Source of the DNA: Antedon mediterranea
Taxonomy: Eukaryota; Echinodermata; Crinoidea; Comatulida; Antedonidae
DNA: 64,000 nucleotides
Assembly: GCF_964355755.1 (NCBI RefSeq)
Contig: NC_092678.1
Span: forward strand, 4,808,922 to 4,872,921
Reading direction: 5' to 3'
Shown here one piece after another: positions 1 through 64,000 of the stretch. The translations under genes and the position numbers were made by a program. Position 1 is the stretch's first letter; each line of letters starts with the position of its first letter. Under the pieces are notes generated by a model, which did not search any database, had not been told where the DNA came from, and worked only from the letters and a program-made list of their open reading frames with translations.

Positions 1-3000
1 AAGCGTCTACTGCCACCTTAGGTGCCCATTCAAAGCATCAGCAGGATTAGCAACCACAGCTTACTCATCACACTCTGCGCGTCTACTGCCATCTTATGTG
101 CCCATTCAAAGCATCGGCAAGATTAGCGTCCACAGCTTACTCATCATACTATAGAGCGTCTACTGCCATCTTACGTGCCCATTCAAAGCATCGGCAAAAT
201 TAGCGTCCACAGCTGAATCATCACACTCTAAAGCGTCTACTGCCATCTTATACGTCCATTCAAAGCATCAGCAGGATTAGCAACCACAGCTTACTCATCA
301 CACTCTAAAGCGTCTACTGTCATCTTACGTGCTCAATCAAAGCATCGACAGGATTAGCATCCACAGCTGAATCATCACACTCTAAAGCGTCTACTGCCAT
401 CTTACATGCCCATTCACAGCATTGGCAGGATTAGCGTCCACAGCTTACTCATCATACTCTAAAGCGTCTACTGCCATCTTACATGCCCATTCAAAGCATC
501 GGCAGGATTAGCAACCTCAGCTTACTCATCACACTCTAAAGCATCTACTGCCATCTTACGTGCCAATTCAAGACATCAGCAAGATTAGCGTCCACAGCTT
601 ACTCATCATAGTCTAAAGCGTCTACTGCCATCTTACGTGCCCATTCAAAGCATCGGCAGGATTAGCAACCACAGCTTACTCATCACACTCTCAAGCGTCT
701 ACTGCCATCTTACGTCATGCCCATTCAAAGCATCGGCAGGATTAGCAACCACAGCTTAATCATCACACTCTAAAGCGTCTACTGCCATTGTATGTGTCAA
801 TTCAAAGCATCGGCAGGATTAGCGTCCACAGCAATACTCATCATACTCTAAAGTGTCTACTGTAATCTTATGTGCCCATTCAAAGCATCGGCAGGATTAG
901 TGTCCAAAGCTAATATTCATCACACTCTAAAGCGTCCACTGCCATCTTACGTGCCCATTCAAAGCATCGGCAGGATTAGCGTCCACAGCTTACCCATCAG
1001 TCTAAAGCGTCTACTGCCATCTTACGTGCCCATTCAAAGGATCGGCAGGATTAGCGTCCACTACCCATCATAGTCTAAAGCGTCTACTGCCATCGTACGT
1101 GCCCATTCAAAGCATCGGCAGGATTAGCGTCCACAGCTGACTCATCACACTATAAAACGCCTACTGCCATCTTACATGCCCATTCAAAGCATCGGCAGGA
1201 TTAGCGTCCACAGCTTATTCATCATACTCTAAAGCGTCTACTGCCATCTTACGTGCCCATTCAAAGCATCGGCAGGAGTAGCATCCACAGCTTTACTCAT
1301 CATACTCTAAAGCGTCTACTGCCATCTTACGTGCCCATTCAAAGCATCGGCAGAATTAGCGTCCACAGCTTACTCATCATACTCTAAAGCGTCTACTGCC
1401 ATCTTACGTGCCCATTCAAAGCATCTGCAAGATTAGCGTCCACAGCTGACTCATTATACTATAGAGCGTCTACTGCCATCTTACGTGCCCATTCAAAGCA
1501 TCGGCAGGATTAGCATCCACAGCTTATTCATCATACTCTAAAGCGTCTACTGCCATCTTACTTGCCCATTCAAAGCATCGGCAGGAGTAGCGTCCACAGC
1601 TTTACTCATCATACTCTAAAGCGTCTACTGCCATCTTACGTGCCCATTCAAAGCATCGGCAGGATTAGCGTCCACAGCTTACTCATCATACTCTAAAGCG
1701 TCTACTGCTATCTTACGTGCCCATTCAAAGCATCGGCAAGATTAGCGTCCACAGCTTACTCATTGTACTATAGAGCGTCTACTGCCATCTTACGTGCCCA
1801 TTTAAAGCATCTGCAAAATTAGCGTCCACAGCTGACTCATCACACTCTAAAATGTCTACTGCCATCTTACATGTCCATTCAAAGCGTCGGCAGGATTAGT
1901 GTCCACAGCTAACTTACCACACTCTAAAGCGTCTACTGCCATCTTACGGGCCCATTCAAAGCGTCGGCAGGATTAGCAACCACAGCTTACTCATCACACT
2001 CTAAAGCGTCTACTGTCATCTTACGTGCTCATTCAAAGCATCAACAGGATTAGCAACCACAGCTGAATCATCACACTCTAAAGTGTCTACTGCCATCTTA
2101 CGTGCCTATTCAAAGCATCGGCAGGATTAGCGTCGACGGCTTACCCATCACAGTCTAAAGCGTCTACTGCCATCTTACGTGCCCATTCAAAGGATCGGCA
2201 GGATTAGCGTCCACTACCCATCTACTGCCATCTTACGTGCCCATTCAAAGCATCGGCAGGATTAGCATCCACAGCTTTATACCCATCATAGTCTAAAGCG
2301 TCTACTGCAATCTTACGTGCCCATTCAAAGCATCGGCAGGATTAGCGTCGACAGCTTACTCATCACACTCTAAAGCGTCTACTGCCATCTTACGTGCCAA
2401 TTCAAGGCATCGGCAGGATTAGCAACCACAGCTTACTTATCACACTCTCAAGCGTCTACTGCCATCTTACTTGCCCATTCAAAGCGCCGGCAGGATTAGC
2501 AACCACAGCTTACTCATCAAACTCTGAAGCGTCTACTGCCATCGTACGTGCCCATTCAAAGCATCGGCAGGATTAGCGTCCACAGCTGACTCATCACACT
2601 ATAAAACGCCTACTGCCATCTTACATGCCCATTCAAAGCATCGGCAGGAGTAGCGTTCACAGCTTTACTCATCATACTCTAAAGCGTCTACTGCCATCTT
2701 ACATGTCCATTCAAAGCATCGGCAGGAGTAGCGTTCACAGCTTTACTCATCATACTCTAAAGCGTCTACTGCCATCTTACGTGCCCATTCAAAGCATCGG
2801 CAGGATTAGCGTCCACAGCTTACTCATCATACTCTAAAGCGTCTACTGCCATCTTACGTGCCCATTCAAAGCATTGGCAAGATTAGCGTCCACGGCTTAC
2901 TCATTATACTATAGAGCGTCTACTGCCATCTTACGTGCCCATTTAAAGCATCTGCAAAATTAGCGTCCACAGCTGACTCATCACACTCTAAAGCGTCTAC

Positions 3001-4428
3001 TGCCTTCTTACATGTCCATTTAAAGCATCGGCAGGATTAGCGTTCAAAGCTTACTCATCATACTCTAAAGCGTCTACTGCCATCTTATGTGCCCATTCAA
3101 AGCATCGGCAGGATTAGCGTCCACAGCTTACTCATCATACTCTAAAGCGTCCACTGCTAAAGCGTCTACTGCCATTTTATGTACCTATTCATTGCATCGG
3201 CAAAATTATTGTCCACAGCTGACTTATCACACTCTAATGCGTCTACTGCCATCTTATATGTCCATTCAAAGCATCGGCAGGATTAACGTCCACAGCTTAC
3301 TCATCATACTCTAAAGCGTCTAATGCCATCTTACGTGCCCATTCAAAGCATCGGCAGGATTAGCGTCCACAGCTTACTAATTATACTCTAAAGCGTCTAC
3401 TGCCATCTTATGTGCCCATTCAAAGCATCGGCAGGATTAGCGTCCACAGCTTATCCATCATAGTCTAAAGCGTCTACTGCCATCTTACGTGTCCATTCAA
3501 AGCATCGGCAGGATTAGCGTCCACAGCTTACTCATCATACTCTAAAGCGTCTACTGCCATCTTATGTGCCCATTCAAAGCATTGGCAGGATTAGAGTCCA
3601 CAGCTGACTCATCACACTATAAAACGCCTACTGCCATCTTACATGCCCATTCAAAGCATCGGCAGGATTAGCGTCCACAGCTTACTCATCATACTCTAAA
3701 GCGTCTACTGCCATCTTACGTGCCCATTCAAAGCATCGGCAGGATTAGTGTCCACAGCTTTACTCATCATACTCTAAAGCGTCTACTGCCATCTTACGTG
3801 CCCATTCAAAGCATTGGCAGGGTTAGCAACCACAGCTTTACTCATCACACTCTAAAACGTGTACTGCCATCTCACGTGCCCATTCAAAGCATCGGCAGGA
3901 TTAGCAACCACAGCTTACTCATCGCACTCTCAAGCTTCTTCTGCCATCTTACGTGCCCATTCAAAGCATCGGCAGGATTAGCAACCACAGCTTACTCATC
4001 ACACTCTAAAGCGTCTACTGCCATCTTACGTGCCCATTCAAGGCATCTGCAAGATTAGCGTCCACAGCTTACTCATCACACTCTAAAGCGTCAACTGCCA
4101 TCTTACGTGCTCATTCAAAGCATCGGCAGGATTAGCGTCCACAGCTTACTCATCATACAATAAAGCGTCTACTGCCATCGTACGTGCCCATTAAAAGAAT
4201 CGGCAGGATTAGCAACCACAGCTTACTCATCACACTCTCAAGCTTCTACTGCCATCTTACGTGCCCATTCAAAGCATCGGCAGGATTAGCGTCCACAGCT
4301 TACTCATCACACTCTAAAGCGTCTACTGCCATCGTACGTGCCCATTCAAAGTATCGGCAGGATTAGCGTCCACAGCTGACTCATCATACTATAGCGTCTA
4401 CTGTTATCTTACGTGCCCATTTGTACTT
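1..4428 (-). repeat. 77-bp satellite derived from an SPT6 exon, array 1
   Basis: About 57 head-to-tail units of 77 bp run from the window edge to 4428 and probably continue beyond it. Read on the minus strand, a unit encodes [15 protein letters not shown], one codon, then AVDANPADA. This matches the SPT6 (SUPT6H) segment that in the human protein, as I remember it, reads [23 protein letters not shown]. Many units have TAA at the Ser codon (LEYDE-stop-AVDA); others, for example around 1136-1145, keep TCA. Because 77 is not a multiple of three, every unit shifts the frame, so the array cannot encode a repeat protein. Unit-to-unit differences are mainly scattered substitutions, with occasional small indels. 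Short ORFs on the plus strand are by-products. Confidence 0.9.
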
Positions 4429-4463
4429 CTACGGGTGTATATGTGTACTGTCGCCTCACTGTA
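4400..4463 (-). pseudogene. SPT6 exon, 5' end preserved at edge of array 1
   Basis: On the minus strand a T-rich stretch ends in TTTACAG (AG at 4465-4464). Exon-like sequence follows and reads, with two in-frame stops, GDSTHIHP-stop-KYKWARKI before running into the 77-bp units. In SPT6 the segment before EWARKM ends DGSRVHPETY, so this is the natural 5' part of the amplified exon. It lies downstream of the next exon upstream (4833-4960) in correct gene order. The stops show that it is a pseudogene. Confidence 0.7.
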
Positions 4464-4832
4464 CTGTAAACATAAATTTATGAGGTTCCATTTTTATATA
4501 TATATATTTTTTATTTTATTTATAAACTTATTTTACATGGATGACATTTTCATTAAAAATAATGTTCTTACAAATGGTTCATGTTAAAAGAAATGTATGC
4601 ATAATAGTGAATAGTTACAAAACATTTTTTTGTTGTTTTAGATTATAGAAAGACATACAAGAACTATTACATTTTAAATACAGATACAAATAATAAACAG
4701 TTATATATATATATTTTTGCATCATTGTATGAATACTATTGAAAGAAACAGCCACAACAAGGGCCTTAACATCACAGGTGATGACCACATCCCCTGATTA
4801 ACTGATATAAAAGTAATTATGTGAATGTTTAC
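4464..4832. other. Intron-like AT-rich spacer between SPT6 exon remnants
   Basis: AT-rich DNA with TA-dinucleotide runs near 4494-4510 and 4703-4714. It lies between the donor of the 4833-4960 exon and the acceptor at 4464, in the position of an SPT6 intron. No coding sequence or RNA gene is seen. Confidence 0.5.
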
Positions 4833-4960
4833 CTTTCTCCTATCTTTGCTGTATCAATCTTAATAAAACCAGCACAATTTATAAATACTTTGGGACCCAA
4901 ATTGTAAGTTGTCACAAGCTGTATCCGGTTCTCAAGCCTTTGGTTTTCTTGTTTCAATGT
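4833..4960 (-). pseudogene. SUPT6H: SPT6 exon (core helical region), open reading frame intact
   Basis: Minus strand. AG acceptor at 4962-4961 (TTTGACAG) and GT donor at 4832-4831 (AAAG|GTAAAC). The 128-nt exon is open throughout in phase 0 and reads [16 protein letters not shown], then [22 protein letters not shown]6 has LKQNNTRLESRTQLV and [17 protein letters not shown] here, in the middle of the elongation factor next to its helix-hairpin-helix DNA-binding part. SPT6 is a nuclear histone chaperone travelling with RNA polymerase II. The neighbouring exon remnants at 4400-4463 and 5072-5365 are broken, so this is almost certainly part of a pseudogene although the exon itself has no lesion. 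Confidence 0.85.
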
Positions 4961-5071
4961 CTGTCAAATTAAAATAGTAAATAAAATAAATATAAAATCA
5001 TATTTTGCATAATAGGAGTAGATATATTTAAACAAAATATAATACATGCATTCTGCATTAGGTAGGCATAC

Positions 5072-5365
5072 CTTAATAATTGTGCCTGATTTTCTTGGGC
5101 ACAGTACGGACACAAACTGCATCAAGACTGTGTGTGAGGATGCTTAAGAGCACGGTTTATATCCAATCCAACCTCGTTCACACAATAAATAAATTCCTGA
5201 TAAGTGTCTTTATCACTAATTGCTTTTGTTTGAATGAATCCATCAAGCCATTATCAAGATGCTCTTTGACACAGATTTCTTGTCCTTGGCAGTTACCACC
5301 GTACTTCGTGCTATGGAGATAGCTTGACGCAAGTTTGAGAGGGTATTGCCGGAATTCACTCTGTA
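5072..5365 (-). pseudogene. Rearranged SPT6 fragment: S1-domain piece joined to NEVGVD piece
   Basis: Minus strand, donor AAG|GTATG at 5072/5071. From the 5' side it reads an S1-domain-like piece (GQEI-CVKEHLDNGLM, then after a frameshift GFIQTKAISDK) and directly afterwards [20 protein letters not shown]. After another frameshift it reads LMQF, PRKSGTIIK up to the donor. In SPT6 the segment EF-x-VNEVGVDVNRAIAHP lies several hundred residues before the S1 domain ([26 protein letters not shown], split here only for comparison of parts). Here the S1 piece comes first, so the order is permuted. Several frame breaks are present. A second copy with the same join lies at 8392-8700. Confidence 0.75.
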
Positions 5366-5852
5366 ATCAAACCGTATTTCTTAAAAGTAATGCTTAACTT
5401 ATTACATACTTGAAAGCAACAATGAATATAAACTAGTAGCTGTATTCACCAATGATACTTTAAGTGAGATACTTAGTATTTAAGGGAAACATCTTAAGTT
5501 CGAAAGATTTTTAAAATATACATTAAAATACAATTAAAGATGTATTGTCCCTTGAAACACAAAAATGAAGGTCAAAATATTCTAAATTTAAATTGGCCAT
5601 ATCAAAGTAATATCACGTCGAAGTCGAAAGACAAAAATTCGAGCCAAAAAACACAAGTTTACTTAATTAACAGGTAAATTAATTTGATTACATTTCGTCT
5701 GGAAAACGTCGCTAACGAAAGTAAACAAAGATTTCAAACCACATTAGGCGTGATGCTATTAGGATTGTTTACAACTCGTCATGGTTGACAAGGTGTTTGT
5801 TTTCACACAGATCGCGAGAAAGTTTTATGATTATGCATACAGAGTAGCCAAA
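5366..5852. other. Unassigned AT-rich sequence
   Basis: No gene, repeat array or inverted repeat recognised. It separates the rearranged SPT6 fragment from the 233-bp duplication. Confidence 0.4.
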
Positions 5853-6318
5853 CAAGCACGTTGCATTATGAAATATGTTTTGATCGAAAACTTTGACTGG
5901 AAGTCAAAGTTATTTTTTGAACAAAAAAACGTCTGTATTCCAGTTAAATGATTTAACTGCACAGATTTAACTGCACAGATATCATACAAAATAATCCTTC
6001 TGTTTCTATAGTTTTAGTAAATGAAATATATATGACATATTCATATAAAATGGAAGGAAGAATAACTTTAAGATAAGATAATAAGCAAGCACGTTGCATT
6101 ATGAAATATGTTTTGATCGAAAACTTTGACTGGAAGTCAAAGTTATTTTTTGAACAAAAAAACGTCTGTATTCCAGTTAAATGATTTAACTGCACAGATT
6201 TAACTGCACAGATATCATAAAAAATAATCCTTCTGTTTCTATAGTTTTTAGAAATGAAATATATATGACATATTCATATAAAATGGAAGGAAGAATAACT
6301 TTAGGATAAGATAATAAG
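5853..6318. repeat. 233-bp tandem duplication (two copies)
   Basis: The segment from about 5853 to 6085 is repeated at 6086-6318 with only a few differences. Landmarks such as AAGCACGTTGCATTATG recur at an offset of 233 bp. Inside each copy the sequence ATTTAACTGCACAG is itself doubled. No coding potential is evident; the minus-strand ORF at 5953-6195 spans the copy junction. Confidence 0.85.
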
Positions 6319-6434
6319 ATTTATAAAGTGCACATATATCCACAAAGTGCTCAAGGTGAGTTTCCATACATTCACTGCAAGTGTTACAAAGTCTAGACTA
6401 CAACTGTTTTCAGTAATAAACGTAACATTCATAC

Positions 6435-6540
6435 CTGTCATTCTGACTCATCTGCAAAAGCGTCCAAATCTAAATCTTGTACCCTCTCTGGATTATCAAG
6501 AATCTCATTTGAAGCATCGGCAGGATTAGCGCCCACAGCT
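6435..6540 (-). pseudogene. SPT6 exon, 3' end with splice donor
   Basis: Minus strand. After the last satellite-like unit the sequence reads [15 protein letters not shown], then [12 protein letters not shown], a stop, and Q before a donor CAG|GTATG (exon end 6435, GT at 6434-6433). SPT6 has ANPAGALEEILENPE and [14 protein letters not shown] here. This is the natural 3' part of the exon whose middle was amplified into the 77-bp array. A TGA where Arg is expected shows decay. A second partial copy of this 3' part is embedded at about 6850-6930. Confidence 0.85.
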
Positions 6541-8155
6541 CACTCATCATACTCTAAAGCGTCTACTGCCATCTTACGTGCTCATTCAAAGCATCGGCAG
6601 GATTAGCGTCCACAGCTTACTCATCATAGTCTAAATCGTCTACTGCCATCTTACATGCCCATTCAAAGCATTGGCAGGATTAGTGTCCACAGCTTACTCA
6701 TCACACTCTAAAGCGTCTACTGCCATCTTACGTGCCCATTCAGAGCATCGGCAGGATTAGCGTCCACAGCTTACTCATCACACTCTAAAGCGTCTACTGC
6801 CATCTTACATGCTCATTCAAAGCATCGGCAGGATTAGCAACCACAGCTGACTCATCTGCAAAAGTGTCCAAATCTAAATCTTGTAGCCTCTCTGAATTAT
6901 CAAGAATCTCATTTGAAGCATCGGCAGGATTAGCATCCACAGCTCACTCATCATACTCTAAAGCGTCTACTGCCATCTTACGTGCCCATTCAAAGCATCG
7001 GCAGGATTAGCAGCCACAGCTTACTCATCACACTCTAAAGCGTCTACTGCCATCTTACGTGCCCATTCAAAGCATCGGCAGGATTTAGCATCCACAGCTT
7101 ACTCATCACACTCTAAAGCGCCTACTGCCATCTTACATGCCCATTCAAAGCATCGGCAGGATTAGCGTCCACAGCTTACTCATCATACTCTAAATCGTCT
7201 ACTGCCATCTTACGTGCTCATTCAAAGCATCGGCAGGATTAGCGTCCACAGCTTACTCATCATAGTCTAAATCGTCTACTGCCATCTTACGTGCTCATTC
7301 AAAGCATCGGCAGGATTAGCGTCCACAGCTTACTCATCATACTCTAAAGCCTCTACTGCCATCTTACGTGCCTATTCAAAGCATCGGCAGGATTAGCGTC
7401 CACAACTTTCTCATCATACTCTAAAGCGTCTACTGCCATCTTACGTGCCCATTCAAAGCATCGGCAGGATTAGCGTCCACAACTTACTCATCATACTCTA
7501 AAGCGTCTACTGCCATCTTACGTGCCCATTCAAAGCATCGGCAGGATTTAGCATCCACAGCTTACTCATCACACTCTAAAGCGCCTACTGCCATCTTACG
7601 TGCCCATTCAAAGCATCGGCAGGATTAGCGTCCACAGCTTACTCATCATACTCTAAATCGTCTACTGCCATCTTACGTGCTCATTCAAAGCATCGGCAGG
7701 ATTAGCGTCCACAGCTTACTCATCATAGTCTAAATCGTCTACTGCCATCTTACGTGCTCATTCAAAGCATCGGCAGGATTAGCGTCCACAGCTTACTCAT
7801 CATACTCTAAAGCCTCTACTGCCATCTTACGTGCCTATTCAAAGCATCGGCAGGATTAGCGTCCACAACTTACTCATCATACTCTACAGCGTCTACTGCC
7901 ATCTTACGTGCCCATTCAAAGCATCGGCAGGATTAGCGTCCACAACTTACTCATCATACTCTAAAGTGTCTACTGCCATCTTACGTGCTCATTCAAAGCA
8001 TCGGCAGGATTAGCGTCCACAACTTACTCATCATACTCTAAATCGTCTACTGCCATCTTACGTGCTCATTCAAAGCATCGGCAGGATTAGAGTCCACAGC
8101 TTACTCATCATACTCTAAAGCGTCTACTGCCATCTTACTTGCCCAATTGCATTTC
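6530..8155 (-). repeat. 77-bp satellite derived from an SPT6 exon, array 2
   Basis: About 21 units of the same 77-bp repeat as at 1-4428, same orientation. It is bounded on the 5' side (minus strand) by the exon start at 8156-8189 and on the 3' side by the exon end at 6435-6540. One inner unit near 6850-6930 is followed by a copy of the non-amplified exon 3' part (DNSERLQ-type reading). The array also shows higher-order structure: blocks such as 7081-7340 and 7550-7800 repeat almost exactly. Confidence 0.9.
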
Positions 8156-8189
8156 TACAGGTGTACATGTGTACTGTTGAATCGGTGTA
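8156..8189 (-). pseudogene. SPT6 exon, 5' end at edge of array 2
   Basis: Minus strand. TTTACAG acceptor (AG at 8191-8190), then a short exon-like stretch beginning YTDSTVH and running into the first 77-bp unit with frame breaks. It is homologous to 4429-4463. With 6435-6540 it brackets array 2 inside one expanded exon. Confidence 0.65.
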
Positions 8190-8391
8190 CTGTAAACATT
8201 AACTTATGTGGTTCCATTTATATATATTTTTAGGCATCATTGTATCATTGATTTGTTTTATTGGCGCAAACAGTCTGAAAATTAATAGCAAAATTATCAT
8301 CAATGAAATATAAAATCATATCTAGCATAACACGAGCATATGTAATTTTTTCAAATATTTTTAAAGAGAATACATGCATACCTTAATAATT
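8190..8391. other. Intron-like spacer
   Basis: AT-rich sequence sharing patches with the spacer at 4464-5071, but without the 4833-4960 exon. The two SPT6-derived copies therefore differ by loss of that exon here. Confidence 0.5.
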
Positions 8392-8700
8392 GCACCTGAT
8401 TTTCTTGGGCCCAGTTCTCACACAAATTTCTCAAGGGCGTGGTTTATATCCACTCCAACCTCGTTTACACAGTAAATAAATTCCTGTGTTTATCACGAAT
8501 TACTTTTGTTGGAATGAATTTCATCAACCCATTATCAAGACGCACTTTGACACCAATTTCTTGTCCTGGGCAGCTACCACCGCACTTCGTGCTATGGAGA
8601 TAGCTTGACACAGTTGAAGAGGGTATTGCCGGAATTGACGAGAAGTCGTCTTTGAGTTTTTCAATATCTTCATTTAACTCCTTATATGTACAAACTTTTT
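8392..8700 (-). pseudogene. Rearranged SPT6 fragment, second copy
   Basis: Minus strand, donor after AAG at 8392. The open stretch upstream reads [17 protein letters not shown] and continues in frame through [30 protein letters not shown]. After a frame break it reads [16 protein letters not shown]. The S1-like piece is better preserved than in the copy at 5072-5365. The residues before GGSCPG do not resemble SPT6 as I know it. The same permuted join in both copies shows that the rearrangement preceded the duplication. Confidence 0.75.
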
Positions 8701-8775
8701 TTTGGATTTTGTTTTTTTAATTTTTTTTTTATTTTTTTTTTTTATATTTTTTTTTTTATTTTATTTTTTTTTTTA
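8695..8775. repeat. Poly-T tract
   Basis: Nearly pure T with scattered A, G and C. It could be the A-tail of a minus-strand retroposed sequence (poly-A on the minus strand), but no source is recognised. Confidence 0.7.
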
Positions 8776-8869
8776 ACAGCTTGAGCTGCGCGGATAGGAA
8801 TGGCTTCATCCTAGGTCGAAATGCACCCGATAATCTACACTACAAAACAATGCACAAATCATAGAAAAA

Positions 8870-9380
8870 AAGAAGAAAACGAAATAATAACACTAGGAAT
8901 AAAAAAGGAAATGAAATGAAAATAAACAGAAGAATGACAAAGAAAGAGAATGTAAAATAAATGTAGAAGTAAAGTAGATAAAAGGAATAAAATAAAATAA
9001 AAAAGAATGAAGAGAAAGAAAAAGTCCAGGCAACGGCATGAAGAGGCACAGAGTGAGGCTAGCAGGACACAGATAGCCGGGCATTCAATCCATCCGAATC
9101 ATCAGTGGGTATGTGTACGAACAAGATCAGATGTTAAATGGGAAGAAAGTCGTCAGCTTACCAATATTCACCAATAAATAATAATAAATAAAAATAAACA
9201 ATAAATAAAAACAACAAATAAAATATTAAATTAAATATAAATAAAATAATTATAAAATTAAAGTAATATAAATAAATAAAAATAAATAATTAAAAATTTA
9301 ATATAAATAAAAATAATATAAATTATAACAAACAATAATAATAAAAAATAAGAAACGTAATAATTAAAAAAAGATGCACG
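8870..9380. repeat. A-rich low-complexity region (AAATA/AATAA runs)
   Basis: Long stretches of AAATA, AATAA and AGAAA. The minus-strand hydrophobic ORFs in this stretch (Phe/Leu/Ser-rich) simply reflect T-rich codons on the other strand and are not taken as genes. Confidence 0.8.
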
Positions 9381-9476
9381 AAATTTGGCCTACATATGAT
9401 GAAAAGTAATTGTGTTGAAAATTAGACCACAGATTGGTGTGTGCCCCAGCATGTGTTAGCTTTTGCTAGGATGGTA

Positions 9477-9838
9477 CATTTTTTATTTTATTTTATTTTA
9501 TTTTATTCAATCGAAACCAACAGCGATAATTACCGCCACTAACAGGTTTGATACAATCAAAGCCAGGACTGTTTAAAGCACCTTGATTGGTCCTGATATT
9601 GATCAAGGGCTTCTCTCGTCCAGTGCCCACCTTGACCAGTGGTCTGTGGCAGATACTAGATGCAGGGGCTGCCATAAGAGTCAGCAGTGCTGATTTCAAA
9701 TGCCTAATGGGACCCCAGGTCCGTATACAGCACCCGCTATTCCCAGATGGTCTCCCATCCAAGCTCTAACCAGGCCCAACGTTGCTTAACTTCGGTGATC
9801 TGACGAGAACCGGTGTTTCCACGTGGTAAAGCCGTATC
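9477..9838 (-). mobile_element. 5S rRNA-derived SINE
   Basis: On the minus strand about 9838-9720 reads like a 5S rRNA from end to end. It has an A-box region AAGTTAAGCAACGTTGGGCC and the internal control region GGATGGGAGACC at 9760-9749, ending in GGGTGCTGTA. Unlike a normal 5S gene it is followed by about 240 bp of unrelated body and an (AAAAT)n tail near 9505-9481. This head-body-tail layout fits SINE3-class elements, transcribed by RNA polymerase III from the 5S internal promoter and moved by LINE machinery. Changes at the 5' end argue against a functional 5S gene. No target duplication was found. Confidence 0.85.
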
Positions 9839-10189
9839 ATGATTCAGGTAAAAATTAGGGGGGTGCAATTATAATCCATTTTTGTATTTGTTTGTAATTA
9901 TAGCTTAAACAAACAATTAAAACCAGAAGGAAGTTTCTGTTTATATAATAATTAACTTATTAAACCAGATGTGGTTTTCTTATTTCAATTTATTTATTCT
10001 TTTTTTTGACATTGCATTTTCAGTAACTGCAGTAACTTATTCTAAATATTGATTATATACCAAGACATCAACAATGGATGGAAACAAATATACGGCCCTG
10101 AGAAAATGAACCTTAAGTCGAGTGCAGTCAATTATTGATTGCAATCTATATTCAAGAAAATGGACATATTCAAGTCACTGTATTGTAAA

Positions 10190-10555
10190 GGGGATCTGAA
10201 AAAGTGATCAGGCTGAAACCTTACCTAAGGCCCTGAGAAAATGTAAATGGATCAGTGGAAATGTTGAGTGCAGTTAAATGTGGTCAGGCTGAAACTTTAG
10301 CTACGGCCCTGAGAAAATGTACATTGATTAGTGGATATGTTGAGTGCAGTTAAAAGTGGTCAGGCTGAAACCTTACTTAAGGCCTTGAGAAAATGTATGG
10401 ATCAGTGGATATGTCGAATGCAGTTAAAAGTGGTCAGGTTGAAACTTTACCTAAGGCCTTCAGAAAATGTACATGGATCAGTGGATATGTCAAGTGCAGT
10501 TAAAAGTGGTCAGGCTGAAACCTTACCTAAGGCCCTGAGAAAGTTTAAAAAATTA
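10190..10555. repeat. 76-bp tandem repeat, about 5 copies
   Basis: GTCAGGCTGAAAC recurs at spacings of about 74-77 bp together with CTGAGAAAATGT and GGATCAGTGGATATG. A related but looser copy lies just upstream at 10090-10150. It is unrelated to the 77-bp satellite despite the similar period. Confidence 0.85.
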
Positions 10556-10795
10556 AATATTTGATATACTTTGATTTTTCAATGTTGTTGAACCATACTG
10601 ATAAATCAATCGGTGGTTTATAAATTTTCTACACCTGTCAATTCTTGTCAACTTTTAGTTGCATACATAGGATATAAACCAAAAATAAACTGACCCCACA
10701 ATTCACCACTAATTAACTACTAATGGTATTATAGACCTTGTTTCGTCTTTGAAGAAATGCCAAGATCGTTTGAGGATTGTACAAGATGCCTTTAA

Positions 10796-11185
10796 CATTT
10801 ATGCTCTCTGTGTGCAACTTCCTTTGGCTTTCTTTTAAAAGAATTCCATTTTTCATAACTGGTACATTGTAGTGTTTTCTACAGCTATTGTTGTGAACTA
10901 TGATTTCTGTCATACCAATTAGTTCATCTTTGTCCTATCAAGTGTTTCTTAATTTACACAGTCTCGTTTTATGTTTTTTCTTCTTCTTCGGCTCTCTGCG
11001 TGCAACATCCAGAAGCCTTTGGCTTTCTTTTGAAAACCATTCCATTTTCTGGTACATAGTGTTTGGTACAGCTATTTTTGAGTGAACTGGCCAACATTGA
11101 TTTAAGTCAATATCAATTCCTTGTCCTATCAACCAGAGTAGCTTAATTTTCACTGGTATCTTGTTGACCAGTTTTTTTTTTATGA
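10796..11185. repeat. About 190-bp diverged tandem duplication
   Basis: CTCTCTG-GTGCAAC, CTTTGGCTTTCTTTT, CCATTTT, GGTACAT and TTGTCCTATCAA occur in the same order in both halves (about 10796-10985 and 10989-11185). The minus-strand ORFs of 66 and 93 residues overlapping them share the patch KESQR. It may be an old repeat-encoded peptide, but no family is recognised. Confidence 0.6.
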
Positions 11186-11219
11186 AAAGGCCATAATAGC
11201 CAACAATGTTTTCCGTCAA

Positions 11220-14200
11220 ATATCAAATTCTCAGTTCTCTTTTTTTTCCTCCATATTCTTCATGTCCCATTAACGTAACGAGGCTGACTTGTTCTTTGAA
11301 TTCACAAACTATTATCAATTGTTACAATACATTTAGTTATTTGTAATCTGAATGCAACAGTTTTCCTGTTCAAGTCTTGTTTACACAGAATGATGATTGA
11401 AACTTATTGGATGTGGGCATCAACATAGGCTAATTTAAATTCCAGCTAAAACACTAGCATAGTAAGTATAGTCCAAATATCCCTGGTTGTTGTAAGTGCT
11501 TTTAAAAATACAAGGGCATTGAAGAACGTACAGTATCTTGTTACGGAATTATTTTAACTGTCCATAATTTTAGAAATGTATTTTAGTTCTTTTTAAACAA
11601 TTTTTTTCTTCAATTCCATATAGACCTAAATGAATTGGTAATTCATAGTTGTCTCTCTTTTGTACAAATCTCAAAAGACATCAGGCAACTAGCAATTAGT
11701 AAATTTGAATTAAAGACATGTCTTTAATTACCAACTATGGTGAACTGCAGGGTCGGTTTAACGCCAGTACACAACTGCATTTTGGTAGTTTTTTTCATAC
11801 AAATAATGAATTCCTTTGGAAAATAGAACAAAGTTGAAAGTGTTTACTATGCCTGATTATATTGCATAAAGACAATACATAAACACTGTTGGTTGTAGGA
11901 AAAGTAATAGTGCTTAAAAAATGTTTTAAGATCTAGTGTTGCATAAGGTAAAACAGCACTACTGTATACAACAATCAGTGGTTGATATACTGTATATTGA
12001 AAAAGAAAGAAAAGGAGACAAATCTAATATTGGTACAGATGTAAAACAAGTTTTACAGCACCAAAAATAGAAATGAGAAAAAGAGGTAGATGAAAGGGAT
12101 AGTGTACAAAGCTCTTAAAGCTTATACAGTGGAAGGCTACTGAAATTGAGGGATAAAAGTTCTGTTAACAAGATGATAGGGTTACAAAAAGAGTGATGTT
12201 AGGGCAAAGGTGAAACAATATCCCATTTATCAATTAAGTAGTAAATGTCACCAAAGTCATAACTTGAAATTGCCTTTATCTTAAGCAAGACAGGAAGGTA
12301 AGGAGCGATTTAGATAACCAAAACAGTACAAAAACAGTATGGATTTTTGTGCTGTCATTGTCAGCAACATTGAAAAAATCAAGGTAAATAATATTTGATT
12401 TAATATTTCAAATTAATTTATGATTGTATTCTATCAGTACAATTTATCATGTTTCTGGTTTCTGTCAACAGAAGAGACTTAACCACATGTAAAGGATGAG
12501 GTTATTACACTAAGAATAATCAAAAGGATAAAGGGATTAGAAATAGAGGGATACAAGTTATCCACAGAATTGACCATTTTGAAAATGCCAATGCCTTTCA
12601 TGAAGATATTTTTTATTGGGTTATCAATTATAACTGCATGCCAAAGGGATGCCGAATTTGTTGCACAACCATGTAGAGGTAAATTCTACTGCAGAACAAA
12701 AGTAACAGGCTAAATTAATAGAACTTGAGGACTTAAATTGAAACGGAAAAAATATAAGAACCAACCTGATGTGTCAAATCAGTGGGAACCTACTGGCCAA
12801 ATAGTTTGAGAAGATATCTCACTCTTAAAGTGCTTACAGAAATATGAAATAGGAGGTTTTACGCCACATTGTAACACAGGTTCCATCATCTAAGTTCATT
12901 ATAAGTGATGATCCACATGAATGGACACACTAATGAAAAAGATACTTTTATTTAACCATGTCAGCCTGTAAAGGTATACACAGACTTTGGAATAAAGATT
13001 AGTGTTTGGGATCAATTCTTCACAAGAACTGTTTCTGCATATTGCAAGTGCTTAGTATTGTGGTTCTCAAACAGCACAATAAAAAGCAAGACAGGTATAA
13101 ATACCATAAAGAACAGAAGTTCACACAAGAACAAATTTTGGCCCAACCGAAGAGAGGGTTAGAGCGTTACTGTACTTATTCTAGATAGGTACAGAATACC
13201 ATATTTTGCCTACATATGCAAATGAATTAAGGATAGTGTGTGAAGCTAGCTTAATGCTTTAGCAAAACAAAACAAGATAACAAAAACTCAATGCAATCGA
13301 CCAGTTGTTCCTTTTCTCAGAGCCGTATATTTGCATCCCTCCTTTGTTGATTTCAACAACATTTAAATAATCAGGGTAAATAATACCGTAAAGAACAGAG
13401 GTTTAAAAAAAGAGCAAATGTTGGCCCAACTAAAGTGAGGGTTAGCTTAACAGAATCCCTTTTGCCAAATGCAGCCACATTTTTTACCACAAATGCAAAA
13501 AAAAAAAAAATGTGTGTCTTGCCACATTTTAACCACACATGCAAATGGTGTGTGAAGCCATCATAGTTGGGCTAGTGTTGGGTTAGGTTCTGTTACATCT
13601 CCAATATCTTTATAGCAAACTATTCTTTTCTGCTTATGACCGAAAAGTAGTCCTCGTAAAACTGCTACCGAGATGGGATAAAGTTTTTTATAGTTTACTT
13701 ACTAAATGTTACTGAAATGCAATCTAGTCAAAATACATGAATAAATAAATAAATGGAATTAGCTTTTGTAACAAATTGCAATACACTTTGTTATACTGTA
13801 GTATATTTTTTTAAATACCAGAATCTATATAATAATGTAATTGAACCTTGTACTGTATGGTCCATATCATTTATTTCTACATATTTGAATAATGTATGGA
13901 GAAGTTGAAATGAACAACTTATTCAGGGACCGCTGTTAGTCTTTGTCTGGAATTTAAATGACAGATGTGTTGTGTTATTTAGACCATTTTGCCTGTTAAT
14001 CAATAAGTCTTTGTTATATTGTACCTATATAATAATTTATAAGTTATTGTATCAAATTTATTCTGCCTTACTTTCCTCATCTATCTATTTACATTGTATG
14101 TAAAGCTGATGGAATATCACCAACGCTGAACCTGATACTACCTGCCTTGCTTGGTTGGCTTTTTAAATGTCTTTTTGATAGGTTTATGTCTTGGTTGGTT

Positions 14201-14290
14201 GTGTTTTATAAATGGTTTGTGATAGTGGAATGGTCATGTATTGGTTGTTTACACAAATTGCGACAACAAAATCTATTATGGGAAAGATTG
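11220..14290. other. AT-rich DNA with no recognisable gene
   Basis: Neither strand shows a supported exon chain. Weak repeated patches occur at 13085-13160 and 13390-13450 (CATAAAGAACAGA, TTGGCCCAAC, GAGGGTTAG) and around ATGCAAAT at 13216 and 13530, suggesting two old copies of one dispersed sequence. Confidence 0.5.
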
Positions 14291-15380
14291 CAAGCACATC
14301 TTGAAAAATGTGCGTTTAACAGATGATTAAATGTCAAGCAAAAAATTGTTCACAAGAACACTTTACTTGGGTGAACAGTAATTGATAAACCAATCAAAGC
14401 TAGAGTGTGCCTATAGATTAAACGTAGAGATTATCCAATGATGAAAAGATATGAGATTCTGGCACTAAATGGCTTCTGTATGCACCACTTGTGTCACACA
14501 GTGGCAGACGAAAAGGGCAAAATAAAAATAGATTTTTGAACAACAGAAGGCTACTTTATAGCGGGTATTAATTTAGGGCAAGCATTATCCCTACAAGCAG
14601 GGGCATACTTTTGCAAAGACAGTGTTTACCTTACGCCGACTGTAGGTGTCTTTGCAATTATAAAGAAATAAAATTATCCCATTCATTTATTTATTAATAT
14701 TTCATAGAAATTCCAAATAGAAAACTGTTGGCGACAGTTGACAAAAAATGCAAACATGGGAGAGTACAAAATGAACCAAAAAAAGGCTTGTTTTAGGAGT
14801 GAAAGAAAAAACAGAAATAATGCAGTTATATTTTAAGAAAGATTTTAAACTCATTTGAACATGCTGTCTACTACAAGTATATATTTAACAATACTCCTTT
14901 TCAAGGAGAACCATAACTTTCAAAAAGTGTGCAGGTTAAACCCTACAACTATTAAATTATTGAAAGTTAAAATGTAAAAACAATTTACTTTATAGTGGCT
15001 GACGTTAAGAAGCATTTAAGAAATGCTCAAGATCTTACAAAGATTGTAAATACCGTTAATGCACTAGTGAAAGCACATACACAATAGCACAAAACATGGA
15101 TTTTTACTTCTGGTCTCAGAAAATTTTTAATTTAATTGTTTAAAGAAAGAACACATCAGGTCAGATTAAAAGTCAATGCACCACTTGCATCACGTTGTGG
15201 CAGACGAATTTGGAAAATAAAATAAAAGATAGATACATAACAAAAAACTACTAAATAATAAATATGGCGGTTGAGAACGTATTGTTTTTTTTAGGGGCAA
15301 GCAAACCACAAGTAGGCAAGTGTAAAATTGGCCATGCCTCTGTAAAAAAACTAAATTAAAAAACTTTCAGGTTAAGAGGA
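14290..15380. repeat. Old dispersed repeat units flanking the multicopy exon family
   Basis: Patches such as GCTAGAGTGTGCCTA, CGTAGAGATTATC, TGCACCACTTG and GTGGCAGACGAA recur at 14398-14520, 15170-15215 and 16140-16215. Each time they lie upstream of a degenerate copy of the EALNFI exon family. They look like decayed intron or promoter parts of that family. Confidence 0.5.
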
Positions 15381-15384
15381 AGGT

Positions 15385-15625
15385 CAGTTCAGTACAGTAG
15401 AGTTGCCCAGATAGACGAAGACAACAATTGAGTGTCACTTATGGACGAAATGCAAGAGGTTTTCATTGCTCCTCTCTACGTGTTGCAATATCTCCACCTC
15501 CACGTAGGCGTTTACCACATCATAATTCACTGCCACGACCACAACATAATTTGCCACCCAGACCACAAACACCACCAGACAGACAGTTAAGACACATTGA
15601 TAACATGAATGTTAGCTTTGAGTAA
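15385..15625 (+). pseudogene. Degenerate family exon (EALNFI family) copy
   Basis: Reads from GTAGAGTTGCCC through GATAGACGAAG to YGRNARGFHCSSLRVAI and a His/Pro/Arg-rich stretch ending RQLRHIDN. This parallels the long exon at 31592-32429 (minus): ARID-E, then YGRNARGRYRSPLRVPI and a Pro/Gln/Arg tail. The 5' part (EALNFI) is missing and frames are broken. Confidence 0.65.
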
Positions 15626-16444
15626 ATAGACTACAACAATCGCAACCAAGACAACATTTTTCATCAAACCTATTGGCTGACTATCAGGTTGGGTTATTAG
15701 TATAGGGTTTATACTAACAAATAAGGTGACTTTTTTCAGAGCGGGACGTACCGTCCCAACAGTATGGGGGTGGGACGTATGTGCTGGATGCAAAGGATGG
15801 ATTCTGGCACATAGAACTGACAGAAGATTTTATATCGTGTTTGAGCTACTAGTAGATCACTGTTTAAGTTCATTCTAACTGAAAGGTTCAACCTATATTT
15901 CCTCGAGAATCTGTTTTCAATTGTTAGATGAATTGGGGATTAGAAATATCCAATGGCCAATGAATTTCGAGCATCTTTAAAAGAATTAATGTATACAAAA
16001 CGATGATTCCATTTTTTAAATGATGCATTTGGCAACTAAATAAAAAAAGCTAAACTAGACTGCTTCAGAAAGATGTTACGACCAAAGTGACAAAAGCAAC
16101 ACCTTGGGTAAACAGTGTAGTAATCGATAAACCAAACAAAACTAGAGTGTGCCTAGATCCTAGACACTTCTATTTTATTCTGCGATTAAACGCAGAGATT
16201 ATCTGATGATGACATCAGTAACATTTGCATCAAGCTAAGGTATTCAGTGTGGATAGGTTCTGGCTCAAAGAAATAGGCCAAGTCGGGAAGAAAAGAAATG
16301 GTGGCTGTAGAATGATTTTTTTTATAGGATATTATTTTGTGACGCACAGTAATAGAATCCGGACCAATTTCATATAATCGACCATATTGATTATATTTTA
16401 ATTTGTTTCACTCATTTATTTTATTCTGTTTCCATTTTTAACAG

Positions 16445-16545
16445 ATTGCAGACAGAAGTCCTCAACTTCATTAAGGGCGGGACGTATCGTGCCAATGGTA
16501 GAGTTGCCCGGATAGATGAAGTAGAAGTAGACCACAAACACTACA
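16445..16545 (+). pseudogene. Family exon fragment with acceptor
   Basis: TTTTTAACAG followed by ATTGCAGACAGAAG, then a reading VLNFIKGGTYRANGRVARIDE before homology stops at the edge of the palindrome arm. The acceptor layout is identical to the intact copy at 32429. Another scrap with GCGGGACGTACCGTCCCAAC lies near 15740. Confidence 0.65.
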
Positions 16546-17175
16546 ATAGTATTTGGTTTAACTAAGGCATTGTATAACTTTAGTCTGACGTTTTCTTTAA
16601 CTTCTTTAATAAAAACATATGGTTATAGTAATTATATGACGTAGTAAATTTGACATAATATTATGTTATATTTAAATCATTCAAGTGTGATAAGATGGGC
16701 CGTGAACACAAAATTCATTCAATGCTCATCGACATACAAAGCGAACATTTATTTGCACAAAGTGCAGGAAACTAATTAAAGGTATCACACATGTCATTTA
16801 GTGATTGTGAACTTCGTGTTTGTGAATTATTCTATGGTGGTGTTTGTCTTACAGCATTGTAATAAAAGTATAATTAAATTGCATACAATCAATGTGTGGT
16901 ATCTTGTCTATAAACAATAAATCGTATCATCATAAAAGCATTGCCATACAATTTGTTTACTACAAACTACACCTTACACACAGTTACTACTCAAGAAACT
17001 TGTTCAACCACGAGGGCGCTTTTGTACATAGAGCGTTACGGACGTCACACATTTTTGTTGTATGCCGCACGTGTTATGTTTACAATCTTTGATGGATATT
17101 ATTGTGATTCAACGATTAGATCTTTTTTATTGGATCATCATAACGTGTGCGTTATGGTTCACTAATTTTCGTTGC

Positions 17176-17183
17176 TATATAAA
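17176..17183 (+). promoter_or_regulatory. TATA box of left family gene
   Basis: TATATAAA about 94 bp before the ATG of the mini-exon at 17277. The surrounding block (about 16921-17470) is conserved in both palindrome arms and twice more in the centre (23340-24055, 25555-26265). That is what a repeated promoter would look like. Confidence 0.55.
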
Positions 17184-17276
17184 TGAGTGTTCAAAACCGC
17201 CGCGTCTTCTTCTGATAGGCCTACTGATAGTTGATTCAAATAAATAGATAAATAGAAACTTAAAAAAGAAGAAAAG

Positions 17277-17296
17277 ATGAATCGAAGACTTCGATT
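17277..17296 (+). CDS. Mini first exon of family gene, left copy
   Basis: ATG AAT CGA AGA CTT CGA TT followed by a GTGAGTAAC donor at 17297. It gives MNRRLR plus a split Leu codon. Joined to the acceptor at 22293-22294 (AACAG|ATTGCAG) the frame is kept. Homologous spots occur at 37034-37015 (minus) and in the promoter-bearing central copies. The fused intronless start MSRRLLQ-EAFNF at 27735-27770 supports this joining. Confidence 0.5.
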
Positions 17297-17653
17297 GTGA
17301 GTAACAGTAACACGCACCTTCTTTGTTTTTTTTACATTTTTTAGTTAAAAAGTCAGCCTAGGCTAATTATTCATTAATTGTTTCAATCAAATTGTTTTAA
17401 CACGTAAAAACAACAGTTTAATCACTAGCCGGCCCTAAAACCGATGGATTGGCCCAAGTCGACCGCGGGTCAAGTCAGCTCCTCGTTTAAACGCGGCTCA
17501 AGTGAACTCGGTATTAATTTCTTTTTAATTCGGGACGATTCGGCCCACTTTTACTTTATTTTACTCAAATCAAAACCAAAGATTGTTAATAATAATATTC
17601 ATTTTTTGGGTATTTATCAAATTTTTAAAGGTTTTTGAACTAGGGCCTACTAG

Positions 17654-19803
17654 GGGTAGTAACAAAGTGCGAGGCAGCGAGGCACGCGAGACAGGGAAGG
17701 CATGCGAGGCAAGTCAGAAATTTATGCGAGGCATCGTTTTACCATCATCAAAAAAGGGTAGTAACAAAGTGCGAGGCAGCGAGGCAGGGAAGGCATGCGA
17801 GGCAAGTCAGAAATTTATGCGAGGCATCGTTTTACCATCATCAAAAAATGCGAGGCATCATTTTATCATTTCTCAAAATTGCAAGGCAGGAAATCACCGA
17901 AATTGAAGTAGCCTAGGCCTAGGCCCGCTAGGCTAGTTTCCTTTTGCACCTGCCTTGTATTTTAACCAACTTTATCCTGAATACCACAGCTTAGAATTAG
18001 TAGGCCTACTTTAATGAAGAAAAATCACATAAAAGTAACAATAAATCCATTAAATTGGTGATTTTACAGACGTTGTTTTTCTCGCATTTCGCACACTCAA
18101 TGTTCAATATTTTGGTTTCTATGGAACGCCAAAAGAGCAAAATTAATTAGAGGGCTAAAAACTCTGTGGAATCCATTTAAATTTAACGCATTATTTGGTG
18201 AAAATCAAGTACAATTTCAATAGATTTTGTCACTGTCAGTACGGAAAAATGTTACTGTTGATAATGTACACGGTTTCGTTAACCTTTTAAAGAATAAAAT
18301 AGAAAAATTCATCATAATATCCTTAGTAGGATGTCCTAGGTCTAGACTAGGTAGTGATGTTGATTTAGGATCGATTATTATTCTTTGAAAACAGAACAGT
18401 ATCAGCAGTAACATATTACAGCATTTTTATTGACAAATTAACAAATATATTGAAATAAAACGTGTTTTTCACCAATAAATGCATGAGAAATTGACGCATT
18501 CCACTGAGATTTAGTCCTCTATTATCGTTGCTCTTTTGGCGCTCCATAGAAACAAAAATATTGAACATTGAATAAGTGAAATTCGCGAACAGTGTGCGAG
18601 AAACACGCCTGTAAAATCATTAATTTAAGGATTTATTTGTTACTTTTTATGTGATTCTTTCATTAAAGTACTCATGAGGTATACTTCTAAGGTGTGGTAT
18701 TCACACGATAAAGTTAGTTATCAAATTTGGAGTAAAAATACAAGCGAAGGAAACTAGCGCCAGGTTTATTAGTACGTACATGGACAACAATAAATAAAAA
18801 TCGTTCGTAATATACCTAGCTTACTAAAACAGGAATAGTGTATCATTATTAAATATTACACCAACTATTATTATATCAAAATTGATTAAATTATTTTCTA
18901 CATAGGCCTCTTATCTAGGTTAGGGCTAAGCATATTAGCTAAAGTTTAATTTTAGGCCTAGTATTATTGTCGGACGTAAGTCTTTTTTCACACGAGCTCC
19001 AGAATTCTTTTCTTTTTTTCTTTGCGGCATGTTATTGGATCGCCATATCAGTTACCTTTTATTCACCGCCAGTTATTGAACTTGTCCTGGCAATCGCTGT
19101 TCACCTTATTTGCGAGAGAGGTACACGTGTTGTTCCTAGAGAATGGAATGTCAAAAATGTCTTTGGCACGCCGCTCAGAGAGAAAAGTCTGTGCGTTGCT
19201 GCTGCTGAAACCACGTGCTATAGGAGGGGAATGCACCACAATCCTCTGAGCTGAGTGCTGAATCATTCCGCTACCTGCTAAATAGTAAAGAGGGATTTTC
19301 CATCTCTCGGGTCTACCGGATCTAGGCGCAGGGGTGTGACAAAATATTATTTTCACTCTGCTATGTTCGAGAGACATGTTAGTGAACACGCTCGAAATGC
19401 CAACAAACATTGCAGTCATTTGATGAGTGTGTTGCTATAACAATTATTGTTTATCGAAAATTGAAGACTGTCGTTCAGATTTTTTAACCGTAGTTTGGGC
19501 ACTTTTGTAAAAGTAAAATTTGACAAGATATGACTTGAATGAAAAAACAATCGTTACATAAAAATAAACAACATGATGAGTGTATACACGAATCTATTTA
19601 GATACGCTTGTATCGATTGATTATTAGGCCTATAATATAGCATAATAGCACGTTAAGATATGCCTCGCACCTTTTTGAAATTGTAAACTATATGCCGCGC
19701 ATGCCTCGCACTTTTGGAAATGATAAAATGATGCCTCGCACAAATATTTGGCATGCCGCGCTTGCCTCGCGTGCCTCGCTGCCTCGCACTTTGTCAACAC
19801 TCG
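17654..19803. mobile_element. 2.15-kb DNA transposon-like element (hAT-like, GAGGC-rich ends)
   Basis: It is flanked by the 8-bp direct repeat CCTACTAG (17646-17653 and 19804-19811) and absent from the mirror position in the right arm (near 36665). The ends share inverted ACAAAGTGCGAGGCAGCGAG and subterminal GCGAGGCA motifs; the left end has the block twice (17654 and 17759). The 8-bp target duplication fits hAT elements. No transposase is readable, so it is non-autonomous. It contains a further inverted repeat at 17930-18770. ORFs at 18967-19419 on both strands are not recognised. Confidence 0.75.
17930..18770. repeat. Nested inverted repeat (arms about 240 bp)
   Basis: CTAGTTTCCTT near 17933 pairs with AAGGAAACTAG near 18748. 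Along the arms GAATACCACA, TGTGATT or ATCACATAAAAG, GTAAAATCA and TTTGGTTTCTATGGA or its mirror TCCATAGAAAC match in inverted order around a centre near 18350. It resembles a foldback MITE inside the larger element. Confidence 0.65.
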
Positions 19804-19900
19804 CCTACTAGTTAGGCCTAGCCCTAGTTAGGGCCTATAGGCCTAGGCCTATACCAGGTAGGCCTAGACCTAGGCTAGGCCTAGGCCTACCTACATATAC
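19800..19900. repeat. AGGCCT palindrome cluster
   Basis: Dense overlapping TAGGCCTA and CTAGGC motifs. The mirror copy is at 36580-36670 and shorter clusters are at 20058-20085 and 36395-36415. Confidence 0.7.
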
Positions 19901-21994
19901 TTTATTAATATTGGAAATCTATGGATGGTAATATAGTAGAATTCAGTATCAAATGGTGATATTTCTGTATTTTTTTAATCAATTGTTTGCTTGCGATCAT
20001 ATAAGGTATGGTTTAAAGATCTTTGGCCATGTTTGGCTTCGGGATGTTATACCACACTTAGGCCTAGGCTAGGCTAGGCTATAGGGGTCGTCGGTTTCGT
20101 GTTGGGGTCGTCCAATTCGAGGTCGTCGCTTTCTACACACCCATTTGTTTGTTCACAATTTTGAAGCTATGGTGTTGTACTTTCAGACTATATGTTGTAT
20201 TCAAAAAATAATGTTTAGTGATTGGAACTCATGAATTTACATTCAATATACCCTATTCTGGCAAAAAAACTACAAATTCTTGTGTGAAATTTACGATTTT
20301 CAGATGATTTTGGTTTAAAAAATTAAATCATAACTTTGAACAGCGTCCTCGTACGACTTAGTTCTTGTAGTTAAAATAATATGAAATAATTTTATGTTGC
20401 CAAAACAACAAAATGATATTCCTAAATAGTTGGATTGGTGATTGGTTATTCCATTATTTCATGGGGTTTCTAAAATATTGTTGTACAGTATATCAATACA
20501 GTTTCATTTTCATTGATATTATTTCTGGAAACAATTCTGGTAACCAATAATTGAATTATAAATACTGTTGATTACTTACTGCAAATTTGATCCCACATGA
20601 AGTTTAATGAATTTGTAAAAGCCCAAACAGATTCTGCACTTAATGCAATATAAACAGTTATTAAAGGGGTACAGTGTATTCCACAGTATTTTTGTCACAA
20701 ACATCACACTTTAGAAAGTTTGAATTGCTATATCTAGCAAAGGAATCTATGAAAACATTTCATTTTTTTGGTGAATTATTGCTTATATTACATTTAAATA
20801 GGTATCTATAAGTATAACAAATATTTTAATGTGACTGTGTAAATGCCGAATATGTTCGCGCCACGGATCGCGACTTTTGACAGCATAAATGTAAGTTCTG
20901 TGCTGTTTCTACAATTTATTTAGATAGTATCCTAACAACTAATTTTTTTGTTATTGATATTTTATTGTATAAACGATTATCTGTGTCACAAAGATTAAAT
21001 TTATAAACATCAGGGACATTACAATTGGACCCCAAAAAACAACTATAAAACCGTACATAAAAACCAACAAAAAAGTCCAGCTAACCTCGAATTCATAAGC
21101 CTATGTTTAAAATTAGTTTAGTTGGTAATTAAACAATGGCAAAATCCCTAAAATTAAGATTAACATTTTTGGAATCCAATTTTTGGAATCGTAGGTTCAG
21201 GATTCAAGTTATCACTTTTAATACTTGATTTACAACAGAAAACGCACTATAAGTATAACTATATACCGGTAAGCTGCTTTTGAAAATGTTAATGATGGGT
21301 ACCTGGTATGCCTGTGCATAATGGCTGCCAACGGTCATGACATCGTACAACTTCTTATGTTTACTATGATACCAACATGAATTATTTTTTCTATCAAAAA
21401 CCTTAAAAGCTTCAAAGAACAATTAATATTTTGTTTGAAGGTTTGCATGTCGAAATCAAATGTTGATAAAGTTTGCGGTACACCACGTATTGATTGGTGT
21501 ATATATAAACAAGAACAATTAATATAAAAAAAAACAACAAAAACAGAATGTACTAAAAATGTCATGGACTTGCAATTAAGATTTAAGACAGGATTTATGA
21601 AATTAATAAATTCAGAAAATTTTCTAAAACCCATCAAAAATCATAAAAGTACATCTAATAAACATACCTGTTTATGTTTTCTTTATATTTATTCGTAAAA
21701 TCTGTGACATAATGTAGTGTCAGTGACAACATTTTATTCAGTGAAATTATTTTAAGGTTTTTGATATAAATTAAGAGGATATGCAGTTTGACAATTTTGT
21801 TTCCACTAGAACTACTGTATATAAAAAAACCAAAAAAAACGTACTAAAAATGTCACAGAATTACAATTAGAATAAGACAGGAATTATGAAATTAATATTT
21901 AAAGGAACTTTCCATCACAAATCATAAAAAGTACATAATAAACATATCGAACTAAAATTATTTAGGATTGTTACAGTATCAGTAGATAATATAG

Positions 21995-22076
21995 GTACTG
22001 TGTAATATAGGTACTGTGTAATATAGGTACTGTGTAATATAGGTACTGTGTAATATAGGTACTGTGTAATATAGGT
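21995..22076. repeat. 15-bp minisatellite TATAGGTACTGTGTA
   Basis: Five to six units; mirror copy at 33000-33105 in the right arm. Confidence 0.9.
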
Positions 22077-22294
22077 TTTTAATATAGGTATATTCAAATG
22101 TCATATCCATGACATAAAATCTGCATTTTCAGTCTTTGACATAAAATATTTTGAAGTCTCAATTTTCTTTTAATTCATATATAGATATACTCACTGTATA
22201 CTTATTATATAACACATAATAATAGGCAGTAAGCGTATGCATCAGGTTTAATTTGTTTCACTCATTTATTATAATCTGTTTATATTTGTAACAG

Positions 22295-22682
22295 ATTGCA
22301 GACAGAGGCCCTCAATTTTATTGAGGGCGGGGTGTACCGGCCCAACAGTAGAGCTGTACGGATAGATGAGGAAGTAGCAGTCGGACAACGTGGTTGTCGC
22401 CGGTTTCATCCTTATGGCCGAAATGCAAGAGGTCGTTATCGCTCCCCACTACTTGTTCCAATACAACCACTACCACCTCCACCACGAAGACGAAGAGCAC
22501 AGCATCATGCACCACCACAACCACAACATCATTCACCACCCAGACCACAAATACCACCAAACAGACAGTTAAGACGCACGAGACAACAACAACCACGTGA
22601 ACGGCAACAAAGAGTACGCAGACAACAACAATCCCCACCAAGACAACAGCATTCACCGTCACAACATCATACACCGCCTTAG
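22295..22682 (+). pseudogene. Family gene second exon, left copy (premature stop)
   Basis: Starts after AACAG at 22294. It reads LQTEALNFIEGGVYRPN, AVRIDEEVAVGQRGC, FHPYGRNARGRY and then a Pro/Gln/Arg/His-rich tract. It ends at TAG (22680-22682), where the right-arm copy has CAG (Gln), so a single C-to-T change truncates it. Homology to the right copy continues past the stop to about 22755, where the palindrome arm ends. The C-terminal part found at 31592-31960 is missing. Confidence 0.75.
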
Positions 22683-22755
22683 CGACGAAGACGTACACGA
22701 CAATGAAACACTCCACCATCTTCACCTACATCATCAATTTCTTGTTCATCGTCTG

Positions 22756-22967
22756 GAAGTGTACAGTATGTGGGCATTATGGTATGCTGGGCAATAATAG
22801 TACAAGATCTGATGCATAGACGATAGGATCCACTTTTTCTTCTTGTTTAAACTCATTTTGAAGATGCCGTCTACTACAAATTTACATTTAAATAACATTA
22901 GATGGTGACAGTACAACAACCTACAGTATTTCATTCATTTATTATAATCGGTTTCTATTTTTAAAAA
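22756..22967. other. Palindrome centre, start: unassigned sequence
   Basis: Short unique stretch followed by a new copy of the CATTTATTATAATC intron end that precedes family exons. Confidence 0.5.
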
Positions 22968-23035
22968 ATTGCAGGCCGAAGCACTGAATTTCATTAAGGG
23001 CGGTGTTTACCATCTTAACTGTAGAGTTGTAATCT
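22968..23035 (+). pseudogene. Family exon fragment
   Basis: ATTGCAGGCCGAAGCACTG then EALNFIKGGVYHLNCRV before homology is lost. The AACAG acceptor is replaced by a run of A. Confidence 0.65.
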
Positions 23036-23078
23036 GGACAACACTGAAGGTCCCTAACTCTTGGCTGATGAGCAAGAT

Positions 23079-24124
23079 CACTTGTATTTTAAGAAGGGGA
23101 ATGTCAGTGAAGCCAAGAATTACAGAGGGATATCGATAGGATCAAATCTAAGCAGAATTCTATCCAAGATTATCACATGATGATGGAGATTGAAAGGGGC
23201 GTATGAAAGTCATTTAAGTAAGAGTCAGTTTCGATTCCGCAGCAATAGATCAACTGCTAATGCTATTTTTATAACCAAAGCTGTTATCGAGAAACATCTT
23301 TCTTTGAAGTGAGAGTCGGATGCAGACAAGGTGGTCAGGAATCGTATCATCATAAAAGCATTGCCATACAATTTGTTTACTTGGTAGCGTACGTGCCCGT
23401 CCAAAAATAATTAATTTAAATTAAGGTCCAAAATCTCACTGTCTGAAGGACAATTTATTTCACTATTTTTTGGCTAAAATTACATTTTTTCGGGTAAATT
23501 TTGTTTCGATCCAAATTTTGGTCAAACTAATATTCCTAAACTACACCTTACACAGTTACTACGATACTCAAGAAACTTGTTCAACCACGAGGGCACTTTT
23601 GTACATAGAGCGTTACGGACGTCACACATTTTTGTTGTATGCCGCACGTGTTATGTTTACAATCTTTGATGGATATTATTGTGATTCAACGATTAGATCT
23701 TTTTTATTGGATCATCATAACGTGTGCGTTATGGTTCACTAATTTTCGTTGCTATATAAATGAATGTTCAAAACAGCCGCGTCTTCTTCTGATAGTTGAT
23801 TAAAAAAAAGGGTAATCAAATAAATAGGCCTAAATAGAAACTTAAAAAAGAAGAAAAGATGAATCGAAGACTTCGATTGTGAGTAACAGTACGTAACACG
23901 CACCTTCTTTGTTTTTTTTTACATTTTTTAGTTAAAAAGTCAGCCTAGGCTAATTATTCATTAATTGTTTCAATTAAATTGTTTTAACACGTAAAAAACA
24001 ACAGTTTAATTACTAGCTGGCCCTAAAACCGATGGATTGGCCCAAGTCGACCCCGTCGATCGGTTTCTATTAAAAAAAATTGCAGGTCGAAGCACTGAAT
24101 TTCATTAAGGGCGGTGTTTACCAT
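23079..24124 (+). repeat. Central direct repeat A, copy 1
   Basis: About 1.04 kb repeated at 25300-26334 with very few differences. Order inside: reverse transcriptase fragment (23083-23310); a copy of the palindrome-arm promoter block with TATA and mini-exon (about 23340-24055), carrying an extra 170 bp near 23380-23540; then the start of a family exon. One difference is an extra ATG triplet (ACATGATGATGGAG here, ACATGGAG in copy 2). Confidence 0.9.
23083..23310 (+). pseudogene. Reverse transcriptase fragment (non-LTR), copy 1
   Basis: Encodes the same fragment as 25300-25527 (KKGNVSEAKNYRGIS, FRSNRSTANAIF) but with an in-frame TGA from the local duplication near 23177. It belongs to the finger part of a non-LTR retrotransposon reverse transcriptase. 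Confidence 0.75.
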
Positions 24125-24275
24125 CTTAACTGTAGAGTTGTACGGATAGACAAAGAAGTTGGAGTTTCATACTTCTGGCCCAAGTGTCGTGAGGTTGTTA
24201 ACGCTCCCCACTATGTGTTCCAATACAACCACTATCACCTCTACCACGAAGAAGTATACCACAAAAGTTGAATTG
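24075..24275 (+). pseudogene. Family exon fragment
   Basis: QVEALNFIKGGVYHLN, VVRIDKEVGV, then a frame-altered stretch that still tracks the ARG-RYRSPL region at DNA level (GTTAACGCTCCCCACTATG). It stops early at TGA. The promoter block and mini-exon lie just 200 bp upstream, so the 5-kb intron is missing in this copy. Confidence 0.65.
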
Positions 24276-24304
24276 TTTCACTCATTTATAATATTATGTT
24301 TCTA

Positions 24305-24445
24305 TTTTTAACAAATTGCGGGACGAGGCCCTCAATTTTATTCGGGGCGGGACATATCGTCTTAACGGTAGAGTTGCACGGATAGATGAAGAAATAGTAG
24401 TTGCACACTGTGAGTGTCGCCGGTTTTACCATTATGGATGATGTG
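24305..24445 (+). pseudogene. Family exon fragment
   Basis: TTTTTAACAAATTGCGGGACGAG then GPQFYSGR-type broken frame. At DNA level it follows GCGGGACATATCG, GTAGAGTTGCACGGATAGATGAAG and CGCCGGTTT of the family exon. Frames are disrupted and the tail is lost. Confidence 0.55.
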
Positions 24446-24637
24446 CTGTATCCACAGCCAATTGCACACAATCATTACATTTTTTTTACCTTTCATGCGT
24501 ACTTTTATTGAAATTTGATAGGAAGGATATATTGACGCACGTTAATAGGATCTGGACCTATTTCATATTTATAATGGGCCATATTGATTAAGGTTTAATT
24601 TGTTTCACTCATTTATTATAATCTGTTTATATTTGTA

Positions 24638-24990
24638 ACAGATTGCAAACAGAGGCCGTCAATTTTATTGAGGGCGGGGTGTACCGGCCCAACAGTAGAG
24701 CTGTACGGATAGATGAGGAAGTAGCAGTCGGACAACGTGGTTGTCGCCGGTTTCATCCTTATAGCCGAAATGCAAGAGGTTGTTATTGCTCCCCGCTACG
24801 TGTTCCAATACAACCATCACCTCCACCACAAAGACGTATACCACATCATTATTCACCACAACCACAACATCATTCACCACCCGGTCTGACAGGCAGACAC
24901 CATCAGACAGACAGTTAAGACACATGAGACAACAGCTACCACATGAACGGCAACAAAGAGTAAGCAGCAGCAGCAGGCTAGCTACACACA
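24638..24990 (+). pseudogene. Family exon copy with acceptor
   Basis: After AACAG it reads LQTEAVNFIEGGVYRPN, AVRIDEEVAVGQRGC, RNARGCYCSPLRVPIQPSP and a His/Pro/Gln tract, ending early at the TAA in CAGTTAAGACAC. It is about as close to the intact right copy as the left-arm copy over its first 80 codons. Confidence 0.7.
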
Positions 24991-25299
24991 GACAGCCGGT
25001 TTGGGACGCAAGTGTACCGTCTAGGCCTAGGCCTACTTAAATTAGATAGTATAATCGGTTTATCGGTTGCCTGTCAAGTCAGTCCTAAACCGTCAGATTG
25101 GCTCATGTTAAGTTTACCCCAATCAAGTTGGCTCCTCGTTAACGTGGCCTCAAATCAAACAAAAAAATTATTAGACTTTAAAGTTAGAGGTCAGTTCAAA
25201 AAGAAATTGTGGCCACACATTATTTAAAAATATAGTTTATGGGCAAAAGCTGTAAAAAGTAGTAAAAAGAAGAAATGTAGGAGAAAAGAGGTTGCAACA

Positions 25300-25527
25300 T
25301 CACTTGTATTTTAAGAAGGGGAATGTCAGTGAAGCCAAGAATTACAGAGGGATATCGATAGGATCAAATCTAAGCAGAATTCTATCCAAGATTATCACAT
25401 GGAGATTGAAAGGGGCGTATGAAAGTCATTTAAGTAAGAGTCAGTTTCGATTCCGCAGCAATAGATCAACTGCTAATGCTATTTTTATAACCAAAGCTGT
25501 TATCGAGAAACATCTTTCTTTGAAGTG
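25300..25527 (+). pseudogene. Reverse transcriptase finger fragment (non-LTR)
   Basis: Open frame with FKKGNVSEAKNYRGISI, SNLSRILSKII, LSKSQFRFRSNRSTANAIF. These are the NYRGIS and QFGFR-x-RST motifs at the start of non-LTR reverse transcriptases. It is truncated at a TGA, and the catalytic motif A is not present here. Confidence 0.8.
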
Positions 25528-26334
25528 AGAGTCGGATGCAGACAAGGTGGTCAGGAATCGTATCATCATAAAAGCATTGCCATACAATTTGTTTACTTGG
25601 TAGCGTACGTGCCCGTCCAAAAATAATTAATTTAAATTAAGGTCCAAAATCTCACTGTCTGAAGGACAATTTATTTCACTATTTTTTGGCTAAAATTACA
25701 TTTTTTCGGGTAAATTTTGTTTCGATCCAAATTTTGGTCAAACTAATATTCCTAAACTACACCTTACACAGTTACTACGATACTCAAGAAACTTGTTCAA
25801 CCACGAGGGCACTTTTGTACATAGAGCGTTACGGACGTCACACATTTTTGTTGTATGCCGCACGTGTTATGTTTACAATCTTTGATGGATATTATTGTGA
25901 TTCAACGATTAGATCTTTTTTATTGGATCATCATAACGTGTGCGTTATGGTTCACTAATTTTCGTTGCTATATAAATGAATGTTCAAAACCGCCGCGTCT
26001 TCTTCTGATAGTTGATTCAAAAGGTAATCAAATAAATAAATAGAAACTTAAAAAAGAAGAAAAGATGAATCGAAGACTTCGATTGTGAGTAACAGTACGT
26101 AACACGCACCTTCTTTGTTTTTTTTTACATTTTTTAGTTAAAAAGTCAGCCTAGGCTAATTATTCATTAATTGTTTCAATTAAATTGTTTTAACACGTAA
26201 AAAACAACAGTTTAATTACTAGCTGGCCCTAAAACCGATGGATTGGCCCAAGTCGACCCCGTCGATCGGTTTCTATTTTTTAAAAATTGCAGGTCGAAGC
26301 ACTGAATTTACATTAAGGGCGGTGTTTACCATAG
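25300..26334 (+). repeat. Central direct repeat A, copy 2
   Basis: Second copy of 23079-24124: reverse transcriptase fragment, promoter/TATA/mini-exon block, start of family exon. Homology to family exons ends at 26334, where reverse transcriptase palm sequence begins. Confidence 0.9.
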
Positions 26335-26960
26335 GAGTGGAAATAACAAGTGGATCTTATGCAGATGATCTTGTTTTATTCTCAAAAAATGTTAAAGAAT
26401 CACAGCAAATCTTGACCATTATGTGCGATACTTGCAGAAGATACGGGTTGAATGTTTCCCTGAAGAAAACGAAGACTCAGGTGTTTGGTGAACAACATCT
26501 AGCAAAGAAAAGTTCCTTAGTGAACATAAATGGAGTGGATATTGAAAATGTAAGAGACTTTGTTTATTTGGGGCATACAATCACAAATAGAGGATGGCTA
26601 CTTCACTGACCATAGAACATCAAGTGCTGTAGGATAGTTCCATGAATTAAAGTTTTAAAAGATCATGATGTCTATATGAAGACAAGAAAGAAAGTTTTAG
26701 AGGCCTGCGTAAGATCCAGGCTCTTGCAGTATATGGTACACAAGCATGGTTTCCAAATGAGAATGAAATAAAGAAGCCTGAATTGTGTTGGCATAAAATA
26801 TTGAGACAGATGGTCAAGAGAGGGTTTGACAGGTCAAAGAAAGAGGCTGACCAACCAGATGAGGATATCTATCGTGATCCGTGGATAAACATCTCTCGTA
26901 TTTTAAGTATGGAAATTAGGCAAAGCCAAAGCCATTACACAATCGAAGAAAATTCTTAAG
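26334..26960 (+). pseudogene. Reverse transcriptase palm and C-terminal region, copy 1
   Basis: Frame with SYADDLVLFSKNVKESQ (the YADD catalytic motif), then GLNVSLKKTKTQVF and DFVYLGHTITNRG. After a TGA and frameshifts it continues as KVLEACVRSR, QAWFPNENEIKK, and ILRQMVKRGFDRSKKEAD. These are non-LTR retrotransposon motifs. The 5' fingers are replaced by a piece of family exon. Confidence 0.8.
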
Positions 26961-27855
26961 GAGCACCTTAGTAGGCTGAATATGTTTTCGACTCCAGTTC
27001 TACGACGTAGAAGAGGAGAATCCCATATGTATGTATGTATGTACCTATTCACAAGACTGCAATTTCTTATTATTGGACAAGACAGCAACTAGCAACTATT
27101 AGTGGTAAAGTTGCGCGGATAAATGAGGAGGTAATAGGATTAAGAATGAGCAGGCTATAGGTAGCAAGCTCAAAGGAAAGGCTTAGAATTCAATAAATGT
27201 TTGAGTTAAAGTTTTGGGATTTATCATACAAGGTAGAAACATCTGTATTTAAACCTACTGTGATTAAATATTATATTATACAGTATATGTATATTTGTGC
27301 TTTATACTGCAGACAGTGAAAATATGACAATAACTTTGCCAGCAAACAAACAAGAAATTAAAGATAATTTTAACAGTAAAACAGACAATAAAACATGTGG
27401 CATTTGGGACAATTTTGGCGTCTTTTGCGCCAGTGCAGTATGGTGAAAATCATCAGGTAGGCCTACTGCTAAATATAGATAAACCAAAGCATATAAAGCT
27501 GAGGGTAGGGATGTACATATTTTCCATGTACACCATCAGCCATTAAAGATAGATGTTGTAACAAGTGCGTCAATGATTCTTTACAATCGATATAATCTAC
27601 TAAAGAATAAAGAAAGTATTACAGTGTGAAGGATATTAACTAAACAAACGGATGGAAGTTTCACATTTTCAATCTTTCCTTTGCCATTCCTCAATTTTAT
27701 TAGAGATACAATGGATTGTGAAAAAAACAAACAAATGAGTCGTAGACTATTACAAGTAGAGGCATTTAATTTTACCATGTTTTACCTTTTTTACGGTAGC
27801 GTTGCCAGGATAGACGTAGAGGGGAGTATCAAACAAGAGTGTCCCCTGTTTACAC
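26334..27855 (+). repeat. Central direct repeat B, copy 1
   Basis: About 1.5 kb repeated at 27945-29462. Order: reverse transcriptase palm and C-terminal region (26334-26960), an ATGT microsatellite (27026-27044), non-coding sequence, then a fused family start (MSRRLLQ-EAFNF). Differences are small indels and point changes. Confidence 0.9.
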
Positions 27856-28223
27856 AACATCCCGATGGATGGGGTATTAGATTTTGTTATAATATTCCAA
27901 ACGAATGTACAAACAGAGAACAGAGAAAAGAAGCTAAGCAGAATGGAGTGGAAATAATCAAGTGGATCTTATATGCAGATGATCTTGTTTTATTCTCAAA
28001 AAATGTTAAAGAATCACAGCAAATCTTGACCATTATTTGTGATACTTGCAGAAGATACTGGTTGAATGTTTCCCTGAAGAAAACGAAGACTCAGGTGTTT
28101 GGTGAACAACATCTAGCAGAGAAAAGTTCCTTAGTGAACATAAATGAAGTGGATATTGAAAATTTAAGAGACTTTGTTTATTTGGGGCATACAATCACAA
28201 ATAGAGGATGGCTACTTCACTGA
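27681..28223 (+). pseudogene. Chimeric ORF: family N-terminus fused to reverse transcriptase palm
   Basis: A 180-codon ORF. Residues about 19-60 are family-like (MSRRLLQVEAFNF, SVARIDVEGSIKQECPLF, QHPDGWG). Residues about 90-175 are reverse transcriptase (ILYADDLVLFSKNVKESQ, LKKTKTQVFGEQ, FVYLGHTITNR). The join falls where direct repeat B copy 1 ends and copy 2 begins. The family part lacks the intron, starting directly with MSRRLLQ. The palm lacks motif A, so no activity is expected. It may be transcribed, but a rearrangement product is the simplest view. Confidence 0.6.
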
Positions 28224-29462
28224 CCATAGAACATCAAGTGCTGTAGGAAAGTTCCAAGAAATAAAAGTTTTAAAAGATCATGTCTATATGAAGACAAGAA
28301 AGAAAGTCTTAGAGGCATGCGTAAGATCCAGGCTCTATGGTACACAAGCATGGTTTCCAAATGAGAATGAAATAAAGAAGCCTGAATCGTGTTGGCATAA
28401 AATATTGAGACAGATGGTCAAGAGAGGGTTTGACAGGTCAAAGAAAGAGGCCGACCAACCAGATGAGGATATCTATCGTGATCCGTGGATAAAAATCTCT
28501 CGTATTTTAAGTATGGAAATTAGACAAAGCCAAAGCCATTACACAATCGAAGAAAATTCTTAAGGAGCACCTTAGTAGGCTGAATATGTTTTCGACTCCA
28601 GTTCTACGACGTAGAAGAGGAGAATCCCATATGTATGTATGTATGTACCTATTCACAAGACTGCAATTTCTTATTATTGGACAAGACAGCAACTAGCAAC
28701 TATTAGTGGTAAAGTTACGCAGATAAATGAGGAGGTAATAGGATTAAGAAGAATGAGCAGGCTATAGGTAGCAAGCTCAAAGGAAAGGCTTAGAATTCAA
28801 TAAATGTTTGAGTTAAAGTTTTGGGATTTATCATACAAGGTAGAAACATCTGTATTTAAACCTACTGTGATTAAATATTATATTATACAGTATATGTATA
28901 TTTGTGGTTTATACTGCAGACAGTGAAAATATGACAATAACTTTGCCAGCAAACAAACAAGAAATTAAAGATAATTTTAACAGTAAAACAAACAATCAAA
29001 CATGTGGCAATTTGAAAAACTTTTGGCGTCTTTTGCGCCAGTGCAGTATGGTGAAAATCATCAGGTAGGCCTACTGCTAAATATAGATAAACCAAAGCAT
29101 ATAAAGCTGAGAGTAGGGATGTACATATTTTCCATGTACACCATCAGCCATTAAGGATAGATGTTGTAACAAGTGCGTCAATGATTCTTTACAATCCATA
29201 TAATCTACTAAAGAATAAAGAAAGTATTACAGTGTGAAGGATATTAACTGAACAAACGGATGGAAGTTTCACATTTTCAATCTTTCCTTTGCCATTCCTC
29301 GATTTTATTAGAGATACAATGGAAAAAAAAAACAAATGAGTCGTAGACTATTACAAGCAGAGGCATTTAATTTTTCCATGTTTTACCTTTCTTAAGGTAG
29401 AGTTGCCAGGATAGACAAAGAGGAGAGTGTCAAACAAGAGTGTCGCCTTTTTGCACAACAAG
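27945..29462 (+). repeat. Central direct repeat B, copy 2
   Basis: Second copy of 26334-27855. It contains the reverse transcriptase C-terminal ORF (28174-28563, with KTRKKVLEACVRSR and QAWFPNENEIKK), the ATGT microsatellite at 28632-28646 and a second fused family start at about 29337-29460. Confidence 0.9.
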
Positions 29463-29465
29463 GGC
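29337..29465 (+). pseudogene. Intronless family start, second copy
   Basis: ATG then MSRRLLQAEAFNFS, and after a frame break GRVARIDKEESVKQECRLF. It parallels 27735-27850. Mini-exon and second-exon sequence are contiguous here. Confidence 0.6.
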
Positions 29466-29900
29466 ATACAGAAGGTAAACAAACATATCTATCGCAAACA
29501 ATCTTAAATAAATGTGTACGACAAAGAAGAAGAAAAGAAAAGCCTAAGTACAGTAGTTAAGCCTAAAGTAGTTGCAGCCTTTTTAGTTTGTTTTCTCTTC
29601 CATCACTAATGGTGTGTGGCTGAATATTAATAAAGGCTATCAAGCCCAATGCTAAGCAGATTCTTTAGATTTATGAATTACCGAAAAACAAAATTAATTA
29701 CAAATAATGTGGACGAACAAACTCGACTGCAGACTTTGTGGATGGATTTATTTAATATTTATATAAAGACTAGACAGCTTGTTCATAATAATTCAAAAAA
29801 ATTGGCTACAGTTTACACACCGAGTTTAACTTTAATTTGGCTATAGCTAATCAAACTTAATTATATTATAAAAGATAGAATTAAAATGTAAATAGAAACA
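29466..29900. other. Unassigned sequence
   Basis: AT-rich. One 65-codon plus-strand ORF (29649-29846) has no recognisable family. No repeat seen. Confidence 0.4.
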
Positions 29901-29904
29901 CATT

Positions 29905-30790
29905 TTAGTTACTACAAACAGATGCAAGGTCCAATTTGTGCCAGTGGGATTGAACGGAAGCAGTCAAAAAGAATCTGCCAACTATGGAGAGTATGCAAGA
30001 CTGGCTTTGCCAGCTACCAACACCATCGCAAAATGAAATAGCTCTAAGAAAAGCAAATATTGAAAGTAGTAGTTACTACAATTTACAAACAGATGCAAGG
30101 TCCAATTTGTGCCTGTGGGATTGAACGGAAGCAGTCAAAAAGAATCTGCCAACTATGGAGAGTAATGCAAGACTGGCTTTGCCAGCTGCCAACACCATCG
30201 CAAAATGAAATAGCTCTAAGAAAAGCAAATATTGAAAGTAGTAGTTACTACAATTTACAAACAGATGCAAGGTCCAATTTGTGCCTGTGGGATTGAACGG
30301 AAGCAGTCAAAAAGAATCTGCCAACTATGGAGAGTAATGCAAGACTGGCTTTGCCAGCTGCCAACACCATCGCAAAATGAAATAACCATATTAGAAAAGC
30401 AAATATTGAAAGTAGTAGTTACTACAATTTACAAACAGAGGCAAGGTCCAATTTGTGCCTGTGGGAATAAATTGAAGCAGTCAAAAAGAATCTGCCAACT
30501 ATGGAGAGTATGCAAGACTGGCTTTGCCAGCTGCCAACACCATCGCAAAATGAAATAGCCCTAAGAAAAAGCAAATATTGAAAGTAGTAGTTACTACAAT
30601 TTACAAACAGATGCAAGGTCCAATTTGTGCCTGTGGGATTGAACGGAAGCAGTCAAAAAGAATCTGCCAACTATGGAGAGTATGCAAGACTGGCTTTGCC
30701 ACTGCCAATACAATCGCAAATGACTTGCAGGCAAAATGAAATAGCCATAAGAAAATCAAAAGTTGAAAGCAACAGCTATTTTTGCCCCCT
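29905..30790. repeat. 172-bp tandem repeat, 5 copies
   Basis: The landmark CAAGGTCCAATTTGTG falls at 29925, 30096, 30268, 30442 and 30614 (spacing 171-174 bp). One frame of the first and last units reads PVGLNGSSQKESANYGEYAR-LALP, while indels shift the middle units. It could be an amplified piece of an old coding exon, but the source is not recognised. Confidence 0.9.
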
Positions 30791-31590
30791 TGATGCTTTT
30801 TGGGATCACCGTAAATAGAGTTAGGCAAACGGGAAACACGTATATAACAGAAAGGGAAACAAATATCGAAAGAACCATAAACTATAGTTTGAAATACAGG
30901 CAGAGAAAAATTAATAAAAAATGTAAATAAATACTGTCCAGATGGTTAGGCTCGACTGCACACTGCAATCCGAGGCAAACAATTTAAGAAGGAATTTTGA
31001 ATCCGTGTATTTAAGTCGGAGGTAAAATGGAAGAAAAATAATATTCTTATCAAAAAGTGTGGATAGTCCACCAGCATACAGTTGTGTCATTGAGTCAAAA
31101 GAATCAAAAGAAAAAATGTATAGCCCACTGCTTTTTTTTATAAAAAAAATGACTGTGCCACAACCGTACAACCAAACATTATATACTCTTTGAACATTGT
31201 TAATTACTTCGATAGAAGGATGATCCTTCATAGTACAGTATGGTATATAAAACGTGAACAGTGTTTTCAGAAAATTGTTTTTATGCATTCTCTTCTTTCT
31301 TGATAATTATAATAATTGTTGTAATCTAATTTTATGTTAAACCAACCAAGATTCAACTGGGTTTTTATTATTATTGTCAAGAATCAACTAATGTGGTTGA
31401 GTGTGTTTTCGCAATTTATTCAAAAGAGCTAATTCCATTTATTTATGATAAGAAAAATTTAAAATGTGTGTGTATTTTTTTTCTTTAATAATACTATTAG
31501 CAAATGTACCACAGTTCATAAATTATTAAAAATTGGAGTGTGCATCATAAAAATAAAATAAAAATAATAAAATAAAAAGAAAACAAAAAA
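30791..31590. other. AT-rich sequence without recognisable gene
   Basis: A 125-codon minus-strand ORF (30911-31288) is Phe/Ile/Tyr-rich with no motif I recognise. Nothing else supported. Confidence 0.35.
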
Positions 31591-31591
31591 A

Positions 31592-32429
31592 CTAACATGG
31601 TGAATATCTTACCGGTGGCCGACTTATTCTTCCCGATCGAGTTCTGTACACGCCAGCTGCCACAGCAGGCACATCCACCACATGCACAGCCGGCGGATCC
31701 GGCACAGCCGGCGGATCCGGCACAGCCTGGACATGCAGTTCCGGCACCAAAACCGGCATATCCAACACCACCACTGGCATATCCAGCACCACCACTGGCA
31801 CAGCCACCGCAGCAACTGCAGGCCCACCATCATCGGATCTTGGACTAGCATTGCCCAGCATATCAAAGTGCCCACCTGCCATGCACATCTGATGCCAATT
31901 CGCTGCTGCCCTTCGTCGTTCCGTCTCTGCATTGTAAGGAGAGCGATCAGGTGTGCGAAACAAACAATCAGGCGATGAACAAGAAATTGATGATGTAGGT
32001 GAAGATGGTGGAGTGGTGCATTGTCGTGTACGTCTTCGTCGCTGAGGCGGTGTATGATGTTGTGGCGGTGAATGCTGTTGTCTTGGTGGGGATTGTTGTT
32101 GTCTGCGTACTCTTTGTTGCCGTTCACGTGCTTGTTGTTGTCTCGTGCGTCTTAACTGTCTGTTTGGTGGTATTTGTGGTCTGGGTGGTGAATGATGTTG
32201 TGGTTGTGGTGGTGCATGATGCTGTACTCTTCGTCTTCGTGGTGGAGGTGGTAGTGGTTGTATTGGAACACGTAGTGGGGAGCGATAACGAACTCTTGCA
32301 TTTCGGCCATAAGGATGAAACCGGCGACAACCACGTTGTCCGACTGCTACTTCCTCATCTATCCGTACAGCTCTACTGTTGGGCCGGTATACCCCGCCCT
32401 CAATGAAATTGAGGGCCTCTGTCTGCAAT
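31592..32429 (-). CDS. Family gene second exon, right copy (long open frame)
   Basis: Starts after AACAG on the minus strand (AG at 32431-32430) and runs open to a stop at 31592-31594. Joined to the mini-exon at 37034-37015 it gives 285 residues: MNRRLRLLQTEALNFIEGG; a Cys/His-containing N-part (VGQRGCRRFHPYGRNARGRY); a long Pro/Gln/Arg/His tract; then SPDCLFRTPDRSPYNAETER; NWHQMCMAGGHFDMLG; repeats of VVVLDMPV and AVPDPP; and a basic C-terminus YRTRSGRISRPPVRY. That tail resembles the last residues of Ty3/BEL-type polyproteins, but no protease, RT or integrase domain is seen. Family unrecognised. It is the only family copy in the window open to a natural-looking end. Confidence 0.6.
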
Positions 32430-32999
32430 CTGTTACAAATATAAACAGATTATAATAAATGAGTGAAACAAATTAAACCTTAATCAATATGGCCCATTAT
32501 AAATATGAAATAGGTCCAGATCCTATTAACATGCGTCACATATCAATATCCTTCCTATCAAATTTCAATAAAAGTATGATACAGTAGGCATGTACTGTAC
32601 ACACGCATGAAAGGTAAAAAAAATGTAATGATTGTGTGCAATTGGCTGTGGATACAGTTTCATTTATACATTTTTCACAAATACATTTTCCTAAATATTG
32701 AATATACAGTATTTGACACTTGACCAGTGATTGTCCAGTGATTGTGTGGCGGATCCAGGATTTTGAGTGCTGAGCTGAGCTTAATTTAATTTCCTATCTT
32801 TTAATGGGTGGGGAGGGGGTGGGGTAAGGGCCTCCTGATTTATGCCATCCTATGGCCTGATGCATACGCTTACTGCCTATTATTAATAAGTATACAGTGA
32901 GTATATCTGTATATGAATTAAAAGAAAATTGAGACTTCAAAATATTTTATGTCAAAGACTGAAAATGCAGATTTTTTCACGGATATGACATTTGAATAT

Positions 33000-33105
33000 A
33001 CCTATATTAAAAACCTATATTACACAGTACCTATATTACACAGTACCTATATTACACAGTACCTATATTACACAGTACCTATATTACACAGTACCTATAT
33101 TATCT
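33000..33105. repeat. 15-bp minisatellite, mirror copy
   Basis: Units of CCTATATTACACAGTA, the reverse complement of the array at 21995-22076. Confidence 0.9.
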
Positions 33106-33124
33106 ACTGTATATATACAGTATA

Positions 33125-33625
33125 TGTATTGTCCGTGAATTATCTTGATATCAGTTTCATCTAGCTAAGTCAATTTTTGAGAGTATATTCCTTATGGCCA
33201 GGAATCGATGTGGTTATGTTTTCACGGTGCGCAATCAAACATTACGTGGTCTACGCGCGATTTAATGAAATCACGTTTGTAATCATATCTTCACAAGCAT
33301 GAATCATTTTTAAACAAAATTTGGTATTACGTGCGTAGTGCATATAACGCATGCGTACGCGCGCTTAAAATGTTCAAAATTGTCAGAATTTATTTTCGAT
33401 GAAATTAGAGTACGTTTCAGGCAATTTTAAGCGTTTAAAAAATTACCATGAGTGCGCAGATTTTTGCACGCGCACTGCGCGTCAAACGTTATTGCGCACT
33501 TTTTTTGTCAGATTACTGTTGTATAACCTTTCTTTAATAATATCATATTTTATTCATTTTTCAACGCAAAACAGCGTTATACGAGCACGTCTAAAGTGAC
33601 AGTCTACGCACGTGTAAGTTAACAA
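33125..33625 (-). mobile_element. Dispersed repeat related to the 541-bp triplicated unit
   Basis: In inverted orientation it matches 51130-51640: CTTATGGCCAGGA, GTTATGTTTTCACGGTGCGCAAT, TGTAATCATATCTTCACAA, TACGCATGCG, ACGTTTCAGGCAATTTTAAGCG, GCGCACTGCGCG. Divergence is much greater than among the three copies at 51.2-52.8 kb. Present only in the right arm, inside its extra 1.2-kb block. Confidence 0.75.
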
Positions 33626-33934
33626 AATGGTGAAAATATGCTAAATTTTAAAATTAATGGCATATTAAATTTTAAAAAATTAATTATGACAATCAATTAA
33701 ATTATAACATTTTCTTAGGCCGAAATAATAAACTTAACATTAACTTTCTTCCTTAAGAAGTTCATATATTAAAGTTAAAAGTATATAGTTTGACAGTGCA
33801 TCATTTTTTTTAAATTTTTAAAGATGTCATCATAGTAAAACATTATAATTCATTGCGGTATGTAATAATCTATCTGCACCAAAGTGGTTACTGCATAGTA
33901 AATACACGGAGGAATCTTTCCATAACTTTAGTCA

Positions 33935-34035
33935 GTTGTGTATGGCTCGATGGTCTGTGCTCGTGTCTATGGTATTCAAGGTACCGAGATCGAGTCTCAC
34001 CTTGGGAAACGAAATAAGATTTTTTTTTTATTATC
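33935..34035 (+). mobile_element. tRNA-like SINE remnant
   Basis: TGGCTCGATGG resembles an A box, and GAGATCGAGTCTC, 50 bp further on, resembles a B box. A T-run follows after GGAAACGAAATAAG. The spacing is right for a tRNA-derived RNA polymerase III head. It cannot be folded into a complete tRNA with confidence. Confidence 0.45.
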
Positions 34036-37014
34036 TGTATTGTTTGTTCAAACTTATTTCTTATTGTATAGATTATACACATGATTTATAATAAAATCTA
34101 GATAAAAAGTAACTTATGTCTTTATTAATATATGTAACAACAAATGTGGGTTATGACATTATACGCAGAGGGATCTTTGATCGGATTGTGATACCAGCTA
34201 TTGTATTCGCATTAGCAAGGTCCTATCATATATTATAAATAATTAAAGGTTCTGAGAAAAACAATAAATCAATATATCTTTAAAAAATCAATTATCTTTA
34301 TTTAAATCAATGCATATAACCTATAATTCGTCATAGTGACGAATTAAATCTAGTTCTAATTGTAATTCTGTGGCATTTTTAGTACATTTTTTTTTTATAT
34401 ATACAGTAGTTCTAGTGGAAACAAAATTGTCAAACTGCATATCCTCTTAATTTATATACCAAAACCTTAAAATAATTTAAAAAAATAAACATTATCATTA
34501 ATAATTTTCACTGAATAAAATGTTGTCACGGACAGCTACATTATGTCACAGATTTTACAAATAAATATTATTATTATTATTTATTAAATGTACTTTTATG
34601 ATTTTTGATGGGTTTTTTTAGAACATTTTCTGAATTTATTAATTTCATAAATCCTGCCTTAAATCTTAATTGCAAGTCCATGACATTTTTAGTACATTCT
34701 GTTTTTGTTGTTTTTTTTTTATAGTTCAACTTAACTTAACTTAATTGTCAAAAAAAAAGAAACTTCTTTTCAGAATCAATACGTGGTGTACCGCAAACTT
34801 TATCAACATTTGATTTCGACATGCAAACCTTCAAACAAAATATTAATTGTTCTTAGAAGCTTTTAAGGTTTTTGATAGAAAAAATAATTCATGTTGGTAT
34901 CATAGTAAACATAAGAAGTTGTACGATGTCATGACCGTTGGCAGCCATTATGCACAGGCATACCAGGTACCCATCATTAACATTTTCAAAAGCAGCTTAC
35001 CGGTATATAGTTATACTTATAGTGCGTTTTCTGTTGTAAATCAAGTATTAAAAGTGATAACTTGAATCCTGAACCTACGATTCCAAAAATTGGATTCCAA
35101 AAATGTTAATCTTAATTTTAGGGATTTTGCCATTGTTTAATTACCAACTAAACTAATTTTAAACATAGGCTTATGAATTCGAGGTTAGCTGGACTTTTTT
35201 GTTGGTTTTTATGTACGGTTTTATAGTTGTTTTTTGGGGTCCAATTGTAATGTCCCTGATGTTTATAAATGTATACTCTGTGACACAGATAATCGCTTAT
35301 ACAATAAAATATCAATAACAAAAAAATTTTTTTTAGGATACTATCTAAATAAATTGTAGAAACAGCACAGAACTTAAATTTACGCTGTCAAAAGTCGCGA
35401 TCCGTGGCGCGAACATATTCGGCATTTACACAGTCACATTAAAATATTTGTTACACTTATAGATACCTATTTAAATGTAATATAAGCAATAATTCACCAA
35501 AAAATGAAATGTTTTCATAGATTCCTTTGCTAGATATAGCAATTCAAACTTTCTAAAGTGTGATGTTTGTGACAAAAATACTGTGGAATACACTGTACCC
35601 CTTTAATAACTGTTTATATTGCATTAAGTGCGGAATCTGTTTGGGCTTTTACAAATTCATTAAACTTCATGTGGGATCAAATTTGCAGTAAGTAATCAAC
35701 AGTATTTATAATTCAATTATTGGTTACCAGAATTGTTTCCAGAAATAATATCAATGTAAATGAAACTGTATTGATATACTGTACAACAATATTTTAGAAA
35801 CCCCATGAAATAATGGAATAACCCATCACCAATCCAACTATTTAGGAATATTATTTTGTTGTTTTGGCAACATAAAATTATTTCATATTATTTTAACTAT
35901 AAGATTAATAGTGAATTGTAATGGAATATTAATGTAAATAAGAAAAATATAATCATATTTTGGCATCAAACACAGACTTATAACAACTTCGCACGAAATT
36001 CCCCAAAATATGGTTTTCAGTAATCAAATATTTACCCTGAACAAAGCGAAAAATGTTTACATGGTAGAAAGCCACTTTTATTATGAGACTACTATGTTAC
36101 AAGAACTAAGTCGTACGAGGACGCTGTTCAAAGTTATGATTTAATTTTTTAAACCAAAATCATCTGAAAATCGTAAATTTCACACAAGAATTTGTAGTTT
36201 TTTTGCCAGAATAGGGTATATTAAATGTAAATTCATGAGTTCCAATCACTAAACATTATTTTTTGAAAACAACATATAGTCTGAAAGTACAACACCATAA
36301 CTTCAAAATTGTATCAGAACAAATGGGTGTGTAGAAAGCGACGACCTCGAATTGGACGACCCCAACACGAAACCGACGACCCCTATAGCCTAGCCTAGCC
36401 TAGGCCTAAGTGTGGTATAACATCCCGAAGCCAAACATGGCCAAAGTCTAGATCTTTAAACCATACCTTATATGATCGCAAGCAAACAATTGATTAAAAA
36501 AATACAGAAATATCGCCATTTGATACTGAATTCTACTATATTACCATCCATAGATTGCCAATATTAATAAAGTATATGTAGGTAGGCCTAGGCCTAGCCT
36601 AGGTCTAGGCCTACCTGGTATAGGCTAGGCCTAGGCTATACCCTAACTAGGGCTAGGCCTAGGCCCTAGTTCAAAAACCTTTAAAAATTTGATAAATACC
36701 CAAAAAATGAATATTATTATTAACAATCTTTGGTTTTGATTTGAGTAAAATAAAGTAAAAGTGGGCCGAATCGTCCCGAATTAAAAAGAAATCAATACCG
36801 AGTTCACTTGAGCCGCGTTTAAACGAGGAGCTGACTTGACCCGGGGTCGACTTGGGCCAATCCATCGGTTTTAGGGCCGGCTAGTGATTAAACTGTTGTT
36901 TTTACGTGTTAAAACAATTTGATTGAAACAATTAATGAATAATTAGCCTAGGCTGACTTTTTAACTAAAAAATGTAAAAAAACAAAGAAGGTGCGTGTTA
37001 GTACTGTTACTCAC

Positions 37015-37034
37015 AATCGAAGTCTTCGATTCAT
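37015..37034 (-). CDS. Mini first exon of family gene, right copy
   Basis: Minus strand ATG at 37034, encoding MNRRLR plus a split Leu codon, then the donor GTGAGTAAC at 37014. It splices in frame to 32429 across a 4.6-kb intron. About 116 bp upstream on the minus strand lies a TATA box. Identical in sequence to 17277-17296. Confidence 0.55.
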
Positions 37035-37150
37035 CTTTTCTTCTTGTTTAAGTTTCTATTTATTTATTTATTTGATTACCTTTAGCTTTTGAATCAACTA
37101 TTAGTATCAGTAGGCCTATCAGAAGAAGACGCGGCGGTTTTGAACACTCA

Positions 37151-37158
37151 TTTATATA
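37151..37158 (-). promoter_or_regulatory. TATA box of right family gene
   Basis: TATATAAA on the minus strand, within the conserved block also found upstream of the left gene and twice in the centre. Confidence 0.55.
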
Positions 37159-37794
37159 GCAACGAAAATTAGTGAACCATAACGCACACGTTATGATGAT
37201 CCAATAAAAAAGATCTAATCGTTGAATCACAATTAAATATCCATCAAAGATTGTAAACATAACACGTGCGGCATACAACAAAAATGTGTGACGTCCGTAA
37301 CGCTCTATGTACAAAAGCGCCCTCGTGGTTGAACAAGTTTCTTGAGTAGTAACTGTGTGTAAGGTGTAGTAGTAAACAAATTGTATGGCAATGCTTTTAT
37401 GATGATACGATTTATTGTTTATAGACAAGATACCACACATTGAATGTATGCAATTTAATTATACTTTTATTACAATGCTGTAAGACAAACACCACCATAG
37501 AATAATTCACAAACACGAAGTTCACAATCACTAAATGACATGTGTGATACCTTAATTAGTTTCCTGCACTTTGTGCAAATAAATGTTCGCTTTGTATGTC
37601 GATGAGCATTGAATGAGTTTTGTGTTCACGGCCCATCTTATCACACTTGAATGATTTAAATATATATTTATAATAATTTATAATATTATGTCAAATTTAC
37701 TACGTCATATAATTACTATAACCATATGTTTTTATTAAAGAATTTAAAGAAAAAAAGTCCGACTAAAGTTATAAAATGCCTTAGTTAAACCAAA

Positions 37795-38270
37795 TACTAT
37801 TGTATAACTCGGCAACATGGGATTAACAAAGGAAGAAGAACGAAAACTCGATACATTTCATCGGAAGCATCTAAGAAAAATATTAGAAATCAGCTATCAA
37901 CATAAAACCAAAAACATAACATTACACTATAATATAATAGGTGTAGGCCTAAGGCAAGACCAATCGCATTGGACATTTTGGAATCGATATGGCGGCTATT
38001 CGGACACGTCCTCAGATTGCAAAAGGAAGTTCCAGCCAATAAAGCAATAAACTATTATTTTGAAAACTGTAAGCAACAAAAGTATAGAGGACGACCATGA
38101 TCCACACTACAGTTAACTCTATCGAACAATCATCACTAGGGTCATAAAAGATATAGAAACGATTCGGAGAATAGCCGAAAGCAGACAGGACTGGAGGAAA
38201 GCAATCCGAGATATAAGCAAAGCAGACGAGGGAAAGTCATCAAATTATCTGGTGCAATAAAGTAAAGTAA
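37795..38270 (+). pseudogene. Non-LTR retrotransposon C-terminal remnant
   Basis: Begins just outside the palindrome: ATWGLTKEEERKLDTFHRKH, LRKILEI, and after frameshifts WRLFGHVLRLQKEVPANKA, QKYRGRP, and near the end DWRKAIRDISKADEGK. These are typical residues of the C-terminal end of non-LTR ORF2 proteins. Broken by several indels. No reverse transcriptase core is attached here. Confidence 0.75.
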
Positions 38271-38773
38271 GTTATGTTTTTATTTTAGGCCACGAGCGTC
38301 CGTACACAATTCTACGTCTAATTGAGGTTTACTATACTAGGCCTACCTTTATCAAAACTTGTTGAATTGATGATAAATGGAACATTCAATCTCTCTTCCA
38401 GGCGTATTCTCTTCCGTAATAAATAAATAATTTAATAAATACAATATTTGGGCTTTTTAGAAGTTGTAGATGACATCATAGCAACTTCAGTCATCCTTAT
38501 TTGGTACTTACATAAGTGAAACTGTAGGTAATGTGCAAAAACATTCTAGAAACTTGCATTTTAGTTTTACTAAAGCTCAGGATGTGTTACTGTTTGTGTT
38601 GGTACACTGTCAGATAGGCCTACATAAACACATTATACAAAATAAACTGTATTATTATATTTGAAGGTTTGCAGAAATGTTGAAGTTTGCGTATACCGTC
38701 TCACAAAGCATTTTGAACGAAACGTCGAGAAGCTCAACAGTTCTTTTCAGAACTCTATACCGCAAACTTTATA
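38271..38773. other. Unassigned sequence with repeat-like tail
   Basis: No gene. Near 38715-38770 GAACGAAACGTCGAGAAG and a small hairpin (AGTTCTTTTCAGAACT) resemble 3' tails of invertebrate retroelements. GAAACGTC also occurs at 46541. Confidence 0.4.
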
Positions 38774-38776
38774 TTA

Positions 38777-40178
38777 AGCTTGGTTCCCACTAGAACGTAA
38801 CGCAAGGACGTAAACGCAACGCAAGCGAATTGACCAATCACAAGCGATGGCTTATTCGCTTGCGATTGCTAACCGTCTATAACCAATAGGGTTGGTGAAA
38901 TTCAGTCCAAAATACGCAGAATTTTTTCCAAAATACGTCAAGTTGTGGGCGCTATACTAATCCAAAATACGCGAGTCTTTCCAAAATACGTCGACTTGGG
39001 GGCGCTATTCATTTTCCAAAATACGCGAATTGTCCAAAATACGTCAAGTTGAGGGCGCTAGTCATTTTCCAAAATACGCGATTTGTCCAAAATACGTCAA
39101 TTTGGAACCCCTTGTAATTTTCCAAAATACGTCAACTTGAGAGCGCTATTCATTTTCCAAAATACGCAATTTAAATAACTCCTTTACTTCTTCTAACCAA
39201 TTAATTATTGATATTATTTTAATCACAATATACCATGCTTTTTATTATTATATATTATATGAAATAATTATTATGTTAGATTTCAGATTAGGTAACTTAT
39301 TAGACCATAAGTACTGTACATTAAATTGAAAGCGATGTTGGTCTGTCGAGCTCGGGAAAAATATCGATTTTGTAGATCACCAAATATATAACACATACCT
39401 ATGACTATACTTAAATACTATATACGTACATGCTGGTTTTGTAGCCGGTTTATGCCGCATTTAAACTAGCTACGTCTGGCAACGCAATCGTACATCGTTC
39501 AGACATTATTAACGTATATTATAGGCACTGTCTATTGACTGATGTTGGCATATATTTGTTGTTTTTCAGTAATAAATGATTACATTGAAAAATAATAATT
39601 GGCTACTCTATGACATTTTATTTACAAAAAATTATGCCTTCTAATACTTTCATTTATAACTAAAATGTACTTGTTTGTTTTATTCCAAGAAACTTTTTTT
39701 TAATACATTAAACTGTAATTTTACCTTACACTCTCAATATGATACATTTGGAAAGGCTCTCGTATTTTGGAAAAAAAGTTTGCCGCCCTCAAGTTGACGT
39801 ATTTTGGAAAATTACTAGCGGTCCCAAATTGCAAATTGACGTATTTTGGACAAATCGCGTATTTTGGAAATAAATAGCGCCCTCAATTTGACGTATTTTG
39901 GACCATTCATGTATTTGGGATAATTTATAGCGCCCTCAACTTGACGTATTTTGGACAATTCGCGTATTTTGGAAAATGAATAGCGCCCTCAAGTCGACGT
40001 ATTTTGGAGAGACTCGCGTATTTTGGATTAGTATAGCGCCCTCAACTTGACGTATTTTGGAAAAAATTCTGCGTATTTTGGACTGATGTTCACCAACCCG
40101 ACTCTCTATAACTCGCTTGTCATTGGTTGCTTGCGTTGCGTTTACGTCCTTGCGTTACGTTCTAGTGGGAACCAAGCT
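38777..40178. mobile_element. 1.4-kb foldback/Harbinger-like MITE with TTA target duplication
   Basis: The 3-bp repeat TTA flanks both ends (38774-38776 and 40179-40181). Terminal inverted repeats begin AGCTTGGTTCCCACTAGAAC and extend over 50 bp. Inside each arm are 4-6 subterminal repeats of the pattern CCAAAATACGTCAA...GGGCGCTA...CCAAAATACGCGA (38905-39170), mirrored at 39755-40085. The 570-bp AT-rich core (39180-39750) has no ORF. TTA target duplication fits PIF/Harbinger-type non-autonomous elements. Confidence 0.8.
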
Positions 40179-40181
40179 TTA

Positions 40182-41259
40182 ACGGTTTGTGTGAATAATA
40201 ATACAGACTTCCTGCTGTTCACTACCAAGTTTTACTTCTTTAGAAAACAGTGACAGCATTTATAACATGTTTGGAGTTTAAGTAGTAACGGTGTTTTTTC
40301 CAGGGTGCAGTTTTATCATTGAACGATTTTGTCAACCATTTGAGCATCTTGCCTTAAAGTTTGGCATAATATTAATACTACCTTTTAGTATTTCTTTAAT
40401 AAAAAGGTTCATCTGGATCTCTGTATAGTATGCAAATAATTTCTTCTTTTGGATAATCCAAAGGGAAGAAAACCGTGAAACTTTTACTCTAGTTTCGCTG
40501 GTTCAACGACGCAGCTTAATCATGAGTGAGTGAGTCTTTGTGTCTTGGAATTGTTACCATGAGATCTCGTATTTGTAGCGCCATCTATGGAACATTCAGG
40601 TATACCCAAATGGGATTGTCGGGGCCTCCTCTTCATTAATATTTTACCTTTTTGATCGGGTTTGGAGTTCCATAGGAAAGACAAGTTTATATATGGTATA
40701 CGAAATTCGGAAAATATCAACTAGCATTTGCTGTAAACATAATGCAGAATAGAAGGAGAAAATGTCGAAAACAGAAACCCCTCAGTCTAGTCTTTTCTGA
40801 TTGTTTGTTCGAGATAGAAAGAAACGGTACAGTTGAAATGGCAGTTATTCATCAGAATCATCATTATTGTCCTTACTATTAGTTTATGTAACGATGTCAT
40901 ATTTTATCTTCTATTCATGTAGGCATATTCTCATTTAAACATGCATACTGTAACATAATCAAGAATCTCAATGTGAATGTTTGTTACGAACAACTGAGCG
41001 AGTCCAATTTGGTCAAAATGTTAGCCTCAGGAGCAAGTCGTTTGTGATTGGTTGTTGTAACCGTGGATTGATTCCGCGTTTTTGATTCGTTGTAGCCATG
41101 AATTCGCGTTTTTGATTGGTTACAAGTATTTTATTTGTCAGACCGTATTTACTTGAATATAAATGTTATATTTTTCATTTAATATCTAGGGAGTATTTAT
41201 TTGATTATACTTGGTACTATATTACACCCAAGAAACGCCTCCCCTAAAAAACACTTTAT
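40182..41259. other. Sequence without recognisable gene
   Basis: A 66-codon minus-strand ORF (40520-40720) is not recognised. GTTTTTGATTCGTTGTAGCCATGAATTCGCG and its neighbour show a short internal duplication near 41070-41120. Confidence 0.35.
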
Positions 41260-42342
41260 AAAACCCTATTATACATGAATTATGAAAATCAAGTCAATGA
41301 CAGTATTAATAATCATATCAAGGCAAATTGTTAAATTGACATGAAAGAGGGAAAAAAATGTAACGGGCAGGCTCAGAGAGTACGTACCTCCAAATTGAAC
41401 AGATTGAAATCTATTTGTAAGGAACGAACATATCCAATTCCAAACTGGGCCTTGGATATTGTATTGAGATGACAATTTATTAAGAAGGAGGCGGTCAAAC
41501 GCTTTAGACATATCTAGAAAAATAGCATCAATAATTGGAGACCGTCGTTGATCCAGAATTTGGTTCCAGTGGTAACAACATTAGTAAGCTGGGTAACACA
41601 TGATTTTCATTTAATAAAAGACATCAGTCAAAGCTTAGTTAAGTGGAGATTAAGGGAATTAGAGACAATTTTTTCCATAGATTTACACATTATTGAAGTT
41701 AATGCTATGGGCAAAGGAATTACCAGATTTTAGAACAGGGACGATAACGGAATGCTTCCATTAGGTAACTGCCCCAAACTTATAGAACATTTAAAAAGGA
41801 AGCAGAGAGGGTAGGCAATAATTACAGGAGATATCGCTTGCAGTAACCTGAGAGGATAAGTTATCTCGCCCAGGGGACTTAGTGGCTGAAAAGGAGTTAA
41901 TAACTTTAAACACATCGTGGGGTGTAATATCTATGCGTTCAAGTGGGGGGAAATCAGTTGAACTGAAAGGACAAGGAAGCGCACCAACAGGTAAAGGACC
42001 AGGCTGGTTAAAAACAGAGGTAAAATAGTTGTTAAACCCGTTTGAAATATCAGATGTAAGTTTTCTACCATCACATGTCGTGAATAAGGTAGATTTACTA
42101 GTAGTGGCCCTGTTAGCTTTAACAAAAGCCCAGAATCGTTTTTTGTTATCGTTAGAACAGAATAAATCATTTACATACGTATGACTTCTTAACTAGGTAT
42201 TTGACTTTGTTTCGTATTACTTGATATTTGTCCCATGATTCAGGTAAATTATTTAACCGAGCTCTACGAAAGTTTGTTTTTCTTTTAGATTAATTTTTTA
42301 ATGTCAATGGAGATCCAAGGACTGAAATGCTTACGTGCTTCA
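41260..42342 (-). pseudogene. Non-LTR retrotransposon, reverse transcriptase part (element X, 3' portion)
   Basis: Minus strand. From 42340 downward it reads fragments ESWDKYQVIRNKVKYLVKKS, then across frameshifts FNNYFTSVFNQ, KSPGRDNLSS, LPSLL, and finally MSKAFDRLLLNKLSSQY with WICSFLTNRFQSVQFGG (motif A and following region of the palm). The YxDD part is missing. Several stops and shifts make it inactive. It continues upstream at 45355-45446 beyond a 3-kb inserted element. Confidence 0.8.
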
Positions 42343-42685
42343 GGCCCGTAGCCAGGATCTGTCAAGGGGGGTTCGGACACTAAGTATTTGGGTCACTGTC
42401 CCAAGCCACCCCCCCCCCCCCCACCCGATGTGGTCTGAGGCGAATTTTGTTAAATGACACCCCTTGATGGCCGGAAATGATACTCTCGCACATAACATTC
42501 ATGATAAATGGCACTTCTAATTGGCCGGAAAAAACACTCTCATGCAGCATGCTACCATTGAACAAAACGATTGTTTGATCATTCAAGATCGGTATTTTGT
42601 TTTGCATTCAAGTTACAAGCCCCCACCCTCCACCCCCCAAAAAGCACAATTTGGGTGAGAAGGCAAATTCAATGCTTATTAAAAC

Positions 42686-44239
42686 CAGGGGTGTTTTCCT
42701 TGTGGCCCGGGCAACAGCCTTAATTTCATACTAAATGTTGTTTCTGTCACTAAATTGAAATTGAGTTCCATTTCATCGTATACCATCCGGACACGGAACT
42801 TGATAGGCTTGGTCATAAAGTAGTTACAGAGTTGGAGGGCATTTTATCATTGTTGAATGTTTTGATATTAGCCTAATTGTTAAAACGACCTTCACAACCA
42901 AAATATTTCTTTGTAATAAAATCTATTTTAAATGGAACGCTACAAAAATAATCCTCTGCTTTATCAGAGCATGCATACCTAATAACCAGACAGGAACGTA
43001 TCTTTATTAAATTTTACTATCAATCTATTTTCATGTCACGCAATCCATTTTTCAACAATATAGTAGTATAATAACATTTTGATTGAATAGTGAGGGGTTA
43101 GTTACAGTTTGACTTTGAATAAACCATTGGTAATTTACTGAAAATCCAAAATGAACTTGTGTTATAATACAAAAAAAAAATTCAATCAAAAAAACGCTCT
43201 ACTACACATGAGAAATAGATGTCGGTCGATAAACTTCTGACGACGACTAAAACAACGACAATCAGCTAAATGTTAGTAATTTTATTTCATCTCTGGCTTG
43301 TTACATTTTTCATGACACATTACCGGACTTCCCCCTCCTCTCGCAATGAACGACAGTATACAGATCATCCCTATCTAGGCTCGTGTATGTAGCATACTAC
43401 GTTATTCACAAATTACCTACGCATATCAGTGTTACTAGAGCCATCACAGATTACCTCTAATGGATCAATCATTCACACATGAATTCAAAAATTCATCGAC
43501 AAACGAAATATAGCCTATATTCATTCCTTTTAAATATTAGGCATATTGCCAAGGCTAATAATCGATTTGTCCATAATTATTGCGTTTTGCCGGGGGTTTT
43601 CCATAATCTAAGGCCAATTTTTAGGCCAAATCATAATTGTGCGTATAGTGTTGTATTTCCGATGCTTGTAGTACTGTACCCTATTTATCTTCATTTCCGT
43701 ACGTTCGTAAATAGGCCGAATTTCCATAGTAATTTATAGACGTTCCAAAATTTGAACCGTGTTATACCGGTAACAGAGCAAAGTTTGCTTCTTTCTGCAA
43801 ATTTCCTATCATTATTTTCTTTGTTTTATTTGGAGTGTGGTTTAAAACAACCCTTTTGTAAAGTTTATAGTGGATAAATAAAAATGAATTTTTGGAAAAT
43901 GTGGTTTTAACATCTGACTTTATTTAGCATTTTTAAATGAATTAAAATTCCAAATTATACAATTTAACCTTTTGCTCAATATATTTATAGCAACAGCTTC
44001 ATATTTTTTGTACAACTTTTTAAAATTATTAATTGATAATTAATTTACATTAATTGAGTACAGTTATTAGAATGTATTACCGTACCAAAAGTACCTTAAT
44101 CGGAGACTTCCCCGTGACGTTTGCATTGAACGAAAAAAAATTTATCATAAATTTAACAATTTGCTTGCTCAAATACTCAGTGTCTACAGCCCTGGAGTCT
44201 TTGGGCAACCCTCTTAAAATAGTCCTGCGACCGCCCCTG
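42686..44239. mobile_element. Nested CAGGGG-ended DNA element
   Basis: Ends CAGGGGTGTTTTCC and CGACCGCCCCTG. Internal blocks match the element at 54160-55214: CCCGGGCAAC, ATACTAAATGTT, TTTTGCTCAATATATTTATAGCA, CAGTGTCTACAGCC, CTCTTAAAATAGTCCTGCGAC. The middle differs, and a 75-86 codon ORF there is not recognised. Non-autonomous family member. Confidence 0.65.
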
Positions 44240-44649
44240 ATAGCTCTATCTATATTTATTTACAGCAATTTGTTGAGGAAACTAAATATATCAATGTAAA
44301 TAGGTGGTATTGATACAGTTGAGTAGGCCTACGTATCGGCTGGTGGTCTAGACAAAAATAATCGAATGCCATAGGCCTAATGTAAACTACAGTACATGAT
44401 ACCATAGATATTATAGTGTAATATATTAAATTCACTATAATCCTCTATGATGATGATACACTATACTTCATAGCCACACATAAATATTGTAGGTAACCGC
44501 AGCGTTCCATTTTTTGATGTACGTCGGAAGGCTATATACTTTATGCATGCTGACTGCCAGTGATGGAAACAATAGGTACGCGGTTGTCTAGCGGTGTTCT
44601 TTGTACGATTCGTTCGTGCGGCGCCCAAGCTCGCGTCAATATCATGTTA

Positions 44650-45057
44650 AGCCCGGCGCACACTAGAGCTTTCGGCTGAGCCAACTGGGCACGAGTAACA
44701 CTTGGCTCACTAAAAAATTTGCCGCAAATTGTGATCGCGTTCTATCGGACGCACACTAAACGCCTTCACTACGCGATTTTCTGATTGGATAATTACTTAC
44801 TGCGCTATACAGCACGCGCTGAAATATCATAATAAATCAGAACATGTCATGCGCAGTGGAATTTTTTAGTGAGCAGGAAGCTCAAGTTCGGCGCACACTT
44901 GAGGAAAATGGCACGCGTGCCAAAAAATATTAAACACGATAGATATTTTCCTCAGCGGCATGCGTGGCCGATTCCTCACGAAATCCCCGGCGCACACTTG
45001 AGGCAAGTGTTACTCGTGCCAGTTGGCTCAGCCGGAAGCTCTAGTGTGCGCCGGGCT
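44650..45057. mobile_element. 408-bp MITE with TTA target duplication
   Basis: TTA at 44647-44649 and 45058-45060. The terminal inverted repeat begins AGCCCGGCGCACACTAGAGC and continues through GCTGAGCCAACTGG and GAGTAACACTTG. An internal second copy of GGCGCACACTTGAGG lies near 44891 and 44990. PIF/Harbinger-like by target size. The sequence is GC-rich compared with its surroundings. Confidence 0.85.
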
Positions 45058-45354
45058 TTACATCCTGGGACCAAACATTCGTATTATTTTTCAGTTTAAA
45101 ATCGGCAACCAATTCATTTGTTTAACAATAAGGTATGAGTTATTCACGAACGAGTTTACGAATTTTTCAATTTACAATCAACCTTTTGTATTGTGGGGCA
45201 CACGTATTTGGAGGATTTTCAGAGATGAGGGTGTGGTGAGGTATTGGCGATGTCGGGGATAGGGGTTCGCAGTCGGTTAAGGGGGGGGGGGGGGTCGCTG
45301 TAAAGGGGGGTTCGCCCGAACCATAAAACCCCCCCCTGGCTACGGGCCTGTGCT

Positions 45355-45490
45355 TTACGAGAGATACTCGGGATGCTATCTCTTACTGCGGCGTCCACAA
45401 TATCTAAGAAGCCATCCCAGGATGAGTTCACGTCATCGTTCTCCATAAATGCACACTAGCGAGATTAAGTGGATAAGGTGTTCGCAATCA
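45355..45490 (-). pseudogene. Non-LTR element X, 5' portion
   Basis: Minus strand: MENDDVNSSWDGFLDIVDAA and VRDSIPSISRKA, the linker between endonuclease and reverse transcriptase. It is separated from 41260-42342 by the 3-kb insertion. The endonuclease domain is not found upstream. Confidence 0.65.
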
Positions 45491-45614
45491 CCCATTGAGT
45501 GTTGCAGAAACTTGCGCAAGACAGAGTTCTTAGGATGACTGGTGTGGAAGTTAAAATTGATAGTAACAGAATAATGGTGGTGAGGATAAGCCATTTATGC
45601 CTTCCAGCTTTAAT

Positions 45615-46060
45615 TGAAATGCAGATCACTTCAAGTCGTTCATCCTCAAGTCGTGCGTTCTCAAGTCATTCATCATCCAGTTGTTCGTCCTCAAGTCGTT
45701 CATCATTAAGTCGTTCATTTTTCAAGTCGTTTATCTTAAAGTCGTTCAATCTCAAGTCGTTCGTCATTAAGTCGTTCGTCCTCAAGTCAATTGTCCCCAA
45801 GTCGTTCATCATCAAGTCGTTCGTCCTCAAGTCGTACGTTCTTAAGTCGTTCGTCTTTAAGTCGTTCGTCTTTAAGTCGTTCGTCTTTAAGTCGTTCGTC
45901 TTTAAGTCGTTCATCATTAAGTCGTTCGTCCTCAAGTCAATTGTTCCCAAGTCGTTCATCATCAAGTCGTTCGTCCTCAAGTCGTACGTTCTTCAGTCGT
46001 TCGTCTTTAAGTCGTTCATCATTAGGTCGTTCGTCCTCAAATCATTCTCGTTCTCCCCCT
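45615..46060. repeat. 15-bp minisatellite (AAGTCGTTCGTCNTN)
   Basis: About 29 units of AAGTCGTTCGTCYTY and variants, with a repeated higher-order block (45779-45850 against 45931-46000). As 15 is a multiple of three, frames stay open on both strands: KSFVF-type on plus, NDLKT-type on minus. An ORF of 200 codons spans it, but its non-repetitive start has no recognised domain. Confidence 0.85.
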
Positions 46061-46079
46061 CCAATAACACTAGGCTAGG

Positions 46080-47380
46080 TTATGTTACTTACTGTTCCTG
46101 AAGCTGCTACATATAGGCAATAATGCGGCATTATTAGGCCAATGTATATGTCTGACTAAGAGGGGCTTCTAATACTGATATGAAATATTATGTACTTGAT
46201 GCTAACGTTATGTTTTAATTTTGTTGATTTTTAAATGTTCGTTTTGTGTCATTTCTTTTCAGGGGTGTAGGCCTACAAGGAGATACAAACAAGGAGGATG
46301 AATCTAGAATTATATATACTTTCTTGCGCCACAAGAAAACAAACATTGTTTTGCATCTTAAAGACAACTAGAGACTTTAAACTGAACAACACAGCAAAAA
46401 TATTCCACTAAGTTGCTGTTCTTCGATCATCATTCATACTTTGGAAGCTTTTACAAAAGATAACAATTTACCTACGACTATATGAACGTTTGCATAGCGA
46501 AATTGATTTTGGGCATGAGGACAATCAAAGCATATTGATCGAAACGTCAAGAACCTAATGAACATATAAACAAATAATATTATTCAATAACATTTGTGTA
46601 TACTGTATAAGATGGTCCCAACAACTAGTGTATAAAAATTATTCTTAAATAAAACAAGTAGAATAGCTAAATTTCGACCCTTTTATTTGTTGACGTGACT
46701 GGATACTAACACAAAATATGATCATAAACAAGTAACCTGCGAAAGGTTAGGGGTCAAAGTTATTGCAAGTGACCTCTGACCTTTAACCCATAACCGTCGA
46801 CAGGCTACTTGTCTACAGTCTACTTGTACTTGGATGCTACTATACGTGGACGCAAGCTAATGCAAAATATGAATTGTCTAGTATAAACATTTTTAAAAAC
46901 CAAATTTAATTTTAAAACCAATTTATTTCTGGATATTTATTAAGTTCATACAATAGTTTTATAAAATTATGTCATGTCACATTTAGCCTCCATATAAATT
47001 TTGCATAAAATCTTGGCAATTCAAAGCAACATTAAAACATGATGCGTTCACTTCCATAAAGATTATTTAAAAATGTGAATAACAATACTTAAGTAATTAA
47101 CTTCTAAATAAAATCTAACTAATGATTGTCGACGCTAAAAAAAATCCTTATGTAGAAAAGTGCATTAAGTTAGGACAGTAACAAGTAGTGTTACGTGTCT
47201 ATGTTAAGGCTGCAGTAATTAAGTAAAGATACAGTATTAATTGTAATTAGAATGTTTAGATTTAAGATATACAACTTTAAGATGATAAAATGACTAAAAA
47301 ATACATTTTTATATTCTATAAATACCTTTTTAAAAATACTAGAATGTCACTAAAGATAAATGTACAATAGAATACTGTCT
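46080..47380. other. Intergenic / likely 3' UTR of the downstream minus-strand gene
   Basis: AT-rich. No exon. Sequence immediately below 47381 follows the stop codon of the UDP-galactose transporter and is probably its 3' UTR. CATGAGGACAATC...GATCGAAACGTC near 46513-46547 is a retroelement-like motif. Confidence 0.45.
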
Positions 47381-50300
47381 TTACTTAGATTGAGTTGAGT
47401 TGGCTCGGCCATATAAATATATTGCTAACATAACCAAACTAGCTCCAATTGAAAACTGCAGGTTTAAGGTGAAGTTGAAAAAATAAACGGACGCCAACGT
47501 AGATAAAATAATACTAAAAGATGTCGCAAAACCTTTCAATATATTATCAGCGTATTTAACAACTACGGCCACGAGAAGTCCACCGAGAGCTTGCAGACCG
47601 ATCACTAACCAAACATAGTGGGTATAGCCATAAAAGAAGCCTTTCTCCTCAATAGCACTACCATCTTTCAACCACATTGCTCCTAAACCAAGAATAGCTC
47701 CTAGTAGGCCTAGTTGAATATTTCGTAGCCAGAGAGATGTTTGCGATCCCTTCAAGATTTTTTCAAAATAAACTCCTGCGAAGCCTGAAGAAATACAAGA
47801 GGCTATAACAGCGAGTAAACCCAGGAGTGGACTTTGTTCGGTGTGTATAGCCTCTCCAGCACGCTTGCTTGGGTCCGTAGGTTGAACTTGTACGATTGCG
47901 ACTCCGATAAAAAGAAGCAACAAAGCGAACCATTGACCCCATACTAAAGAACGTTTAAGCATAAGTACGGAAAATAACGCTGTTGTTAAAATCTTCAGTT
48001 GATATGAAACCTGAAAATAAAATAATATACATGGTTGGAATATTTGAATAATAAATTATGTATCAATTTTGTTTTATATTAAGCGGTCAATCCATTTTTT
48101 TTACCGCAGATTGTATTATTATTATTATTATGTTAGCAGAAGGTCATTTGGTCAACTGTTATTTACAAACCCCTTTAAAACACTTTGTTTTAACAAATAT
48201 TTTATTAATTTTGACAGTGAATAGGACACAACTGATTTGCATCTAACTTGCATAAACGAGTATTTTCTGTTTAACTTGTTTATTGTTGTTTATGGTAATA
48301 AACATTTATTGTACAGACAATTAATAAATTTGACAAAAAAATTATAATAACTTTAAAGAACAATGATTGTGCTTAGTTTAATTGAAAATTAAAATAATTA
48401 AATCTTTTATAACAGACAGGAAATCTCTTAATATTTAACAGGAAGTTACAGCAGTGCAGTATGGGATACCAACTTCCTGCACGAGTTGGCCACATCCCAA
48501 CAAAAAACATTAAACATACAGATACAAATTTCCCAACATTGACATACTGTACTGTAGACATGCCTTTTCTTTTGAGGTGAGCGAGTGCAATCACTCGCCT
48601 AACACACTCCTAAAATGCCCTTGAGGTGAGCGAGTGCAATCACTCACCTAACACACTCCTAAACTGCCCTTGAGGTGAGCGAGTGCAATCACTCACCTAA
48701 TACACTCCTAAACTGCCCTTGAGGTGAGCGAGTGCAATCACTCACCTAACACACTCCTAAACTGCCCTTGAGGTGAGCGAGTGCAATCACTCACCTAACA
48801 CACTCCTAAACTGCCCTTGAGGTGAGCGAGTGCAATCACTCACCTAACACACTCCTAAACTGCCCTTGAGGTGAGCGAGTGCAATCACTCACCTAACACA
48901 CTCCTAAACTGCCCTTGAGGTGAGCGAGTGCGATCACTCACCTAACACACTCCTAAACTGCCCTTGATGTGAGCGAGTGCAATCACTCACCTAACACACT
49001 CCTAAACTGCCCTTGAGGTGAGCGAGTGCAATCACTCACCTAACAGTAACACACTCCTAAACTGCCCTGGAGGTGAGCGAGTGCAATCACTCACCTAACA
49101 CACTCCTAAACTGCCCTTGAGGTGAGCGAGTGCAATCACTCACCTAACACACTCCTAAACTGCCCTTGAGGTGAGCAAGTGCAATCACTCACCTAACACA
49201 CTCCTAAACTGCCTTTGAGGTGAGCGAGTGCAATCACTCACCTAACACACTCCTAAACTGCCCTTGAGGTGAGCGAGTGCGATCACTCACCTAACACACT
49301 CCTAAACTGCCCTTGAGGTGAGCGAGTGCAATCACTCACCTAACACACTCCTAAACTGCCCTTGAGGTGAGCGAGTGCGATCACTCACCTAACACACTCC
49401 TAAACTGCCCTTGAGGTGAGCGAGTGCAATCACTCACCTAACACACTCCTAAACTGCCCTTGAGGTGAGCGAGTGCAATCACTCACCTAACACACTCCTA
49501 AACTGCCCTTGAGGTGAGCGAGTGCGATCACTCACCTAACACACTCCTAAACTGCCCTTGAGGTGAGCGAGTGCGATCACTCACCTAACACACTCCTAAA
49601 CTGCCCTTGATGTGAGCGAGTGCAATCACTCACCTAACACACTCCTAAACTGCCCTTGAGGTGAGCGAGTGCAATCACTCACCTAACACACTCCTAAACT
49701 GCCCTTGAGGTGAGCGAGTGCGATCACTCACCTAACACACTCCTAAACTGCCCTTGAGGTGAGCGAGTGCGATCACTCACCTAACACACTCCTAAACTGC
49801 CCTTGAGGTGAGCGAGTGCAATCACTCACCTAACACACTCCTAAACTGCCCTTGAGGTGAGCGAGTGCAATCACTCACCTAACACACTCCTAAACTGCCC
49901 TTGAGGTGAGCGAGTGCGATCACTCACCTAACACACTCCTAAACTGCCCTTGAGGAGTGCGATTTACAACACGCTTAAATTTCATAAACTTCTACACACC
50001 CAAATACAAACGGCACACTTTACAGCATCCCTGAATGTATTAAGGAGTGCAATTTATACAACTTTATAAACTTGTCAATATATCACCCACTATACGACCC
50101 CGGGAGAGGTGCGTCATTTACAAATATTAAATTACTGACGCAGGGGTGAGTCAAAAAACCTAGATGGTAAGTCACATCAATAAACAAGGTGTGTCAATGT
50201 CCGTCACTTTACAACCCCCCATATCATAATCAATATGGTCACAGTGCGTCAAAGTCACCTAATGATAAGTCACATTTTTTATGCATGGGTGCGTTATTCA

Positions 50301-50904
50301 TAAGGTATGACACACATCGGACAAATGACGCACCTCTCCCATGGGTCATATAGTGGGTCATACAATTGACAAGTGCATTACTGTACTGTCTTTTCTCCCC
50401 ATGGACATTTCCCCAGGGACGTTTCGATAGGGATTTTTCCATAGGGACGTTTCTCCAGGGTCTCTTCTCCAGGGTCTTTCCCCAGGATCTCTTCTCCAGG
50501 GTCTTTTCCAAGGGCCTTTTCTCCAGGGTCTTATATAATTCATTGTCTTTCAAACCTTACCTGAAATGTTGCAGCACTTAGATTAGATACAGCGACAAAG
50601 AGCAAGTTATTCTGAAGCATATAAATAAATGCTGGGACAGCTACTTTTAAAGTATCCAATGGTTGGTCTATAATGTTTTGTTTAAGATAACGTCCAAGCT
50701 CCACAGGCCTGAATTTATGCTCCACAAGCAAGATAATGAGACACGTAGTCATTTTAACGGCTTCTGTGACGACGACCGCAGTTGTTGAGAAGTACATATC
50801 ACCTGGTAGGTTACGTGTGTATCGCATTGTTAAAATTAAGAGACAGTTCTGAAAGACGAGTAGAACCAGACTGACGTACTTCATGTTAAACCAAGCTGAA
50901 TTGC
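47381..50904 (-). CDS. SLC35A2: UDP-galactose transporter (SLC35A2-like), two readable coding exons
   Basis: Golgi multi-pass antiporter importing UDP-galactose in exchange for UMP, for glycan synthesis. Exon 50904-50561 (minus; acceptor CTTCAG, donor CAG|GTAAGG) encodes [28 protein letters not shown] and AATFQ. Exon 48010-47381 (acceptor TTTTCAG) encodes [48 protein letters not shown] and the stop. Phase 0 at the join. TLPGD-like, YFEKILKGS and GFF-GYT residues favour A2 over the UDP-GlcNAc transporter A3. From the first Met at 50884 it has 317 residues. Family members are usually somewhat longer, and the exon is open upstream (NSAWFN), so a further 5' exon with the true start is likely but not found. 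The 2.55-kb intron contains the 49-bp satellite. Confidence 0.93.
48573..49967. repeat. 49-bp satellite in the SLC35A2-like intron, about 28 units
   Basis: Unit begins CTTGAGGTGAGCGAGTG and ends CTCCTAAACTGCC. Copies are almost identical, the main variant being CAATCAC or CGATCAC. Each unit can form a hairpin (AGGTGAG-CGAGTG against CACTCACCT). On the gene's sense strand each unit presents TTAG|GTGAGTG, a near-consensus splice donor. Confidence 0.95.
50385..50540. repeat. Short minisatellite (TTCTCCAGGGTC units)
   Basis: Degenerate 12-15 bp units of TTTCTCCAGGGTC type inside the SLC35A2-like intron near its upstream exon. The ORFs over it on both strands are repeat artefacts. Confidence 0.75.
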
Positions 50905-50999
50905 CTGAAGAAAAATAATATAAATATGATAATAAAACATTTAAAAAAAAGAATTTATAAACTGTTCTGTGATATTATATAATGATAAACAAGGCCATA

Positions 51000-51208
51000 T
51001 TGATGACTGCAGTCGTGTGCTTAGTGTTTATCGACCGACCGACCAACCTACCAACCAACTGACCGAAATTACTGAACATGTTTAAAAATGTTGAAATGTT
51101 TAAAAACAGTTATATTTTTTTAATTTACATGTGCGTAGCCTGTCACTTTTGACGTGCTCGTATAACGTAATTTCGAGTTGAAAAGTAAGTCAAGAAAACA
51201 GAAATCGG
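51000..51208. other. 5' portion of the dispersed repeat preceding the triplication
   Basis: CGACCGACCGACCAACC near 51030 and GTCACTTTTGACGTGCTCG near 51140 also belong to the repeat family seen at 33125-33625 (mirror GAGCACGTCTAAAGTGAC). Confidence 0.5.
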
Positions 51209-52831
51209 GCAAAAAGAGTGCGCAAAACATTTAACGCGCAGTGCGCGCGCAAAAATCTGCACACTCATGGCAATTTTGTAAACGCTTAAAATTGCCTGAA
51301 ACGTACTCTTATTTCATCGAAAATAAATTTGGAAAATTTTAAGCGCGCGTACGCATGCGTTACATGCGCTACGCACTGTATTGCCATATGATGATTTATG
51401 CCCTGAAATTTATGAGTACCAAATTTTATTTAATTGTGATTCATGGTTGTGAAGATATGATTACAAACGTGATTTCGTTAAATCGTGCGTAGACCGCGTA
51501 ATTTTTTATTGCGCACCGTGAAAACATAACCACATCCTGGCCATAAGGAATATACTGTGAAAAATTGACTTAGCTAGATTAAACTGATATCAAGATAAGG
51601 TCAGAAAGCGATAAAACGCATAGTGATACCGGACCGACAGACCGACCGACCGACATAGTGAACTATTGAGTCGCTTCCACGCGACTAAAAATAACACTGT
51701 AGTTTATATATTTAAGTACAATATTTTTATTTATTTTATTTCATCATCAGCAAAAAGAGTGCGCAAAACATTTAACGCGCAGTGCGCGCGCAAAAATCTG
51801 CACACTCATGGCAATTTTGTAAACGCTTAAAATTGCCTGAAACGTACTCTTATTTCATCGAAAATAAATTTGGAAAATTTTAAGCGCGCGTACGCATGCG
51901 TTACATGCGCTACGCACTGTATTGCCATATGATGATTTATGCCCTGAAATTTATGAGTACCAAATTTTATTTAATTGTGATTCATGGTTGTGAAGATATG
52001 ATTACAAACGTGATTTCGTTAAATCGTGCGTAGACCGCGTAATTTTTTATTGCGCACCGTGAAAACATAACCACATCCTGGCCATAAGGAATATACTGTG
52101 AAAAATTGACTTAGCTAGATTAAACTGATATCAAGATAAGGTCAGAAAGCGATAAAACGCATAGTGATACCGGACCGACAGACCGACCGACCGACATAGT
52201 GAACTATTGAGTCGCTTCCACGCGACTAAAAATAACACTGTAGTTTATATATTTAAGTACAATATTTTTATTTATTTTATTTCATCATCAGCAAAAAGAG
52301 TGCGCAAAACATTTAACGCGCAGTGCGCGCGCAAAAATCTGCACACTCATGGCAATTTTGTAAACGCTTAAAATTGCCTGAAACGTACTCTTATTTCATC
52401 GAAAATAAATTTGGAAAATTTTAAGCGCGCGTACGCATGCGTTACATGCGCTACGCACTGTATTGCCATATGATGATTTATGCCCTGAAATTTATGAGTA
52501 CCAAATTTTATTTAATTGTGATTCATGGTTGTGAAGATATGATTACAAACGTGATTTCGTTAAATCGTGCGTAGACCGCGTAATTTTTTATTGCGCACCG
52601 TGAAAACATAACCACATCCTGGCCATAAGGAATATACTGTGAAAAATTGACTTAGCTAGATTAAACTGATATCAAGATAAGGTCAGAAAGCGATAAAACG
52701 CATAGTGATACCGGACCGACAGACCGACCGACCGACATAGTGAACTATTGAGTCGCTTCCACGCGACTAAAAATAACACTGTAGTTTATATATTTAAGTA
52801 CAATATTTTTATTTATTTTATTTCATCATCA
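51209..52831 (+). repeat. 541-bp unit in three near-identical tandem copies
   Basis: GCAAAAAGAGTGCGCAAAAC occurs at 51209, 51750 and 52291, exactly 541 bp apart. Units look identical over hundreds of bases, so the amplification is recent or being homogenised. Each unit ends with a CGACAGACCGACCGACC tract, a small hairpin (AGTCGC-TTCCAC-GCGACT) and an AT-rich tail. CG-rich stretches (GCGCGCGCA, GCGCGCGTACGCATGCG) stand out from the AT-rich background. No ORF. Confidence 0.95.
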
Positions 52832-52839
52832 GCCTACAG

Positions 52840-53588
52840 TGACCATACATCACCATTAACAGGGTTGAAAGACACAAAATATAATATAATGTACAAGCAA
52901 AAATCGAAAAAAAAAAAAACTATTCAAGTTATTCAAACAAGTTCTTGATAATGTTGGAATGGTCAGACAAGCCTTCATTAACAACTCGAAGGCCAGCTTA
53001 TTTTGAATCGGCACTATTTATTATATGTCATCTAGAACACTTAGAGTCAGATTAAATTTGTATACTATAAAAATCAACAGATATCAAGACAAAATTTAGA
53101 TACAGTATTAGTGACATTAAACAAAACCTTATGATGGAAACAAGCAAGCGAACCAAAAAAAATATCAACAGATCCATCAACTTTACATAGTGAGTGGTAT
53201 AACTTAGGCAAACGATTAACAAAATCATTTTTTTTTAGTAATATTTACCCTCCCCCTTGATTTGGAAAATAAAACCGGATTACGCAATTGATGAAACAAA
53301 AATAGGAAAGTACACTTCAAAATTATCATGAAAAATTGAGTTCAAAAGGAAAAATTAAATCAAATAACTTACGCCTATCCACTAAATTAATAAATAAAAC
53401 CAAATTTACATGTGTAAAATGGACAAATTGCAAAAGTTGCACACTTAACCTAGAATAGAAAACTGGGCAAGAGAAATAGAGTTGAAAATAAAACTGCAGA
53501 ATTCAAGATTCGACCTAACTGAAGATTTGTATAAAATAACTAAAGGCTTTTTATCATTAATATTGCTTGTTTTTGAGTGTTTTTATGT
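52840..53588. other. AT-rich sequence without recognisable gene
   Basis: No supported exon, inverted repeat or array. Confidence 0.4.
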
Positions 53589-54159
53589 TTATAAAAGGAA
53601 ACCCAAAAGTCTATTGCATTTAGAGACTATAAAATCAATATGTTTACAAAAATTTAATGAACTATCTAAAAAAATACCAAAATCTTTGTGAACAAAACAC
53701 TCTTTCAAGTAAAATATTATTAATAAAAAGTCAAAATAGATGAGTTTTTTCTTAAGAGTAAAAGACATTGATTTGCATTTAGAGGCATTGACTGACATAT
53801 TTATGTATTCCAAGTGTCGCACCAGTGAATGAGTCTTGTAACAACATATCATTTAAGGTTTGTACAGACTTAAATAATTTAATACGTGTCAGCAAACATA
53901 AGAACATTAGAATGACGAGGAACAAAAGAAAAATCATTGATAAAAATAAAACAAAAGAAGCCCCAAAATAGACAGGTACGGCAGATAAAACTGGAAGCCA
54001 TTCAGACGTGTTGCCATCAAAAGTTACTCTCTGAAACCTGCTCGATAAATAACTTGTACAACATAAAATAAGATAATGATTTAAGCCAAATTATTGGAGT
54101 TTTAAAAAGAGCAACTTATGGGAGACCCTGTCAAAGGCTTTTGCCATACTGTATCTGTA
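53589..54159 (-). pseudogene. Non-LTR retrotransposon reverse transcriptase (element Y, 3' portion)
   Basis: Minus strand. From 54150 down: MAKAFDRVSHKLLFLKLQ (motif A), then across shifts SRFQRVTFDGNTSEWLPV, INDFSFVPRHSNVLMFADT (motif C region, degenerate), NMSVNASKCKSMSFTLKKK, and KDFGIFLDSSLNFCKHIDF, SKCNRLLGF. Multiple stops and frameshifts. Continues upstream at 55215-55620 on the far side of the inserted element. Confidence 0.8.
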
Positions 54160-55214
54160 CAGGGGCGGACCCAGGGTGTTGCCCGGGCCCGGGCAACACC
54201 CTTAAATTCATACTAAATGTTTCTGCCATTAAATAAAATTGAGTCCCATTTCACCGTATACAATATCTATATTTATACGTTATAGAAGTCCAGACTTGGC
54301 AGAATGCATACATTATGAAAATTATTAGGTTCACCACTAGTGGTGAACCTACTGTAATGTTTCAAATTCCGTGAGATTTTAATGCTCAAGTTGAGTTCTT
54401 GGAAGTTTTGGAATCCTTAGGACTAGTAGAATTCATTGCAACTGGGGGCCAATTTTTCCAGACCCTATTTTGGCTGCCATCTTAGATTTCAAAATGGCCC
54501 AAATTTTTTACTCAAAACTGATAGTAGCTCCTATTGTAAATCATGTACGAAAATAAATAGCATGGCAACCATAATTTGATGATTAAATACATAAATGCAT
54601 ACATTATATACGTTTTTAATGGCGGTCATCTTGGAATCCAATATGGCTGCCATATGCTATTATTATAAATTGTACCATTGGACTGATTTTAAACAACACT
54701 TTTTTACCGTCTATAGTGGATAAATAAAAATTTAGCATTTAATTCAAAATAATAGGCCTACTGTACAATTTGACGTTTTGCTCAATATATTTATAGCAGC
54801 AGCTTCATATTTTTGTATAACTTTTTAAAATTATTGATAATTAATTTGCATTAATTGATTACAGTTATTAGAATTTATTACCATACCAGAAGTACCTTCA
54901 TCGGGGACTTTCTCGTGACGTTTGCATTGAATGAAAACAAAATTTATCCTAATGTTATCCATATGTTTTATTACCGGTGGAATAATATAGGCTACAATCC
55001 TTTGTTTGCTAGCGCACTATAGAGTGAGTGACATTTCCGGCGAACTACTGTAGAGGTGCAATTTATCATGAATACAGCAGTCATCTAGGGGTGTCATTTA
55101 ACCATTTGCTTCGCCACAGGCCCTACGATTGGGGTCCTATGGCTCAAATATTCAGTGTCTACAGCCTGGGACTCTTTGGGCTACCCTCTTAAAATAGTCC
55201 TGCGACAGCCCCTG
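54160..55214. mobile_element. 1,055-bp CAGGGG-ended DNA element inserted in element Y
   Basis: Ends CAGGGGCGGACCCAGG and GTCCTGCGACAGCCCCTG (inverted CAGGGGC-G). It is flanked by CTGTA on both sides (54155-54159, 55215-55219). The mirror empty site joins reverse transcriptase residues GQCEVDT upstream to MAKAFDRV downstream. Related to 42686-44239. It contains a perfect 26-bp palindrome at 54326-54351. No transposase. Superfamily uncertain: hAT-like ends, but a 5-bp duplication. Confidence 0.8.
54326..54351. repeat. Perfect 26-bp palindrome
   Basis: TAGGTTCACCACT followed by its exact reverse complement. Located inside the 54160-55214 element. Confidence 0.95.
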
Positions 55215-55620
55215 CTGTACATGTATCAACTTCGCATTGACCCTTTGCATTTATTGTATCATACGCATGTGACAACAGAACAGACAAATTGGTTTCACAA
55301 GACCTTCCTGGGTAAAATCTGTGTTGATGGTCACTAATAACTGGCGATATGATTACAAATTTGGTCATGTACTGTACAATACAGACAAAAGAATACAGTA
55401 GTAGGCAACAACGAAACTGGTCAATAATTGCGTACTGTACATCAGATTTAGAACCAGTTTAAAAATAGGGCACACGTTGGATTGCTTCCATTTTAACGGA
55501 AAACGTTCTTTAGAAATACATCTTTCAAATAAAATTTGACAGAAAGAAGAAAGAAGTTTGGCAGCTAAAGACAAAACAATATTACTTAGACCATCATTAC
55601 CTGAGGCCTTATGAGAATCA
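55215..55620 (-). pseudogene. Non-LTR element Y, 5' portion of the reverse transcriptase
   Basis: Minus strand: SLAAKLLSSFCQILFERCIS, ERFPLKWKQSNVCPIFK, then after a gap HQHRFYPGRSCETNLSVLL, AYDTINAKGQCEVDT. These are the fingers preceding motif A of a non-LTR reverse transcriptase (the WK-x-x-NV-PI-K and QHGF-x-GRSC-TNL motifs). Broken by shifts. Confidence 0.75.
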
Positions 55621-55991
55621 ATTCCATTAATGTGCTTTTCTATACCTCCTGATGAAACTCAAGTTTATAAAAGATTAGAAATATCTAAATCGTTATTATC
55701 AGGGCTAAAAACAGAATAAAAAATGTATTAAGTAAGTTGGCTTTGTTTTTTACAGTGTAAGCTGATTGATTATGAAATTGTAGTTCCGAAGGTATGTTAT
55801 TATTATTTTTTCTTGAGGATTTTATCCATGACCAAAAACATTCGGATACGATCTACAAAGACCTAAATATGTTAATTCTATGGATGTAAATTCTAAAAGT
55901 TTTAGGCATTTTCAATGTATTAGTAGTAGCTCTACATTTATCATTCTTTTTAGGTGAAAATAAATCAAATATGATGCAAGCAATTAACAGT

Positions 55992-56435
55992 GGTACCGTA
56001 AATCTTTTAATACTAGTAACCCTTCTTCTAATAGTAACCTACCTTATAAATCAATCTATTAATAACCCACTACTCTAATACAGTAGTAACCCATGGGGTT
56101 AATATTAGAGTCACAAAAACTATTGACAAAATAACATGAAGACTGGTCGTTTATGATGCAGCCGAATTTTGAAAATGAGGAGATAATGCATGTTGATCTC
56201 GGGAGTGGGAGAGGATTGAGTATTTTTGAGTTTATAAAATAAAGTTTGTTTATTCAGACTGTTTTATTATTTTGCTACAACAGTATGTATGATTTGCTGA
56301 CTGGAATAGTTGGGGTGGGTTACTATTTTTAAATGCCTAATTTAAGATTAGTTATAGTAACACACTACTTTAATAGTAACCCTCCTTCTAATAGTAACCC
56401 ACCCTCTAGCTTACAATTAGAAGATTTACGGTACC
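55992..56435. mobile_element. 444-bp MITE-like inverted repeat
   Basis: Ends GGTACCGTAAATCTTTTAAT and, inverted, GGTACCGTAAATCTTCTAAT. Inside both arms repeats of the AATAGTAACCC type (CTTCTAATAGTAACC) lie in opposite orders. No clear target duplication. Confidence 0.65.
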
Positions 56436-56750
56436 TACTTTAATAGTTATTTTTTATTTATTTTGTCAGAGGCACTAGAAAATATTATCTGCTTATACAA
56501 TTTTTTTTTTAAGCATACAGTGATGTACTCTAATTTTTAAAGTAAAATAAATATTAAATCAATAAGTTATATATTATTATTAAACAAGTTTCACACAACC
56601 TTCGAAATGTAATTATCATTTTTTTTTGTCTTTGTACTATGCTTTATGTATGGATTGTGTATGATGAATGAAAATAAAGAAAAAACTAATCAATATTATA
56701 GTATTAATTATTAATATTAGGCCTAGTTGTAAATTGTTGTTGTTTGTCAG

Positions 56751-56859
56751 GGTTCTGTCAATAAGTTTAAAGCGGGCATTGAGAAGGTCTGGTCTGGCCA
56801 CCATTTAAAGTTCTGCCCGTATAAGTCGGAAGAGGATGCTGTAATGTTTGAGATTCAAG
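56751..56859 (+). CDS. Candidate internal exon of an unrecognised gene
   Basis: A T-rich tract ends in TTTGTCAG (56750). The 109-nt stretch that follows is open in one frame only and ends CAAG|GTAAGA. It reads GSVNKFKAGIEKVWSGHHLK then FCPYKSEEDAVMFEIQ and a split Gly codon. Strong splice signals and protein-like composition suggest a real exon on the same strand as CHCHD4, about 1 kb upstream. No family recognised and no partner exons found; it could belong to a different gene or an alternative 5' exon. Confidence 0.4.
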
Positions 56860-57099
56860 GTAAGATAAATTAGTATTATTACTATTTAATATTAGTTAGT
56901 AATCTAGGCCCTATTTCTCTTAATAATCAATATATTATAATATTAATAATAAATAATCCAGTAAGTAATAATAGTATAGGCCTAGTATTAGTAAATTAGA
57001 ATTAGATAACAAGCTGACGGAGGGCTGACACCTAAGAACAATGGAAAACTATAGGATTTGACGCCACCAATCAATACACTATTGACAGCACTGTCAAGT

Positions 57100-57330
57100 T
57101 TGACACTCGCTTCAATTCATTCATCATGGTTCTGGTGGTAGAGCGAGTCTTCTCGGATAAGGACTATAAACCGTAGCCTAGGTCTCTAGCTCGTGTGCAC
57201 TTTAAAGAACCTACTAGGCCTATAGTACATCTTTCGAGACGAGTAGGGGGTTACCCCGGTGTATTAGTACGTCACAGCCACTGATCACCAACTGGGCCCT
57301 CTGGGAGACAAGTCTTTGACTGAACAGGTT
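57100..57330. repeat. Possible SINE core-like sequence
   Basis: GGATAAGGACTATAAACC, CTCGTGTGCACTTTAAAGAA and CGAGTAGGGGGTTACCCCGG resemble a conserved central block common in invertebrate SINEs. No pol III head or tail is identified here. Confidence 0.4.
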
Positions 57331-57854
57331 ACCCAGTATAAATATATATATTTCAATCATCTCTGCCAGATCGCCGGCTGAAGTGGGGCTTTTTTAGCCA
57401 GACAGCTGGGCCTACTCTAGCTAGTAGGCTAGGCTAGGTTTAGTAGTAGTAGTTTCAATCGAACATACATCGAAAATATTACCTGACATGGTATCAAATG
57501 AAGACATTTTAATTGCAGTATCGCTTCCTTTTTCTGAATTTGTCATTTCTGTATTTTCTCCTCATTTATTTGGAATTTACAGCACAAACATTGCCACCTG
57601 TAACGTGGCTAAAAACAACTTGACGTCTGTATAAAAATAAATAGCCCCACCAACGTTAATACTTTTGTATTGTGATCATTAGTCTTCGTTTGGAAAATAA
57701 TTCAAGCGTTACGTACATTTTAAATTAGCGACTGGGTTGGAGCCTATATCACTTTGAAACAAAAACATGTGTACATTTTGATCCGATTTATAATCATAAG
57801 ATTACCGACATTTCGGGCTTTTTAAAAACTAATTTTATTTCCAAGGTGTTCAGA

Positions 57855-58685
57855 ATGTCCTACTGTAGACAAGAAGGTAAGTATTAAATATTTTAGTTAT
57901 TTAGGTAAGTGTACGACAGTGACTGTAGGCTAGGCCCACCCCCACACCAAACCAAGCAAGATTTATCAAGTTCAGTCGGCGGGAATGGCGGTGCCCGACT
58001 TGACCGACTAGCTGAAGACCTACGCCTAGACAATCAACAATTGATTACTAACTGTTAATTATATAATTTAGCCTATTCTAGGCCAGCCTATAGGCCTTGA
58101 TAAAGACAAGTGAGTGAGTATTTTTTTCATATGCTCAGGTAAAGACAAGATAATTTTTGCAACTAAAGAAGATCATGAGACGCCAAGTAAGATTGACTTT
58201 GGAGAGATAGAAGAAGAAGGTGAAGGTAGGCAAACCTAGTCCTAAATTTCGAATTTTTAATGTTATGGTTTTTTAAGGATTGTTTTGTTTTCGTTAAACA
58301 AAATGATTTCACCAAGACCAAATAAACTAAACTCTTTAATTTTTTTTCTCCAGGTTTGATTCTTCCGAATGGCGATATAAACTGGAACTGTCCTTGTCTG
58401 GGAGGTATGGCTACCGGTCCATGCGGAGTAGAGTTTCGAGAAGCTTTCTCATGTTTCCACTACAGTAACTCTGAACCAAAAGGGTCAGAATGTCTTCAAC
58501 CATTCCGTGAAATGCAAGAATGCATGATAAAGTACCCCTCATTATACCCTACAAATGAGGATGATGATGACAAAGACAATACAAATGATCTAGACCCTTT
58601 AGCAAATGTTGACGCAGTTGAAAAAAATAAAGACGTAGGTCAAAGTTCACAGTCATCAACCTCTGATGAAGGCACAAGTGTATGA
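57855..58685 (+). CDS. CHCHD4: CHCHD4 / MIA40 oxidoreductase, three exons
   Basis: Mitochondrial intermembrane-space oxidoreductase that oxidises incoming twin-cysteine proteins. Exons: 57855-57876 (MSYCRQE and part of Gly; donor GTAAGT), 58139-58225 ([20 protein letters not shown]; acceptor CTCAG, donor GTAGGC), 58354-58685 ([19 protein letters not shown] to the stop). The total is 146 residues against 142 in human. Visible parts: redox CPC motif, then two CX9C motifs ([11 protein letters not shown] and [11 protein letters not shown]) with the hydrophobic FR-AFSCF and F-MQECM faces, and an acidic low-complexity C-terminus. All six key Cys are present and introns are phase-consistent, so the gene should be functional. 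Confidence 0.96.
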
Positions 58686-58710
58686 TGATTGGTTGTCCAA
58701 TTTTAGAATT

Positions 58711-58716
58711 AATAAA
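58711..58716 (+). promoter_or_regulatory. Polyadenylation signal of CHCHD4
   Basis: AATAAA 26 bases after the stop codon; a second AATAAA near 58757. The first would give a very short 3' UTR. Confidence 0.6.
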
Positions 58717-58759
58717 AGCAATAACTTTAAATTAAATCGATATTTGAAAATAAATATGA

Positions 58760-59720
58760 AAGGCTGACGTGGTCAAAAAATGAATCTGTTTCCAAAAGTG
58801 GTGTTTTGCTAGAATGTGTAATAATAGTTTTGATTGCAAGACACCCAGTAGATACATCGAACTACCGTAATTGACATTCCCTGAATACAAACAATATACC
58901 TCATTGTTTAAATCATATACTGTATATTAAATACTATTATTTAGTCAATTTTTGCCTTCCATATATATGAGACAATAATTATATTATTCATACCACATAC
59001 AATTACAGGTTTAACAATAGTTCAATGACGTCATGACATCTCTGTTATGTTAATAATACCAATTGAATAATATAATTTTATGTTACAATCAATGAAATAA
59101 AAATTATTAAAAAATGAAATGCAAACTTTTAAAAAATAAGGTCTTCTATTAACGAAACAATGACGTCAGAAGCAGACGGTAAAATTCAGCATTTATGATT
59201 ACGTAATATTATTGGTACGTAATGATTCATTAAAAACACGAACATAAATTCTACAGCAAGATTGATTAATCCTTGATGACAAATTGCAGCATTTTACGGA
59301 AGAAACAAGCAATACACTGTGGCCTACTTCGATGATGCCTTTTTTAATTCCATAATTCAATCAATCATGGCGCGCGGTTATCACCATAGAAACCAAATTA
59401 TTATAATCGGATGAAACATGTCAATATATACGCAGTAAATATTGTTTACGAGGAGCAAACACAATGACAATTAAATGTCACAAATTATGAATTAATTATA
59501 TTACAGTATATTGAACGCCTTGAAATTTGATCTGATGATTGTGAGCGGAGACGGGGGTAATAAAGTTTATTTTACGATTGGATGCAACAACGTAGCAAAG
59601 AGATAGCGCAACGCTCTAGATCGATCCGTGATTAGTTAAATTACTTGTGTACCGTCGTGCGTCGCTTGCAAGTGACCGAGCTTTGAATGGAAATCGACGT
59701 CGTGAACTTACTATGCCCGG
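58760..59720. other. Intergenic AT-rich sequence
   Basis: No exon or array recognised. TGACGTCA-like sites occur at 59027 and 59162. Confidence 0.4.
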
Positions 59721-59727
59721 CCATTTA

Positions 59728-59916
59728 AGCGTGTTTCCCACTAGCGACACAATCTACGCAACGTAAGCAAATGACCTTCTAATAATTGTGTTTGCTCCGC
59801 CTGCGTGAAATCAAACCAGTTTGCAGCACTATTGCGTCGTCGGTTTCCAATTGTGATTACGCAATGCAGCACTTTGCGTCGATGTAACTGCGTTGCGTTC
59901 TAGTGGGAACAACGCT
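59728..59916. mobile_element. 189-bp MITE related to the 38777 element
   Basis: Ends AGCGTGTTTCCCACTAGCG and GTTCTAGTGGGAACAACGCT inverted, with ACGCAACG repeats inside. Flanks TTA and CTA suggest a decayed TTA duplication. The TTCCCACTAG core is shared with the terminal repeat of 38777-40178. A further half-copy (GTTTGGTTACCAGCAGGACGC) lies at 60208-60310. Confidence 0.65.
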
Positions 59917-60314
59917 CTAGAGAGACACGACGCTAGGGTGCAACGCAGAGAAGTCTACCGTATATATTTATTTAGAAACATATTTAGACAGGATGAAAAA
60001 CATATGATATCGCACCTATATTGAAAACATGATTTAGATATTCAAAATTTAATTTCAATTAAATAACTAGCCTACTGCTGACACTCAATACGCATATCAA
60101 ATGAATACACCTACTTCTCCCGCCATTAACAGAGACAATGGCGTGCAATGATAATTATATGGTTTATTATACTAAGTTTACTATTATAGGAGGAATGGTA
60201 GGCACTAAGTTTGGTTACCAGCAGGACGCAACGTAGTGTAGCGCAATACAAGTAATATGACCAATCACAAGAAATGGAGATTATTATAAATGTCGCTTGT
60301 GTCTTGCGTTGCAC

Positions 60315-60860
60315 GGAGGTGATAGTGCATACGTACTATATATTGACTGGACATGTGCGTGATATGCCTAATGCGTGATAGTGCATACGTACTTATAATA
60401 CATGTATTGACTGGACATGTGTGTGATATGCCTAATGCGTGATAGTGCATACGTACTTATAATACATATATTGACTGGACATGTGCGTGATATGCCTAAT
60501 GCGTGATAGTACATACGTACTTAAAATACATATATTGACTGTGCGTGATATGCCTAGTGCGTGATAGTGCATACGTACTTAAAATACATATATTGACTGT
60601 GCGTGATATGCCTAATGCGTGATAGTGCATATATACTTATAATACATATATTGACTGTGCGTGATATGCCTAATGCGTGATAGTGCATACGTACTTATAA
60701 TACATATATTAACTGTGCGTGATATGCCTAATGCGTGATAGTGCATACGTGCTTATAATACATATATTAACTGTGCGTGATATGCCTAATGCGTGATAGT
60801 GCATAGGCCTACGTACTTATAATACATATATTGACTGGACATGTGCGTGATATACCTCCT
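60315..60860. repeat. 58-64 bp tandem repeat, about 9 copies
   Basis: TGCCTAATGCGTGATAG recurs every 58 bp, or 64 bp where GGACAT is inserted after ATTGACT. Units contain TACGTA and ATAATACATATATTGACT. Confidence 0.9.
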
Positions 60861-60920
60861 AAATACACAAATCGCCGCCGTTACTCATCCCTATCCATTA
60901 ATATTTGTACAAAATCTTAC

Positions 60921-61092
60921 CTTCGTTTATCATTCTAATAAACCTTACAATTGGGTATGGTGATTTGCTATTCTCTTCCTTTCGCATGTACGTTTTATTT
61001 CTCCAGGCCTTAATTGCAGGACTAACGTAGGTCAAGCTGGCCGAAGGCCTCCTCTGCTGGGATCGCGACTTATATTGCCGTCTGTTAAGCAT
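60921..61092 (-). CDS. Candidate first coding exon of an unrecognised gene
   Basis: Minus strand. ATG at 61092, open for 57 codons to a strong donor (GAAG|GTAAGA, GT at 60920-60919). Reads MLNRRQYKSRSQQRRPSASL, TYVSPAIKAWRNKTYMRKEE, NSKSPYPIVRFIRMINE. It is basic, with no signal peptide or membrane segment, and its codon use and composition look like a real protein. No family recognised. Later exons were not found downstream (lower coordinates). Promoter-like CG-containing DNA lies above 61.1 kb. Confidence 0.5.
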
Positions 61093-61099
61093 TGTACCA

Positions 61100-63100
61100 T
61101 CACCACCGATGATGTACCTTTTAAAATAACCGATAGCTTAGGCCTATCCACTTTCCGGCGTGAACGAAAATTGTTTAATAAAACGTTTTAATAAATAGGT
61201 TGTATGATGCACGATCGTCGTTCCCAAGGTCTTCGACAGACGCTATGCATGATATCGTATAATGATAACCGTTGAATTAAAAGAAAAATGTTAATATCTT
61301 GAAATATACGAGTGGATATTATGTATTGGAAGTTGATAGTAATTACAATGGTTATAGGCAAGATCAATACGTTATTACTATGAGGCCGAGTAGCATGTTA
61401 TTGTCATCGCACGATTGTTGTTGCTAAATTATATTTGTCAGTCATTAAACGTGGTCACAGCTGAGCTCAAGATCGATGTTTAAAATCAATAGTCAGAAAC
61501 AGCAAATTATTATCTAACAAACACTAAGAAATTTATAAATTTCAAATGAATAATATACATTTGCAGTTTGCGGAACGCTAGTGTGATCTCGGTGCACGAT
61601 TCAATTAAAAATACTTATTATTATCAGAAACAATGGGGTTGCTAAGATACCCTAATTTCTATGCCTAACATCATTGAAAGTCAAAACATGGTCATTTAAA
61701 GTAAAAAAATACAAAACGGCAAAAGTGCGCGGAAGATATACAACTGTTTCTTTATTTGCAAAAAAATAACATAATTAATTGGTTAAATCTTTTACTGAAG
61801 CCTATATTCCACTAGGCGAATTTATTCACGCGCCAATCAATGGATGCGCATATCGTGTATTTCCATCCATTCACGTATGGTGACGCACAAAACGCGCAAC
61901 CAATCAGAGGTCAGGTTCGACTTGTAGAAAACAGGCTTTACAATTACAAAATCGTTGACATGCGACGACGCCTATCTCTCTGCTTGTGTGGTTTTCTATA
62001 TTTTTTTTTTAAATTCTAAAAGCTACATATATACACATATTTGAGCATTTATCGTGATGCTGACGTCATAATCATACACTATATATAAACCACGTCGCAT
62101 GATTGAACCGAGGATTTTGATCTTATGGTAAGATTTACGAACAAAAAACACCAAAAATCTGAGTAATAAATAATTAAACAAATTAATATAAAAGTCAAAC
62201 ACAATCCGCGAATTTATTCGACGCTTCCGTTATAATAACCTCTTTAATATTGTAGGGCCTGTGTACCGTAGGGCCTGTGTACCGTAGGGCCAATTGATGC
62301 GTGCGCGTGTCAACAGCCTCTAATAGATATAATACTGTAGTATACATTTTAGTTTCATGAATATTGCATATCATATTGTTTCAATGAAATGTACAAACGC
62401 TCGAAAATTGCACACACATTCCTTCTTTCCTTTGAATGTGAACCTTTCTCTCAAAATCCCAGACATGACTCCGCAATCCAGGGCTTATTCTATAGAATAG
62501 AACAATAGGCTCAGCGCCATCACACTCGCACGCCCTCGTGTGTTGTTGTTGCAGTGCGCCTCCTTGCGCCCTACCGAGCGACATTGTTGTTGCCATGTGT
62601 TAGTTGGTTCTAGTAGGCCTATTGTCAATTGATATTATTTTGGTTTGTTTATTAAAAGTGTTCATATCTCCGTGAAGTTGATTAGTCTTCGATTGTTTAC
62701 AATTGTTAAGCACTGGATCTGCCATAGTTTAACCAATAACAATGTTGTTTAATAGTTAACACAAGTTTCTGTGTATAATTATCATACAGTTATTACTATC
62801 CTATTGCAAACTAATAACCTACGTACTTAATACAAACTAACTATAAATAAAAATAACATCTGTGTAACAAATAGTCCGCTTTATCATAATAATTATTTAC
62901 GAAAATATAAAAATATAACTTCTCCATAACACATAACATTGAACACCACATACAAACATACATACTACAGTATATTTACAGACATACAAGTTTATCTTCA
63001 AAAAATGAAGGTAAAGTTATTGGAAATTCAACCTCTATTAAAATAATGACATCAATCATTGAATAAGCAGACATGTCAGCATGTATGTTCAAACAAACCC
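61100..63100. other. Intergenic region, possibly 5' flank of the 60921-61092 exon
   Basis: Mostly AT-rich. CG-containing patches at 61820-61930 and 62500-62590, and a short 18-bp doublet GTAGGGCCTGTGTACC at 62253-62290. No supported exon. Confidence 0.4.
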
Positions 63101-63109
63101 TGTTGTTAG

Positions 63110-64000
63110 TACAATAGTTGAACACCAGTGGAATAGTTGAACACCTGTAGAATAGTTCAACAGCAGTGGAAAAGTTGAACACCTGTAGAATAGTTCAACA
63201 GCAGTGGAATAGTTGAACACCTGTAGAATAGTTGAACACCGGTGCAATAGTTGAACACCAGTGGAATAGTTGAACACCGGTGCAATAGTTGAACACCGGT
63301 GGAATAGTTGAACACCGGTGCAATAGTTGAACACCAGTGGAATAGTTGAACACCTGTAGAATAGTTCAACAGCAGTGGAAAAGTTGAACACCAGTGGAAA
63401 AGTTGAACACCAGTGGAATAGTTGAACACCAGTGGAATAGTTGAACACCAGTGGAATAGTTGAACACCAGTGGAATAGTTGAACACCAGTGGAATAGTTA
63501 AACACCAGTGGAATAGTTGAACACCAGTGGAATAGTTGAACACCAGTGGAATAGTTGAACACCGGTGGAATAGTTGAACACCGGTGGAATAGTTGAACAC
63601 CGGTAAAAAAATTGAACACCGGTGAAAAAATTGAACAGCAGTGGAAAAATTGAACAGCGGTGGAAAAATTGAACACCGGTGGAATAGTTGAACACCGTTG
63701 GAATAGTTGAACACCGGTGGAATAGTTGAACACCGGTGGAATAGTTGAACACCGGTGGAATAGTTGAACACCTGTCGAATAGTTGAACACCGGTGGAATA
63801 GTTGAACACCGGTGGAACAGTTGAACATCAGTAGAATAGTTAAACACCAGTGGAATAGTTGAACACCAGTAGAATAGTTGAACACCAGTGGAATAGATGA
63901 ACACTGGTGGAATAGTTGAACACCGGTAAAATAGTTGAACACCAGTAAAATAGTTAAACACCAGTGGAAAAGTTGAACAGCAGTGGAAAAGTTGAACACC
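63110..64000. repeat. 19-bp minisatellite, about 47 units, runs off the window
   Basis: Unit GAATAGTTGAACACCRGTG with variants (AACAGCAGTGGAAAA, CACCTGTAGAATAG). No stop codon occurs in any minus-strand frame of the main unit, so overlapping ORFs of up to 290 codons arise. These are artefacts of the 57-bp (3 x 19) coding period. Confidence 0.95.

Follow-up and report, generated by a model that had tools for sequence, protein, structure and literature searches.

Minisatellites are tandem repeats confined to a single locus, with units some tens of bases long, and classical satellite DNA is abundant, present at many loci or on a megabase scale, and organised in heterochromatic, homogenised blocks or higher-order repeats. 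Since their source sequences have decayed, the origin of satellites and minisatellites is often a matter of guesswork. Satellite DNAs are known from rDNA spacers and transposons (PMC5615363) and tandem repeats from retrotransposons (PMC7004042), while the As51 satellite of characiform fishes lies in degenerate rRNA genes (PMC13170303). In Drosophila, pieces of protein-coding genes have been amplified or copied: Su(Ste)/Stellate and the gene-fragment hpRNAs make small RNAs against their targets (PMC8412255, PMC10317233). The arrays described here resemble the first group in that a short piece of a longer sequence became the monomer, As51 in being embedded in a degenerate gene copy, and the Drosophila loci in their kind of source. 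They differ from the first group in that they derive from a conserved coding exon, of SPT6, whose parent and other copies are found in the same genome, and in that there is one locus; from As51 in that the host is a protein gene and not an rRNA gene; and from the Drosophila hpRNAs, which are inverted repeats, in that all units have one orientation. No SPT6-derived satellite appeared among the papers listed in searches of an open-licence library.

The window, a stretch of 64,000 nucleotides of contig C9 (NC_092678.1) of the crinoid Antedon mediterranea, carries the right part of one array of a 77-bp unit and the whole of a second, neighbouring one; in full the two arrays together span 15.6 kb and contain 205 units, 201 of them nearly full (about 180 in array 1, about 22 in array 2). 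A search of the whole genome with a 34-base core of the unit, allowing up to two mismatches, gave 133 matches, of which 125 fall within the two arrays and the remaining eight are single exon copies. Comparison of units at a lag of 21 showed 20 successive units 100% identical to their counterparts, and at a lag of 24 there were 16 units with 99.6% identity; such homogenised blocks are a trait that the locus shares with classical satellite DNA. The locus is like minisatellites and VNTRs in its unit of tens of bases, its single location, its internal variants and its block duplications, and is set apart from them by the size of array 1 (about 14 kb, with higher-order blocks) and by being traceable to a slice of an exon. 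The original prediction had spoken of a satellite with an exon origin; the exon origin holds, whereas the term satellite is generous for 15.6 kb at one locus, and the array is not dispersed but forms a large minisatellite with higher-order blocks.

The parent gene is on another contig, C3. In the SPT6 gene found there, which encodes a general transcription factor, open exons extend over most of the gene and match human SPT6 in protein comparison; the source exon of the unit, E5, occurs in it once. The unit is a gap-free, exact 77-bp slice of this coding exon (TGGGCACG...TTTGAA), with the dinucleotide TG at both breakpoints. Single units align to the C3 exon with up to 89% identity over 83 bases and E values down to 9e-25, and the composite peptide read from the minus strand of the window matches human SPT6, confirming the predicted coding origin. 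The unit consensus departs from the C3 slice at seven synonymous third-codon positions. Fifteen rows of E5 sequence were found on C9, four of them at array edges and eleven in copies without the 77-bp repeat, one of which carries a different repeat of 24 bp. The direction from exon to array is clear, since E5 is single-copy in the C3 gene and the other C9 copies of the exon lack the 77-bp repeat.

Features of the SPT6-derived locus (window coordinates)
Feature	Position	Strand	Remarks
Right part of array 1, 77-bp units	1..4421	-	limits by TRF; whole array C9:4799394-4813342, 13,949 bp (13.95 kb), window -9527..4421, ~9.5 kb of it left of the window
5' part of exon E5 and end of preceding intron, flanking array 1	4343..4520	-	parental C3:37691795-37691991, 75.6%
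Exon E4 copy	4839..4960	-	98% identical; C9:4813760-4813881
Exon E3 copy (HhH region), truncated	5066..5207	-	C9:4813987-4814128
Exon E8 fragment (S1 region), fused to E3 out of order	5209..5300	-	
Exon E2 fragment, fused to E8	5304..5368	-	
233-bp tandem duplication, each copy E5-E6 intron sequence and start of E6	5853..6318	-	C3:37691533-37691646, 75-78%
Exon E5, 3' part, with the intron after it; closes array 2	6374..6565	-	C9:4815295-4815486, 85%
Array 2, 77-bp units	6506..8145	-	C9:4815427-4817066, 1,640 bp; about 6504-8145 by TRF; the E5 3' part occurs once more inside, with a match at 6847-6992
Exon E5, 5' part, with intron; opens array 2	8086..8222	-	C9:4817007-4817143
Exon E3 fragment	8376..8486	-	
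Exon E8 (S1) fragment	8487..8581	-	
Exon E2 fragment	8585..8639	-	
Non-SPT6 flank	8719..12642	.	common piecewise (63-95%, gaps) to the C9 1.25, 2.63, 2.67 and 3.37 Mb segmental copies

The neighbours of the arrays are SPT6 exons, as had been predicted, though not in gene order: the arrangement is scrambled (E2|E8|E3-E4|E5). The first bases of the E5 piece flanking array 1 overlap the last unit of this array. In the right flank, a 5S rRNA at 9722-9839 is the sole Rfam match within window positions 1-13000. The other SPT6 fragments found are also on C9, and the arrays sit within such partial, scrambled and intron-bearing duplicates. Intron sequence alignable to C3 is retained in these copies, which rules out retrocopies, and stops and gaps are present in many of their exons; with introns kept and frames disabled they are unprocessed (duplicated) pseudogenes. 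A 545-aa query from the upstream exons, leaving out the acidic N-terminus, matches C3 only, save for its last 28 residues, which are exon E1; apart from E1 and a segment close to C3:37694.1 kb, no upstream exons of SPT6 were found on C9.

Very probably these observations record a minisatellite that was born neutrally. A stretch from the 3' half of SPT6, together with its introns, would have been copied from C3 to C9, a direction which we infer, shuffled internally through tandem duplications and deletions, and carried along C9 in segmental duplications. Within the cluster at 4.7-4.8 Mb one E5 would then have undergone a tandem duplication, exactly 77 bp long and with 2 bp (TG) overlapping at the junction. 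Unequal crossing-over, or duplication of blocks of 21 and 24 units, would have brought the array to about 180 units, and a neighbouring exon duplicate holds about 22; the order in which the two arrays arose is likewise an inference. The enzymology may have been replication slippage or microhomology-mediated repair, followed by unequal exchange, the 2-bp overlap being weak proof for any repair route. One genome holds the living parent exon, copies without the repeat, a sister copy with a small second array, and a large array that has grown and acquired higher-order blocks, so that the first duplication is readable to the base and the mode of growth can be compared with models. This makes the locus a good teaching case and an unusually complete record of repeats born from a gene.

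One coincidence counts against this account. The 3' breakpoint of the 77-bp unit lies, as read by eye, within 1-2 bp of the corresponding breakpoint of the repeat of 24 bp that a different copy carries, which chance explains poorly. On the strength of this agreement between two C9 copies, a fragile spot of E5 around TTTGAATG, freed of coding constraint, might repeatedly seed arrays, and an antisense-capable array might give rise to small RNAs directed at the living gene; we regard this as a doubtful extension.

Spread of the pieces to and along C9 by a Helitron-like transposon with captured SPT6 pieces would explain both the shuffling and the two orientations, for the same E2|E8|E3 junctions recur, in either orientation, at no fewer than five places (C9 1.25, 2.63, 2.67, 3.37 and 4.81 Mb). 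Such an element is improbable, given that the ends of homology differ between copy pairs (1245300 versus 1245975, one pair reaching the end of the compared DNA at 2643000), that no common terminus is seen among outer ends which are partly mapped, and that the stretches shared among the segments exceed 10 kb and were all found on one chromosome.

The arrays could also be a putative source of piRNAs or siRNAs antisense to the SPT6 mRNA, comparable to Su(Ste) or the gene-fragment hpRNAs of Drosophila, and be kept because they adjust or silence the expression of SPT6 or of a relative. A plus-strand array transcript would be antisense to SPT6, and 117 of the 201 nearly full units have an exact match of at least 20 nt to the C3 exon. 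A role of this kind appears very unlikely: a general transcription factor would be an unlikely target, the units and exon copies decay neutrally, and the one stretch that was folded (231 nt of array 2, plus strand) folds no better than its shuffles (z 0.59), giving no sign of a structured RNA. Gene-fragment hpRNA loci are described in Drosophila simulans (PMC10317233), and these hpRNAs are inverted repeats, whereas the 204 unit matches in C9:4766000-4872921 all point the same way, with no hairpin arrangement.

An assembly artefact, whether in the existence of the array or in its length, is hardly credible; the run of 20 consecutive units identical to the next block is what assembler duplication could give, but the units are far from uniform (mean pairwise identity 89%), and copies of the exon that share this ancestry occur elsewhere on C9. 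Selection as a coding VNTR or repeat protein can be dismissed almost entirely: although the unit descends from coding sequence and array 1 has one antisense stop-free stretch of 128 aa, taken as chance, 77 is not a multiple of three (as the original prediction had argued), the ancestral frame reads TAA in 158 of the 205 units, the sense strand, with at most 39 aa free of stops in array 1 and 49 aa in array 2, excludes a protein, and the variants resemble those of unconstrained sequence.

Within the arrays the variants comprised 26 synonymous, 58 non-synonymous and 7 stop changes, for opportunities of 16.3 : 54.7 : 4.0. These classes are as expected without constraint; the arrays evolve neutrally, with no sign of coding constraint. 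Across SPT6 exons with enough C9 copies, differences from C3 that are shared by the copies were 20 synonymous, 11 non-synonymous and 1 stop, compared with 63 synonymous and 245 other unshared differences (Fisher p 1.5e-6), as expected if a constrained C3 gene had made most of the shared changes. With eight shared synonymous changes, E5 has more than any other exon, and this is counted against the neutral account. The seven synonymous differences of the unit had prompted us to consider a functional SPT6 paralogue on C9 as founder of the arrays. It was set aside as less likely, since constrained change in C3 and early multiplication on C9 explain this pattern; the unshared differences look neutral across the exons with enough copies, and the upstream exons, as noted above, were for the most part not found on C9.

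The serine codon, proposed as a means of ordering the expansion, is indeed present in both states, with TCA in 29 units beside the TAA units; in the C3 gene it is TCG, and the third-base change to A is common to other C9 copies. In array 1 a derived G at position 35 is found in 21 of 28 TCA units, and the two sites are met with in all four possible combinations, so that the codon is a weak marker of order and was rejected as a clock. Other changes relative to the C3 exon are widely shared among the fifteen E5 rows of C9: those at unit positions 18 and 27 are found in all fifteen, that at position 45 in fourteen (the base being deleted in the other) and that at position 57 in thirteen. A C at unit position 24 is present in eight rows, all within the 4.68-4.82 Mb cluster.

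The SPT6 gene of A. mediterranea is located on contig C3 (about 37.687-37.704 Mb, minus strand); open exons are found over most of this span and, when concatenated, exons match human SPT6 900-1211 (5.9e-150). Of the 13 matches to a 545 amino acid query from the upstream exons, leaving out the acidic N-terminus, 12 fall on C3. The remaining one is on C9, the contig of the window (E 2.5e-4), and spans just the final 28 residues of the query, i.e. exon E1. Exon E5 is present on C3 in one copy, open and with 69 translated residues (exon end judged by eye). The 77-bp unit is an exact slice of this single-copy exon, which bears out the original prediction that it derives from SPT6, and the TG after each unit breakpoint is a 2-bp overlap. 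One peptide query, read from the window, was a composite with Q substituted for the stop. Full units are on average 84.2% identical to the corresponding slice of the C3 exon (C3 slice) and 93.4% to their consensus, mean pairwise identity among units being 89.0%.

Within the window (C9:4808922-4872921; assembly of 354 Mb, 18 contigs) TRF places the repeat at 1-4421 and about 6504-8145, and the fetched 9.7-kb stretch L006 on the left is array along its entire length. Wrap-around alignment gave 183 units in array 1 and 22 in array 2, 201 of these 205 being nearly full (180 and 21), and all 204 unit matches within C9:4766000-4872921 have a single orientation. A 34-base core, searched genome-wide with up to two mismatches, had 131 forward and 2 reverse matches, and counting within the fetched stretches gave these figures again. 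Array 1 accounts for 108 of them, array 2 for 17 and single copies for the remaining 8; no dispersed satellite of the unit was detected genome-wide by this search. The predicted satellite is confirmed as to its tandem arrangement, but is limited to one locus, with 125 of 133 core matches within the two arrays.

Coordinates of features on contigs C9 and C3, in the window and in other fetched stretches of the genome (L numbers)
Feature	Location	Remarks
Array 1	C9:4799394-4813342	extent with flanking DNA fetched
Array 2	C9:4815427-4817066	extent with flanking DNA fetched
Single core copies (8)	C9:4769286; one each in L005, L007, L008, L010, L011, L012, L013	
Non-array E5 copies (11)	L007, L008, L010 (two), L011, L012, L013, L020, L021, C9:4769236-4769418, C9:4782967-4783140	
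SPT6 fragments, at least	C9 1.243-1.250, 2.636-2.641, 2.672-2.678, 2.874, 3.366-3.370, 4.684-4.817 Mb	protein searches; 4.684 Mb copy from other searches
Segmental duplications	C9 1.245-1.256, 2.629-2.643, 2.666-2.680, 3.365-3.377 Mb	both orientations; tandem shuffled SPT6 pieces inside
5S rRNA gene match	window 9722-9839 (-)	Rfam 79.8 bits
Repeat spaced 94 bp	C3:37693171-37693929	non-coding SPT6
Two repeats	C3:37698466-37700922	non-coding SPT6; seen in translations
49 bp x 28 array	window 48572-49962	97% matches
19 bp x 47 array	window 63113-64000	reaches window end
Inverted repeat	window 19847-36625	arms about 19.8-22.8 and 32.0-36.6 kb
Inverted 16-bp arrays	window 21987-22090, 32999-33102	within the inverted repeat
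Gene-like exons (by eye)	window 47381-50974 (-), 58326-58685 (+), L027 644-1801 (-)	

Among the best-scored candidates of the protein searches, SPT6 fragments are confined to C3 and C9, the list being a lower bound (best 97 of 235 candidates scored in one search). The C9 pieces contain introns and are therefore DNA-level duplicates. Their main source is C3:37689.0-37693.1 kb, with an additional piece from near 37694.1 kb; further short matches at 37696.6 kb (47 bases) and 37701.9 kb (170 columns) may be dispersed repeats. The exons next to the arrays, originally described as lying in gene order, are shuffled: in gene direction the window reads E2, E8 (S1 region), E3-E4 (E3 being the HhH region), E5 (array), with two occurrences, and no E4 match was found in the duplicate adjoining array 2. 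Identical out-of-order junctions recur at 1.25, 2.63, 2.67 and 3.37 Mb, in four segmental copies that are 89-98% identical in long aligned stretches and whose homology continues into non-SPT6 DNA. Window 8719-12642, beside the array, shares this non-SPT6 DNA piecewise (63-95%); a 5S rRNA match sits in a part of this flank without counterpart in the segmental copies.

Excluding alignments below 40 columns and masking array interiors, there are 15 E5 rows on C9, four of them edges of the two arrays and 11 other copies, several truncated or carrying deletions. None of these 11 contains the 77-bp repeat. The copy in L007 carries a 24-bp unit seven times (C9:4684591-4684758, L007 2592-2759; counted by eye), and its 3' breakpoint agrees with that of the 77-bp unit within 1-2 bp, a coincidence noted here without explanation. 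Relative to the C3 slice, on which positions are numbered, the same change is found at positions 18 and 27 in all 15 rows, at position 45 in 14 (deleted in one) and at position 57 in 13. C at position 24 occurs in eight rows, every one in the 4.68-4.82 Mb cluster; T is retained by the two cluster members at 4.743 and 4.769 Mb.

In array 1, a run of twenty units (C9:4805948-4807489) is 100% identical to the run at lag 21 (4804329-4805870), 16 units at lag 24 show 99.6% identity, and 99 of the 180 full units have an identical partner. This pattern is one of block duplication, as unequal exchange would predict. The nearest relatives of array 2 units are variously array 2 or array 1 units, which is compatible with either array having come first. 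The Ser codon, proposed as a marker for ordering the expansion, is TCG on C3; a third-base A is common to the other C9 copies (10 of 10 groups). Both codons named at the outset are present: 158 of the 205 units have TAA and 29 have TCA, 28 of the latter in array 1. Their use for ordering is weakened by the way sites 35 and 44 combine among the 180 full units of that array (G-A 75, A-A 65, G-C 21, A-C 7, others 12); since all four main ones occur, the sites were mixed by recombination, conversion or recurrent change. The TCA and TAA consensus sequences differ at additional sites, which suggests that the TCA units form a subfamily and are not remnants of the earliest ones.

Variants present in at least two units comprise 26 synonymous, 58 non-synonymous and 7 stop changes, for opportunities of 16.3 : 54.7 : 4.0, and give no sign of protein constraint within the arrays. 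Stop-free stretches reach at most 49 aa on the sense strand and 128 aa on the antisense strand. For C9 versus C3, differences common to at least 75% of copy groups were considered shared, near-identical segmental copies being pooled and sites with fewer than three groups dropped. Shared differences were 20 synonymous, 11 non-synonymous and one stop, and unshared ones 63, 225 and 20, respectively (Fisher p 1.5e-6, non-synonymous and stop pooled; a guide value, as sites are linked). We read this contrast as suggesting constraint on the C3 gene since duplication and an early radiation of the C9 copies. Eight shared synonymous changes fall in E5 and at most three in each other exon.

Spacers of rDNA and transposons are described as satellite sources (PMC5615363), and a satellite inside degenerate rRNA genes is also known (PMC13170303); the portions of the open-licence literature consulted yielded no description of an SPT6-derived array. 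The kind of array is already known, and the merit of this one is the completeness of its record. Tandem arrays are frequent in the window: seventeen of them, selected from TRF output, take up 12.2 kb or 19% of its length, and 77-bp arrays make up roughly half of that. Further tandem arrays lie within non-coding parts of the C3 SPT6 gene. The exon-derived array may be one product of a general tendency to form tandem arrays.

The large inverted repeat in the window, many arm pieces of which are mostly 95-99% complementary, is possibly a large DNA transposon or a palindrome. The gene-like exons, in the order tabulated, presumably resemble a nucleotide-sugar transporter, a CHCHD4-like protein and a DDX20-like helicase.
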